Positions 1-64,000 of a stretch of 64,000 bases of DNA are shown here, in pieces. The stretch lies in assembly GCA_000827205.1 (NCBI GenBank), contig KN832558.1, forward strand, positions 1,104,239 through 1,168,238, written 5' to 3'. This DNA is from Plicaturopsis crispa FD-325 SS-3. Its lineage: Eukaryota > Basidiomycota > Agaricomycetes > Amylocorticiales > Amylocorticiaceae. Within the stretch, counting starts at the first letter, position 1, and every line of letters starts with the position of its first letter. Below the pieces are notes generated by a model. That model ran no database searches. It was not told the origin of the DNA and saw only the letters and a program-made list of their open reading frames with translations. A program made the position numbers and the translations under genes.

Positions 1-2211
1 GACCATGTAGATGATCTGCTCAAAGCGGAATCGCTTGTTCCGACCGTTGTAAGTGGGGCATTTTGATCCTTTATCCGCACCATTGACTGACATGGATATA
101 GAATGCATTTTCTGAAAGGCTTTCCAGTTTTCGGTTCGACCTCTTCCTAATGCTCGTGGTCGATCTCATGCACGAGTTCGAGCTAGGCGTCTGGAAAGCC
201 TTGTTGACGCACCTTGTGCGAATCCTCCACTCGCTAGGGCGCAACACAGTCTTATTATTCAACGAACGGTGAGGCCACGGTCAACAATACTCAACATAAT
301 ACCCATGTACTAACATCATGTGTAGTTTCCGACAAGTTCCTACCTTCGGGAGGTCTACTATACGCCGTTTTGCGCACAATGTAGCAGACATGAAGAAGCT
401 TGCTGCGAGAGATTTTGAAGATATCCTGCAGGTATGTCTCCAGCATGTCCTCCGGATGGCTTGCATTTGCTAACGCGCAGAACTGATGATCGCAGTGCTG
501 CATCCCTTGCTTCGAGGGGCTCCTACCCGCACCACATGATGAGTCGGTGGCGGACCTGCTGTATCTCGCAACATATTGGCATTCCCTCGCCAAACTGCGC
601 ATGCATACAGATTCGTCGCTGAAGGTTCTCGACAAGGTGACGGTTGCGTTCGGTCAAGCGATACGTCATTTCGCGGACGTGACGTGTCCAGCGTTCGACA
701 CTGTCGAGACAGACGCCGAATACGCTTCGCGTGGCCGTGCAGAGCGCCGAAGGCAACAAAAGGCTACAGAAAACTCGAACGGACAGGCAGCATCCACTAA
801 CACTCCCATGGGGAAGCGACAGCGTACGTTCAACCTTCAAACTGCGAAGCTTCATTTTCTCGGAGACTACGGGACCCAGATTCGGTTCTTTGGGACCACC
901 GACTCGTACAACACCCAGATCGTGAGCTGTACTATGTTATCGCAGCGCTGAGTTGTTTCGGTTTACAATATATATTTTAGGGCGAGCTCGAGCACCGCGT
1001 TGTAAAGAAGCGTCATGGCCGTGGCAGCAAGAAGCATGTAGTACCGCAGCTCGTCAAATTAGATGTGAACGAGACGGTGCACGATCGTATGGCCGAAGAA
1101 CTAGCTGCCGCATCTTCGCCACCCCCCGCCTTCAAAACAGACGTCGAAGACGTTGGCAATTTGGAGGATATGGCTCGGCATCACCGAATAGCTGCAGGTG
1201 TTGGAGAACGCATATATTTGGGTGACTGGGTACAAGAGCATCGTACTGATGCTGCGTCGAAGGTCTGTGAAGTTATAGCATCAACTTTTGTATGCTAAAT
1301 AAGCATAACAGGACTTTCTACCACGGCTTAAATCACATCTCCTGGCTCGTCTACAAGGCCACGTATCTGTTGGAGACGAGCCGCAGTTTCAGCCGGAAGA
1401 ACTCTCACAAATTCATTTTCAGTCCGACTGCATTCACCGGCATGCGACAGCCACATTCAACTACACGACCTATGATCTTCGGCGGGATCAAGACACGATA
1501 AATCCCAGTAGGGACCGGCGAAATGTCATTGTACTCTCAAACGAAGACCGCGATGACGAGGGACAACCACCGCATCCCTTTTGGTATGCGCGTGTGCTCG
1601 GTATATTCCATGCTAATATTCTCTATCGTGAAGACCTCAAGCCGAGGAGGATGGAATTTCTGTGGGTCCGATGGTTCGGTCGTGATCTCGAGTGGGCCGG
1701 CGGTCCTTCCGCTCAGCGGCTGGATCGTGTTGGCTATGTTCCAGAGGATGATGTCTCGGGGGCGTTCGGATTTTTAGATCCTGCTGAAGTGCTACGGGCG
1801 TGCCATCTGATACCCGCGTTCGCTCTCGGACGGACTACGGACTTGCTTGGAGAATCCCTTCTCGCACGAGACTCGGCTCATGGTGACTGGACCAACTACT
1901 ACATTGATAGGTAAGTGTCGTTAACCATATGCCATGCTCTTCAACTACTAATGAACCTTAGATTTGTTGACCGGGACATGATGATGCGCTACCTTGGCCT
2001 TGGGGTTGGACATCACAATCCCGTAGGATTTCCCTCCGAAATGGATGCGATCGATCCCCCTCTAGAGCAAGATTACAGCGCTCCTCCCAGTAAAACTCCT
2101 CGATCCGCGATGCCCACTGTTAATGATCCTCTAGAAGAAATCGAGGTGTCCGACTCCGAGAGTGAAGACATTGACGACGACGACGATATCCCTGATGGAT
2201 ATGAATTCTAA
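1..2211 (+). CDS. Plavaka-type DNA transposase, 5' partial
   Basis: This is the C-terminal part of a Plavaka (CACTA-like) cut-and-paste transposase. Coding continues off the left edge. Exons read by splice sites are 1-48, 102-268, 326-431, 496-921, 981-1262, 1312-1910 and 1962-2211, and all junctions keep frame. Diagnostic stretches are VVDLMHEFELGVWKA (about 138-190), a PCFEGLLP block after the third intron, and HFLGDYGTQIRFFGTTDSYN followed by GELEHR across the 922-980 intron. The protein ends in an acidic Asp/Glu/Ser tail. I see no frame break in the visible part, so the copy may be recent. The family is known as a basidiomycete-expanded DNA transposon group. The call rests on motif recognition, not on an alignment. 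Confidence 0.85.
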
Positions 2212-2497
2212 CCTGTTTCCTTTTCCGCCAATGTCACCGTGCGTATTCGTTCGACTCCATCTCTAACCTGTATCTACTGATATGTTTCTCCGTAGCATAC
2301 TTTTAGCCATCGGATCTCAGATGTGCCAGTAGGTGCCAGCCCGTTCTGTTGATATGATCCAAACTCATGTCAATAAGGCTCGAACGATAAGAATCAGGAC
2401 CGCATCACCATCACTGTACGCTTTTCTTCTCCATCCCCCCCATCCTGGGCAATTGTTTGCCAGGCCTACAGAATTTTCCCATCGATTTGCTTCTTAG

Positions 2498-4148
2498 ATG
2501 GCTCGCAGCTCCCGAACAGGTCACAAAGACCACCACGGTGACCGTGGCCGATCAAGATCTCCTCGTCGCCATTCATCTCATCCTCGTAGGGGGCAGCACG
2601 GTCAGCCAACATCGCGCGACAGCAATTCGCCGTCGGGTCGTTCTCAAGTACCTCCACCTGGGTCATCTGATGCATCCGGAAAGAGGTGCAGTCCTGAGGA
2701 GAATTCGGAGGCCAAAGACGATGACCGTCCCACCTCTAAGTAAGTCTCAAGTCTGCCAGCCGACATATACTGACCAATGTATCTACAGATTCAAAAAGGC
2801 CACTACCGCTGAAGCTGAAGATGATGCCAGCGTCTTTAGATCCAAAGGGGCTATCTTCGGTCGGTATGTGGACATGTGGACGTCGTTCCCCAAGATCCTG
2901 GACACGGGAATAACCCGGGATCTTGACGAGAGTGATGAGCAATACACGCACGAGTACGCAATGATCATACTCTTCGAACAACGGCTCACAAGATTGTTTT
3001 CAGTGAGAACACGACCTACTATACATATGTAGAGCTCGTCAGGCTCTTTCCCCAGCTTCCAATAGAGATGGACAACATAGGCTTGAAGGGTTCTGCTGTG
3101 TGCGGCCGCCTTGTAGGTTCCCTTGCATGCTTTCACCGTGCATTGATGCTCACTGCTACACCCTATACAGCTCAACGATGGGCGCAAGACCGCACGCTCT
3201 CGAGACGTGTACGGAGTCAAAGACAACATCTCGAAATGGCGCAAGTTCGATCCTCCGTTCCCGGGCGACAAAGAGCGTCATCGTTCTGGCTTTCATCACG
3301 ACCTGTGCGGGATGCTTTTGTGCCCTACGGCGTTAGACTGGAACGATCCAAAGTATGTCAACGTCGTCGATCTTGTCCACATCGAGCTGACATCTCTTTG
3401 TAGGGTACGAGAAGGCTTGCGCCAGCATACGATCATCGCTGGTCCCGAAGATCTTCCTCTGTTGCTCTATGCGAACGAGCAGTTCGTCGCTACAGACATG
3501 TTCGCCGGCTTCCTCAAGAACATGCTTCTTGTGCAGGTAGCTGATCTCATTCACACGTTGTATCGTGATTCTTACCTTCTTTTATCAGGCATACTTTCAC
3601 GTCTTCATCGGCCCCAAAGCTGCATTGTCCGGTGATAGTGAGAGTAGCGCGCGCGCCGGGAACGCCGCTCTCCACGGAATTTCAAGTGTATCCATGGCAT
3701 CTATTGCGTATGTTGCGACGATTGTAAGCAAGCCTGTATTGCTTCTCTCCCGGCTCTCTCCGTGAACTCACTCAACCGTGTCGTGCCCAGGTCCGCTTTG
3801 TGTTATCATCTCAAGCCTCTTTCGGTGCCGGCGATCGAGCTGGGCAGTGGCCTTATAGGATGTTCTTCCGCCAGATCATGAGCATAACCGAGCAGATGGG
3901 GAAACGAAGCCGGAAGGCGCTCTTGCAGTGGTGGGACGAGTACGTGTCCTTTTCCTCCGAAAATCTCTATGCATACTCATATTCCCATCTGGAGGAAAAT
4001 CTATGGATCGAGCAAGAACGGGCTAGACGAGAACAGCTCTCGGGGCACTGGGTTACCGGGCACCAGCGTCGCTGCTCAGATGATGTTGGCGGCGGCAGCG
4101 GCGGCTGCCAGGGAGGACACGCCCTCGTCTGACGAGGGCGACCAGTGA
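2498..4148 (+). CDS. DUF6698-type protein of unknown function
   Basis: Eight exons join in frame: 2498-2739, 2789-3002, 3033-3112, 3171-3352, 3404-3536, 3589-3723, 3791-3939 and 3995-4148. The N-terminus is Arg/Ser/His-rich and looks disordered. The core carries features I associate with DUF6698 proteins of Agaricomycetes: FHHDLCGMLLCPTALDW, a GFLKNMLLVQAYFHVFIGP block, a NAALHGISSVSMASIAYVAT block and RFVLSSQASF. The tail after the last intron is WWDEKIYGSS followed by an alanine run. The function of this family is not known to me. It starts 287 bp after the Plavaka stop and on the same strand, so it may be cargo of, or a companion to, that transposon. That link is inference. The start was chosen as the first ATG of the open first exon. 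Confidence 0.7.
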
Positions 4149-4620
4149 GAAGCCGGCTAGCAACTACTTTTTATCAAATATATATTCCATTTCACGCTAT
4201 GGCACGGTACAACGAACCTGGTTCTTTGTGAGGTCGTGACGAAAGTGGCAATCTACTGAGCAATTGAGGGTCCGTGCGATACACTTGCGTACATATTAGA
4301 ACTACATTGGAATCTTACAGTCCGTTCACAATCCCGAGAATAGTGACACAGTTGAGAATGATTTCCGGGAACGCGAGCACATAGCGAGATGCCCAGAAAT
4401 CAGGCGGGCCTTCTATAATGGCTTACGACTGATTTCGGGGATTTTGGACATTGTAATCAGCTCGCAATCGATCGCGAACTTGCAAACTTTTTCCTGATGT
4501 CGGATATCGACCCAACGGTATCTGTTTTTATGTTAGTGCCGGATGCACGAAGGCGTCTGATAGATGGTCCTAGGGTAGGGTCTACTCCTCTGAGAGCATG
4601 CTCCTCAAAGTCCAAACTGT
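4149..4620. other. Intergenic stretch, no gene seen
   Basis: Convergent 3' flanks of the DUF6698 gene and the small minus-strand gene. I see no open frame with splice support and no repeat. Confidence 0.5.
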
Positions 4621-5113
4621 CTACGAGCCGTTCTCCGTAACGGTGTATTCTGCGCTATCGGTCAGGTTGGTAAGCTCGCCAAGATCTCGTGATGAATCCT
4701 GAAGACATATGGAAAGGAAGACATGTGAAACGTCCCCGTGTGTGTGCTGCAGCACTGCGATACCCGAGTAAGATCAAGACGCAAGAAACTCACCTTCCAG
4801 TTCCCTTCGTCGGCGTTCCCAAAGCGATCCCAAATATCTAATGCCTTTTGTTGCGCCAGGTTCGCATATCGGCCCACCGTCGACGGTGTCTTCTTCCTGT
4901 CCCTAGCCCCAGATTTGTCGGAATGGTGAACTTGAAACTGGTAGTAGGTTAACACTTGTTTCGTGCTGTGGCGTCCCGGGCGGGTGAGAGGGAGCGCGAT
5001 AATACGCATGGCATGCACGGCACTTCCAGCTCGTGCCATGCTGGACGACGGCGATGGAATGCAGCAGTGGTTGTAGTGTGAAGCAAGGCGCTCTGAGCGG
5101 CATCATCGTTCAT
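4621..5113 (-). CDS. Small hypothetical protein
   Basis: Three exons fit a short minus-strand gene: 5113 down to 5006, 4937 down to about 4792, and a last exon ending at the TAG at 4621-4623. The 68-bp first intron has a GTATTA donor and a pyrimidine/CCAG acceptor; the second is GTGAGT...TTCAG. The product is about 110 residues and includes PCMPCFQVHHSDK, a basic RDRKK patch, and a helical YANLAQQKALDIWDRFGN stretch. I do not recognise the family. The CxxC pair could bind metal, but this is only a suggestion. An alternative upstream ATG in the same frame lies at about 5212. Confidence 0.45.
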
Positions 5114-5575
5114 CTTGAGTTGCAGACTCGCGTCCGAGACCAGTCGGCACGCGCATGCGCGTGCTTCCGGCAGAGCATCATGTGTTCGCCACAAGTTCGC
5201 CACCTGAAGCAAACCTGAAGTAAGTATGCAAGCTTAGAGCTGTAGAGTCCAAGCAAGGCGCCGTAGGCGTTCAATTTCTAGCGTGCATTAGATGTATACT
5301 GCGACATTTCTGATAGTACAATGTTGATTTCAGGATAATTATGACACCACGGTTGCACCCTCCGTCTCACCCACAACTTCGGCGCAGGAGACTCAGACAG
5401 CTGTCGAAAAGTCAGGCAAAGAATGCCTGTGCTAGAACGAAAGCTGAGCGCTGAGCCGCCACATTGAACCGGATATTTTGTCATAATATCTGAACGGAAT
5501 GAGTTACATGACAAAAATCATAGGTCAAACGTCTCACCAAAACGGACTCAGGACCTATCCAAGCTATTGTGCAGA
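5114..5575. other. Intergenic stretch, no gene seen
   Basis: Lies between the 5' end of the small gene and the 3' end of the ZIP transporter. Short open frames here have no splice context or recognisable motif. Confidence 0.5.
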
Positions 5576-6713
5576 TCAATGACCGTGTCCCACAAGCTGG
5601 CTGATAGCAAATGGAACAGTCATGCCGAAAACGAGAAATGCTACCCGTGTCATGTCCGACATATCGTCTTTGGAGGACTCAGGGTCCTTGTGGTGGCCGA
5701 CAGGCTGCAGGACAGTGGCCACGTAGAGGAAAGTTCCGCCCTGTCGTCGGTGTGAGCAAATGAGAAAAAATACTACGAGTCGGTATATATCACCCACAGA
5801 GACTAGAAGAGCAACACCGGTCCAATTGCCTCCTTTGCCCGCACCCAGGATAGAGAATATCGTGTACGACACGATGGCACCCAGCGGCGTAGACGCACTG
5901 AAGAATATGATGTGTCGCTTGCACTCTGCACGGGGTAATGACGTGGCAAGCAATGAGGTTGTCAGCGCGAGAGCCGTCGGGCCCTTGTGCACGATGAGCG
6001 CAAGGAAGACCACTAAGGAAAGATCGGACAGGGCCCCCAGATTTGATGTAGACAACGCGGACACGCCCAAAGCAAGACCATCTGCCAGGCCGTGAACCAC
6101 AAGACCTAGCGTCAATGGATATGCCTTCCGCTTCGGGTCCTCGTCAGGCGCCTGTCCTCGCCCTGGCGTGGAGTTGTTTTCGATGTACCCGAAGCCTTGC
6201 TCTAATTCTAGTTCCCCGAGCTCCGTGCCCGCGTCGAATTGAACTTCTGGGGGTGCAGCTGCAGCTGGCCGGCCATTGTGCACGGGTAGTGTATTCGACG
6301 GGGGAGAGTGCGAATGCGGCGAAAGCAGCTGTTCCACGACAAGCATGAACGTGAAGCCGAAGAGCAACGACAGTGCTATTTGCCGCGTTGGAAGGTCCGA
6401 CTTCGGGTACGCAGATGCTAGGGTTTCTATGCCTCTGGAGAGATGATATGTTTATTGCATGTATACCAAACTTGATACCGAGCATACGTACTCTGGAATA
6501 ATCACACCCAGCGCAGTCCCGAGGAGTAAACCATTTCCGATAGTCGACAGTTTGGCCATCTGATTTTCTACGGAAATTTCAGCAACTCTTATAAGTATAT
6601 AGGCTACCACTAGACGTACTAGGGAGGACAACGGACAATGGAATAATGCCAAAACCAAAGCAACCGAGTCCCAGACAGGCCGACATGAAAAGTAGGCCGA
6701 GCAGTCCAGACAT
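5576..6713 (-). CDS. ZIP family zinc transporter (ZIP9/SLC39A9-like)
   Basis: Predicted multi-pass membrane protein moving Zn2+ (or related divalent metal) into the cytosol. The N-terminus begins with a hydrophobic segment, MSGLLGLLFMSACLGL, and GIIPLSV; after the first intron come AKLSTIGNGLLLGTALGVI and IPEGIE. The ZIP core metal-site helices are visible as LVVHGLADGLALGVSA and IVHKGPTALALTTSLL, which supply the His/Asp ligands typical of the family. A variable loop with His residues (PHSHSPPS) precedes the core. Introns lie near 6560-6610, 6430-6490 and 5746-5801. The start at 6713 puts the first helix at the N-terminus as in ZIP9 proteins. In animals ZIP9 sits in Golgi and plasma membrane; location here is not shown. 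Confidence 0.85.
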
Positions 6714-7145
6714 AGTCGGGGATGTCGAGGCGGAAAGAGTTTGTGCCCTTCAGTAGGTTGGCAGAATGCTCCTCCAAATACTCCGAGAAAAAATCGGGGG
6801 CTACTGTGCACGGTGCGCAGTCCAAGCTACTCCCGGCGGCCTGGGCCTGGGACGACGAGCAGCCAGAGAACTAGTGTTGCGTTTGGAGAGTTCAGACAGC
6901 GCCTTCAACCACTTGTCGAATAGTCAGTCCAGCACGCGTTCAATGACATGAAAGGGAGCAATTCCGCAGGAGGAAACCGAGGAGGTGGTGGTAGAGGAAA
7001 AAGTAGCGCCCACTGTACGGCAGTGAAACCAAACGCGTCGTCGCGCCACAGCGCGCCACCCCGCGGCGTACAATCTTTACTCTTGACCGCGACCGGAAGC
7101 CTTGTCTTTTATCCCGTCTGTAACACAGCGCCTTTTAACAGCCAG

Positions 7146-8194
7146 ATGGTGAAGCCGCTATCTCTCTCCATCCTTGGCGTCGAGCCTTTGGATGAATTCA
7201 TACGCGAAGTCGCCGACTTTATCCACCACATGATCAATACGCGTCCGGACTTGAAGGGCGCGCAGGTGGAGGTCGAGGCAAAGGTCGGGGTCCTTAGGGA
7301 TAGACAGAGTGGAAAGAGGCTGGAACTTCCTTTACGAGTCGAAACAAGTACGCCACTCCTCGAGATGTCGCAGAGTTTGAAGCCCTAACACAGCAGCACT
7401 CAGTATTAACGCCTGATTCCATTGATTGTCGCTTCGAATCGAATATGTCTGTGGTGGGTCGTAAACGCTGCTTCCACTCCGTTCTGTGCTCAATGAATAT
7501 CCAGCATCAGCACAAGCATTTCAACACTTTGCTGAACAAACTCAAAACAACCTCTGAACAACCGTCCTATCCCGCATCGCCCCTCAACTATGCCCATCTC
7601 TACCTTGTGGACTCCTTTTACAATGCAGAAGATGCCCACAGCAGAGATAAAATCAGAGTAACTCGAGACGAAAGGACAGGTGCTGTGACTGACTGTGTCA
7701 GGAAAATAAGGCTAGGGGATTTGAATGTTTACAGCCCGAAGAGGGCAGCGGATTGGCGAATAAGCGTGAGCCTTGAGGTGCCCGGCAAGTGCTGTTTATT
7801 ACTGCAACATATTTTGCCACGCTTACCCGTCCATATCCTAGTACCACCGCCCACCGGGTCGCCTACGCACACGCGCCGGAAAGACCGTTTAAGTTACACC
7901 CACGAAGAATTTGTGATTGACCTTACCCAAGTGACGGCATCACAACCATCCGGAGGCCCTGTAAGTCACCTTCGTCTTTCATTCGTGTAGAATATCCGGG
8001 ACCGAAGCTGCCCACAGCCAGAAGTCCTTCACGAGCTCGAACTCGAGATTGCACGACCTCAATTCCTCCTCGCATCTGCGGCCAGGCGTGGCGACCCGAA
8101 TATGCCGGAGGAAGAGCGCAGTGCTTTCGATGACCTCATACATGCATTTGTGAACAACGCCAGGATATTGGTGAGAAATGCTGAAGGGTGGTAA
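7146..8194 (+). CDS. mRNA-capping RNA 5'-triphosphatase, Cet1/Ctl1 family
   Basis: Metal-dependent RNA triphosphatase that removes the gamma phosphate of nascent pre-mRNA before guanylylation. It belongs to the fungal tunnel-fold (CYTH) family, unrelated to the animal enzyme. The first glutamate strand is seen as GAQVEVEAKVGVLRDR, the middle as ILTPDSIDCRFESNM and KIRVTRDE, and the last glutamate strand as VLHELELEIARPQFL near the end. Six exons join in frame. One intron, about 7778-7838, starts with GCAAGT and ends CCTAG, so it is a GC-AG intron. The start at 7146 gives a compact protein beginning MVKPLSLSILGVEPLDEF. An in-frame ATG at 6948 would add a Gly/Ser-rich extension, and I cannot exclude it. 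The ZIP gene diverges upstream, so the 6714-7145 space is probably a shared promoter. Confidence 0.88.
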
Positions 8195-8305
8195 TAATTG
8201 GTCTCCGTTATACACATGTATTTAATGCTTCACCTGCGAACCTGTGAGCTTTGTATTGTAAAATGCAGCGTAATACGAGTGGCAACTGTATGCATTCAGA
8301 CAGAA

Positions 8306-9730
8306 CTAGAGATACTGCGTCCCACCACTGCTGAGTGCTACATGGAGACCGTGTTCCTGTTGGCACTCAGTGAGCAGCAAAATCCGCTGAGCCGACGGCG
8401 GATCCCCAGAGTCCAGCTCGAGGCGTTCGAGACGAGCCACCTCTGCCCCTCCCTGTCGACCTGCAACCCCCAGTCGAGCGTGCAGCATACCGGACAACGC
8501 ATTGTCCGAGAAATCTAGAGAACCGCGCATACGAAGGACACGCAGCTGCGGGACCATGACAGGCGTAGTGCACACCATGCGTTCAAGCACACCATCTGTG
8601 ACGGTATTCCACGAACTCCGCTCGTAGATCTCAAGCTCCACCAATTCGGACATGGCTACGAGACACCCGACGAGGTCGATATCGTTGACTGCGACTCGCA
8701 GGATGGAGAACCGCGTTAGGCGGCAGCATGAGCGGACGATGAAGGAACGGAGGACCTCTCCCTCCCATATAGCGTGACGGGGCGATTTCGTCTTCGCGCT
8801 TCCTAGGGTGAGGCTGGTGAGCGAGGGTAGAGTGATATGGCCCAGCGTGCTATGGAGCGTTTCGGAGGATATTGGTCCGATTGAAAGTATGGTCACGGAG
8901 GGCGCCAGGTACTCGTCGTCCATGAGCTGCTCGTGGATGGCAAACGATAACGGCGTAACACAATTTACGGTATAGTCTATGAGGTTCGGAGAGGACTGAA
9001 GCACGCGCATAAAGTGGTTAGAGCTCCAGAGATCGATGTTGATTTCGGTTAACTGTGCCCAAGGCACGTCGATGAGAAACGGGAATATGCTGGAGCCGAT
9101 ATACAGCTTGCGCAGGGAGGGCGCGCGAGAAAATGCACGGATAGGCTGTTGCCAATGGACAGTACAGTCGACATCTAGGGCAAGGGAGTGCAGGAGCGGC
9201 AAGCGATCGTAAAGCGCCTCGTTCAGCCTCTTCAGAAATGGTCGAGGTAGGAAGAAGTCGATGTGTCGCCACCGTGGCGCGTACGGTACGACGACGTCGA
9301 TCACGGGGTGAACAACAAGACTCCCGTCATCAGGATATGGGTCCCATCCAACCTCTGCCTCTTTGGTGACTCCGTCATACGAAAGCTCGATGTTGAGTGG
9401 ACGGTTCCCCGTGTGTGCGAGCCATGATGCCATGAGGGCCGCATCCTCCTCTGGTCTGTGGGGCCCGAACTTTAGAAAGACAGAAGACCAAAGAGCGGGG
9501 GTACATTGTGCGATCTCCCGCCATTGACCACAGACGTGTGTTAACAGTAAAGGTGCGTGGCGAAGACTCGGTCTCGGAAGGGCCTTCTCCGGATCCTCGG
9601 GGAGGCATGCGAAGAATATCTCGGTCCATAACTCCGGTGGAAGTTTGTTAGCGACGCGTCGGGTGGACGAGTTGTCATGATATGCAGTACTATCGGTGTT
9701 GGAACCGGATAGCAAAGGATCAAATACCAT
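8306..9730 (-). CDS. F-box protein with LRR-like C-terminus
   Basis: A single exon encodes 474 residues. An F-box lies at about residues 27-75 (NKLPPELWTEIFFACLPED, then LLLTHVCGQWREIAQCTPAL), the usual Skp1-binding module of SCF ubiquitin ligases. The rest resembles the leucine-rich C-terminal part of the large Agaricomycete F-box family, with repeated short Leu-rich segments such as LTSLTLGS and LRVLRMRG. It probably selects an unknown substrate for ubiquitination. The start has the only sensible ATG before the F-box. The 3' end approaches the Cet1 stop with only 111 bp between, so the two genes converge tightly. Confidence 0.85.
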   Translation of the reverse strand: MVFDPLLSGSNTDSTAYHDNSSTRRVANKLPPELWTEIFFACLPEDPEKALPRPSLRHAPLLLTHVCGQWREIAQCTPALWSSVFLKFGPHRPEEDAALMASWLAHTGNRPLNIELSYDGVTKEAEVGWDPYPDDGSLVVHPVIDVVVPYAPRWRHIDFFLPRPFLKRLNEALYDRLPLLHSLALDVDCTVHWQQPIRAFSRAPSLRKLYIGSSIFPFLIDVPWAQLTEINIDLWSSNHFMRVLQSSPNLIDYTVNCVTPLSFAIHEQLMDDEYLAPSVTILSIGPISSETLHSTLGHITLPSLTSLTLGSAKTKSPRHAIWEGEVLRSFIVRSCCRLTRFSILRVAVNDIDLVGCLVAMSELVELEIYERSSWNTVTDGVLERMVCTTPVMVPQLRVLRMRGSLDFSDNALSGMLHARLGVAGRQGGAEVARLERLELDSGDPPSAQRILLLTECQQEHGLHVALSSGGTQYL

Positions 9731-12520
9731 GCCGTCGAGGGTCTTCGTCGGTAAACGGTCGGTGGTTGCAGGCTAGACCTCAAGTTAATGGATTGTATTC
9801 TCACAGAGCCGATGCATGATTCGGACTCACTTGACGAAGTATACACTCCGCTGACAATACTGTTTCGGAGGAACGGGCTTATAGAGAGATGGAAGGGGAG
9901 GAAGGTGGGGGTCGAGGTGGTGCCCAACGAGAACCTGACTGCCTTTGAATAAGTATGAGATTCCTTTGCAGGATATGAGTATGCAATGAACCACACTATG
10001 AGATTACATACGTTACTTACCTCGCGTCAGTCACCGAGTACTCTTGGCTACCAGATCTCGGACGCGAATCGACGTGTCTGAGCGCGACAGCGTCTTCCTC
10101 TGGGGATTGTATTTTGGTAACTCCACGCGAGGTATCGTATGGTCTGCCTTCTGCGATGACTCTAGCCAGTCCACTGGCAGGTCGAGCCCACGGTGGCTGC
10201 CCACCTGAATGTAGTGCAGCCTGTGACACCAATGAGTACGGCTCCACCATTCGTTTATGGGATACGGTATACCTTGCTCGAGCGAAGTAAGAACTACTTC
10301 AAGATATGCCGGACTTGAGTCTGATCCTTTGAAGAATGTTGACCGCAGGAACCTTGAACCTTGAACGTTGAACCACAGAAGCAATTGAACGAGGCCACGA
10401 CGTCCACGATATCTCCGGGGGCAATTTTATCAGATTACGGCTTAATTACGGCCGAATCACAACAGCACTCTCTAAGTACGAGTTTGCTGGGAGGTACTTC
10501 AGCGAATGTCATATGCCGAGTCTCGAGTGACGAGCCGAAGGGAACGCGATCCTCAAACGGTAGGGGTATACAATGTTGCAATCCATCTAATAAGTAAGTA
10601 ACACATGAGTAGTATGTGCACTGCCAACCTGCCACGCCATCTGCGTGATACATTTCTTGGGACTCTCGATGGATGGACGAATTTGTTCAACGTTTGAGCA
10701 GGACATTCAACAAGAGGGCAGCATACTGGCAGGGATGCGAGATCCAATAATGTTGTCCTGTCGGCACTAACCACCTGCCCAGGGTTTGTTCCAGGTCGTC
10801 GAACATGACAGCTCTCGCTGAAATGAGCGTCCAGCGTTCAAATGTAGTATAAGCACTACTTCGCATCCGTTTTCAATCATAAACGCACAGTGGATATTTG
10901 CAAGCGAGAGCTTGCCTAGGTCAACATGGAACCGTGGAGAATCAAGCCGAGACATATGCCAGTCAGTGCTGGGCCATACGCTGCGAAATGAGTAAATAAA
11001 CAGGACAAGGGATGAAGCGTGAAATTTCTCACAGTCTACTCTACAGTGTAAATTGGCATCGACCGTGGACCTGTGTCGAATGATCAGAGGGAGGAGGGGC
11101 GGCCACGAGGTGCCACTGGCAAATGCGTAGACCCTGCATGCTCGAATCGTTACACAGGATCCGGGAAACTCTGCATCGCCGGTTTTGAGGCGGACTGAGT
11201 TACCGCAGGAAGGTCGAATGAAGTTGTAGTGATTGAATGCATGGCCTGCCGATACGGAGACTGACGCAGCCGCCGACCTGGGCGCTCGAGGAGCCCGAGA
11301 AGTACGCCAACTGACTTCGTCTTTGGACGCGGCGAGTCACTTCATACCAAGTACACTGCTAAAGGGAATTCGTTGGACATTCAGTCGCAAAGTTTAGGCA
11401 CAGTTGCACCGGCTGTGAGATGTCGGCAGAGGGTCAAGGTTATGGAGAGAACATGTAGCACGCAGAATCGCACATCCAGAGGTAGTCCAGAGCATATCCG
11501 TGAGGATCTGCTGGTCCGAGTCGGTAGAGAATCTGTTTGTCTTCCCCGAGGCCTAAGGAAAGATGGCAAAGTCCCGCTCACTGCGGCCACTGCTGTCACG
11601 AAAGGCCGTACGTGGACTAGACTAGCCGGCGACTATGAGCCTACAGGCTGAAGTACTTTGGAGGTCCTGAACGATTGTAAGTCAGTGTGACCAGATGGCA
11701 GACTTGGATCAGGTAGAGACTAGCGTGTGCATAGATCTAGAGCGGCTGTGTAGCGGCTCCGAGCGTCCGTCCGGCGTCGGAGCGGGTTCATACGACGGCG
11801 GCTCTGCATCCCACCTTCATCCTGAACGTTGAACGTTGAACGGTCCTCCTGCATGTACAGCCTGGCACCTGCTACAGTAGCGTCAGCGTTTCAGTTTGTA
11901 CATAGCCTCCACAATGTATGCACCGGTGAGTGCGGTGAGAGCACGCGCCTTCCGCCGTCTTGAGCTCACAGTGTCCAATATTGCTGTTCAAACTTCACTA
12001 TGTAGCGCCGGCGATCGATAGTCTCGACGGCCAAAGACCTTGAAGTTACGCCGCCATGAGAGACCGCATTTCTGGACCATACAGGCAAACAAGCCCTTTA
12101 CAGCCCTCATCCTTCTTCGAAAGCTCGACCATATGCATTCGGTGTGAAGTTACCGCGGGTGCTCACATTGACGTTTCAACTGGAACTCACAGACCTCTTG
12201 TATCTCGGGGACTACATCCCATCTTCCTTCCTTACTCGTACGGAGCATACGACCCAAGATGAATTTGAGGTCGACGCTCTCTCATGCCCGCACCGCCTCC
12301 TCGACAACAATTTGATTGTACCCGGTCATAATGACCGCCTGAGATACTTGGAACCAAAGAGTAGAGGAGGCTCCGAGGCTGGCCTTAGGTGCGCCCCGTA
12401 CCATGATTGTCATACAGCTTACTTACATTGCACCGGCAGAGTCGGATACACCGTGCTATTAAAGAGCACGTCCGCTATGTGAGCCAGCATCTGGTTTCTC
12501 TTGTCCTATTCTTCCTTACG
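9731..12520. other. 2.8-kb stretch without a supported gene
   Basis: Short open frames are scattered on both strands, but none has splice support or recognisable motifs. Small repeats of a GAACGTTGAAC-like unit occur near 10353-10373 and 11822-11840, and again near 24731. The rest could be decayed sequence, untranslated regions of the F-box and secreted-protein genes, or a non-coding transcript. Confidence 0.45.
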
Positions 12521-13902
12521 ATGTTCACCTCTATTCCTCTCATTGCCCTGTTAGCGTCGGCTGTCACGGCCATTCCCCATGTCCGCGATTCAACGGACAG
12601 CTGCACGAGTCTGCGCCTTGGTTCATGCAATGCCAACACCATCGACAAGTCAAACATCTGGAACAACACGGCGTGTGTCCTCTACGCCGTTTGTTCCTAC
12701 CCGATCGAGAAACCCAGCAGCGTCCCGATTCAATTCGGCGCATCTACGAACCAGCCACGTCTGTCTGAAGATGTAAGTTTACATGTCGTATACTCTCGAT
12801 ATGACACTTATACACATCCGTCTATATTGTAGACTTTCAAAATTATCTCCGGCGGCAAGGACACCTTGACCCAGCAGGCATACATCGATGCCTACTATGG
12901 TGCTATCTCGAACACTCCGAATGGCACCTACCCAGACTCGTGCGCGAACTCCCTGTGCTGTATATTCTGACTTGCTCAACTACCTTGTTCAGCTCTGCGA
13001 TTGTCATCCAGGAATTCGCCAACATCGCAGCCTGGACCGGCGATTGCTCTTCTCTTGAAATCCCCTACTCGAACTTTGCTGTAAGCATCACATGCATCGC
13101 ATCCGTCAGACTCTGACACGACACCTCATAGGACTGGCTCGAGTATGCCTCTCAACCTGGTGTCTGCCCAGCCGTCTCCAACTGCGACCCGTCGAAGGCT
13201 GTTGGGCCTTCCGAGCAATGCGTCCCGCAACCCTCCACGGACAATGGCAGCTGCTCGCAAATGAAATATCAGTGCGAACTCTGGGTTACTGGCGGTCTCT
13301 TCCAGAATTTGTACTGCGTGTTGGCGAGCATGTGCTATGCGGAGTCGACAACGGACATCCTGATTGCCCAGGAGTACCCAACCTGGTATCCGAACATCCC
13401 GACTTCAGCCTCGGAGGCCAGGCTCTCTTATGATGTCAGTAGGATTCGTTATCTTCCCTGTTGTTGCTTCCCTGACGGTGTGGCGTGTCGTAGGTCTTTA
13501 CCAACATGACGAAAGGCGCGTCGACTATGTCGGAACAGAATGCCATCGACGCATACTATGGCGCTCTTGTGAGTTTTTGCACTTGCCTTCTTACCATCAC
13601 GACAGGCACTAACCACAATGCGTTGACATAGACTGGCATCTGGATCAGTGCCGGAGGACCTTTCGGCGCTGAGTCTCCTGAAAAGACCAGCCAAAACGGG
13701 CCTTACCCAACCTCGTAAGAAATTCCACATTCCCTACCTCTCTTGCACCGACTGAAGGAGCTTTAGGTCGTCTTACGTGTCTAACTTCTGGAGCATCATC
13801 GCAGCCTGGACGGGCTACTGCGATAGCAAGGAGATCCCATACAGCAATCTCGCCGATTACTTCAACTACGCAGCGACCAGCAACTACCACCCCACTTGCT
13901 AG
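12521..13902 (+). CDS. Secreted protein with duplicated domain, unknown family
   Basis: The N-terminus MFTSIPLIALLASAVTAIP is a clear signal peptide, so the product is probably secreted. The mature part carries two related halves. The first contains AYIDAYYGAI, NIAAWTGDCSSLEIPYSNFA and DWLEYA; the second contains AIDAYYGAL, IIAAWTGYCDSKEIPYSNLA and DYFNYA. Between them lies a Cys-rich linker with CPAVSNCDPS and YCVLASMCYAE. Seven exons join in frame. Two introns fall at matching places in both halves: after the Asp before TFK/VFT, and within the Ser after TYPD/PYPT. N-glycosylation sequons are present (NNT, NGT, NMT). I do not recognise a named family. It may be a cell-surface or effector-like protein. 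Confidence 0.7.
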
Positions 13903-14528
13903 TTGTCCGCACGGCTCTGGCATATCTTTTTTTTTCATTATTCTTAATCTTGGGTATTGGATTTTGATGCCACGGACTACTGCCTCAGGCAAACAAACGG
14001 ACTGCGCATACATATGTAGTGCTATCGTTCTTTCGACCCCACATTCGTTTGTACTTATGTTGTACGCGCGCTATACCTCTAATTTGACTAAATGCACTGG
14101 ATCACCCCGCTGTTCCACGTTCTCGTAGGTTGACCTCCGTGGAAGAAACAAATCGTTGAAGGGACACGAAATACAATGATACAAGTACATCCTATAGAGC
14201 GAAGCTAATCAGACACTGGAACACATTCTGAGTCGTATGTCTCCAAGTCCCGAGTCGTGAAGCATCTAACGGCAGTATACCCTGGAGTTTTCGAGATAAG
14301 TAAAGGCGACCTATTGTCCCTACTGTGCATGTGGGGGCCTTTGTGTATGGTGAGTGTACAAGAAATTTCAGAGCGGGGTTGCGGGGTGGGGTAGCAAGAG
14401 TGGGCGAAGAGATGGTACTGGGGTTATCGATACAGTGAGCTGGTCATTTCGAGCATCAATCAGGAAGTGGGTAGTGCGCGTGTGTGAGAATGTCGGGAGC
14501 ACGAAAGGATCAGACGTCGCTCCGCTGT
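13903..14528. other. Convergent 3' flanks, no gene seen
   Basis: Space between the stop codons of the secreted protein and the aquaporin. It contains an AT-rich run near 13925-13945. No coding or RNA feature is supported. Confidence 0.5.
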
Positions 14529-15776
14529 CTAAACCATTGCCTCCGCCTTGGGTACATCGTTGTCCACACCACCGGGGAGTTTGTTACTCTGCTCAGGGGG
14601 CGCTGTCTGCTTCAGACGACGATGGGCTGCATTTCTAGAGTGAAATAAAGTTGTGAGTTAGCTCCCGTCCCGCTCGAGGTGATAAAACAGTGCGTACGGT
14701 CTGTTAAGTATACTCTCGCTGCCTGTATACAACAAGGCATCGTAGACGAAGGTGCCAAACTGTGCGCCGATTATCGGGGCAATGACAGGGCACCAGAGCC
14801 AGTAATGGTTCCGGAACGTGTAAACGTCTTTTCCGTATCCGACCATGGAGGTCAGCAGCCTTGGGCCGAGGTCACGCGCGGGGTTGATAGCGTACCCCGT
14901 CTGCATGCCGAGCGCTGCTCCGATACCAAGTATGGTGATGAACAAGACGAGGGGGACTAGGCCATTGGGAGGGGGCGTATTTCTGCGATCTGTGACAGCC
15001 AGGACAACAAGGATGAGAACGACGGTCCCCAGGAACTATGCGCGCATATGATCAGTCCCGTGACAAGCTGAGCGGTGGGAACTATAGTCTACACACCTCA
15101 TCGAAGAAACACGAGACACTCGTCATATAGTCGAGGGCGTACGTCGAAAAGAGGCTGGCCGTCCCTGGAGTAGTCCGTATGCCCCGGCCGCCTTCAAAGA
15201 TGTCGATGGCGTGAAAGTAATTGGCATATACCGCGCCCGCGCCGCACAAGCCACCTAGAAGCTGTGCGAGGATAAATCCAGGTACTTTCTTCCACGGAAA
15301 GTCACGCCATGTTGCAAGCGCGAGAGTAACGGCGGGATTTATGTGTCCACCAGAAATGCCAGCGCACATCCACACCCCAAGGGCGGTGCCGACAGCCCAT
15401 CCAAAACTGATTGACAAATATTCCTGGGCAACAACATTCATGAGCCGAAGGGACATGCAGAGAAAAATGGGCACGTACTCCTTTGGGACTTGGCGATACA
15501 CCTGTGTTTCCCGACAGCGTGACCTGACAGTCTATGGCAGTTCCGAAGATGACGAGAATCATGGTGCCCAGGAATTCTGCAGCGGGTTCACGGATATGCT
15601 CCCTGAAAATCGGTGGACTGCATTAGATACGTTCAACTGCTCCAGGGTGTGCCTGCGTACCGAACGCGCGACCATCGGTTGGGGTGCATGGTATAGGGAC
15701 TGGGACTGTGCTCGTAGTGGGACTCGGTCCCCTTGGATAGCGCGCCTTCGCTTTGAACGGATTGGCGGGGAGACAT
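14529..15776 (-). CDS. Aquaglyceroporin (MIP family channel)
   Basis: Major intrinsic protein channel for glycerol and small neutral solutes in the plasma membrane. Both half-helix signature loops are present: [15 protein letters not shown] in the first half and [13 protein letters not shown] in the second. The Asp after the second NPAR is the mark of glycerol-permeating members rather than strict water channels. The N-terminus is cytosolic ([11 protein letters not shown]...), then [20 protein letters not shown] opens helix 1. Exons join in frame across introns near 15604-15660, 15443-15521, 15036-15098 and 14640-14703. The C-terminal tail after the last intron is hydrophilic and ends with the TAG at 14529-14531. 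The long extracellular loop before the last helix pair ([17 protein letters not shown]) also suits this clade. Confidence 0.9.
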
Positions 15777-16794
15777 AGCGGCTGGTCGAGACGCCGAAGA
15801 AACAGATGTCTAGTGCGAGGAAGAGAAGGGGGAGCCTAGAGAAACTTCATGTCCGTGGGGACACAATTTATAGAACTGGGAAGAATTTGTGATGTCCCGA
15901 CGATGCACTGGAACTGCGAGGTGCTCGAGCCGAGAGATCTTTGGACGAAGATCCATAGCACCACATGTCATGCCGATTCTTCGTCGAACTCGGCTGTCTC
16001 AGAGAGGTGCAAGTTACGCCGAGTCGACTTTTTGCCTGAGTTCTGTGCTTGTCGTGATTTCCTAGCTCAAACTTCAGGCCTCGACACGGTTTCACTTTCA
16101 AATACTGAATAACCTTCCCCCTCATTCGGAACTGTCGAAACCATGTCAGCGCATGCGTGAGCAAGCCTGTAAGATACTGAGTGGTAACTGACGTACTTGC
16201 AAAGGTGTTTTGATCTCCGCGGCTATTGTTTCTGTCCTTCCAAGTGGCAGTCCGTTCCGGTTCAAGTCTCCGTCTCCTTACTTGCAGGACTCTTGCAGGC
16301 GAGAAATAACATGATACTTTCAAACACCTGCTCTATCTCATCGTGGGATGTCGCGACCTGTTCCGCCAACGCCAATTTCAACGAGAAGATAGTCAGGCAA
16401 TGTCACAGCGCCCGTGGTGGTGTCTTGATTATTGGGCGGCGGCGCGGCGCACTGAGCTGATTGGCATCGAGTTGTGCGCCGTGTTGCCGATGCAATATGG
16501 GGTGCGGACGAGTACTAGATAAGCGCCGACTGCTGTCGGCAGAAACCTTGCTTGCCAAGACGCGCACAGTCTAATACAACATCTAGATTTCGAGAGGATG
16601 GAAAGGCTCGCTAAGTACATAGAATCTTGAACAAAAGTTGTAACGCTTCGCTGAAGGTGAGGAGGAAAAAGGAAAACAAAACAAAACCTCAAAGGCCAGC
16701 TAAGTACGTCGGATTAGGGCACGGGCGAAAGCATAGCATATATGGATGAAAGCACATATATTATTATATTACAGAACGATAGAGACATTCAGGT
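15777..16794. other. 1-kb stretch without a supported gene
   Basis: Upstream of the aquaporin and downstream of the unknown minus-strand gene. Open frames up to 151 codons occur but lack motifs and splice partners. It probably holds promoter and untranslated sequence. Confidence 0.45.
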
Positions 16795-17640
16795 TTAAGA
16801 GAGCACAAGCGCAGAATGAGTATAAGGAGTAGGAGACAGCGCGTCGGACATCGTGTCACTTTCGATCACTAACTCATCGAGCAAGATAATCGGATGGGTA
16901 CGGAGATCATCGGGAATGCACGGGTGAAGAATTTTGGGCTTCATTTCGAGGATGGGAGAGACCTTGCAAGCAAGGTAATCATTGATTAAAAACTGGGGAA
17001 TAGAATAGTTTCGTCACATGCGGTAGGCCCATAGGGTGAAAAGATCTTCAACACGTTACCCGGTACCGTAGATATCTACCGCAGCGTCGTCCTTCTGATA
17101 TCCAAGTCGGTCCTGGCTCGTCAGGTCCGAAATAAAGTTTTGCCTTCTCCGGAACCCACATGAGGCGCCACAATTCCGTTGCATCGGGCGCATCACATCT
17201 AATGATATTAAGAGTGGATGTCTTTGTTAGTGCGAGTAAGATTACTATGAATGAGAAGCTTCTTAACTTACTTGACAATGTATTTCCTGGTGTAGACGCA
17301 TACGAGAGGGTTGTTCTTCCTTGTGGTGTCCAGGTTTTATAGAAGACGAGGATATGGAAGTATGCCGATACTTATGAGAAATCGTAATAAGGAGCTCACA
17401 TCAATCGCGAATCAAACATAGCATTCTGAAGAGGAGCGGGGTTACGCGGTGCAATTGGCGGTGAGGAGTTCTCAGATATGCAAGGGGGGATCGGACCGAA
17501 AAAAAAGTTGCGACATCTGGTCCGATGACCTGCTCCACCTTAGAAAACTCTGGCTGCGGCGGAGATGTAAGAATCAGACTTAGAACGACGGCTGGGATGA
17601 CAGAAGACGGACCCGTTATTGATATCTAGGAATCAAACTG
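16795..17640 (-). CDS. Unknown multi-exon protein, 5' end uncertain
   Basis: Three downstream exons join in frame on the minus strand. One carries PPIAPRNPAPLQNAMFDSRL, the next NNPLVCVYTRKYIVKCDAPD followed by TELWRLMWVPEKAKLYFGPD, and the last ends with DALSPTPYTHSALVLS before TAA. The introns have standard GT-AG ends, and the codon usage looks coding. Farther upstream the frame containing TSPPQPEFSKVEQVIGPD may be another exon, but I could not fix the start. I do not recognise the family; the Trp/Tyr/Pro-rich core suggests a folded domain. The product has no obvious signal peptide or membrane segment in the visible part. Confidence 0.45.
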
Positions 17641-18558
17641 TGCAGAGTTGGTACGGAGACGCTAAATTATCGTCAGAATATTCAACATTTCGCCGAGTCG
17701 GCCTCCGCGACGCGCTGCTCCTGCCTGCATCTAAACCTGCTGGATAGATATAGATATGAGACCATTAGATCGCCGGGTAGGACACGCGGAAGCATGAATG
17801 TAGTGGTCCTGGATTGGATGAGTGGTGAGGGTTTTCGCCGCTAGCGTGTCCCAGCGGCTTCTGTGCGTCTAAAGAGCGGCAACAAGACGACGACGATACG
17901 GGCAAAAGCCGATAAACGTCCCATAGGCTACGATAACCGATGAACGGCGAATGCATGGACCTGCGTCGGATGTGCATCTGTCAGACTACGGAGTCATCAG
18001 GCAGAAGATATATCAGATTACCTTAGAGAATGGTGACTATTTCAAGTCTATTTGTATGTCACGCAGGGCGCCCGATGTTCCCAGCTACGACATAGCGCAC
18101 ATTGCTACGGGCAGGCATCCCTCGCTCGTGCGAGACGTACAGCCATAGCCATGGAAAGGCTGTTGGACGGATTGCGAATATCAGTTGGTCACGATAGTGA
18201 ATAGCAAATGGGGGAACCAAGACGGGAAAAAGAATGTATGACAACGGAACGAGCCACGCACGGCGGATGGGCGGCATGTTAATAACCTTTCCGTGCGGGT
18301 CATGAGGCTTCATGGATTGACTTTCCGAGGGTTTCATGCAGCCGATAGTGTTGAAAGTGGAACGTAAACGATCCACTGCACTGTCGCCTGCGTCGACTGA
18401 CGGGAAACCCTCGGGCGCTGCGCGCACGTAGTGAGCGTGTAAGCGCTGTTCCTGGAGTGCGCTTGGGAGTCGGATAGTCGGGCTGTAGTTGCCTCAATAT
18501 AACGGGATGACTGTCGTTGTGGTCGTACATGATCATAACCGCTGTATAAAATTCGGAG
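17641..18558. other. Stretch with one possible membrane-protein exon
   Basis: A minus-strand frame near 18427-18059 contains IRRAWLVPLSYILFPVLVPP and nearby hydrophobic sequence, which could be a membrane segment. No second exon, ATG context or family match is convincing. It may be a fragment of a membrane enzyme gene or chance. Confidence 0.25.
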
Positions 18559-21355
18559 CTAATTCCTGCGGTAATATCGTCTGGACCTGTTTCGTAATTG
18601 GATCGGTATAGCTGTGCCAAATTGTAGAGAGGTCGCACTCACTCTACGAGCACACTCTTCCCCGCCGACCTCCCAGCCGCTGCGGGCTACTGGCACAATC
18701 ACACCGGCCACGAGCCGTGTACAGAGCGCTCCTATGCCAAACCGCTCACCACTGTATTTCCGCCATCGCACGGCATTTTCCAGAAGCTTGATTCGTTTTG
18801 TCAAAAAACGTTGACGGGCCGGAATAGCTTCTGGGTCAAAGAGGGGTTGGTTGAGAGACAGATACAGCGTAGTAGACGATTCCGTGGCGGAAACGGCTTG
18901 TTCGAAGCAGACGTATACAGATTTGAGGAGCATCTGTGTGCACCATTCGAGGGAAAAGTTAGTATCCACGAGGCGTACATCCTTTACGCAGTATGGACAA
19001 ACCTGGAATTTGATGTTATCCTTTTCAACCGAAGCTTCAACCTGCTCCGCCAGATCCAGTACTCCACGAATATCCTTGGACGAATACGGGTTGAACGCAC
19101 CCCCTTCTATGAGTTTGCATAGCCGAGGGACAATGGCTGTGGATATCATCGCGGATACTAAATCGCCGTCTGGGCCAAGTTCTGGTTCTCCGTCGTCGTC
19201 GACCCGCGGTCGCGAGTATTCATGCAGTGAAGAGTACCACGAAAAGCTATCCAAGGTCCTCGAATCCTATAGTTGAGTTGCGATGAATACTTCTCATATC
19301 AAATTCGTTTGGGAGTTCACAAACCTCGAGGGGGTTCCATCCCAAAATTTCCAACCGGACCCAAAACTCCCAAGCACCCACTAGGCCGAGACCACCCCAT
19401 GCCCCCGTGTAGCTTTCGCCAAACCGCTGTCGCCATTCGTCGAACCACTTCCCCAAACCAGCACTTGGATTCCGGAACTCCTCTGCCCTCACGTCCGATA
19501 TCACAGCTGCCGCGTCCGCCGATAGTCTTCCGATCGCGGTCTTGTAATCAGCAGCATCGGAGGGGGGAAGGGACGAGTCCGTGGAGTAGCCTTCATCTGC
19601 ATTCGTCGGCTTGCGACGCGCCTGGCGTGCCCGGCGGCGATCGCGACGCGCAGCCAGAGGATTGGAGCGGGGTGCGGCACGTCCCATCTCGTCGACGTCG
19701 TCTCCGTCATGCTGAGCCTCAACCGGCAGAGAGCCGAGGAAAATGGATAAATCGTCTTCGTCATCTCCTTTACGACGCGCAGCTATCATTTCTGCTCGCT
19801 CCTTGAGGATGGATAAATGATCATCCTCGAGTTTCTCGAGTTGTGGAAACTAAGGGAAACGACTCCACGTTAGCATCGATCTCTGCGTAATAGTAAGAGA
19901 GATCAAACCTTCTCATCCAGGAATGTAGCGACGCTCTCTACCCACTCTCTGAACGCGACGAACCAGCTGCGTTTAGCTTCAGCTCGATTTATCATAGCTC
20001 GCATCTCGGTTTCACGAGCATCTAGTTGAGCGCGTTCTTCCGAAAGAGATGACATGGCCGACGTGTTCTTTGCATGCGACGTAGTCAAAGACGTCATTGA
20101 GTGTGTCAACCTACCGATAGCGTGCCCAAGTGTCGGTATTGTCGTGGATGGTGGTACTAATATCAAATGAGTCGGAGTACTGCACACAACAAAGAAAACA
20201 CGTACTGGGTGCTGCCTTGTAGATTTTCTTGACTGGAGGCTTCTCGACAAAATCAGAAGCAGTATGTCCCCCGCGGCGCAGTTGCTCGCTTTCCCATTCC
20301 ATCGTCTCGTCGTCTTCTTCGTCTCTAGAAAAGTTGTCAGAAAGACAGACGGGATGAACGGTGGGTATAACGCACGCATCAGCAATCATATCTTTCATAG
20401 CATCCCGCCGCTTAATAGCCTCAACTTTCTTGGACTTTTTCCCGAGGGCTATCCGTTCTTGGGCACTCGTGTATTCCGCAAATTCTAGGGTTAAATGTTG
20501 TGGCACTGTGGCCTAGTGCTGAGTAGCGAAAAGAACGTACCTTCCTCTGCTTCACCCAGTTCATCATCCTCGCGCACGAGACGTGAATTGGGATGGGGTC
20601 CCTGCGACTCATCTGGCCGTCGAGCAACGGAGAGTGAGATAAAATCTTCCTCGCGACCACTCCCGCGTAATCGTTCCCTTTTTTGTTTGGCATTGATAAT
20701 CGACGATTCCGAAGGAATCGCGGTCTCGCTTTCTAGAAGAACGCGTCCATTTGGGCTGTCGAGACTGATACTATCATCAGACTTACCGAACACATCATTG
20801 GACTGGAAGGAGATGTCATCGACGGACATGTCGATATCAAACGAGTCATCTCTGGGCGGCGGGGGACGAGAAGAGGGCGTGCTTGCTTTAAGCTCTGACA
20901 AGTACGCTTTGTCGTATGTTGGTCCTGCGTTAGCGCGAGGTGAAATCGACGCCTGGTCCAAAGACCCAGGTAACAGACTGCTACTAGGAGATTAGTACTC
21001 GAAATGAAACGGTCAATAGAAGACGCACCCAGGCGATGCGGGGTGCTTGCCCAAAGCCAGTTTCCTGCTGAGATTGGACTTCTTCACCTGAAAGACCTCC
21101 TCCTCCCCTTCCTGCAGCAAACTTTTAGAAAGAGCTCCCAAGGAGCAGTAGAACGCGCACGTCTTCTCCTCCGAAGCTAAGTCTGGACTTTGCTTTCGCG
21201 CGTTTGACTTTGCTCTTGAGCTTGGTGGCAAGGGTGCTGGGAGAGTCTTCACCCCCGGGTGCGTCCGTGGACTCGTTGGAGTCGGGGGATTTCGCTCTCG
21301 CCCTAAGCACGGGCTTTGATTTGGTGCGCTTGAAAGCAATCGGAGCCTCCGCCAT
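18559..21355 (-). CDS. PAXBP1/GCFC-family nuclear protein
   Basis: Homologue of the GC-rich sequence DNA-binding factor-like proteins (PAXBP1/GCFC2), which act around spliceosome disassembly and transcription. The N-terminus MAEAPIAFKRTKSKP is followed by VFQVKKSNLSRKLALGK, a conserved block. The middle holds GPTYDKAYLSELKAS, WESEQLRRGG, and a coiled, charged stretch. The GCFC domain begins at EEFRNPSAGLGKWFDEWRQR, FGESYTGAWGGLGLVGAWEF, then continues with YSSLHEYSRPRVDDDGEPEL and TAIVPRLCKLIEGG. At least seven exons are needed; an intron near 18944-19012 separates NIKFQ from MLLKSVY. The C-terminal end (VSATSLQFG... to the stop at 18559) is less certain, since a GT site near 18649 could give another tail. 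It starts 221 bp from the divergent SUMO-like gene. Confidence 0.82.
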
Positions 21356-21575
21356 ATTGCAGGGAAAGAGTGTGATAGTAAGTATGTACAGCTGTGTTAG
21401 AGGCGGACTGTGACTTTCCGCGACTTTATTGACCGTGGGAATTGACGATCGTAATGGCCGCGCGCGAGCGCGCGCGTACTTTGCGCGTTTCGCCATTCTA
21501 CTCGCTTGCTGTGCTTGTCCTACTGTAAAACACTACACGAATCGTATTCGCCTTGACCACTATCCAAGTAGATCC
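21356..21575. promoter_or_regulatory. Divergent intergenic region (likely shared promoter)
   Basis: 220 bp separates the start codons of the PAXBP1-like and Rad60-like genes, which point away from each other. It contains a GC-alternating run (GCGCGCGAGCGCGCGCG) near 21461-21477. Shared promoter use is inferred from layout only. Confidence 0.4.
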
Positions 21576-23311
21576 ATGTCTAATGCTCGCCCAAGACCCC
21601 GGCCCCGACCCCGTCCTGTCGCGAAAGCTTCATCGCCCCCAGACCCATCTTCATCTACTCAGTTGCCGTCAAGTCCCGGCAAAGTAGAAAGTCAATTGAA
21701 TGTCGAAGACGAAGACGCATTGTTCATGCGAAATCGTTCAAGGACGGCGGAGGGATGGAAAAGGCTTGAACAACTTACTAAGGGTGCGTAGCCCTACTTC
21801 CTTGCAGACTTCGGCGCTCATGGGCACCAGCAGAGACAGAGAAGTCGCGCATTCATCGCACGCAAGATGAATCAGACGATGAGCAAGGTCCAGGTGGATC
21901 ATCTCCAGGCCGTAAACACAGGAAGAAATCGAAAGCAGACCACGCAGGGCCTGAGTGGACGCGCACTAATAAGATTCCAATGTGCGTGGCGCGTCTTGTA
22001 ACAGCTTCCGTTGTGGCTCCGCCGTACATGATCACGCGCAGTCCTTGCAATGTAGCAGAGTCTCGAAACTCGAGGGGATTTCTGACGATCCACTTCCAGC
22101 ATCCTATCCTCTGACGAGGATTCCGACTCGTCCGGGGTTGATATCGATATTGCAAGCACCCCAAAGCCAAAAGGGAAGCGTAAACGCGAGCGTAGTCGCT
22201 CGAGGTCCATCACCCCTCCTCCCGCTCTGCCAATTCACATGGTCCAGAACGCGCGAAATCTCGTCCGGTATGCTCGAATGGCACTGCCAAGTGCTTCGTC
22301 GTGTCTTGTTTATCATGCTCATGACCTATGTGTTCTTCCCATCATAGCCAGGCTTTGGATAGTGCTCCTCGTCCGGCCTCACCGACCGGTGGTGGGGATG
22401 ATTCTGCAGACAATATCATGCTGGACCCCGAGCTTGTTAAGATTGTGCAAGAGGCGCGTAACGCGAAGCACAGCGGCTTTTCGGCCAGTGAGACTCTGGA
22501 CCGTGGTGGTGGTCCAGAGACAGTCGTAATAAAGGTCAAGTGGCGGCCACATCCGATGGACGAAGCCGGGGCACGCAAGGTGTTTGGATTCAAGATCAAG
22601 AGAGTGCGTCTCTATGAGTCGAAATCACAATGACAAGGATAGCTAATCGCGCCCGAACCCGTAGCACGACGCATTTAGAGACCTCTTCGAGGAGACGGCT
22701 GATCTAGCAGCAGTACTGTCAGACAACTTGGTCATCAGCTACGAGGGAAGGCGACTCTTCCCGTCCGCGACACCCCACAGCCTACGGATATGGGCAGAGG
22801 CAGAATTAGGTCCGTGACATGCACATATTCATTTCCGTTCGATATGAACACTATCAATCCGTCAGAGGCGTGCGACAAGCGTACATACGAATATATGCGT
22901 GCCAATCGGCACCAGCGGTCACCGTCACTCGCCCATGATCATCTACCCAATCACGACGGACCTTCACGCACGGGTTCACCCTCTGACTATGGAGAGTCGG
23001 GTGACTCAGACCGAGAAGAGCAAGACGCAGGCGATAAATTCAAGTTGATCCTGAGATCCGCAGCAACAAAGAAAGATATCACCCTCACCGTTCGTCAAAC
23101 CACGACTTGTGGCGCGATCGTCAAGGCGTTCTTGAAATCGGCCGGCCTCGCAGACAAATATCCCGCGGGCATAACGCCGAAGAAAGGCAAGAAATCACAG
23201 CCCGGTCCAGTACCTGTCCTTATTGTAGACGGAGAGAAAATGGGCGCAGACGTTCCGATTGGGGACGCAGATCTTGAGGATGGGGATTTGGTAGAGGTTG
23301 GCGGGCTCTAA
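21576..23311 (+). CDS. Rad60/Esc2/NIP45-family SUMO-like domain protein
   Basis: Nuclear genome-stability protein of the RENi family, acting with SUMO conjugation and recombination control. The N-terminus is basic, Pro/Arg-rich and disordered. A first SUMO-like domain is seen after the 22268-22350 intron: TVVIKVKWRPHPMDEAGARK, then FRDLFEETADLAAVLSDNLV and SYEGRRLFPSATPHSLRIW. The second lies in the last exon: KFKLILRSAATKKDITLTVR, ... IVKAFLKSAGLADKYP, PVLIVDGEKMGADVPIGDAD and ending LEDGDLVEVGGL. The two-domain arrangement at the C-terminus is what the family shows. Several introns join in frame. The protein lacks the diglycine tail of true SUMO, as expected. The first exon begins with MSNARPRPRPRPRP. 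Confidence 0.85.
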
Positions 23312-23666
23312 TTTGGCTATCACTTCATGCATTGGCCTGTCTCCAGGCAGCAGTTCCTTTTTCTGGCCTCCCATGCAACTGTTTTTCTATGTGGTCGTTC
23401 GCCGCCGTTCGGCCCCTGCTCTGTAGTATACATAGGTGTGTTATTTATACCAACGCTCTCTGATAATGCTCCTGCTCTGTGTAGACCTAGGCCGCTCATG
23501 CGTCATGTTGACAACCGGACATGCTGCGATGCCATTCCATGTAAGTATGTACATTACAAGCTATAGCAAGTAGGTGCAGCCTTGATCGTGGCACGTGGCG
23601 GGTTGAACTGGAATTGAGTTTTTAAGTTGATCCTCCATCCTCCCTTCCTTCGTTACTTCCACAGCT
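23312..23666. other. Intergenic stretch, no gene seen
   Basis: 3' flank of the SUMO-like gene and 5' flank of the next reading frame. Nothing else supported. Confidence 0.5.
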
Positions 23667-24689
23667 ATGCCATCTCTGACTCGCTCTCAGGCGATAATCG
23701 GTGCTCACGGTGATCAAAGCGAGTTACGACGAAACTCGCGGGGACGAACGAGAGCAGCAGTATCTGAGAGATCATCTCACACACCCGCCGCCGCCGGCGT
23801 ATTACGCGACGCAACTCTTCCCAAATTATCGTATGTGCAATCCGATTTCGGCGCTAGTCAACTTGAGGGCAGCTGCTTACTGACCGGACGTGATTCCAGG
23901 TCTCACAACCAGACATCGCCCGCGTTGGAACAAGTCGTTCCGCCGGTACTGTGCAAAGCCAACTCGAACAACAGCACTGCTCTCACTGGCAGGCGCGTTC
24001 AAGCTATCCCGCCGAATGCAACTTTTCGACTGGATCCTGCGCTACCGTTTCCTTTCTATCAGGCTTCCCTGGATGAGCCAAGCCTCGCGTACATTCACAC
24101 TGGCAGCACCGGAGTAGAAACCACTCAATCGCCTGACCTTGCTCTGCGACAGTCTACGCTATATACTAGGACAAAGCACGCATCCACGCGGCTTCGCATT
24201 CTCTCTCCCTCGCTAGGATATATATCCGACGCGTTCCCGCACAAAACGCCTCATGTCAATGATTCCGTCTCCAATATTGTAGCGGATCTCACCACCCTCT
24301 CCGTTTCGGGTTCGGAGGAAAACTATTCTTGCGAAAAAGCCGCAGCCGAGGATCTAGCTCTTGGACCAGAAGCCCTTGTACACGTCGTGAACCCATCTGT
24401 CGTCAGCGGTGATCAACCGGACGGCTTCCCTACGTATGACACGAACCAACTATTCGACTTCTCGTGCATGTCGGCTGCACTGAACGATCTGTCGGCCGCG
24501 CTGCGCGAGGTGCCAGTCGATATCTCATACAGTTCCGCCCAGTCCTTTTCGTTCGCATCTGCTCAATCCCGCTCTACTTCTATATACGCACGATCTCAGG
24601 CGACAAGTGTGCGCAACAGCATAGCATTAAGGGTGCAAACAACCTATGGAGCAAGCTCGGCGCCACTCCCAGGCCGACTCGAGCGATGA
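23667..24689 (+). CDS. Hypothetical Ser/Ala-rich protein
   Basis: A single open frame of 340 codons begins at an ATG after a pyrimidine-rich leader and AGCT. The product is rich in Ser, Ala, Thr and Arg and probably disordered; a more acidic segment (NIVADLTTLSVSGSEENYS) and AALNDLSAALREVPVDISYS may form helices. I recognise no domain. The length in this GC content makes chance unlikely but not excluded. An in-frame GT/AG pair around 23870-23900 could hide an intron. Confidence 0.45.
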   Translation: MPSLTRSQAIIGAHGDQSELRRNSRGRTRAAVSERSSHTPAAAGVLRDATLPKLSYVQSDFGASQLEGSCLLTGRDSRSHNQTSPALEQVVPPVLCKANSNNSTALTGRRVQAIPPNATFRLDPALPFPFYQASLDEPSLAYIHTGSTGVETTQSPDLALRQSTLYTRTKHASTRLRILSPSLGYISDAFPHKTPHVNDSVSNIVADLTTLSVSGSEENYSCEKAAAEDLALGPEALVHVVNPSVVSGDQPDGFPTYDTNQLFDFSCMSAALNDLSAALREVPVDISYSSAQSFSFASAQSRSTSIYARSQATSVRNSIALRVQTTYGASSAPLPGRLER

Positions 24690-25695
24690 AAACCTGGACA
24701 AAAAAGTCGCGCCTGTGATCTTCAATTCCCGAACGTTGAACGTGCACCTAAAGTTATAGCTATTCCATCAGCCTGTTTACTGTCCTAGTTCTCGTGTCTG
24801 TAATGTTGTCCCATGTCTCGCTAAACCGTGTTTTCTATTTTATCCTACGTATGCACGTCTCGTAATTTGAATCTTTCACTGGGGTGGGAATTGTGTCGTC
24901 GCTCAACGGTAACGATCATGCATGATTTCAATCAGCAGTCACTACATAGTCGACCCTCAAACTGCAGCCTTTGTCAAGAACTCCACAGGTTACTTAACTA
25001 AGTGAACGGTGCAACTGCGACTACTACCTACTAGATTAAAACATATTGCCTCCGAAATTAGGAACAAAGTCCAGGACCGGCATCCTCCGAGGCTTCAACA
25101 GGCCCGGTGCTACTAAGGGTGCACTTGAGCTACACCATAAGCCGGTTCAATGCAACGACCCATTGCCTTGAGCCAGGGTTGTCTCAAGGTAAGAGAAATC
25201 CTCACTGCTTTCGCAAGAAAAGGCGCAGAGTTTTGTTGATGATTCAATAGACAAAGGAGCTTTCCGGCGCCACCCGATATCATGTACTTGGTAAAATTTG
25301 AACTTCACTTGCCCAGCAATTGCAAGGCAGTTCAAAGTATGCATATGCTTATTACAAGGGTATTTTTTCAAGTGAGTTCTACGGTTCTCCATCCTTCATA
25401 ATGCATGCTGATTGCGGAGTAGTGTTGTACTGAACGGCACAAAGCGCCGCAGGGCGGCGGGGCCACCGTGACACCCTTTGGTCCGTTTGTGGACCGCTTT
25501 TAACTTCCGCGCACCCTTGCACAATGAAGACAACGGATAAGTCTTGACCACTTTCTCCATAGAGCGACAATGCCGCTTTGAATGTCTATAAAGACCACAC
25601 GTTTCACCGAACGTCCGCAGAACAGCCCTTTGAACACGACTCTCTCAAATACGCCCATCTTTCCGATCTTCTCGCTCGTATCTCATTCCCATATC
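24690..25695. other. 1-kb stretch without a supported gene
   Basis: Between two plus-strand genes. A GAACGTTGAACG unit near 24731 matches the small repeats at 10353 and 11822. No coding exon is evident. Confidence 0.45.
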
Positions 25696-27403
25696 ATGTC
25701 TTATTACGCTCATAGCCTTCACCCCGACACTGCGTATCGCGGAACCACTGTGAGATCTGTGTTCTATTGCATGTTGTCCAACAAGTCCTGATGACAACAT
25801 CTCGTGTAGACTTGTCCTCCTGGTGGCCCCATATCTGCGGGGGCTCCGTACTCACTGGCAAGATCTAAACTCTCGCACTCAAAATCACACGCTACTCTCA
25901 GCTCTCGTCGTTCTGGAGGAACTTCTTCGCACACCCCGTCGTATGCTTCATCGGGTGCTAGTAGTGACCATTTGTTTAGTCGTTCAGCTGGATCTCCTCC
26001 GACGCCCTACCCGCTTCCGTTCCCGAACGTCAAAGCGCCGTCTCATGCACCTTCAAATCGGACTCGCATGGACCCCACAGCTGTCGTGCCCCCTCCTCCT
26101 GGAAGCGGATTCTACGCCGGTGTAGCCAAGACATATGCTATGCCGTTACCAGATGCCGCGGCGAGGTCTCGGCCTCCCTCCCGCCAAGGAGCCTCTTCAG
26201 TAGCGCCTTCGACCCATGCACGCGGAAGGTCCCCGGAGCCCACAGTCTATCGCAGCTCGCCCGGTGCACCATCCAGCCGTGCTCCGAGCTCAACTCGTGC
26301 ACCGTCGAATATTGGGAGGAGCGATTCAAGGCCGCCTTCTGCGCACCGGGCACCGCAAGTTCTCTCGCGCTCAGTATCCACTCCAAGACTGCGGGCGCCG
26401 TCCTCGTCGGGCCGCCCGGACCACAGGCCTGCAATGGCCTACCACATCGACTTGCACCGCTCGTCCTCACGTCAGACTTTATCTGTTCCAGGCGCTGCGC
26501 CGTCGTATATACACGTCTTGACTGCCCAGCCGCAAGGAACAACCATTACCGTAATCCCGCCCATGCCCTCCAGGACCAATAGTGCGGCGCCACCCCCACT
26601 GTCTCGTACTACGCCTTCATACCGCGCCCCGAGTATTGCGCCGTCGTCGAAGCCACCATCGGGTGTGGCCCCTTCCCAGCGCTCGCGTACTTCAAGCACC
26701 ACCCAATCCGGCAGGCAGCCGCCATTCCAGGGATCTTCGCCCGCTCCTTACTTGGTTCCAGCTGCCACGCCGAGTGCTCCTAACGGCGCGGAGGATACGG
26801 CGATGCGAATTCCTGTCCACCTTCGTGGCGCAGTGTTCAAGCTCCAATTCTCGTCCATTCACACCCTTGGGGACGGCGTCGCATTCAACGAGGGGGCACA
26901 TGGTCAGGTCATGCACCTCAGCTCCAGCATCGGGGACTTTATGGAGAACAAATTCCGCCACATCCATACTGGGCTGCTCCATATCAAGGTGAGTGATCCC
27001 CACAGCTTTCGGCTGCACAATCTTTTCCTAACCGGGTACGTCGATGACAGTGGCCTGGATCCGAGAAGCAGCCGTGGTCGAGGAAGCTAGCATTCCGCAA
27101 CCCCGACGAGACACTTGTCACTTTGGGACAACTTGCGTACGAAGTCACGTTCTTGTTTCGCATGTTTATCAAGGTATGTCCATATCGACAGAGTTTTCTG
27201 CTTCTGAATAACGATCCTTTCTACAGGACTATCCGGACAAAATTGACTACAACAACATCCGCATTCTGAGTATCTGGACCCCACTTGAAGGTAATGGCGA
27301 GTATTGGGAGATCGAAACGATTACCGCCGCTCCGCAGGATTCACAACCGATGCAGGTGTCACCACTTTCAAGGCAGCCGTCGAGGTTCAACATGAGAGGA
27401 TAA
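25696..27403 (+). CDS. Conserved-looking fungal protein with low-complexity N-terminus
   Basis: The gene begins MSYYAHSLHPDTAYRGTT, then an intron to about 25810. A long Ser/Pro/Arg-rich region (about 330 residues) looks disordered. The C-terminal part, about 130 residues, looks folded: IPVHLRGAVFKLQFSSIHTL, FMENKFRHIHTGLLHIK, then after the 26991-27050 intron WPGSEKQPWSRKLAFRNPDE, QLAYEVTFLFRMFIKDYPDK and NIRILSIWTPLEGNGEYWEI. Each junction keeps frame, and the stop is TAA at 27401-27403. I believe this C-terminal domain recurs in Agaricomycete hypothetical proteins but cannot name it. No catalytic motif is visible. Confidence 0.6.
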
Positions 27404-27891
27404 TTGGGGCGCGAGGGAATGAATAAATGTTAATGTCGGGCGATTGCAACCCGCACTCAACCGTGTAGAGATAAGGTTATACAAAGCAACGTTTGCATAG
27501 TTTACGCTAGGAAACGCTATCTCATGGCAAATTAAAGTTGTTGGCGTTGAAGAGAGAAGATATGAGGGCTGCCAGGAACCAGGGGAGTATAATCTGGAGT
27601 AGCGCACGGCGCACATGGCACACGAGAGACCGCCGGCAAAGCGCGATCAATGCACATATAGCAACTTTATGTAAGGTTCAAGTGGTCCCCTCAAAACTGG
27701 ATACCAACTTTCAATTGGCCGGTTGCTATCGCCTTTCTGTTCCTCTTTCCTTATTTTCCCAAGAACAGTCTAGAGGACCGGAAAACTTGTCCAAAATAGC
27801 ACCCTCGAACTTCGACTTTTCCACATTCATACACTGTTTTACCCAGACCCATATTCGTTCCAGGATCGGCCGAATCAAGGGCGAAGTCGAC
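27404..27891. other. Intergenic stretch, no gene seen
   Basis: 5' flank of the large RA-PH gene. An open frame runs through part of it but has no recognisable content; the ATG at 27892 is the better start. Confidence 0.45.
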
Positions 27892-30800
27892 ATGGCGGGC
27901 ATCCTGAATCTCACGGAAGGGTTGCAGCATCTTTCCTTCGAACCACCACCATCCACAAGAGATCGTCTGGACGCGCGTTATCCCTCTGCTGTTCCCCATT
28001 CTAAAGTTCGCGCTTCGGAGGGCGTGCCTGCCATCAAGGTCTTCTCTGGAGGCAACGACGAAGGCGACGACGGATACCATTCCGTGCACGACTCCGAAGG
28101 CCGGTTCGACCACGTCGGGGCACAGTTGTACGATTATATGGACAAGGTGAGCGTACATTGCGCGAGTAGAGCTCAGCCAAACCTGGTTCGCGGGTGTGTC
28201 ATGCTCGGAATGCGCGTATAGCGTCTCCGTTCATGCCTGCACGCGCAGCCGCGTTTTGCGGCCGCTGCGAAATACGGCGCATTACGTGAAATGCGTCTGC
28301 AGCGTGTCAATGTATATCAGAGGACTAATCCTGGGCGTCGTCCATCAGGTTGATATGCACACCACGAGTGGGTTACCCTCCGCAAGCATCAGTCCTCCGC
28401 CCTCCGGTTACGTGATTCCAAGCCTCACCCCGCACGAAAAGGAAAAGGAAAAGAGCTATCGAGTTTCGCTCTCCAAACAACCCAGCTTACAGTCCAAGAT
28501 GCCCAAGAAACGTCGCTCCCTTCAGTCAATCTTTATCCCTGGATTCCTATCAAATGCATTACCCCCTTCAGGCGTCGTACCCGAATCAGCTATGTCGAAG
28601 AGGCTCTCACGAATGCGTTCGCAATCCGCTGCTGCACAAACCCCATTTCTTACATCTCCTATAGTCGCTAGCCCTACTCCTCAGCGCGTTCAGGACTCAT
28701 CCCCGGCATCAGATGTCTCACGAAACTCTCCGCCCTTGCAGGATCTACTAGGCGATGACCCATTTGCCAACCTCTCCCCCGGACCCTCCTTCCTGACCCC
28801 CTCCGAAACCCCTCACACCGTACCCCGCAGACCGCGCTACCTTAGTACTTCCTCCGTCATGGCAGCAGTCCCCCCTCCTCGATCCCCTCTGTCTCCGTCT
28901 GGATCGTCAGCCTCGCTTTCCCGGCCCTTGCCAGAGGACACCGTCTCCGCGTTCCCGTTTCCGATTGAGAAGCATGAGACCCGTCCAAAATCCGCAGGAG
29001 CAGGCGCCCATGCCAAGCCTGCGTTTAGGTCGCGTCCCTCATTACCCTCTCTTCATACCTTGTCAAGTCAGAATGTCATTATTCCTACGAAGGTGCATCC
29101 GTCAGTCAGGGTCATCTATCCTGCACAAAACTAACTGCAGAAATCTTTTGGACAGACGCGTCGCGGCAAGGTTGGAGCTGGTTTACCCTGCGAGCCTTGG
29201 CTCATGAACGACGATGCACAAGACCGTTCTAGCGGTGAAAGCGCTGGACCGCCCTCCAGCGTTTGCCCGTCGGCGGCTGGTAATCGTTCGCGCTCTGGTT
29301 CCCGTATAGGTGATCCTGTAGATCTCTCGCTCGCCCTATCGGGCGATTTTACCGACTTGTCCGGTTCTTATTCGATGGAGGCTGAACCACTGCCTTCTGC
29401 CCTTGCTACCGTCACCGAACCTGACGATCTAGACGAGGCCGAAGAAGCCGCGTCCGCCTTGCTAGAGGTGTACGATGACGACGTCGATGACACTGCGACA
29501 TCCCCAACACCACCGCTAACGCGGTCCCATTCCGAGGACTTGACCGATTCATTTGCCCATTTGTCGCCCACACGCTCGCCTTACGTCCATGACAGCTTAC
29601 TGGAGCCCGATTATATGTCGGCATGCGACCCCGATGACGATGGTTTAGATTCCCCCTTCGACTTTCATTTCTACGCGCAGTCTTCGGAGCTCTCGCTCGA
29701 TAGCTCATCTGAATCCAGCTCCAGCACACCGTCACCCGAGCACGATGCCGTGGCTATTCCCATGCGGCGCGGCACCTCCAGTGAGCACCCCGTGGAAGAC
29801 CTCCTGTTCGAGTCTGGCAGCTCAGCGGGAACTATTCGCAACACGACGCACGCACTCATGAGTGCTCGACGCCGTTTCACCGTGCTCGATGAGGAGATGG
29901 ATGGTGCAGACCCCTTGGTGGATGCCGGTGAGCCAAGTGGTCAGGGTCGGCGTGGAGGCAAATGGAGCCGAGACAGCGGGAACGGTAGCAGCGGCAGAGA
30001 TGGTGACCGCGGCGCCGGTGGTGACAAGTATCCTCGGGATAACGGTTCACGGCAAGGGGGCTCCAGCGGTGGTCGGGGCGGCGGCGATGATAGACGTGAC
30101 ACGAACCGCAATCGCTCGGCCTTTTCATCCCCCTCCGACACCGAAGAGTCGGACTCTGGTGATGAGAGCAATGACGACTATGGTGTTGATAAGGCCGCTG
30201 CTGGTGCTTCTGGTTCCTCTACGACTGATGACGACGTGCCTCTCGCACAGCGGATCCCTACCGCTCTCAAGGCGCAAAACACAATTCGGAGGCAGGTTCG
30301 CGATGAGCGAGACCAGCGCAGGAAAGATCGCGCCCAGCGGTATCAGCAGTCGGGCCGATCTCAGCGCGCGCCGCGGGAGGCGACATTATCCCCTCCGCGA
30401 GGTGCTGCTGTCGCCCCGCACCATGGTGCGCCCATGTCTAGCTCTGAGGAAGCCGCACTGCATGCGTCGGCTCCAGTCAGGAGAGTTCGCACAGCGACAC
30501 TCCCCAGCTCCATGAACCAGCCGTTTACTATCGACGACTTGACGAGAAAGCTTATAAATGTGCAAGCAAGCGGGTCCCCGCCTGCTGCGACTATATCCCC
30601 GGGTGCTCGTGGGCCTCTGGATGCAACTCGGTCTTTGCAGTCTCGGGACCCTGCGCATGGACGCCAAGATGACCTTGGTGTCTTGCCCAGACAGCCTGCA
30701 CCAAATGTGCAACGCGAAAAAACGCTCAGGCCCATGCGTTCTTTCCATCGCCCGGAGCGTAGGAACACGGAGAATGCACGCACGGTGCCAATGCCCCCCA

Positions 30801-32187
30801 TATCCACCCAGACGCTTGGTCGTAGCACCACTGGCAGCAGACCGCGTAGAGCACAGGAACATAGCACTGGAGTGAATCCCCCGAGCGCGTATCCTGAGGA
30901 CTCACGCGACGATAAATCCTCGCGCTATCGTTCGAGCGAGGAAGGGGGGCGGTCGTCGAAGGAGGGCTACATGTCGGCTCGTGTATCCTCCGACGGCGAT
31001 GTATCGCCAGGATTCCGGAACGAACGCCGACCGCCAGTCCCTCCTCTTCCGCCGGCGGAGGTGCTCGCAAACCTGACCCATTCGACCGCTAAGCAGCATC
31101 TGACGCAGCAGCGGGTGTTCATTGTGGACATGCAGCGATTCAACATGGTTGAAGTCGGCGCGTCTACGAACGCTCGTGATGTTCTGGAAATGGTTGATGC
31201 CCAGGGCGCTCTTGAAGGATGGGCCGGCACCGGTGGATGGATGCTTTTTGAAGTTGCCCAAGATTTCGGGATGGGTGCATATTGCTCATGTCTCTTGAGA
31301 AAGACAAACGCTCACACCTTTCGCAGAACGCCCGGTTCGAGGCTACGAGCTTCTGTCAGACATCACAGGCTCATGGAACAAGGACAAAATGGTCAACACG
31401 TTTCTCATCAAGAAGACACCGCTAGCCCCCCTTCTTAGTCGCAATGTAAGTACTGAAATTTTGACTCGGACTGCTCAGGGTACTTATGAGCAATGATAGG
31501 TTATCCCTTCGGCGTCTCCTGTCCATGGAGGTTATGTCGAATGGGAAAGTAAGCGAGGCAAGTGGAATAAGCGGTGGCTTGAGTTAAAAGAGCATAGCTT
31601 GTGGCTCTCTAAGCGTGAAACCGTGCGTTTACCACGTTCATACATCTTATTCGTGAGGTTGATGGGAAACATTTCCAGGGCAAAGATGCTTCATTCTTGT
31701 GTTCACTGTCCAACTTCGACGCCTACTTCGTGACTCGCCTGCATAAAGCCCCAAAACCATTCGTCTTCTCCGTCAAATCCACCGACAACCTCTCATATTT
31801 CGAAAATGCCGCCGATTATGTTCACATTTTCTCTTGCTCTGCAAAAGACGGAGAGAAATGGATGGAAAACATCCTGCTGGCTCGCGTGAGCACTCTTCCT
31901 CTTGGCTTCTGATTGCGAATCTTAATATATGCCCATAGTCGTATGTCCTACACCAAGAGCGCAACGTTCTCTTCACAGGAAAGCCTGCGTCTGGCGCTAC
32001 CCCGGGCCTCAACTTTGGCACGGGCAATCTTCATCATGCCAAATCGGTATCTCGCCCCGGACCACGATCTCAGCGCCCCGCTCAACCACTTGTCAACGTC
32101 CCCCCTCCTTTCGGCATTCCCGCTGCTCCCACCGCCCCTGCAACAACTGTATTTGAGCCTGGCTCTCTCCTCGCCAAGCAAACATGA
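27892..32187 (+). CDS. Large RA-PH domain adaptor protein
   Basis: A protein of about 1,300 residues with a tandem Ras-association and pleckstrin-homology pair at its C-terminus, the arrangement found in Grb7/10 and lamellipodin-type adaptors. The N-terminal two thirds are disordered, with Ser/Pro-rich, acidic and Gly/Arg/Asp-rich stretches. The RA domain spans about 31080-31440: QRVFIVDMQRFNMVEVGAST, NARDVLEMVDAQGAL, GGWMLFEVAQDFGM, then after an intron ERPVRGYELLSDITGSW. The PH domain spans about 31510-31930: GGYVEWESKRGKWNKRWLEL, FLCSLSNFDAYFVTRLHKAP and AKDGEKWMENILLARS. It probably binds a Ras-type GTPase and phosphoinositides at the plasma membrane. The first exon (MAGILNLTEGLQHLSF) is separated from the next by an intron of about 200 bp near 28147-28348. 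The last exon ends with FEPGSLLAKQT. Confidence 0.75.
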
Positions 32188-32463
32188 TTTCGCATCTCAC
32201 GAGTTATGGTATATCATTAGACTGTAAAATTGGCGAAGTCCATTAATATTCCCCTGTTGTTGTCTCGACCGAGTCGCTCTTTTCTAGATATCGTCACGAC
32301 CAGCCGTTCCTTACCTTGTAATATTGTCTGCCATACTCTATGTAATATGGGTGTAAGCCCCGAATATATTGTTTCTAAGTACATTTTATTCAGCCAGAGA
32401 AAGATGAAGGGACGTTGAAGACGCGACAACAGAAGATAGCAAATTTCCAGACAACAACATAGA

Positions 32464-34748
32464 TTAATCTGATACTTTCAACTTTTTCTTCACCGGTCCA
32501 TCCTCGTCGTCCGCCTTCGGTTTCGCTTTGGGTTTGGGTTTGGGCCGTGGTTTAGACGACTCGTCGTCGTCGACATCCATCGCATCGTCGTCTTTCTTTT
32601 TTGGCTTGGGCTTGGGCTTTGGTGCAGCTTTCTTGGGCTTGTCGTCGTCATCCCCAGAATCGCCACCCTTGTCCGCCTTGGCCTTCTTCTTAGTGCCTGT
32701 CTTTTTTGACCCGTCGCCCTTTGTCTTCTTCTTCCCTGCCCGTTTGAAATCGCGGTCGCCACTCGCATCCGATGCAGTAGCAGCACCATCGTCAGATGAG
32801 TCGGTATCGGTGGGAGAGCCCGAATCAGAATCCGAGGCGTGGAAGTCTTCATCTACAGACGATCGTTGTGAATTAGAGATGCCTGCAAGGAGCCTGGAGG
32901 ATTATCAGCATACCTTCCTCGCTGTCTTCATCGTCACCACCCATCCTAGGCTTAGGTGCTTCATCACCACTGCTGGCGACACTCTGCATCTCTTCGTCGT
33001 CGTCGTCGGCCCCAGCCGCAGCTAGGAGCAAGTCCGCGTCGGGGACCATTTCGTTTTTTATCCTTACTTTCTTATCTTTCAGGTACGCCTCCGTGGAGTC
33101 ATGCTCCTCTTTGTTGATGCTCGTGAACGTGTATTCGGGCCCGCTTTTGGTCACGATTTTGAGGTCGAATGTACGTGCGGCAGTGGCGCCCATGGAGGCC
33201 CCGACGCGGGAGAAAACGACTTGATGGACATCTGACAGCTCGACAAGGGTCGGCTGCTTCGACACGAAGAATATGTATTTTTCCAGCATAAAGAGATCGC
33301 CTTGAGTGGCTTTCAAATTTGCTTTGATGCCAGGATGGCCATCGCGACTGCGAACAATGAACAGTAAGGTTCCTGTCGAAGATAAGACGATCAAATGGCG
33401 AACCTCGAGAAACTACCAGCTCCTATGATCTTCTTTTTCGAGAGAGCGCGGAAGACGCCAGAGACGACCTCAAATGTAGGGTCCTCGTAGTTTTTCTTCA
33501 GTCTATCGTACTTCGCAATCTCCTCTCTGGACTCAATTTAGCGGATTTGAAAGATAGAGTGCGTGATAGACGTACTCATCCATGTTGAGCTCTGCGGTGA
33601 TCTCTTCCTCTCGCGTGAATTGCATGACGAGATACTGATATCGGGTCTGTCCTTGTCGTATCGGGGTGTTGAGCCCAAGCTGTCCATTCGATCGTGATAA
33701 GAAAGCCGACTATTGTCGCTAGAATATCTATGCTCACAATAAATAGGACATGTTGATCGTCTTTAGGCAATAGAAAGAGCCTCGATATGCTGGTGTATAC
33801 GATCTTGTAGTCGTATGTTTTTCCGCGCAAACGCAAGAAATCGGGGAACATATCCACGTCGTACCGACCTCGCGGGGTTAGCACCAGCACCTCTTCGAAG
33901 CTGAGTATGATGTCTCCCGATACTTGGCCGATGTCAGCCTTCTCCTTGACAGCGTCATGGAATGCCTGTGCCGCGCTCGTTTCCTCGCCGTCTTCTTCGA
34001 CGTCGGATTTCTGCGAGCCTGCATCTGAGTCACGCGCACGGGTGTGGGTGCCGGGAACGTGGAAACGAATTTCGACCATTTCATCGGGCGCATTTTTAGA
34101 TGATTTCTTCTGTGAGCCGGAAGGTGCGGGGTTGGCGAATTCGAGGGAAACCTCGGTGCGTCCGGCGATGTTAGAGTTTGCAACGTGATTTAAGGGGAGT
34201 TCGAAGGACGTTTTGTTTGATACGAGGAAAGCCAAGTCTTGTCCTGCAATGGAGTTCCGGTGTTATCTATGTGCGCGCCTCTCACCAGGCGAGCAGCGTA
34301 CCTTGAAAGTCGGTCACACCCCAATTCCAACCCTTGAATGAAATCTCTTTGCCTTCAAGGGTCACGGCAAAATGCTGTTTTAGGAGACCCGCAACCTTGT
34401 CGTGATCCTAGCACGCATGTTTAGACGGCCAATGTCGCGTTCCGTCTAGATGATTGAGACTTACTTCACGCGAGAACCCATCGAAGTGTTCTTTCCGTCT
34501 GTCCTTCATTCCGACTCTAAGCTGAAATCCACGGGCTACGCGGAGCCACTGTGCCCATTTGATATCCGCAGACGACATTGCGACAACCTTCTCTGTCTCC
34601 TCGCCTTTCCAGGCCATTCCGCTCGATGCCACACGGAACTCTGTCAAAGAGGCGTCTAGAACAGATATATCAACAAAGGACTGGCAGACGCACTTCCAGC
34701 TTCCGGGGCTATCCCATGGTATATACGATCGAATTGCGTAGTCGCCAT
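32464..34748 (-). CDS. POB3: FACT complex subunit Pob3/SSRP1
   Basis: Histone chaperone subunit that works with Spt16 in moving nucleosomes during transcription and replication. The N-terminus after the first intron reads FRVASSGMAWKGEE, then ADIKWAQWLRVARGFQLRVG and KDRRKEHFDGFSRE, classic Pob3 sequence. Next come FLVSNKTSFELPLNHVANSN, TEVSLEFANPAPSGSQ, then the PH-like middle domain with ILSFEEVLVLTPRGRYDVDM, FLRLRGKTYDYKIVYTSISR and LFLLPKDDQHVLFIVSIDI. The C-terminus is acidic then Lys/Pro-rich, ending GPVKKKLKVSD. I do not see an HMG box, which fits the yeast-type Pob3 that lacks one (Nhp6 supplies it) rather than animal SSRP1. The start MATTQFDRIYHGIAPEAG at 34748 precedes a 36-bp-scale first intron. 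Confidence 0.92.
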
Positions 34749-35671
34749 ACTGCCCACGAAACGATGAGCGCTAGAAACAAGAGACAAAATGCAACACGAG
34801 AAACGAAGACGCGCTCAGCTATTATGGAAAGCCGGAGTATCACGCTCGGTTCCGCTGATGGATCCCGCGTGCCTATGCTTGCTTGTACCTATTTGTCTTT
34901 GTCCCAATATAGCGTATGACCTCTGGCACCGCTCTTTGGTTGCCCAGAATATATTCGCATTTTGACCCATCACCTAAGCGTGCAAATCGGAGCCTCGAGA
35001 CGTGTTAACGATTTTCGGTATCGCCCGCCTGCCATTGTCATGAACTGGAGCTGCCGTGTCCGAAACACCGTTGCTGAGCGGCGATGGGGCCAAGGTATGT
35101 GATGCATCTTCTCTGCAATGTCAAATACTGAGAAACCGCACAATGATACATAAGATACGCGCTGTTTAGTGTCGCCAGCTGCTTATCCTGACAACTTCCA
35201 TGATGGGACGTCTCCATCCCTCAAAAAAATCTACTCACGCTACAGTAAAAAGCAGTACGTTGAGTTGTAAAATGCATCTATCATTCTGAAACGCTTACCG
35301 TTCCATGTGGATCAATATATAGTTCACCGCTCGCAGGCGAACAACAAGCCTACCAAATTCCTACCGCAACAGTGATCAGGGCAAAGCTTTAGGGCAGTCG
35401 GAGGCATATTATGCGTGTGGAAGACGAGGCGATGGGGGATGGGGGACGCGATGAGTTGTCAAAAAGGAGAGCACAGCGGCGATGGCGGGATACATGCATG
35501 AGGTGCGCCTTGCGAGTCCTTTGGCGCTTCCTCCTCATGGTGCGCACTAATACAACACTTTTTGCCTGTAGCACGAGTCCAACTGTTTATTATTCTGTGC
35601 GCACTCTGTTAGATCTCACAGCGGCATGCTTCAGTACATCACCCACTCTATTGACAAGTCCCGTGCTAGCC
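34749..35671. other. Stretch without a gene; holds a 28-bp shared motif
   Basis: Lies between the Pob3 start and the integrase-core gene. No coding exon is supported. Positions 34823-34850 match 58225-58252 in reverse complement over 28 bp, including GGAAAGCCGGAGTATCACGC. Confidence 0.45.
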
Positions 35672-37438
35672 CTACCACTCCTCGTCCTCATCCTCTTCAT
35701 CGTCAGTAAACCATACTCGTAAATTACCCTCAACATCCTCTGAGCCATCTTCGTCGTCCTCCTCAACCTCAGGCTCATCCTGCCTAAGCATCTCGTCAAG
35801 CTGGGCCTCTTGGTACATATCTGAAAAGACATGTTAAAGATAGTACACAGTTATCGCAAATATGATTACTTTACCAAGTCCATTTCCGTTGTTCACCCCA
35901 CCCATGTAATATGTTCCATCAGCTCGAACGGCCTGCATACCGTTGCGGAGCTCTTGGAGGTTAGGGAGCAAAGCTAAATCTTCGGGATTGTCGTCCGGAT
36001 CAGCCTCTGTGACTGACCGCCGCCACTCCGCAAGATCATCCGTTGCAGATTCAGCATCGTCGAGGGTATGAAATGAAGCAAGGATTGAACGGTATATGTC
36101 CCACACATTCTCTCTGGTGACAGAGGGCTTACCAATATTGGCGTAAAATTGCTCTGCCCAGGTATTAAAGCTTGCCGGCACCAGAGAGAATACGGGATGC
36201 TCCGGGGGTGCATATAGCCGTCGTACATGGTCGATAGCCTCTTGCTGCACACCGACCTTGCACAGTGCACCACATGATTAGTTGGCTATTTAGTTGCAAG
36301 GATTCAATTTTACGCACCTTGAAGTCCAGTGGCCCGTATTCTTCGGGCTCTTCGTAGATGTGGTTTGGCACGCCGTGGGGCAACACTTTGTTGCGGTCAC
36401 AACGCTTTGCGGTAAGATTGACCCGCGCCTGGTATTCGTCAAGTTCTTTTTGCAGCCAAGGTATGAAAACCCAGCGGAACACCATTCTACAACAGATTAT
36501 ATTAGCCGAGCTCTCATTTTTGTGATCAAGAGTCACTGACGCCTCTAATGGAATCTTTGGATCATACCATCCCTCGTTTACCCCAACGTCGAGAATGTCT
36601 TTAAACCCGGGGGTAAATCGGCGGCGCAGCTGAGACCAGCTTATCTCCGGCATCACGTTCTTTTTCGTCCGCATCCATCGGTGTTGCAGGGTATCCGCCA
36701 GAGACACATCGTGCCAGTGACGGAGCGTTGTATGACCATTTGCGATGCCGTAGTTCTCAGACCCTGGGTCGCTTTGTGTGACCAAGGGTACAACTAGCAT
36801 TTAGCTTCCATTGTCAGTATGATATTCACAGGATTTGAATTGAGCTTACAGTGATTGGCTTCTACAACGTCAAGATAATAACTCAGAATAAGGCGGGGGT
36901 TGCTATTTGTCCACCAGACCTTGAGCCATAGGATTTTTCCTGCGAAAGGATCAATCCCAGTATGCAGAGCTAGGCCAAACTTCTTCTTCCATTTATCATG
37001 CTGATCTACCGCCCACAGGTCGTTAACTCCAGCTGCCCAGAATCGTTTTCTCCGTAGTCGATTGGCTTTACGCTGCCGCACAAGGTCCGCTTCATAGGTC
37101 GCAAAATAGGATGCCAAAACACTCCTTTCAATTTTGATATCCGCGTGAGCACACCTTGATTCATTTTCATACAGATACAATGGGCTCACCGAGCCACCAA
37201 CATCCCTCGCTCATGAAACAAAATGCTCGCCATCTCACGCAAGCCTGCTTTTGGAAAGTTCTGTCGCAACTCAACCACAGTCTCGCGGATACTCTCGATA
37301 TCGTGTCCCTGCTGGCGTGTACGTAGCAGCCCCATTTCTTTTCGCATTGCGCGCATTCTCGTGATGCTAGATGGTCACTTTAGTACTGCGCTCAAGGTTT
37401 TGTGGATATTTTACTAACCCAAGCCCATATTTTGAACA
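35672..37438 (-). mobile_element. Integrase-core (DDE) protein gene of a basidiomycete transposon-like family
   Basis: Multi-exon minus-strand gene. The N-terminal part has a basic helix-turn-helix-like segment (ITRMRAMRKEMGLLRTRQQG, then SIRETVVELRQSFPKAGLRE). The catalytic core is clear: ANRLRRKRFWAAGVNDLWAV, DQHDKWKKKFGLALHTGIDP, VVPLVTQSDPGSENYGIANG, then HRWMRTKKNVMPEISWSQLR. The Asp in AVDQHD, the Asp in QSDPGSE and a downstream acidic residue fit a DDE integrase fold. A C-terminal domain (RPSVTRENVW-like, here KPSVTRENVWDIYRSILASF) and an acidic tail follow. Such genes occur singly in many Agaricomycete genomes. The visible exons look whole. Whether it moves as a DNA transposon of its own or is a captured gene cannot be told here, since no clear terminal repeats were found. 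Confidence 0.7.
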
Positions 37439-38367
37439 GTGACAGAAATAGGCTAGAGATGAGGCACAGGTGACGGCAAGGACGAAAGAATGCGGCCGGG
37501 ATCGTGTATTGAACGAGAGCAAAAGGAAAGACAAAGGCAACGCCGTGCTACGTGGACGCGCGTACTATTGACTACTATTTGTCCGATGTCCGATGTCCGA
37601 TCCGAAACTCGCGAACGCGCCCTTTCCGAGGACGCGACGCACACACAAAATCCAACAAACAGTCTAGGTGCTTCCTCACAATAAGATCCAGGATCTGTTT
37701 ATCTGTTTTTCGCATTTTAAAGTAATGAAGGATCCATGGTCCAACTACTTCAAGCGTAGCTAGAATCATGCACAATTTGTCAGTGTTTATATGGTATCTG
37801 TGTTTAGCTGGACTGACGATTTGGCTTGTACTACTGGTTAGGCATTGAGAAAAGCAGTATGTAGGAGGTAGTGGGTGAGGGCGAGCGCTAACAGGTTAAT
37901 CTTGACTGCAACTTGAAGAAAGAAGTCCGCAAGTACAAAGTTCATATCTTGACCATGTGGCAGCGCACTGCCGTATAACATGCTTTGATTCTAATCTAGG
38001 TAAGTACGTTCCTGGCACATTTTATTCTCTGTCTAATAGCAATTACCGCAGATACATTACGGCTCATATTCTAGCTGAGTACTAGTAAAATCTCGTGTAA
38101 TGTGCACGGACATGGGCTATTGCGGGTGAGTGGTGCCACAGCCTGAAATACGCAAGTTACAGATTTTAACCTAGATCGATCATTCCCGCTCCCTGGCTCA
38201 TCGCCCGCCGCCTTAGGCAGCAGTGTTATGCCGCCCATCACCGATTTGTTCAATTTAAATGGTGAGATTTCTATGTCCGACCTCGCTCTCTTCCCTCCAT
38301 TTTTTAAGTACCAGTGTCTCTCTGTCTCACAGCTTACCATTCAGTTCCTTGAGAAACAACGCACTAT
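37439..38367. other. Stretch without a supported gene
   Basis: Flanking sequence between the integrase-core gene and the next plus-strand gene. It contains a short tandem TCCGATG unit near 37578-37600. No exon supported. Confidence 0.4.
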
Positions 38368-39663
38368 ATGGATCCCAGTCGCCCCCCACTTATCACCGCT
38401 GGCTTTACTGAAGATGTTACCGCAACTATGCCAACACCTTGTGGTCGTCGGACGCGGTGCAGCAATATCATAAAAGCAGGCCAAATCAAGTATTACGTTG
38501 AAACCTACGCCAATTGTCCTGGCCGCTATGTCTGCCGGGACTGCTATGATCACTACGAGGAGAAGAGTACCACAGCTCTTTGCTCAGCGTTTATAAACAC
38601 AGGTAAATTCCTCCCGTAACATTGAAAATGCCGCGATAACATTTATTTCATTCTTTGCAGCGGTTGCCAGCAGCCAGGCCCGGCAAAATCCTTCAGCGGT
38701 AGTTCCGTCCTCGCAAACTGGTCCCCCAGATTCACAATCTGTTAAACGTGTGGTCAATGGCGCGCAACGGAAAGGTTCTACAGTCTAATCGGCTAATCTA
38801 GTATGATATGCTAATCTATCAACAGGCCCAATACAGTTTCAAGTCACACCAATGGGCCGTATACAGGGTGTTCAGACAGAGGGAGTGAACATGAACAAGC
38901 CCAATGGGATGCAAGGACAGATGGAAGGATTTTATAGGCAGAACGTCCCCCAGCCTGGTGAGTCTACGTCTAATCACAGGCGTTTTCATCTTGTACTTAC
39001 AGATACATATTCAAAGGTCTCATGGCACCACCGCCTCCGCCGATCATCTATAATTCAATGGGAAACCAAGGCGCCTCAGCCTATGCTGCAAATGCCTGGA
39101 ATGCGCATCCATATCAAGCACAGCCGGCTTCAAACCCAGCGATGCTAGGCAGCCCCTACGGCTACTCTCCCGTACATCAGAATTATGGCATCGAACGTCA
39201 GAAATGGGCCGCCGTAGCGTATTCTAGCTCTCTCGCAGAGCGTATCTCTCTCCTCGTCCAAGTACATCACGAGGTGCCAGCTAAATCCAAGTCAGTTATG
39301 GTTGGTGTGCGTCTTTTCTTTAATCTCTAAGGCCCTGACCAATTATCTGACAAACTTGATGGCCACAGAACCTTTCCGAGGGACTTAATGATGTTCCGGC
39401 TCGCTCCACCGCCGCAGAAATTATCAACAAGGCCATCAGCCTCATGCGTCCGCTCCTTATTCGCAACTGTCCTAATTTTCCTTGGGACTTTGACAACATG
39501 TCTGTCTGCAAGGCGTCATCTTGGGTCGATCTTAAAAAGCTGGATCCGTCCACTCCTTACTTCTACGACCGTTGCTTTGTGGCGCTGACAGAATATGAGG
39601 GGTGCCCGCACACATCCTTTGTCTGTCAGGCCTGCAAAACGTTTTCCACCAGCGGGAATTGAA
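38368..39663 (+). CDS. TE-associated hypothetical protein, C-terminus cut by tRNA-like repeat
   Basis: The first exon (38368-38601) encodes MDPSRPPLITAGFTEDVTAT and a Cys-rich module with CGRRTRCSNI and NCPGRYVCRDCYDHYEE, possibly a zinc site. Following exons give a Gln/Pro/Asn-rich linker (APPPPPIIYNSMGNQGASAY), then RQKWAAVAYSSSLAERISLL and, after an intron near 39300-39368, a folded part with NLSEGLNDVPARSTAAEIIN, MRPLLIRNCPNFPWDFDNM and LDPSTPYFYDRCFVALTEYE. The last codons and stop fall in sequence that looks like the reverse complement of a tRNA T-arm and acceptor end. The protein may therefore have lost its original C-terminus. I half-recognise this architecture from Agaricomycete repeat-linked genes but cannot name it. 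Confidence 0.5.
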
Positions 39664-39690
39664 CCCAGGACCTCCGGGAATTATATTCGA
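39644..39690 (-). repeat. tRNA 3'-half-like fragment
   Basis: On the minus strand this reads as a tRNA T-arm with a B-box (GGTTCAATTCC), followed by an acceptor-like end (CGCTGGTGG). There is no A-box or anticodon arm upstream, so it is not an intact tRNA gene. It may be a SINE head or a tRNA-derived insertion. Confidence 0.5.
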
Positions 39691-39692
39691 TT

Positions 39693-39710
39693 ATAATCGA
39701 ATATAAGCGA
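39693..39710. repeat. 18-bp perfect palindrome
   Basis: ATTCGATTATAATCGAAT is its own reverse complement and is followed by further TATAAGCGAATATAAGG repeats. It adjoins the tRNA-like fragment. Confidence 0.7.
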
Positions 39711-39833
39711 ATATAAGGTCTTATAATGAGGTTATGAATTTCGACACAAGTCAACGCGTCAAAATTCATGACGTCATAGTCTTTGTCAGCATTCATGGAC
39801 TCTTGCAAACTTTTCTCTTCATCTCTTTTCCTC

Positions 39834-40014
39834 AGTCGCTTCGCTATTATTGCAGCACGGCTGAGGTATGTTGTTCATAGTATTCTCTTCACTACATTAC
39901 ATTACTTACCACTGTACTAGACGCATTTGCTGCGCACTTCATAGGTACAGTTTAATCAAGTCGCTTCGCTATTATTGCAGCACGGCTGAGACGCATTTGC
40001 TGCGCACTTCATAG
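39834..40014 (+). repeat. Tandem repeat whose second copy lacks a GT-AG intron
   Basis: Copy 1 is 39834-39865, then a 55-bp segment (39866-39920) starting GTATGT and ending ACTAG, then 39921-39944. Copy 2, 39959-40014, is the same two blocks joined exactly, without the 55 bp. The blocks begin AGTCGCTTCGCTATTATTGC and ACGCATTTGCTGCGCACTTC. A 14-bp spacer separates the copies. The missing piece has all marks of a spliceosomal intron. Confidence 0.85.
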
Positions 40015-40173
40015 ATTCTGTCAGAAAATTGTGCCGCAGATGAGTACAACTTTAGCTACACACAGTGGGGTGTGTATCTGGAGACGGAGCCTCGGGACGT
40101 ATGGTTCATGGTCGCGACATTTGTGCTTTTTTGTGAGCTAATATCACATTGAAGGTGGTTCAAGGGGGAGCAT

Positions 40174-40371
40174 ATGCATGGAACAATAATGCCTCGCCGC
40201 GAAACTGTGCTCCGCCTGCGTGGGGGTGCACCTGCCTTGGTCAGTGGGCTCCATCCCAATGCAAAGGAAAGGGAGGCCCGGAAGGCAGCAGCTATGAAGG
40301 CAGCAAACGATCACCGCGCCAAGAGAGCAGAGTTTTGGAGGGACGATGCAGAGGGTGAGGCACTAGTTTGA
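40174..40371 (+). CDS. Short frame with ubiquitin-like LRLRGG motif
   Basis: A 65-codon frame reads RRETVLRLRGGAPALVSG and then an Ala/Lys/Arg-rich helical stretch (KEREARKAAAMKAANDHRAK) to a stop. VLRLRGG is the exact C-terminal tail of ubiquitin, including the diglycine cleaved by deubiquitinases. The upstream sequence does not show the rest of a ubiquitin fold in any frame I tried. It may be the last exon of a ubiquitin-like fusion gene, a gene fragment, or coincidence. Confidence 0.35.
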   Translation: MHGTIMPRRETVLRLRGGAPALVSGLHPNAKEREARKAAAMKAANDHRAKRAEFWRDDAEGEALV

Positions 40372-41834
40372 ATAGAATCTCATGTATATGTGGTATCTTG
40401 GAAGTTACAAGCTTATGTGACCCGTGCAAGCACAGGTTCCGGAGTACTTACATGTAGCGAGACGTTCTTCTTTGTTCGCAGAGATCTGAATAGTTTTCGC
40501 TACATATCATGATGTTTCATTCGATTGACCCGGTACATGGTACATGGGAGGTAAGTAGTACTGTAAGATTAGACCCGCACGGCGCACTCTCCCAACCCGG
40601 TATGACCTCATCAAAGACCCCTCACGCTCAACTCAGTGCACACACTGACCTTTAATTGTCGTGTTCAGATGCCTTCCGCGGAGCGTCAAGGCTGAGCAGA
40701 CCTCTTTCAACAATTTGTTCTGCCTCATCCAGGCTGCAGATCTCCAATATAAGAGAAACTATTACCCAAGTATAGGCATCTGAAATTATGAAGGAGGAAG
40801 GCAAAAAAAACCGTTCTTGCGCTCATGACCTCGAAATTGATCATGAGAATATTTTACTCAGCATCGAGCAACGTACAAACGATTGGCGAGCTCAAGGAGG
40901 AGTGACCGGTGAGCGCTTGAGCCTCGTCAACGGTCGGACGTTGGTCGGACGCGCGCGCCACAATTCTCGTCAACGCGTTTGTTCGGCGATGTTTCCGGGT
41001 TCCGCAATTTGTCAGCATTTCCTGTCCCGATTGGGTCAATGTTTGGTCCGACCAAATACCGTCCTGTTTTCATGTATAGGATGCTAGATGGTACATCAGG
41101 AAAACCTCAGATCGTGAATTTACTTACATGAATTTCATGTAAATCACGGTGAACACGAAAAATCACATAAATTTTCACTAAACATTGTACAAACACTGTA
41201 AATACTATTGCCCACGTTAGCGGGAACATGCCAGCAACAAACGGAACATACGTGGTAATGAGACGCGTCTCTACTCGTTGGGTTGTCCTCAGGCTGTTGT
41301 CCGTGTCTGGCCGATACGGTCGCTGGAACGTGTATGCGTAAGCTGCTAAAAGAGGCGCCCGACCAGCAATCTCTTTATTGGGGCGACTCTACACCGTGTG
41401 CGTGGCTGCGTGCCGCTGAGTCTGGCATGCGCCATGCGCGCGTAGATATAGCTTGTGCAAAAGATTGACATGCTCGCCGACGCTGTCCTGTCGTCCGCGT
41501 ACGACTGACGCGGCAATCGTGGCGAGCGAAATGTCGATCCTGGTGTACGGCGGGCACGGCGGATGGACGAAAACGAGATATTGCAAGCGGCATCTCGTCT
41601 TCTCGCTGCTGTATGCGGGCCGGGTGCGTGTGGAGCGTGTAAGTAAGTAGAGGATATGGGGCATCGGGCGTACGTACCGTCCTTTGTGCTTCATCCGAGT
41701 GTAATTCCCGCTCAGCACCTCGTTCTTCCCGCTCAGCACATCCTAACGCTGATCCACCTCATGGCGCTGCTCCTACGCCACCTCGCGCTCCTCGTCGAGC
41801 CGGCTTGAGGGCAGCCAGCTTCCTCGGCCACCAG
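40372..41834. other. Stretch without a supported gene, left flank of the KDZ element
   Basis: No coding exon is convincing. A perfect inverted repeat with arms TTACATGAA/TTCATGTAA lies at 41124-41142. The sequence from about 41250 to 41800 is GC-rich with several short frames. Confidence 0.4.
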
Positions 41835-41926
41835 TCCTTGTACTTACATTGTAATGTCATAACATTGTAGAGGCAAGTCGCATTACAATGTCCTCCTCTG
41901 TAATGGTACCCCTAGACATTACAATG
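41835..41926. repeat. Left terminal inverted repeat of the KDZ element
   Basis: CATTGTAATG at 41847-41856, CATTACAATG at 41881-41890 and 41917-41926. It mirrors the right end at 56719-56814. Confidence 0.7.
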
Positions 41927-42397
41927 CCTCCTCTCTGCCAAATACTTCGCTGCCTCAGCCACTTTTGCAACCTGGCGGAATCCTTCGTCCGCATACCCTT
42001 GCTTGCTTACCAATCCCTCGTCTAGAGCAAAAAGCTTTGGCTGCGTCGAATAATACTCATCGAGAACTAGCAATCCTATTTCGGACTCAGAATTTATGGT
42101 TGTTTGATTCTCAAGCCGACTCGATTCATCTCTCAATCCCACCGGCTGATACCGATCCACTTTGAATTCAACATGGCTTACTTCCAAATTGACTTTCCCC
42201 CAATTCTATATAATTAGAACCATGTAATCTATGCTCAACGCTCAAGTTCAAATGAAATTGTCGTGTATTAAGATGTAACTCGGAGCAAACACATGTGGTA
42301 GACTATGTAATCAGAAAGACCGTGTCCCAAAACCTTACTTGCGCCTGATGATCGATGAAATCAGCCATGCACTGATCAGATGGATGATACTCAAAAC
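41927..42397. other. Non-coding left part of the KDZ element
   Basis: Between the terminal repeat array and the 3' end of the first cargo gene. No exon is supported. Confidence 0.4.
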
Positions 42398-44858
42398 TCA
42401 CCTTTTAGAAGCTCTCGTGGACGGTCCCACACCCTCAGCCCCACGCTTTCTTGACGCCCATGGCTTTCGAGTTGGGGAATGCGGTTTTTCCTTTGGCGCT
42501 GCAGGAACTACCTCGGGGGACCCACCACCTGCCGACATCTGTCCCAACACCCACGAGACATCGCGCACGGTCTTGATCCACCGCTCTCCCTCCTGAGGAT
42601 TCTTGACGAAGTTGAACTTGAGGTATTCCGGCTCCGTTCTCATCGTTGCGGCGACGCGCCACCATGCAAGGCCCCATACGACCTGTAGAATCCCACAGCT
42701 CCCGGCGGTGTTGAGTTTTCCCCAGTCATTCGGCCAGCTCTCCTGTGAGTACTCCTTGAAGCCCTCATCCTCGCTCACGATAATGCGAGACGGTGGTTGA
42801 AGCTCAGCCCACCATGCGGGCATGATGGAGCAGAAGCTCGGGGCGACAGGCGTGTCTTCAGCGGGACGCCCGCACTTCATCCATTTGTGTATCTCCTTTG
42901 GACGATGGGTCACCGGTAGGAGACCCCCTTTCTTCTGCATACGGGTGTCAGTCTACTAACATAGATATCGAACATGGAAGACGCACCCGATGGCCAGATT
43001 TAGCCTCGTACTCCATGAGCCTCCAAAGGCATTGGACCCACTCGTCCCCCCAATCCTTTTCCACCAGATACTCAAAAATCTCCACAGGCATCGTCCACTC
43101 GTCAGTGGGGAATGCACTCGTCACACTTTCGGCAGTTGTTCCCGGCTCGGTCATGGGCAATACGCCGGGTGGTGGCGGCGACAGTGTGCGGGGACGCGAC
43201 GGTGGGCGCGACGATGTGTGGGGACGAGACGGCGAGCGGCCACGAGAAGGCGAGCGGGGGCGAGAAGGAGACGGCGAGCGGGGACGAGACGGCGAGCGGG
43301 GACGAGACGGCGAGCGGGGACGAGACGGCCAGCGGGGACAAGATGGCGAACGGGCCCAAGATGGCGAGCGGCCGTGAGACGGCGAGCGGGGGCGAGAAGG
43401 AGACGGCGAGCGGGGACGAGACGGCGAGCGGGGACGAGAAGGAGACGGCGAGCGGGGACGAGACGGCGAGCGGGGACGAGACGGCGAGCGGGGGTGAGAA
43501 GGAGAAGGCGAGCGGGCACGAGAAGGCGAGCGGGGACGAGAAGGAGACGGCGAGCGGGCACGAGACGGAGACGGCGAGCGGGCGCGCGAGGTATGGCGGC
43601 CAGGCGACAGCGGGCGGCCGCCGGTGCCATGGGACGGTGTTGCCCGTGGAGGCCCCGCACTTGCAGCGCGCGAGGGGCTGGTCGACGTGGAGGGAAGGGT
43701 GCCGGGCAATGCGCGCGCGCGCTGATCACGCTCACCTGGATGTAGACGTCAGAGAAGTGCACACTTGAATAACATGATCAACTTACTGAATATCTCCCTC
43801 GAGAACCTACATAGAGACGCTGCAGCGTCCGCAAACCCCTTGTGATCAAAAAGGGGCCAGGTCTTTCCAACAGGGCTATCGGTTTCGCCAGCATGAACAC
43901 TAAAATCACGGTCAGCGCCGCCTGTTGCATTCAATCAACAAGCCGCGGCTTACCTTCTAACATCCAGCTTCCCTCCGAGCGCAGGGATCGGGCTGCAGAT
44001 CATGATGGCCACTACAGCCTTGCACTCCACGCTCAAGACGTTCGCTGTTGCCTGCAAGCGTCCCGGTAGGAGCTCAAGCAGCCTACGTACCCAAGGTCAG
44101 CCATCAAGATAAACGTGAAACAGACTGACACATACCTGTGGTAGTCCTCCGGCGTCATCTCTGTACTCGCAATCAATCTGGCAGCCTCCTCTGCCTCTGC
44201 CTTGTCCTTCGCGTACTCGGCCTCAATCCCAGCCCTCAACTCCTCCATGAATGCTGCGGACTCCAGCTTCAACTGCTCGACTGCGACCCGCGTTTGTATC
44301 TTGATAGCTATCGGTGCTCGCGTGCTGGGGTCCATCTTGTGCGCGGCGACTGCTGCGTCCCATGCAGCCTTGTAGGCAGGCTGGATGCGATCCTTGTGCT
44401 GCTTGATGTAGTAATTCACCGCCGAAAGGCGGCGGACGTTACTGCTGGCCCCCTCGACTTCCGGCACAAAGGGGGCGGGATTGGACGGCATGGCCAGGTT
44501 GTAGTTGCGGTACCAGTTGCTCAATTTCTGTGTATTCGTCAGACGCGATCTCCGCCGCTAACAAAACAAAACTTACAGTGCGGACTTCTTTATAGGTCTC
44601 CGATCGCGCTGCCCTTTCAGCGTCGTCGATGTCCTCGTCATTGGCAGCGTCCTGCTCCTCTTGCGACCGCGGTGGTACGTCCGTCTCGTACGCGAGATCG
44701 TAGCCCCAATTCCTCAGGAAACGCGTTGTGACCCTGTCGTAGAAAAGGCTCATGGGCCGTCCGCCAGCGCCGGAGAGCTCCCGCCACTCGGGGCAGTAGG
44801 ACTTCACAAATTCCAGCTTGTGGCCGCCCAGTTTCGATTTTGCGCCGCGTTTTGTCAT
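42398..44858 (-). CDS. KDZ-cargo protein with SPSRPR repeat tract
   Basis: Minus-strand multi-exon gene starting MTKRGAKSKLGGHKLEF. The first part (SLFYDRVTTRFLRNWGYDLA, then KLSNWYRNYNLAMPSNPAPF and SAVNYYIKQHKDRI) resembles a protein family often found beside KDZ transposases in Agaricomycetes. A middle block has VVAIMICSPIPALGGKLDVR and VHAGETDSPVGKTWPLFDHK, also typical. Then come about 170 residues of SPSRPR-type repeats (43190-43600), an SR-like tract coded by a 12-15-bp minisatellite. The C-terminal block includes WTMPVEIFEYLVEKDWGDEW, KEIHKWMKCGRPAEDTPVAP and WWAELQPPSR. Function is unknown; the SR-like tract suggests RNA or nuclear partners. It diverges from the next gene across about 190 bp, suggesting a shared promoter. 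The usual family lacks such a long repeat tract as far as I recall. Confidence 0.65.
43190..43600. repeat. Coding minisatellite (GC-rich, about 12-15 bp units)
   Basis: Repeats of GACGGCGAGCGGGGACGA-like units run through the region. On the minus strand they encode SPSRPR repeats; the other frames are open too because the unit lacks stops. Confidence 0.85.
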
Positions 44859-45049
44859 TGGGACGAGCAAGGTACGAGTGTATAAACTTCAGCATAAAAT
44901 GTTGAAAGCGCAGACCGTTGCGACGGGGCATTCGGCGTCTCCATTAGCCCCCGGACATATCATCTGACTCACGGCGCTATTAAATTTACCTAATGGTCCT
45001 GAAGTTCAACCGTCTACGAGGCATCTCCCACTTTCTCTTCCCCATCTCA

Positions 45050-46272
45050 ATGTCTACCGCCGCCAGCAAAGACGAATCCGACGACGAGCAGCTCGACCGT
45101 CTCTTCAGAGACTTGTCTGTATCTGGGGAAGACCGTCGCAGGCCCACAACGTCCAGTGAGTTTTCCGTTGGCATAATTCTTTGTTCGGTCGCACCACTTA
45201 ACCCTCACCAGGCATCAGCCATGTAACAACCCCGGCCACTCGTACTCAGCCCTCGCCGCTGCTATCAAATACTGCGGCCTCTCGGCCTTTCTACCTAGTC
45301 TCAGCCGGTAAGGAGGTCGGTGCTATGAAACACTGGTAAGTCCATGTACGCAGGTGTTATCTTGGCTCACGCCGGTTCAGGTATGAGGCGGGCGACGCGA
45401 CACAAGGCGTTCCCGGCTCCCAAGTCAATAAGGTTGATACCGCTAGGCGTCAGGGCTCGCGCTACCGGCCTTTGCCCCCTTCGCCGTCGCCCGTCCCATC
45501 TCCTGCCGCTCCCCCTCGCGTCGCTCTCACCCAGTCCCCCTCCCCAGCTTCACCCGCCTCAAGCGCCGGCCCGCTTCCTCTCCCGTACTACCCATACACC
45601 GTCCACGGCTTGCCCATGGATGGTGCGGCTATCGAGCGCGCATTGGCAAACCCACATATCTCCCCCCAGGCTCCGCCTCGCCCTCTCCCCGCCCCACATC
45701 GCGGCGCGGTCTACGTTGTAGCACGGGGCAAGGTACCTGGCGTATATCTCAACTAGTACGTAACCCCATCTCGCCTTAACAACTACTCGCACGCTAACCC
45801 ACCATTGCAGCCCCGATTGCCTCCTCTCCATCAAAGGTGTCTCGGGAGCCGTCTATCAGAAGTACGCCACGCTTCATCATGGGCTGGGTGCGTGGTCCAT
45901 CGCCTGGGGAGCAGGCAAAGTTGGCTTGCCTCTTCCCCGTTCCACTGGAGGCCCTTCGCGCAGCGAGCAGCGCCCAGCCCCGCTATCTCCCCGCCCATGG
46001 TACCTTGTGCCTGTCAGCGCCCCATCGTCCCGCCAGCAGGAACCCCGCCCCATCGTCGTATTTAAAGGCACAACCACCGGCGTGTTCAATGACTGGTGGG
46101 TAGCTATTACATTCCTGAAGAAGTGTGCTGACAACCGTCTAGGCTTGAATGTGCTGACTACGTGGTAGGAATTTCGTGCGCTATATACAACAGCTTCAAT
46201 ACCCAGAGAGAGGCTCGCCAGGCGTATACAGCGGCGCTCCGCGACGGATATGTTGTCCTCCTTACACGATAG
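45050..46272 (+). CDS. Protein with RNase H1 N-terminal-like (viroplasmin) modules
   Basis: Starts MSTAASKDESDDEQLDRLFR. After an intron a first module reads RPFYLVSAGKEVGAMKHWYE and GVPGSQVNKV. A Pro/Ser-rich linker follows. A second module reads GAVYVVARGKVPGVYLNPDC, LLSIKGVSGAVYQKYATLHH and GLGAWSIAWG. A third, weaker one reads IVVFKGTTTGVFNDWNFVRY, with GVYSGALRDGYVVLLTR at the end. The pattern YxVxxGxxPGVY...W/C...V.G..GA.Y..F is that of the RNase H1 N-terminal (hybrid-binding, Cauli_VI) domain, which binds RNA-DNA hybrids. No RNase H catalytic domain is present. Binding of hybrids or dsRNA is therefore inferred. It lies in the KDZ element next to the SR-repeat gene. Confidence 0.6.
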
Positions 46273-47442
46273 TTTTTACTTTGTCCTTTAAAATAGTGCT
46301 GTTGAATGTGAACAAGTCTCGCTTTCTGAAAATGTGATTTAAAGGCTCGACGTGTGCATTGACGGAAAGTGAGCCAACTGCGGAGTTGCCCCAGTCTTAT
46401 TAAGTATAGATAAGATACCTCAGACCTACGGTGCATATTTGCAGCAGCGAGACTGAACCATCCAACAACTTGAACAACATTTCAGGTGCGGATTCTGCCA
46501 TATGAACGCAGTACAATCATACGGGATACACTGGACCATACTTTGACATGAAAATGTGATGGCTAAACTATGAAATGAAGGTGTTTGAGTAGGGTACCAA
46601 AAGTCGCAAACTGTCGCAAACTTTTGCCCAAGTCGCGAGGGTTTACATGCGCGCGTTCAGTTGTGTGCACGGACCACACAAGTGCAGCCAAACATGGCAC
46701 GCGCGCACGGACCCCGCTCAACACATATATAATCTGTCCACTTTTCATTCCGTCCACCTGTAATCCCCACTATTTTGCCCTCGTACGCTAGCGTCCGCTG
46801 TGGTTCCTCAAGTCCTCAGTCTGCCGTTGGTAAGCTTTGCGTCGTCTTAGCTCTGTATTCTTTAACTCAGAGTTGCGTTGTGGCATTTTATTTAGGTGGT
46901 CGGTTCACCTGGTGGGCGGCGTGTTGATTCATAGGTATGTACATTATGCGGTCGACGCTAATGATATTCACTGACATGTTCGGGTACACAGTTGCGCGGT
47001 CAGGACATTCCGCTCGACGTCTTGTCGCAGGCCGCCTGTTGACATTGGTCATGGGCGCGTAGTGTGGGTGGGCTTTGAGGGCGTGGGCGGTTGAGGTGGG
47101 GTGCGTCGAAGGTGACCACGCGCGGCTGCAAGGCGGGGTTTGCGTTTCTGTTGGTGTGGGGAGGGTATCGTCAAAATTTTTGTATGGGGCGGGTATCGTC
47201 AAATTTGTAGCTAGGCAATATAAAGATTTTTTCAAATAATATGCATGCTCCTGGGCGCTCAGAAAAGGGGGATGAAGTCAGTGTTGAAGTTTTTCCTGCA
47301 GACCGGCGCAGTGTGCGACAAGTTCGCCGTCGATGCAAAGCCGCGTTTGGCAGCCCTGACTGGCGCGAGTTCAGTAGCGATACCGCCGTCCCATTTGTTG
47401 ACTTCTGTTTTTGTACCAGGATTCCCTCTTGCATCGTTGCTC
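46273..47442. other. Non-coding spacer in the KDZ element
   Basis: Between two cargo genes. A direct repeat of GGTATCGTCAAA occurs near 47165 and 47191. No exon supported. Confidence 0.4.
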
Positions 47443-48283
47443 TCATGCCTCGACCACGGATGTCTGCAGAGGCCAAAGCCGCTGCACGTAGACGCACCAA
47501 CTCAGACCATTATTGGAAGTACGTTGGCGTCGCTTTCTCCAAACGCCGTGCTAAAGGATTCGTCTCAGATACCGCGCGGAAAAACTAGTGAAGCAACGCC
47601 TGCGTAGTCGGAGGAACCGAGAGGACAAGTGAGTGTGCACTGCTTTGCGTATCTGCGTCCCGTCACCTTTTTTCTCCAGGAAGAACGACCGCGCGATGAT
47701 GAGCGTCAAGCCCGAAGACCTGCCAGGCCCTGAGGAGCCGTACGTTTTCCTTTGCGTTTGCCATACTGCCCCGCTCACGACTTGCATTAGCGTATATCTT
47801 GGTGATTTCGCGCATGCATGTGCAGAGGAAGCTCGAGCGCTGTGCACCTTGTGCAGCCCGGACGACAGCGGCGGCGTCGTCGGTGATGACGACCGCGCCG
47901 GCAGGGATGGCTCCGACAGCGGCGACGTCGTCGGCGATGACGATGACGGGGATGGCTCCGACGACCCATACAGAGACACGCGCGAGGGGGGGCTGGTTTA
48001 TTTTATGCAGGAGCTCAATCTATGGGCCGATCTTCGTGGCCCCATCGATTCCCTTCCTGCCTCGCTGCTGGACGAACGTACCGATGCTTTGGCTAGTGGT
48101 ATGTTGAAGGAGTGGTGCGCGCGGTGTCAGGGCGAGGCGTTCAAGGGTAGACGCATGGTAGGGGAGGTGCTTGGGGCATGCGCAAAATCGGGGCCGGTGG
48201 GCGGCGAGGTCTTGGAGTTTTTGTCGAACCTTTTCTCCCGTGCACACGCAGCGGTGGCGGCGTTGGAGCTATATTCGTTGTAG
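47443..48283 (+). CDS. KDZ-cargo protein, basic N-terminus and acidic repeat
   Basis: Exons join in frame from MPRPRMSAEAKAAARRRTNS (47443) through YWKVKQRLRSRRNREDK and DRAMMSVKPEDLPGPEEP to a long last exon. That exon has two imperfect copies of GVVGDDDRAGRDGSDS / DVVGDDDDGDGSDDP, then FMQELNLWADLRGPIDSL, ASGMLKEWCARCQGEAFKGR and FLSNLFSRAHAAVAALELYS. The basic N-terminus resembles the short basic segments of transposon-linked fungal proteins that may bind DNA. Several Cys residues (CTLC, CARC) could bind metal. Function is unknown. Confidence 0.55.
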
Positions 48284-48938
48284 TCGGGCAATATATTCTT
48301 TGACCTATGGACAAAAAGCGGCGTCGCCGCGTATCCTATAGGTTGCACGTGTGCTTCGCGCGCCGCGCTTGGCCGCTCTTTGTTGAAATTGCGGCGTTTT
48401 TATGACCGCCGTTCATATTTATTTAAACCCCAACCTCTGCCAGCCTTTCTCCCCTCCCTATTCCTCCGCCTCTCCAACGTTTGACTCCCTCCTTGCGGTC
48501 GGTTGACCTGTTCAGACCCAAGTAAGTCTAATTTGCTTTTGTTTTATCCCCCATTCCCGCCTTGCCCGCCATACTCCCCTGCAAGCTAAGGCTGTGTCAG
48601 ACCCAGGCACTACCGCGGTGCGCAGGGGTCCAAGGGTCTCTTTCTGTGTGGAGGGTATCTGCTTGCCAGAACTCCCGAGCAAGCCAAAGCTGTGTCAGAC
48701 CCAGGCACTACGGCGGCGCGCTCGGGTTAGGCAACGCGTACCCTCACGCGTCGCGTCCGCATCCATTTGTTTCTCTTTCTTTCTTAACCTTGCTGACTCA
48801 GGTTCTCTATCAGGTTTCGATATGGTGGGGGCCCGCTCGGTGAGTAGGCGCGGTTTTTGTCGGTTTACGAGGTTTGTACTGACCCAGCCACAGACGCGTT
48901 CTGGGCGCGAGTTTACGCCCTATCAAGGCACCGTCACC
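48284..48938. other. 5' region of the dioxygenase gene with a direct repeat
   Basis: Two imperfect copies of a 43-bp unit lie at 48581-48623 and 48679-48721 (both contain GCTGTGTCAGACCCAGGCAC). They sit upstream of the dioxygenase start and could be regulatory. Confidence 0.5.
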
Positions 48939-50577
48939 ATGGTCAAGACAACGTTCTCCATTGACGATGCAGTCTTTGACGCAATGGCCCTGGCGGACGA
49001 GCGCGGCGTGAATGGCGAGGGCGATAGTGAGGGCGCAGAGGTCGACTCCGCCTCCCAGCCGTCAACACCCTGGCAACGCCCACAGTCGCCCCTGCCTCTG
49101 CTCCCCGCAACCCCGGCAGCCTCACCCGCTTGCAAACCTCTCGATGAACCCCCCTCCCCCCTCACCCCCCTGCCATGCGACTTGGATGAGCCGCCGGCAG
49201 CGCTCTTTTCAGTTCTCGAACCGGACTCCTCCATCCCCAATCTTCAGCTGCCGCCCCCAAATTTCCCGCTTGGGAGATCTCCACCGGGCTCCCCCGTCGA
49301 ATCCACCGTCGCCGCGCACAAGCGCGACGGTGCTCGCAAGCGCCGCCAGAAGCGCCGCGCCGCTGCTAAGGCCAACGGTCCGCACGGGTACAAGGTTCGC
49401 TCCTCGCTGTCGAAGAAACACCGCCATATTCCCGCCATGAAGGTGCAGTTCTCCGCGTCGAAACTGCACGTCGCTAAGGGCGCGTTTATTGGGCGCCGCA
49501 TCACGGGTGGGCGGAAGATGGCGTACACATTGGCGGAGCTTCTGGGGCAGGGGTTTTCGGTGCACTCTTGGAATGGATGGTGAGTGCAATAGCTTCTGTG
49601 CTGCTGACTCTCCGCTGATCCTGCGCCTAGGGACGCGGAGACCTTCCTGGACAGCCACGGTCGCGTCATCTTGGCGCTGGCGGCGATGCCCAAGCAGCCC
49701 GGATGGGACGGTGTTATCGCGCAAGCCACCGCAAAGGTTCTGGGGTCAGGCGACCGCGTGAATGCCGACGGTCTTCACCGCCGCGGGCAGTATAAATCTC
49801 TACCGGTGGGCGTGTCCTATGGTGGGGGGCAGAAGGTAATTGTGCATTCTCGATGCCCTTTCGCTGGCTTATGAGGGGTTCCCACAGGCGCCCGGCAACC
49901 TTCGACAAACCAAGGGAAATCAGCGCGTCCTCCGGGAGCTCCTCGATGACGGCGCGATTAAGCGAATCGCCGGGTTTCAAAGCAGTGAGTCTGGCCGCGC
50001 CTACCGCCGTCTCATTTAACATAGGTTATGCACAGGCGCCCTCGCCTTCTATGGCCCCAAAATCTTCCAAGACATCTCCAAGACTACCGAGAAACTTCAC
50101 CGCCGACACTCACATCTCCGCCGCAATTTTAGTAACAGCATCTATCCCACCATGACTTTCAACTTCGGGCCTGCAACCGTCTGCTTCGAGCATACCGACT
50201 CCGGCAACGGGCCCGTTTACTGGTGCGCCGTCACTCCCGGCGGCAGCTACAACCCCAAGCTCGGAGGCCACCTCATCCTCTTTGATCTCAAGTTGATCAT
50301 CGAGTTTCCGCCCGGATCGACTATTCTCCTCCCATCCGGGAGCATGCGCCATGGAAATGTTCCCATCCAGGAGGGCGAAACTCGGATGTCGATCACGCAG
50401 TACTGCCCGGGGGGCCTCACCCGCTGGGTTCGGTATGGGTTCAAGACTGCGGATGCGCTTGGGAAGGACAGGGTTGACAAGATTATCGGTGACGGTCACA
50501 AACGATGGCGCAGGGCTCTGCGAAAGTTCTCGAGGGTGGATGACCTGTGCCAGGACCGCATGAATGTCTTTGCTTAG
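48939..50577 (+). CDS. TET/JBP-type 2-oxoglutarate Fe(II) dioxygenase
   Basis: Four exons: 48939-49579, 49631-49835, 49888-49984 and 50036-50577. The N-terminal part is Pro-rich, then very basic (HKRDGARKRRQKRRAAAKAN), which may bind DNA. The catalytic half is the double-stranded beta-helix of the TET/JBP family: TFNFGPATVCFEHTD (the H-x-D iron site is HTD), VYWCAVTPGGSYNPKLGGHL, ILFDLKLIIEFPPGSTILLP, then SMRHGNVPIQEGETRMSITQ. The latter supplies the distal His and the 2-oxoglutarate-binding Arg. FCPGG-like QYCPGGLTRWV follows. The family oxidises 5-methylcytosine (or thymine in JBP). KDZ elements of basidiomycetes are known to carry such genes. All key residues look present, so activity is plausible but not shown. 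Confidence 0.85.
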
Positions 50578-50781
50578 ATTACATTGTATCCCCGGCGTCC
50601 TTTCTAATTGAATGCTTTCTTGTGGCTCACAAAGATGCGCGAAGTACGCCGCAAAATGCAAACTACGGAGGCCTCAGCCCGGGATAAGCAAGCTGGAACG
50701 GTCACGTGTAATCGTACGCGTCGGTTAGCTTTTGTTGATTGTGCCCAAGTTCCCACCGCCCCTTTCAGCCATCCACAGTCC

Positions 50782-53094
50782 ATGGCAAAAAAAAAGAAAC
50801 CCCCTGCTACCTTCCATATCCATGGCGAGCCCCCTGCCTCCTCTAGCGTGTTGTCTGTCTTGTCGAGGCCAGGAAGAATGCGAATGCAGGTCTTTACCTC
50901 CCGCATTGACCTCCCTCCGCCAGCGCCTGTCCCCCCCGTGGTGACCGCCCCTTCAACGCCTTGGTTCGACTTCTCCCAGGACAATTTCGAGGACCCGCGG
51001 ATGGAGGGCTTAGGCACGGAGGACATTGCAGGCCTGGAGGTCTGTACAAAAATACCTGCTAAGCGGTATCAAAACTCGGTATGTCTTCAACGTCCTCCAG
51101 TGGGTGAGTGCACTCAACGAAAATCACTTCCCCACACAGGATGAGCCCCTGCTGACCTTCATGCCATTCCGCGATGAATACGGGCTGGAGCTTCTCCGGC
51201 TGGAAGGAAGAGGCGGGTATTCCGCCAGCACCGGGTGCCAGGACTGCCGCGCGTTGTCGCCGAGTTTCCGCTGTGAAGAGTGCGGCAAAGGGTCCCTTTT
51301 ATGCAAGGATTGCATCGTCGAGAGGCACCGGCACCTTCCCCTACATTTCATTCAAGTGCGTTCACACCCCTGCCCCGCTGCATACGTGCTAACCCTGCAA
51401 TAGGCCTGGAGGGATGGTTTTTTTCGCCGCGTCCGGTTACGTGAACTGGGGCTCAGAGTGCAGCTCGGGCACAGCGACGGCAGGATTTGTCCACACCGCC
51501 AATCCGGACACCAAAATTTCATTGTCATTCACACCAACGGCATCCACCGCGTCGCCGTAGACTTCTGCGGCTGCGAACCTGGCTTCGACCGATTCCGACA
51601 AGTGCTTCGCAGAGCTTGGTGGCCCGCCACCCCCCTGGAGCCACAAAGCTGCGCCACCATGGAGGTGCTCCGCCTTTTCCACACCGTCAACCTTCAGGGC
51701 CGAATCAGCGCCTTCGACTTCTACAAGTCGCTCGAGCTGATGACAAACCCGAACAGGCTTAACCCCCTGCCTGTGAGTTTGCACCGCCTGCAACTTATTG
51801 CTTTGCTGACTTTTGGCCAAGGATCGCCTGGCCGTCTTCATGATCATCATACGCGAATGGCGCAACATGATAATGCTGAAGCGTGCTGGGCGATTTCACC
51901 TGGGTGGGGTGGAGGGGACGGGGCTGGGGGAGCTCGCGTTGAAGTGCCGCGCCTGCCCGCATCCAGGAATCAACCTGCCGCCCGATTGGAGGATGATGGC
52001 GTCGTGAGTCGCAAACGTCGCGCGGGTCTCCGGTAGTGCTAATCCTGGGTCACTGCAGATATCTCGTCCGGACAACGCTGCACGAGGACGCCAACTTCCG
52101 ACTGTCCAACAAAGCTCGCGCCAACGGACACCGCGACCCCGTTCTTGGCCCTGGGTGGGCGTACCTCGTAGACAAGCGATTGTACGCCGAGCACCTCAAG
52201 AATTACATTCACCAAGACGAGGTGGGGTTTCGATGATGATCTCCCTCGACCAGCGCGCTAACTCCCGAGGTTCCGTAGATTGCAACTTGCTCGGGCTTCG
52301 CCGCGTTGATCCTCGCCAACTTAAAGCGTCTCAAGGGTATAACTTCAACGGGCGTTGGGGGGGTGATGTGCGATGACGAGATGTGGAGAGCACAGGGTGT
52401 TGGTGATCTCCAGAAAGGGGAGCGGTGGGTGGCGCTTATGCCCTTTTCGTTCTACGCTAACTATTGGACGTTTACGGGGACAGGTTCTCCAACATGGATT
52501 ATCTTTTTTTCTCTGCGGCAAAAGGCGTCGAGACCCCCGTCCTACTTACCTACGACATTGCCTGCCAGTGGAGCCGAAACCTCTGGAAGCGCGCACCGAG
52601 CATGCCCGCCCACCTCGGCCCCTTTGTTCCTGCAAGTGCAGTCACATTCAAGGTCCCCAAACTGCACCTTCATGGCCACGAAGAGAAGTGCCAAGCTCCC
52701 TTTTCTTTGAACTACACGCCGGGCGCTGGGCAGAAGGACGGTGAAGGGATTGAGCGGGGCTGGTCATCCATCAACGGCGCTTCGAAGAGTACCAAGGAGA
52801 TGGGCCCCGGTGCACGCAGCGATACGCTGGACGACTTTTTTCAGTTTGACAACTACAAAAAGATGACCGGCCTAGGTAAGCAGGCTTCATCGTCGCCTCT
52901 GCATTGCTTTGGTTAATGTCTTCCAGGGGATCGGCTTCTTCGCCGCCTGCTTGAGGCAATTCCGGAGGCCATGGAGCGTCGGTCGGAATATGACGCATTC
53001 GACCGCATGCTCCGAGAGCATCGTCAGGAGGAGGTGGAGGAGTGGGAGGGGATGCTGCGCGACTGGGAGGCTGACCATGATCAGCCCTGCCCGT
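50782..53094 (+). CDS. KDZ transposase, CxC2 domain and catalytic part
   Basis: Starts MAKKKKPPATFHIHGEPPAS. After the first intron DEPLLTFMPFRDEYGLELLR precedes the CxC2 zinc module: CQDCRALSPSFRCEECGKGS, CKDCIVERHRHLPLHFIQ and later CGCEPGFDRFRQVLRRAWWP. The KDZ catalytic domain follows: LHEDANFRLSNKARANGHRD, TSTGVGGVMCDDEMWRAQGV, GDLQKGERFSNMDYLFFSAA, VLLTYDIACQWSRNLWKR, FKVPKLHLHGHEEKCQAPFS and DGEGIERGWSSINGASKSTK. The acidic residues in HEDANF, YDIACQW and GEGIER fit the catalytic triad of the family. The exon after the intron at 52871-52926 leads into DHDQPCP and then meets an LTR-type insertion. The C-terminal part of the gene lies further right. Confidence 0.88.
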
Positions 53095-53368
53095 TGTCAG
53101 AATGCAAAGAGCACCCTAGTCCCCATGCAGCAGGCTGGTTAAGGCCTAGTGTGAACTAACAGAGAAGTCACCGGTCAAAGAGAACAAACACTGCGAGGTT
53201 CGCGGGTGAGGTACGATACACAAGAACGAGCTGTATATATATGATCCAACAACCCTCTGCCCTAGTCATGTGACCAATGACTCGGTCTGACTCACTCTGA
53301 CTCACTCTACCCCTGAGCTGCAAACGCGCACACACAAACCCAAATCCCAACACCCGTATCGTCTAACA
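53095..53368. mobile_element. LTR-like sequence, copy 1, inside the KDZ transposase
   Basis: 274 bp beginning TGTCAGA and ending TCTAACA, so the ends are inverted copies of TGTYAGA, as in LTRs. It contains a TATATATA motif. A second, identical copy lies at 54748-55021. It interrupts the transposase gene. Family is not identified; no internal retroelement genes are visible in this window. Confidence 0.55.
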
Positions 53369-54080
53369 ATGCCCAGTGAGCTGCACCCCGACCCTATCTT
53401 GCCATGATAATGACACAACTTACAGCCCTCACCATTGCCGATGTTCGGCTCGAACTTGCGAAGGAGGAGCAGAAGCGGGCGGAGAAAGGGGAGGTTGGGC
53501 TGCACGAAACGACGCCGAGCGCCTTCCTGCTGCTGGGCATGGAGATCGAGGGTGCACAGTACGTCGCAACATTTTTCTTTCCACTGCACCATCGCTTAAA
53601 AACGTCGGGCAGGCGCGTTCTAGCAAGGGACGTTAAATCCAGGACCCGGCTTACATCCCTTCAAGATACGTCCCTTCAGGAGCGCCGAACAGCCATCTAT
53701 AGGAAAATCCGCCGCTTTGAAACCCTCCAACACATCTATATGCCTCGACTACACGCCGCTCCTCCCCGTACTGTAGGTGTTGCCACGATCAGCAATGCTA
53801 GGCCGGGAGACAAAGTCGCCAATGCCGAGGATGTTCCGATTTACTTGCCGTCGTCGCTGGATAGCGAGGCGCGACGCTTTTCGTGTACTGCGGGGCTGGC
53901 CGACATCGAGGCGCGTCTGCGATACGCGGAGAGCGTCGAGACGTTGGAGACGCTTCGCCGACACCTGCGCACACGGACGTGCATGAATCGATTCAAGATC
54001 AAGAACTACACTGGTCAGAAGGCAAATACGCGTGCTCGTATGTCGCAGGCGACGGTGGACGAGCAGGTTTTCCTGGCAAA
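53095..54080. repeat. 986-bp segment identical to 54748-55733
   Basis: LTR plus part of the transposase C-terminal exons, ending at the run of Ns. It is an exact copy, offset by 1,653 bp, of the segment on the far side of the gap. An assembly duplicate is the simplest explanation. Confidence 0.85.
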
Positions 54081-54591
54081 NNNNNNNNNNNNNNNNNNNN
54101 NNNNNNNNNNNNNNNNNNNNNNNNNNNNNNNNNNNNNNNNNNNNNNNNNNNNNNNNNNNNNNNNNNNNNNNNNNNNNNNNNNNNNNNNNNNNNNNNNNNN
54201 NNNNNNNNNNNNNNNNNNNNNNNNNNNNNNNNNNNNNNNNNNNNNNNNNNNNNNNNNNNNNNNNNNNNNNNNNNNNNNNNNNNNNNNNNNNNNNNNNNNN
54301 NNNNNNNNNNNNNNNNNNNNNNNNNNNNNNNNNNNNNNNNNNNNNNNNNNNNNNNNNNNNNNNNNNNNNNNNNNNNNNNNNNNNNNNNNNNNNNNNNNNN
54401 NNNNNNNNNNNNNNNNNNNNNNNNNNNNNNNNNNNNNNNNNNNNNNNNNNNNNNNNNNNNNNNNNNNNNNNNNNNNNNNNNNNNNNNNNNNNNNNNNNNN
54501 NNNNNNNNNNNNNNNNNNNNNNNNNNNNNNNNNNNNNNNNNNNNNNNNNNNNNNNNNNNNNNNNNNNNNNNNNNNNNNNNNTAGGCCGAAA
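54081..54591. other. Assembly gap (run of N)
   Basis: 511 unresolved bases. Read frames through it are meaningless. Confidence 0.99.
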
Positions 54592-54747
54592 AGGCGACGG
54601 GCGAAAAACGCTTGCATTGTTTTACATCCTGAAGGGGAAGGATGGTGCTGCGACCCACCGGCAGACACAGAAAACATTGATTATTTTACATCCCCAAGTG
54701 ACAAGAAAAGGATGGCTGGGCACTCGCCAGACAGAGGAACCCGCGAA
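54592..54747. mobile_element. Possible edge of the internal region of an LTR element
   Basis: 156 bp of unique sequence between the gap and LTR copy 2. It matches neither flank of LTR copy 1. It could be the first or last internal stretch of an inserted LTR element. A TTTTACATCCTGAAGGGG and TTTTACATCCCCAAG pair recurs within it. Too short to assign. Confidence 0.35.
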
Positions 54748-55021
54748 TGTCAGAATGCAAAGAGCACCCTAGTCCCCATGCAGCAGGCTGGTTAAGGCCT
54801 AGTGTGAACTAACAGAGAAGTCACCGGTCAAAGAGAACAAACACTGCGAGGTTCGCGGGTGAGGTACGATACACAAGAACGAGCTGTATATATATGATCC
54901 AACAACCCTCTGCCCTAGTCATGTGACCAATGACTCGGTCTGACTCACTCTGACTCACTCTACCCCTGAGCTGCAAACGCGCACACACAAACCCAAATCC
55001 CAACACCCGTATCGTCTAACA
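54748..55021. mobile_element. LTR-like sequence, copy 2
   Basis: Identical to copy 1 at 53095-53368 as read by eye. If both are real LTRs of one element, the identity means a very young insertion; if the duplication is an assembly artefact the two are the same LTR. Confidence 0.55.
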
Positions 55022-55078
55022 ATGCCCAGTGAGCTGCACCCCGACCCTATCTTGCCATGATAATGACACAACTTACAG

Positions 55079-56525
55079 CCCTCACCATTGCCGATGTTCG
55101 GCTCGAACTTGCGAAGGAGGAGCAGAAGCGGGCGGAGAAAGGGGAGGTTGGGCTGCACGAAACGACGCCGAGCGCCTTCCTGCTGCTGGGCATGGAGATC
55201 GAGGGTGCACAGTACGTCGCAACATTTTTCTTTCCACTGCACCATCGCTTAAAAACGTCGGGCAGGCGCGTTCTAGCAAGGGACGTTAAATCCAGGACCC
55301 GGCTTACATCCCTTCAAGATACGTCCCTTCAGGAGCGCCGAACAGCCATCTATAGGAAAATCCGCCGCTTTGAAACCCTCCAACACATCTATATGCCTCG
55401 ACTACACGCCGCTCCTCCCCGTACTGTAGGTGTTGCCACGATCAGCAATGCTAGGCCGGGAGACAAAGTCGCCAATGCCGAGGATGTTCCGATTTACTTG
55501 CCGTCGTCGCTGGATAGCGAGGCGCGACGCTTTTCGTGTACTGCGGGGCTGGCCGACATCGAGGCGCGTCTGCGATACGCGGAGAGCGTCGAGACGTTGG
55601 AGACGCTTCGCCGACACCTGCGCACACGGACGTGCATGAATCGATTCAAGATCAAGAACTACACTGGTCAGAAGGCAAATACGCGTGCTCGTATGTCGCA
55701 GGCGACGGTGGACGAGCAGGTTTTCCTGGCAAAGGCTCGCTACCAACGATCGCGGGAGGCATACTTTCGGCTGTCCGGCCCAGGCCCGTGGGAGGCGGAC
55801 CTTCAGGTCCTCAAGGACGAGGATGTACGTGGTCTTAACGAGCGCGGGCTCACGCAGAGGGAGAAGGACGAGCGCGATCTCGTTCGGAGAATGGGGGGTA
55901 TGAATGAGGAGGACGAGGCTGACCTCGCAGCCGAGGATCTGAGGGGTGTAGTAATGGATCGGCCGGCTCAGGGGGGAGAGTCAAGGCAGACCATCTCTTG
56001 GCTGTGGATTTCGGGGGTGTCTTGCGAGGATGAGTCGGATCCCCGTATGCACGAAGGTAAGAGGCGTGTTTGATTGGAGTGCAGCCCTGAACTAATTCAC
56101 TTGTACCAGCACTGCGGGTTGAGTGGGCCAAGTCGAAAGCACGGGCTGATCGCTGGGAGGAGGAGGTGCACCTCCTGCTAGAGAAGATGCGCAGGGTGCT
56201 CGCATTCGGATCATGGCAGGGCGAGTGGTGGCGATCGCTAGCCCGCGACATCGACAACCAGGACAAGCCCCTCCGCATTCTCGACAACGCCCGCTTCAAG
56301 CCAAAATACACGGCTCTCGGAGACAGCGCCTTACGAGAGGGGTTTGCTGCCTACGCGCGTGAGCATGCGGCAGTTGAGGACGCGCGCGTTCGCAATTTTG
56401 ACGCAAAATGGAGTGGGGCAATTCGACGCGCTCGCAGCTTGGTTTTGGGCGAGCCGCAAACTGGGCTCGAGGAGGCGGCCAGTCGCCCGATTGTGCTCGA
56501 ACTTGAGGGGGGCGAGCTTGGCTGA
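55079..56525 (+). CDS. KDZ transposase, C-terminal part
   Basis: Continuation of the transposase to the right of the insertion. Exons encode LTIADVRLELAKEEQKRAEK, VGLHETTPSAFLLLGMEIEG, then after an intron RVLARDVKSRTRLTSLQDTS and ERRTAIYRKIRRFETLQHIY. Later blocks are PIYLPSSLDSEARRFSCTAG, ADIEARLRYAESVETLETLR and MNRFKIKNYTGQKANTRARM. After a second intron near 56058-56108 comes VEWAKSKARADRWEEEVHLL, ending in LELEGGELG. These helical, charged segments are the usual C-terminal part of KDZ transposases. The first 655 bp of this part is also present at 53426-54080, just before the gap. I do not join it to the N-terminal part here. Confidence 0.8.
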
Positions 56526-56718
56526 GTCGAGTGGGCACGCGGTTTGCACCGGTCCTAGCCCAGCTGTTTTTGTGTATCCCGAATATATCTATTTGTCGCT
56601 CTCTTTATATTCACTTCAAATGGCTTTATTCATTCAAAATTAAGATTTATTACCCTGTCTCAGGGGCCTTAGGGCTGGATTGTATGGGATTGAAAGGTCA
56701 CATGATCCTCGCGCTAGA

Positions 56719-56814
56719 CATTACAATGTCAAATTGGCTGGCAGGTCTATAGAGCATGCCATTGTAATGCGACCTAGCTCTACAGAGGGCCGCATTACAA
56801 TGCCTCTACAAGGA
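56719..56814. repeat. Right terminal inverted repeat of the KDZ element
   Basis: CATTACAATG at 56719-56728, CATTGTAATG at 56760-56769, CATTACAATG at 56793-56802, then a short spacer and TACAAGGA at the end. It is the mirror of the left end. Confidence 0.7.
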
Positions 56815-56903
56815 CGCCTGCCTCGGCACGTACATGGGGTGGGGCGCAACGATGCTGAAGGCACGCGGCAGGCGCGGCACGACGCGCAGATTGCGTCGGC
56901 GCC

Positions 56904-57881
56904 TGTGAGGATCAGACCCGAAGGTTCACCAAACAGTCGCGTTTCGGCGGAGCGGGTTCTGCGGACTCGCTGAGACGATCGCGGACGAGAGATAAGATGG
57001 CGATAAGTCGCGGGAGAAGTCGCGACGTGCGAGGAAGTAGTCGAGCCGGCGGAAGCGGCGAAGGCGAGAGTCACGACAGAGGAAGTCGCGGGAGAAGCGG
57101 CGAAGAGGCGCCGAAGATTCGGAAATCTAGATAAAGGCAAGATCAGTAGTTACGCAGTTAGAGATTAGAGCCCAGCGACGGGAGAGAGGCGGAAGAAGCT
57201 AGAGGATAGGTCTAAGAGAGCCGAGCGACGGGAGGGGTTAGAACGAAGCAGAGTCAGAGATAGAGGCGAGGGAGAAGTGTCGGGACAAGTGTCGACCGAG
57301 GAAAGACGCGTAGGAGCGACGAGGAGAGTGGCGATGAGACGAGGTCGCGGAAACGCTTGTTGGGTGAGTTAAACGCAATTTTAAGTCTAGCGAGTATGTA
57401 CAGGATCGAGCAGTATTTATACTTTGAAAGGAAGAAAGGGGTAATATGTCTAAAAGGGTACGCCGACGGCGTGTAAGTCGTGCGGCGTACAACGTGTTCG
57501 ATAAAATCAGAATGATACTAGAATAAAACAGGGAAAGCGTCTTTGTCGAGATCTCGTGTCGTGCGCTGGATGCAGCGAGCGTAGGGACAACGCGTGAACC
57601 TGTTGATGCGAGTGATGCACGTGGCGTACCTACGCGAGGGCTGTGGTCGGGGTCGCGTGGGTCACGGGAGCGCGTGTTGATGGCTTGGCGATTGTTCGGC
57701 AGGCAATCCCGTCGGGTTCGGGCCGTATCGAGCGGAGTATGCGGTCCGAGCTCGCGTATTTGGTGTCGTGTCGATGTCGCGAGGTTCGGAGTGGCGGACT
57801 TCGCGTATTGTGGCTGTTCGAAGTCGCGGAGGCGTGCCGGCGTAGCGTAACTCAGTGAGCTCGTTGGTACGGGTCGTGACA
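56904..57881 (-). mobile_element. Solo LTR (Ty3/Gypsy-like)
   Basis: 978 bp with TG...CA ends, read on the minus strand as TGTCACGACCCGTACC to CTCACA. It is bounded by a perfect 5-bp target duplication GCGCC at 56899-56903 and 57882-57886. A TATAAATACT promoter-like motif lies near 57413-57423. The TGTCACGACC start is common in fungal Ty3/Gypsy LTRs. No internal region is present, so it is a solo LTR left by LTR-LTR recombination. Clean ends and target duplication suggest modest age. Confidence 0.8.
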
Positions 57882-57886
57882 GCGCC

Positions 57887-58522
57887 CTAGCGGATGTACT
57901 GAGCGAGGCATGCGGCAGTGGACGTGCCCGCAGAAGACGGACACGGGCGATTTTAAAGGCTCGAGGAAGATGGGAGGAGAGGAGGTGCAATGGAAAGGAA
58001 AGAGGGACAGCGCCGTCACGCGTGAGGCCTTAAGTGATTGAGGAGCTCCTACATAGTTTACGAGAACGAGATGTTGACAGTGAGACTTCATGCATCATGA
58101 ATTCGTCAACGCGCGGTATATAATGTGCAACAGTACATGTCGCGGTTAGATTTACTAGGCGGCCACGGAGTGCCCAGGGTCCCTCTGATGAACAACGTGG
58201 AATTGCCGCAATGCCGAACGGATCACCGAGCGTGATACTCCGGCTTTCCATAAGCTATCGGCTGTGGGTCGGAATTCGGAACACGCGTCGGCGCGTTCAA
58301 TCCGTTCTGAGCGCTCGCAGCTTCACCGCCATCTCGCCTCTGCCCTTGAACAAGTACTTTGTCCATCGTCCATTTCCTTTTCTACGGGGCCGCCTGTTGC
58401 TCTGTCCTCAAGCACGGTAGCTCTGTATCAGCGGCGGAGATTGCAGCTTTTCCCGATTCTCAATCCGCCATTGGCGAAACGCATTATCGGTCCCGGTGCT
58501 TCACTGGATAAAGTCGCCAATT
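57887..58522. other. 5' flank of alpha-actinin; holds shared 28-bp motif
   Basis: Positions 58225-58252 carry, in reverse, the motif also found at 34823-34850. Read on the minus strand, it continues into a small ATCAC/GTGAT hairpin. No coding exon is convincing. Confidence 0.45.
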
Positions 58523-61415
58523 ATGTCGATCGACTCTCTGGAGACGCGTTCTAGAGGCGTGCAAGAGCGGTATGCCCAACATATACTCAATGAGACTCCT
58601 GTCTGACTAGATTCGGGGTCCGAAGTACTTTCTGCAAATGGTGAGCAACATGTCTATGTGCGTTTCATGCAGACTGCTCACTCATCGGATATACGAATCA
58701 CAAACAGGTTGAATACAAAACTGGAGTCTAATGGATACCCTCCAATGACCTCACTTGTTAAGGATCTATCCGACGGTGTCCGCCTGATCCAACTTATGGT
58801 GCGGACCTAGCAGCCCAGTGCTATCTTCTCCTCTTACGTGCTACCATCGCTACTTGCAGGAGATCATGGGTGAGATATTGTACGACGTAGGCGTACGCCC
58901 CAATACACTTGCTAACATGCTTGTGGCGTAGGCGACGTATCTCTTGGGCGATATAATAAAACGCCGCGCATGCGTGTTCAGATGGCAGAGAACGTGAACA
59001 AAGCGTTAGAATTTATCACCTCGAGAGGCGTGAAACTCACCAACATTGGGCCAGAAGGTCAGCCCAGTTGCGACTGCAGCAGCATCGAATGACCAGAGCC
59101 ATTTGTGTTCTTTACAGACATAATTGACGGGAACTTGAAACTTATCCTTGGGATGATATGGACACTCATTCTTCGTTTTACCATTGCCGATATCAGGTTC
59201 GTATCCTTTGCTTAAGTTGTCAAGGAGTATCTGCTAATCATGGCTTACCTTAAAGTGAAGAAGGTCTGTCTGCGAAAGAGGGTCTCTTGTTATGGTGTCA
59301 GCGCAAGACACAACCATATAGAGAAGTGGACGTGCAAGACTTCACTTATAGCTGGGCGGACGGACTTGCTTTGTGCGTATTGGATGCGACGCATGCTGCT
59401 CTTTGTTGACGACTTTCATCTGCAGATGCGCACTGATACACTGTCATCGGCCAGATCTCCTCGACTATGATAAATTGAACAAGGTCCATTAAGTTTTGCT
59501 TCTACGTTAATCAGTTGATGTCCTCCGCTGACTTGCACAATTCAGTCCGATCGACATGCTAATACAAGGCTAGCATTCCAAGTTGCCGCTGAACATCTTG
59601 GTATTCCTGTAAGGTCCTTTCTCGGCAGTATCCTAGATTACCCTCTGATGCAAGTCACACAGCAACTCCTTGAAGTCGAGGATTTGTGTGACTCCAGTCG
59701 TCCCGACGAACGTTCGGTTATGACCTACATTGCGAGTTTCTTCCATGCGTTTTCAACGATGGGTATGGTATCTGTATCGCCAAAAGAGTGGTTACTGATA
59801 GTCTTGCAGATCAAGCCGAGACGGTCTCGCGCAGAGTTGAGAAGTTCGCCGAACTTATGCAATCTGTATGGCTGAGCAAAAATGACTACGAGCGACGCGT
59901 TCGGGCAGTAAGTCGACGACATCAACCTATCCCGAACCTCTACTAAATTGTCTACAGCTCCTCTCTGCTCTATCTGATATCCAGAGGCATTGGGCAGCGG
60001 CTCAGTTCACGGGAACGTATCAAGACGCCAAGTCGCACTCGTCTGAGTTCGCCACGTATAAGCAAACGACCAAGCGCACATGGGTGACTGAACGGCAAGA
60101 CGTCGCGACACTATTCGGAAATGTACAGACGAAACTGAAGACGTACGGTCTCCGGGAGTATGTCCCTCCCAAAGGCCTTTCACTCTTGGTAGCTTCTGTT
60201 GCCTCTTCAGTATGCATAAATGCTTACACCTCCACAGGATCTAGATGCTTCTTGGAAAGAACTACTAACATCAGAGGCTCGGCGATCGAGAGCTATAAAT
60301 GCCCAAATACGACAGTAAGCTCCCTCTGGCAATGCTTTGACAACACCGACGCGAACTAAACTATTCCAGGATCAAAGAAACGCTACGGAAGAAGTTTGCC
60401 GAACATGCCAATGACTTCGAGCAGCGCCTACATGCCATTTCTCATGAGCTCACTGCGATTGATGGGCCATTAGAGGTGGGCCATTCAATCCCTTTGTAAA
60501 GCAAGTGGTTAACGCCGGATTTTGTCGCATTTAGCTCCAGCAAGAGCAGGTCCAGCAGATCCAGACCCGAATACCAGCGCTTTCGCAGACACTTCAGAAG
60601 GTTGCAGATGTAGAGGCTGAGTGCAGCGCGGCAAATGTCGAGGAGAACGACTACACCGTTTTTACATGCCAGGACCTGGAGTTCGAGCTTGAGCTTGTCG
60701 TTCAAAGCATTGTGAAAAAGATCGCGTTCATCGACAATCAGGTATGCTCGCTGCATTTTGTAGCTCTGTCGTTGTGCTGCAGTGTGCTGATGAGTGTTGT
60801 GTAGATCGTGTCTCGCAATATGACAAATCTAACGCCTGCCCAGCTGGAGCAATTCGAAAGCACTTTCCGGTACTTCGACCGGGAAGAGTCTAATACTCTA
60901 AATCAGTCCGAAATGACGGCTGCACTTGCTAGTCTAGGCATCGTCTATTCCGTGCGTATTTGCTTCGGTATTTCACAATTGCTGTCTTCAACATCTTCAC
61001 TCTATAGGACGAAGATGTAGATTTCATTTACGAGCAACTGGTGCAAGACTACGGCGCAGTTACCTTCGAAGCCTTTATCAATCTCTTAGTACGTGCGCAG
61101 GATACGCTCTCGCAGTCATTTGGGTGCTGATAGCTTCGGCAAGGTCGACATCACGGAGGACCAGACATCCGCAGAACAGCTGCGGGAGGCATTCCGAGGG
61201 ATCGCCGCAGACAAGGTAAGTCTCATCACATGGAGCTCACACGGAACTAACTACTCCGCACACCGCAGCCGTTTGTCACTGAGCTCGACCTGCGCGTTGC
61301 ACAGCTTCCTGAGAGCGCCATCGAATATCTTCGGGAGGTTATGCCGGCTGGTAGAAATGAAGTAGGGGAGCCAGAATACAGCTACGAGGCTTGGTTGGAC
61401 GAGGTCTTCGCATAG
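58523..61415 (+). CDS. Alpha-actinin
   Basis: Actin cross-linker of actin rings and patches. The first exon encodes [16 protein letters not shown]; two short introns later comes [20 protein letters not shown], the start of calponin-homology domain 1 (usually TFTKWLNTKL). CH1 continues with [15 protein letters not shown] and [22 protein letters not shown]2 shows [40 protein letters not shown] and [21 protein letters not shown] spectrin-like helical rod follows ([14 protein letters not shown] onward). The C-terminal calmodulin-like part shows [27 protein letters not shown], then [20 protein letters not shown]. The gene is cut by about twelve small introns. The product ends with [12 protein letters not shown], close to the usual alpha-actinin tail. 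The EF-hand loops look poor in calcium ligands, as often in fungi. Confidence 0.9.
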
Positions 61416-61657
61416 CCTAGTCTTACCGTGAGCATTCTTGGGACTTTGTATATCGTTTGTACATCCTACTCTACTCGCCGCGATCATAATTCACAAAGGC
61501 CAGCCGTATGAAAGTGAGCGCGCAGCATTGAAAGGCGGTCGGCAATCGGAAGGGCAATCTCCGTAAAGTCGCAGCCACATCGCGATACAGCATCGACCGC
61601 CATATATAACCACCACCACCACCTTGTCCTCCTCCCTCATCTCATTTCCAACTGACA
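61416..61657 (+). promoter_or_regulatory. Cofilin upstream region
   Basis: Short intergenic stretch with CACCACCACCACCACC near 61610 and a pyrimidine-rich run just before the cofilin ATG, a common promoter layout of highly expressed fungal genes. Confidence 0.4.
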
Positions 61658-62290
61658 ATGGCAAGTACAAAACATCTGCATGGAACGAGTTATTATATTG
61701 ACCGCGTTGATTGATGTACAGGCCACAGGTGTTGCCGTCAACCCCGAGTGTCTCTCGGCTTTCCAGGAGCTAAAGCTCGGGAAGAAGACCCGTTACATCG
61801 TCTTCACACTCAGCCCCGACGTGACGGAGATCATTGTCGAGAAGAAATCCACGAGCGCGGACTATGAAGAGTTTGTGAAGGACCTCCCCGAGTACGAGTG
61901 CCGTTGGGCCGTATACGATTTCGAGTTTGAGAAGGAGGGCGCCGGCAAGAGGAACAAGATCTGCTTCTTCTCCTGGTGAGCAGCTCCATGCTCCCCTTGC
62001 GCGCCTGTCGCGCTATCTGGATAGCTCGTGCTGACAGAGATCGCGTGTGTGCGCACGCGCACAGGTCCCCAGACGATTCCAAGATCAAGCAGAAGATGTT
62101 GTTCGCCGCGTCGAAAGACGCCCTCCGCCGCTCCCTTGTCGGCATCGCCGCAGAGATCCAGGGCACAGATTACAGCGAGGTGGCACACGAAAGTGGTACG
62201 CACCCTTTCCCTTTGTTTCTTACACGCGATCGCGACATCTGACGTTCCGGCGTTCGTGTAGTGCTCGACAAAGTCTCCCGAGGAAACTGA
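61658..62290 (+). CDS. COF1: Cofilin (actin-depolymerising factor)
   Basis: Actin-severing ADF/cofilin, 138 residues. Exons are 61658-61660 (just the ATG), 61722-61975, 62065-62195 and 62262-62290. The first intron follows the ATG directly and starts GCAAGT, so it is a GC-AG intron. The product begins [20 protein letters not shown], then [40 protein letters not shown] and [20 protein letters not shown]. The long actin-binding helix follows: [20 protein letters not shown] and [20 protein letters not shown]. The [13 protein letters not shown] stretch is the signature of the family. It lies next to alpha-actinin, another actin-binding protein, on the same strand. Confidence 0.95.
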
Positions 62291-62660
62291 GCGCATCCCG
62301 ACCATCAATCGATCTGCTGTACTACATTAATCTCCCTCATTCAACGTCTCTGTCTGTACTTACGGATAACGGACGGTCCATCGCTATACCGCTATACGCT
62401 GTCGAAACTAAGGAGAAGTGAAGCTCGTAGAGAAGTAGTGACTGTCGATCCATTTGAATACCACCTTTCTCCTTCCATGTTTTTGTCTTTTTATCAATTT
62501 GACTCCCTTCACTGGCACGTATCGCGGGAGCGTTCCCGAAGGAGCATTCGCTCTGGGACAGGCACAACGGGGAGAGATGGCGAAAAGTATGCATTCGGAA
62601 CACCATGCACAACAGCTCATGTATTTAACTTTAAGGAGACAGAGGGAATCCCAATACCAA
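62291..62660. other. Convergent 3' flanks, no gene seen
   Basis: Space between the cofilin and porin stop codons. No other feature supported. Confidence 0.5.
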
Positions 62661-63778
62661 TCACGACTCGAAGACGAAGCTGGCACCGATCTGTGTTTCA
62701 TTGCAGGTAAGTGGGAGAGAAAATATTGTGTGGGTATAGGCAGTACCTTGTGCGAAGGGCCAGAGGGCGAAGCTTCGTTCAAGCGGAGAGTATCGAGGGC
62801 AAGACCGAACGAAGCCTTGACGCCAGGGCGGAGAGCTTGCGTATAGCCTGCAAAGCTATGTGTGAGAATAGGCAAAGATACCTGAGAAGAATAATCACTG
62901 ACCCAGAGCGAGGACACCAGAGTTGTTGATCTTCGTCTTGACGAAGGCAGCCTGGTCCAGGTATGTCTTCGCACCGATCTCAAGAGCGACACCGGGGCTG
63001 GTGGCCTTAGTGTCGTAGACAGCCTTGGCACCAGCCTCGACATCAGGGCTGACGCGGTGGTAGTAGCTCGCGGAGAACGTCTTGAGGTTGTTTAGTCCGT
63101 GAAGGGTGACAGCGTACTCGGGCGCGTTGAAGCCGATTGCCGCAGCGTAGCGCGTGACCTTGCCCTCGGTGACATTGTAGGCAGCCTCAGCACCGACGAG
63201 GAAACCGTCGCGGCCGAGCACAGTGTCAGCAGTGAGAGTGGGGCCCTTTATAGGAGATATCCGTAGCTTAGCAGCTATCATGTGAAAGTAAAGTGAATAC
63301 GCGTACCTTGAAAACGTCAAGGGCGGCACGCGTGTGCAGACCGCTCTGCTTGTAGACGGCGTTAATGAGCGCAGATTTGGTGCCCTTGTCGGGGCTAAGG
63401 CTCGTGTTCACATCCAGCTTGAGGCCCTTGGCGATCTGGTTCTCAAGCTCAAGAACTGAACGAAGGACGTTGGAAGTGGTCCAGGTCTCCGTGAGGGCGA
63501 CACCGTGTTTGGGGTTCGACCATTTTGCCTCGATGTCACCGTTGATAGCCTCCGACTTGGAGTCGCGGGTACCAGCGGCTTTGAACACGACACCGGTGGG
63601 GGTCTTGGTCTTGACCTCGAGCGTGACGCCCTGGAAAGGGTAGTCCCTGCCGAGCAAGTCGTTGGACGACTTGCCGAGGTCCTACGATACGCGTTATTGT
63701 GAGTTTTCGAGCTCGCGTATGCAAAAATTAGAGATTACTGACTTTCCAAGAGGGAGGTACTGGTTGGGGGAGAGACAT
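62661..63778 (-). CDS. POR1: Mitochondrial outer-membrane porin (VDAC)
   Basis: Beta-barrel channel for metabolites across the mitochondrial outer membrane. It begins MSLPQPVPPSWKDLGKSSND, LLGRDYPFQGVTLEVKTKTP, the conserved N-terminal helix and first strand. Then TGVVFKAAGTRDSKSEAING, DIEAKWSNPKHGVALTETWT and TSNVLRSVLELENQIAKGLK. After an intron GPTLTADTVLGRDGFLVGAE, GFNAPEYAVTLHGLNNLKTF, SASYYHRVSPDVEAGAKAVY, and later YTQALRPGVKASFGLALDTL. The barrel ends with IGASFVFES at 62661. The length of about 290 residues fits the family. Five or more exons join in frame; the second exon starts right after the WK of the N-terminus. Confidence 0.95.
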
Positions 63779-64000
63779 GTCGTTGCGAGGATGGAGGTAG
63801 GAGGGAAAGGAGCAACACGGGTGACGCGAAAATTAGGCGGCTTCATGCGTGGGAATTTCCCCGCGACGTGTCGTTTCCTCAACATTTTACGGCACAAACG
63901 TGCAATGTCTGTCTACACGTCTTTCGCCATAATTCGTCGTTATTGCGCTGCTCGGCCGTCGCTTGAGTACTGGATGCAGGCAGATTATTCAGGACGTTCA
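63779..64000. promoter_or_regulatory. Porin upstream region
   Basis: Sequence upstream of the VDAC start to the window edge. No further coding exon is evident. Confidence 0.4.

What the first reader, a model, noticed from the sequence alone, without database searches (positions are those of the whole stretch)
41835..56814. 15-kb KDZ element bounded by matching arrays of a 10-bp motif
Both ends show TCCTTGTA, four free bases, then CATTGTAATG, and two further CATTRYAATG motifs inward, spaced 33-41 bp, in mirror order. All five cargo genes lie between. Arrays of three subterminal motifs look like transposase-binding sites, and they define a large multi-gene unit. KDZ elements are known; this exact set of cargo and end structure I have not seen described.
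Basis: partly seen in the sequence, partly recalled or inferred. Interest (0 to 1): 0.8.

Follow-up and report, generated by a model that had tools for sequence, protein, structure and literature searches.

The report
Fungal jumping-gene element, ends now pinned
This is a large fungal cut-and-paste transposon carrying several extra genes, among them a possible DNA-demethylase-like enzyme, that has jumped into another transposon; its ends can be placed to the base, and it belongs to a kind already described.

Summary
Six CATTRYAATG motifs occur in the window (0.16 expected), all in the two arrays. The element is 41829-56820, 5'-CA..TG-3', flanked by an exact 7-bp duplication, CCTCGGC, the pattern reported for two Laccaria Kyakuja families (Kojima 2025). 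The transposase matches Pfam KDZ (6.4e-56) and CxC2 (8.9e-40). Cargo includes an RNase H1 N-terminal-domain protein and a putative TET/JBP-type dioxygenase, called on residue spacing alone: no significant Pfam or PDB match and a failed fold. The length is unreliable: a 501-N gap lies beside an exact 986-bp duplicate. Copy number and empty sites could not be tested. Ordinary in kind; moderately interesting in ends, cargo and nesting.

The parts
41829..56820 (.). Kyakuja-type (KDZ) element, 14,992 bp as assembled, including 501 N; 5'-CA..TG-3' termini
   Evidence: Exact 7-bp duplication plus CA/TG termini, the only exact 6-, 7-, 8- or 9-bp hit with CA..TG ends in the 696 x 696 bp scanned around the ends; with one mismatch allowed (7 and 8 bp scanned) there is one other 7-bp pair, 41829/56893. 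0 of 20,000 random position pairs give an exact hit within 10 bp outward. Length
41822..41828 (+). left copy of target duplication CCTCGGC
56821..56827 (+). right copy of target duplication CCTCGGC
41829..41929 (+). left imperfect inverted repeat with three CATTRYAATG motifs (41847, 41881, 41917)
   Evidence: 21 of 28 outermost bases match the other end without gaps
56716..56820 (-). right imperfect inverted repeat with three CATTRYAATG motifs (56719, 56760, 56793)
42398..44858 (-). cargo gene 1, unknown function; two 5' exons clear, repeat-rich middle uncertain. The script's model ran on to 41912; I set the end at the stop of the open frame 42398-42940 by judgement
   Evidence: no Pfam family at its cut-off for the first 295 residues or for four raw frames
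44993..46291 (+). cargo gene 2, protein with RNase H1 N-terminal (Cauli_VI) domain, two stretches
   Evidence: Pfam PF01693 3.1e-14; model open, its ends uncertain
47245..48484 (+). cargo gene 3, unknown function, acidic stretch; weak model
   Evidence: no Pfam match for 256 of 269 residues
48822..50577 (+). cargo gene 4, putative TET/JBP-type dioxygenase, 515 aa, five exons with GT-AG introns and no internal stop
   Evidence: H388-x-D390-x-x-N393, H441, R452, Y458; no significant Pfam or PDB match
50884..56525 (+). KDZ transposase gene, interrupted in the assembly by a gap and duplicate; KDZ and CxC2 domains left of the gap; start codon uncertain
   Evidence: Pfam KDZ 6.4e-56, CxC2 8.9e-40; 50884-53095 and 55057-56525 open
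53095..55733 (.). assembly problem: 53095-54080 equals 54748-55733 exactly (986 bp), with 501 N at 54081-54581 between
34823..58252 (.). enclosing IS3EU-like transposon: 28-bp exact inverted repeats TATGG..CCATA, flanked by AGCTAT; about 8.4 kb without the insert
34817..34822 (+). left copy of the outer 6-bp target duplication AGCTAT
58253..58258 (+). right copy of the outer 6-bp target duplication AGCTAT
35834..37366 (-). transposase of the enclosing element (integrase core); the two models differ in exon borders
   Evidence: Pfam PF24764 rva_4 3.1e-8, 34 bits against a cut-off of 26; first model open

Best explanation
The feature is a structurally complete Kyakuja-type KDZ DNA transposon of a fungus (probably an agaricomycete, inferred), inserted into an older IS3EU-like transposon. 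Its DDE transposase is inferred to recognise the ends through the triple 10-bp motif arrays in the imperfect ~100-bp inverted repeats, cut at the CA..TG boundary just outside them, and insert with a 7-bp staggered cut that left CCTCGGC duplicated. The passenger genes move with it. The dioxygenase candidate is inferred to oxidise methylated bases on the element and so counter methylation-based silencing. Shown: ends, duplication, transposase superfamily, nesting, open reading frames in my models. Inferred: transposase binding to the motifs, current activity, the dioxygenase and its chemistry. The confidence given is for element, ends and nesting.
For: Motif arrays far above chance; inverted repeats; exact 7-bp duplication with CA..TG ends at a symmetric 6-bp offset, 0 of 60,000 random pairs for a symmetric offset up to 20 bp; a 7-bp TSD and 5'-CA..TG-3' are reported for two Laccaria Kyakuja families; KDZ and CxC2 domains; open coding models; an outer element with its own inverted repeats and duplication encloses the insertion.
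Against: No second copy could be sought. The two Laccaria families have no inverted repeats; this element has imperfect ones. TSD length discriminates weakly: other KDZ elements make 4-8-bp duplications (KDZ2, KDZ3). CCTCGGC is not rare here, 3 times on the plus and 9 on the minus strand of the window, and a bare 7-mer match within 10 bp outward arises in 145 of 20,000 random pairs. The assembly is broken inside the transposase gene. No transposase tree was made; CxC1 also scored, below its cut-off. The dioxygenase has no significant Pfam or PDB match. Odds lowered from 0.88 to 0.82 on re-checking, because the Kyakuja pattern rests on two families.
Confidence: 0.82

Rival explanations
1. It is a Zisupton-type or other KDZ element that normally makes 8-bp duplications, and the 7-bp match is part of a decayed 8-bp one.
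For: Zisupton has inverted repeats and 8-bp TSDs, and this element has imperfect inverted repeats. Extending the match by one base either way gives 7 of 8. KDZ1 makes 8-bp TSDs.
Against: The CA..TG termini coincide exactly with a perfect 7-bp match. CA..TG with 7 bp is the pattern reported for two Kyakuja families.
Confidence: 0.13
2. The motif arrays are binding sites of a host or element-encoded regulator (transcription or silencing control) and not transposase sites. This rival concerns the arrays only, not what the element is.
For: The motif contains CATTGT/ACAATG, which I recall as an HMG-box core (from no call). The arrays could also act near promoters.
Against: The arrays lie at matching distances from both ends (18/52/88 and 18/51/92), as expected for end recognition. 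No HMG family was listed for the five models, some of them partial, that were scanned up to E = 1.
Confidence: 0.2
3. The two arrays belong to two separate elements or solo ends, and the 15-kb interval is a chance or mis-assembled pairing.
For: There is an N gap and an exact duplicate inside the interval.
Against: The two ends share one exact duplication at symmetric offsets, and the unit interrupts one enclosing transposon whose two ends also share a duplication.
Confidence: 0.04

Closest known systems
TET-carrying Kyakuja elements of Agaricomycetes (Kojima 2025, PMC12730594; outline and abstract, sections 3.2, 1, 3.4, part 1 of 2 of the Discussion, figure legends and search passages seen; figures and supplements not seen)
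   Same: KDZ transposase; in two Laccaria families also 7-bp TSD and 5'-CA..TG-3' termini; a dioxygenase-like gene inside the element.
   Different: Imperfect ~100-bp inverted repeats with triple motif arrays, where the two Laccaria families are said to have none. Three further cargo genes whose presence in the published families I could not check. By position counting the dioxygenase has Asn where Gly or Ser, and Cys where Asp, is reported; no TET chain among the PDB matches.
KDZ elements of Marasmius oreades (PMC8290104; search passages seen)
   Same: KDZ DNA elements of a mushroom whose inverted-repeat motif was characterised.
   Different: Cannot be compared: the motifs are in a supplementary figure not seen.
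KDZ1, KDZ2 and KDZ3 of Cryptococcus neoformans (PMC12810828; search passages seen)
   Same: Large KDZ elements of about 9-11 kb with inverted repeats; KDZ transposase with a cysteine cluster.
   Different: 139-241-bp TIRs, 8-bp (KDZ1) or 4-8-bp (KDZ2, KDZ3) TSDs and a CxC1 cluster; here CxC2 passes its cut-off and CxC1 does not.
KDZ transposons of Pleurotus ostreatus (PMC7641404; search passages seen)
   Same: Intact elements preceded by a CxC2 cluster, as here.
   Different: The terms inverted repeat, TSD and target site do not occur in the main text, so ends cannot be compared.
IS3EU DNA transposons (for the enclosing element; PMC12730594 and PMC10045372, passages seen)
   Same: 6-bp TSD, TA..TA termini of the form TAYGG..CCRTA, integrase-like DDE transposase.
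   Different: TIR of 28 bp here against 'longer than 30 bps' for the rust families. Whether it carries a TET gene of its own was not tested.

Membership tests
KDZ superfamily | KDZ transposase domain | tested here: met
   Pfam PF18758 6.4e-56, positions 4-217 of 217
KDZ superfamily | associated cysteine cluster | tested here: met
   CxC2 PF18803 8.9e-40
Kyakuja | 7-bp target duplication (reported for two Laccaria families) | tested here: met
   CCTCGGC, exact
Kyakuja | 5'-CA..TG-3' termini (same two families) | tested here: met
   41829 CA, 56820 TG
Kyakuja | no inverted repeats (same two families) | tested here: not met
   imperfect inverted repeat, score 68 against shuffle maximum 31; it is not clear that this feature defines the whole group
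Kyakuja | transposase groups with Kyakuja in a phylogeny | not tested
   no named KDZ reference sequences were obtained
TET/JBP dioxygenases | HxD...H iron triad and 2OG-binding Arg | tested here: inconclusive
   H388-x-D390, H441, R452 by spacing; no aligned reference, no usable fold
AG-type TET/JBP dioxygenase | Asp at the CcTET 337 position, Gly or Ser at 331 | tested here: inconclusive
   Cys and Asn by counting; no alignment, and the same two positions are 4 apart in NgTet1 (234, 238) but 6 apart in CcTet and hTet2, so counting can mislead
AG-type TET/JBP dioxygenase | close relative of CcTET | tested here: inconclusive
   no TET chain among 7 and 16 PDB sequences listed up to E = 10; that CcTET is in that copy was not verified
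IS3EU (enclosing element) | 6-bp TSD with TA..TA termini | tested here: met
   AGCTAT and TATGG..CCATA
IS3EU (enclosing element) | integrase-like DDE transposase | tested here: met
   PF24764 3.1e-8; subgroup not tested by phylogeny
any transposon family | several copies in the genome | not testable with these tools
   no genome held

The most novel reading that the evidence does not exclude
A Kyakuja lineage with an organised end structure of three 10-bp sites in ~100-bp inverted repeats, carrying a dioxygenase outside the described PU, AG and PE types: it has HxDxxN, with the Asn that human TET2 uses to hold 5-methylcytosine, rather than the Gly/Ser and Asp reported for Kyakuja-borne enzymes, together with an RNase H1 N-terminal-domain protein that I did not find reported with Kyakuja. 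Odds lowered from 0.25 to 0.2 on re-checking, since the residue argument is position counting.
Probability: 0.2. Interest if true: 0.6.

Novelty: new member of a known kind. Interest (0 to 1): 0.4.

Why it matters
This copy offers a defined set of parts (paired arrays, target duplication, transposase) for working out how KDZ transposases recognise their ends, in a group where two families were described as having no inverted repeats. Its dioxygenase candidate may test whether Kyakuja-borne enzymes all follow the CcTET mechanism. The nesting in an IS3EU-like element gives the relative order of two insertions.

Tried and rejected

Longer matches (8-11 bp) between the flanks: many are the motif itself, the others come without CA..TG ends and are mostly GC-rich; taken as chance, without a control of their own.

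A base-composition drop at 53-56 kb: an effect of the N gap, since GC of two stretches there without N is 0.55-0.56; rejected.

Host gene interrupted at the insertion: three frames of 60 or more codons cross the joined empty site (88, 73 and 125 codons). I judged none convincing and did not search them as joined; the flanks belong to the enclosing transposon.

Fold of the dioxygenase exon: mean pLDDT 34.7, useless, so no fold search was run.

Relatives in viral contigs: the dioxygenase exon (7 stretches matched a pattern, 0 confirmed), the KDZ exon (1 stretch, 0 confirmed) and the end pattern (0 matches).

NCBIfam gave nothing for two proteins; PHROGs gave one match at E 0.29. Papers: viroplasmin with KDZ, 0 papers. 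A wider search found 41 papers holding at least two of four terms; in the eight listed neither KDZ nor Kyakuja occurs, the other 33 were not seen. Iyer et al. 2014 was not held. So 'RNase H1 domain not found reported with Kyakuja' is weak. A search for Kyakuja with subterminal or transposase binding listed 6 of 19 papers, none of the six holding Kyakuja.
Full report
Observation. Both ends read TCCTTGTA, four bases, CATTGTAATG. CATTRYAATG occurs six times in 64 kb, all in the two arrays, against a mean of 0.16 by chance and 0 of 100 shuffles with six. Offsets from the true ends are 18/52/88 and 18/51/92 bp. Read inward, the third motif's centre differs between the ends, AC on the left and GT on the right. 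A gapped alignment of the first 130 bases with the reverse complement of the last 130 gives a ~100-bp imperfect inverted repeat, score 68 against a maximum of 31 in 500 single-base shuffles.

Ends. Random position pairs in this window, with no set distance or order, gave an exact hit within 10 bp outward in 0 of 20,000, within 20 bp in 3 of 20,000, within 50 bp in 2 of 4,000, and with a symmetric offset up to 20 bp in 0 of 60,000. A bare 7-mer within 10 bp outward arose in 145 of 20,000, and CCTCGGC itself occurs 12 times in the window on both strands. So the duplication alone is suggestive; with the termini and the symmetry it is strong. Seven-base duplications and 5'-CA..TG-3' are what Kojima reports for two Laccaria Kyakuja families; Zisupton and KDZ1 make 8-bp, KDZ2 and KDZ3 4-8-bp duplications.

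Genes. A small splice-aware script of mine, trained on ten open frames taken from this same element, gave the models; no transcript supports them. (1) Minus strand from 44858; the script's model ran to 41912, I end it at 42398; its centre is a repeat array whose frame is uncertain. (2) 44993-46291, RNase H1 N-terminal domain, 3.1e-14. (3) 47245-48484, unknown, weak model. (4) 48822-50577, the dioxygenase candidate, open with four GT-AG introns. (5) 50884-56525, the transposase: KDZ 6.4e-56, CxC2 8.9e-40, with EDANFRL, TYDIACQW and GEGIERGW stretches that I read as the acidic triad (positions; the reading is from memory).

The dioxygenase. Pfam lists no family up to E = 1 for the whole model, and up to E = 10 only a transposase family at 0.15-0.2 for its parts (the program drops most matches above 0.1). 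No TET chain is among the 7 and 16 PDB sequences listed up to E = 10; the second list does hold two chains named glyoxalase/bleomycin resistance protein/dioxygenase at E 0.28 and 0.36, which I take as chance. NCBIfam and PHROGs are uninformative. A single-sequence fold failed. What remains is spacing. H388-x-D390-x-x-N393 puts Asn where CcTet has Gly331 and human TET2 Asn1387 (PMC11040006, passages). H441 can be the second iron ligand. R452 followed six residues later by Y458 matches CcTet R385 and F391. The D-to-R distance is 62 here and 57 in CcTet. Against: the residue eight after that Arg is Pro, where CcTet has Arg393 and human TET2 a His; the second His to Arg distance is 11 here and 15 in human TET2 (the latter recalled); and the Gly331 and Asp337 equivalents are 4 apart in NgTet1, so counting can mislead. 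Against AG type: Kojima reports Asp conserved at 337 and Gly or Ser at 331 in Kyakuja-borne enzymes; by counting they are Cys and Asn here. Against PE type: HxD, not HxE. I hold TET/JBP-type at about 0.7 (0.75 before re-checking) and the subtype as open.

Enclosing element. A self-comparison showed an exact 29-bp inverted repeat at 34822-34850 and 58225-58253. In five simulated windows no exact inverted 20-mer arose; the real window has thirteen, ten of which a 29-bp pair accounts for. The repeat ends TATGG..CCATA and is flanked by AGCTAT on both sides; a 6-bp match arises in 50 of 200,000 random pairs. A spliced minus-strand protein inside matches an integrase core at 3.1e-8, above its cut-off; its single exons reached only 0.031 or nothing. 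IS3EU elements end TA..TA, usually with 6-bp duplications. So the Kyakuja-type element lies in an IS3EU-like one, about 8.4 kb without it.

Assembly. 53095-54080 equals 54748-55733 exactly (986 bp), and 501 N lie at 54081-54581. The likeliest cause is unmerged contig ends, though 166 bp of other sequence (54582-54747) precede the second copy, so a true tandem duplication is not excluded. If the unit 53095-54747 (1,653 bp) is an artefact, the element is about 13.3 kb.

Mechanism. Shown: two matched ends, a target duplication, a transposase with a full-length KDZ domain match, open frames in my models. Inferred: the arrays serve as transposase sites, the element can still move, and the dioxygenase counters methylation silencing, as Kojima proposes for such elements in general.

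Known or new. TET-carrying Kyakuja elements are described. The end structure and, by counting, the dioxygenase's residues differ from that text, but its figures and supplements, which show the termini of each family, were not seen, nor was the Marasmius figure of KDZ inverted repeats, nor Iyer et al. 2014. I therefore file it as a new member of a known kind.

Noticed in passing
34823-58252: IS3EU-like transposon with exact 28-bp inverted repeats and 6-bp duplication AGCTAT enclosing the Kyakuja-type element.
   Followed up: yes
53095-55733: Exact 986-bp duplicate beside a 501-N gap; 166 bp of other sequence (54582-54747) precede the second copy.
   Followed up: partly
43171-43582: GC-rich tandem repeat array inside cargo gene 1, periods 18 to 60 bp, open in several frames.
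   Followed up: no
39834-40021: Two pairs of short direct repeats (32 and 33 bp, 125 and 70 bp apart) inside the left part of the enclosing transposon.
   Followed up: no
25972-31438: Run of four long plus-strand open frames (up to 744 codons), none with a Pfam match at E 0.01, GC up to 0.59; not identified.
   Followed up: no
5579-6367: Minus-strand open frame matching a ZIP zinc transporter (Pfam 2.7e-18).
   Followed up: no
41847-41926 and 56719-56802: The motif contains CATTGT/ACAATG, which I recall as an HMG-box core site (from no call); no HMG family listed for the element's five models.
   Followed up: partly
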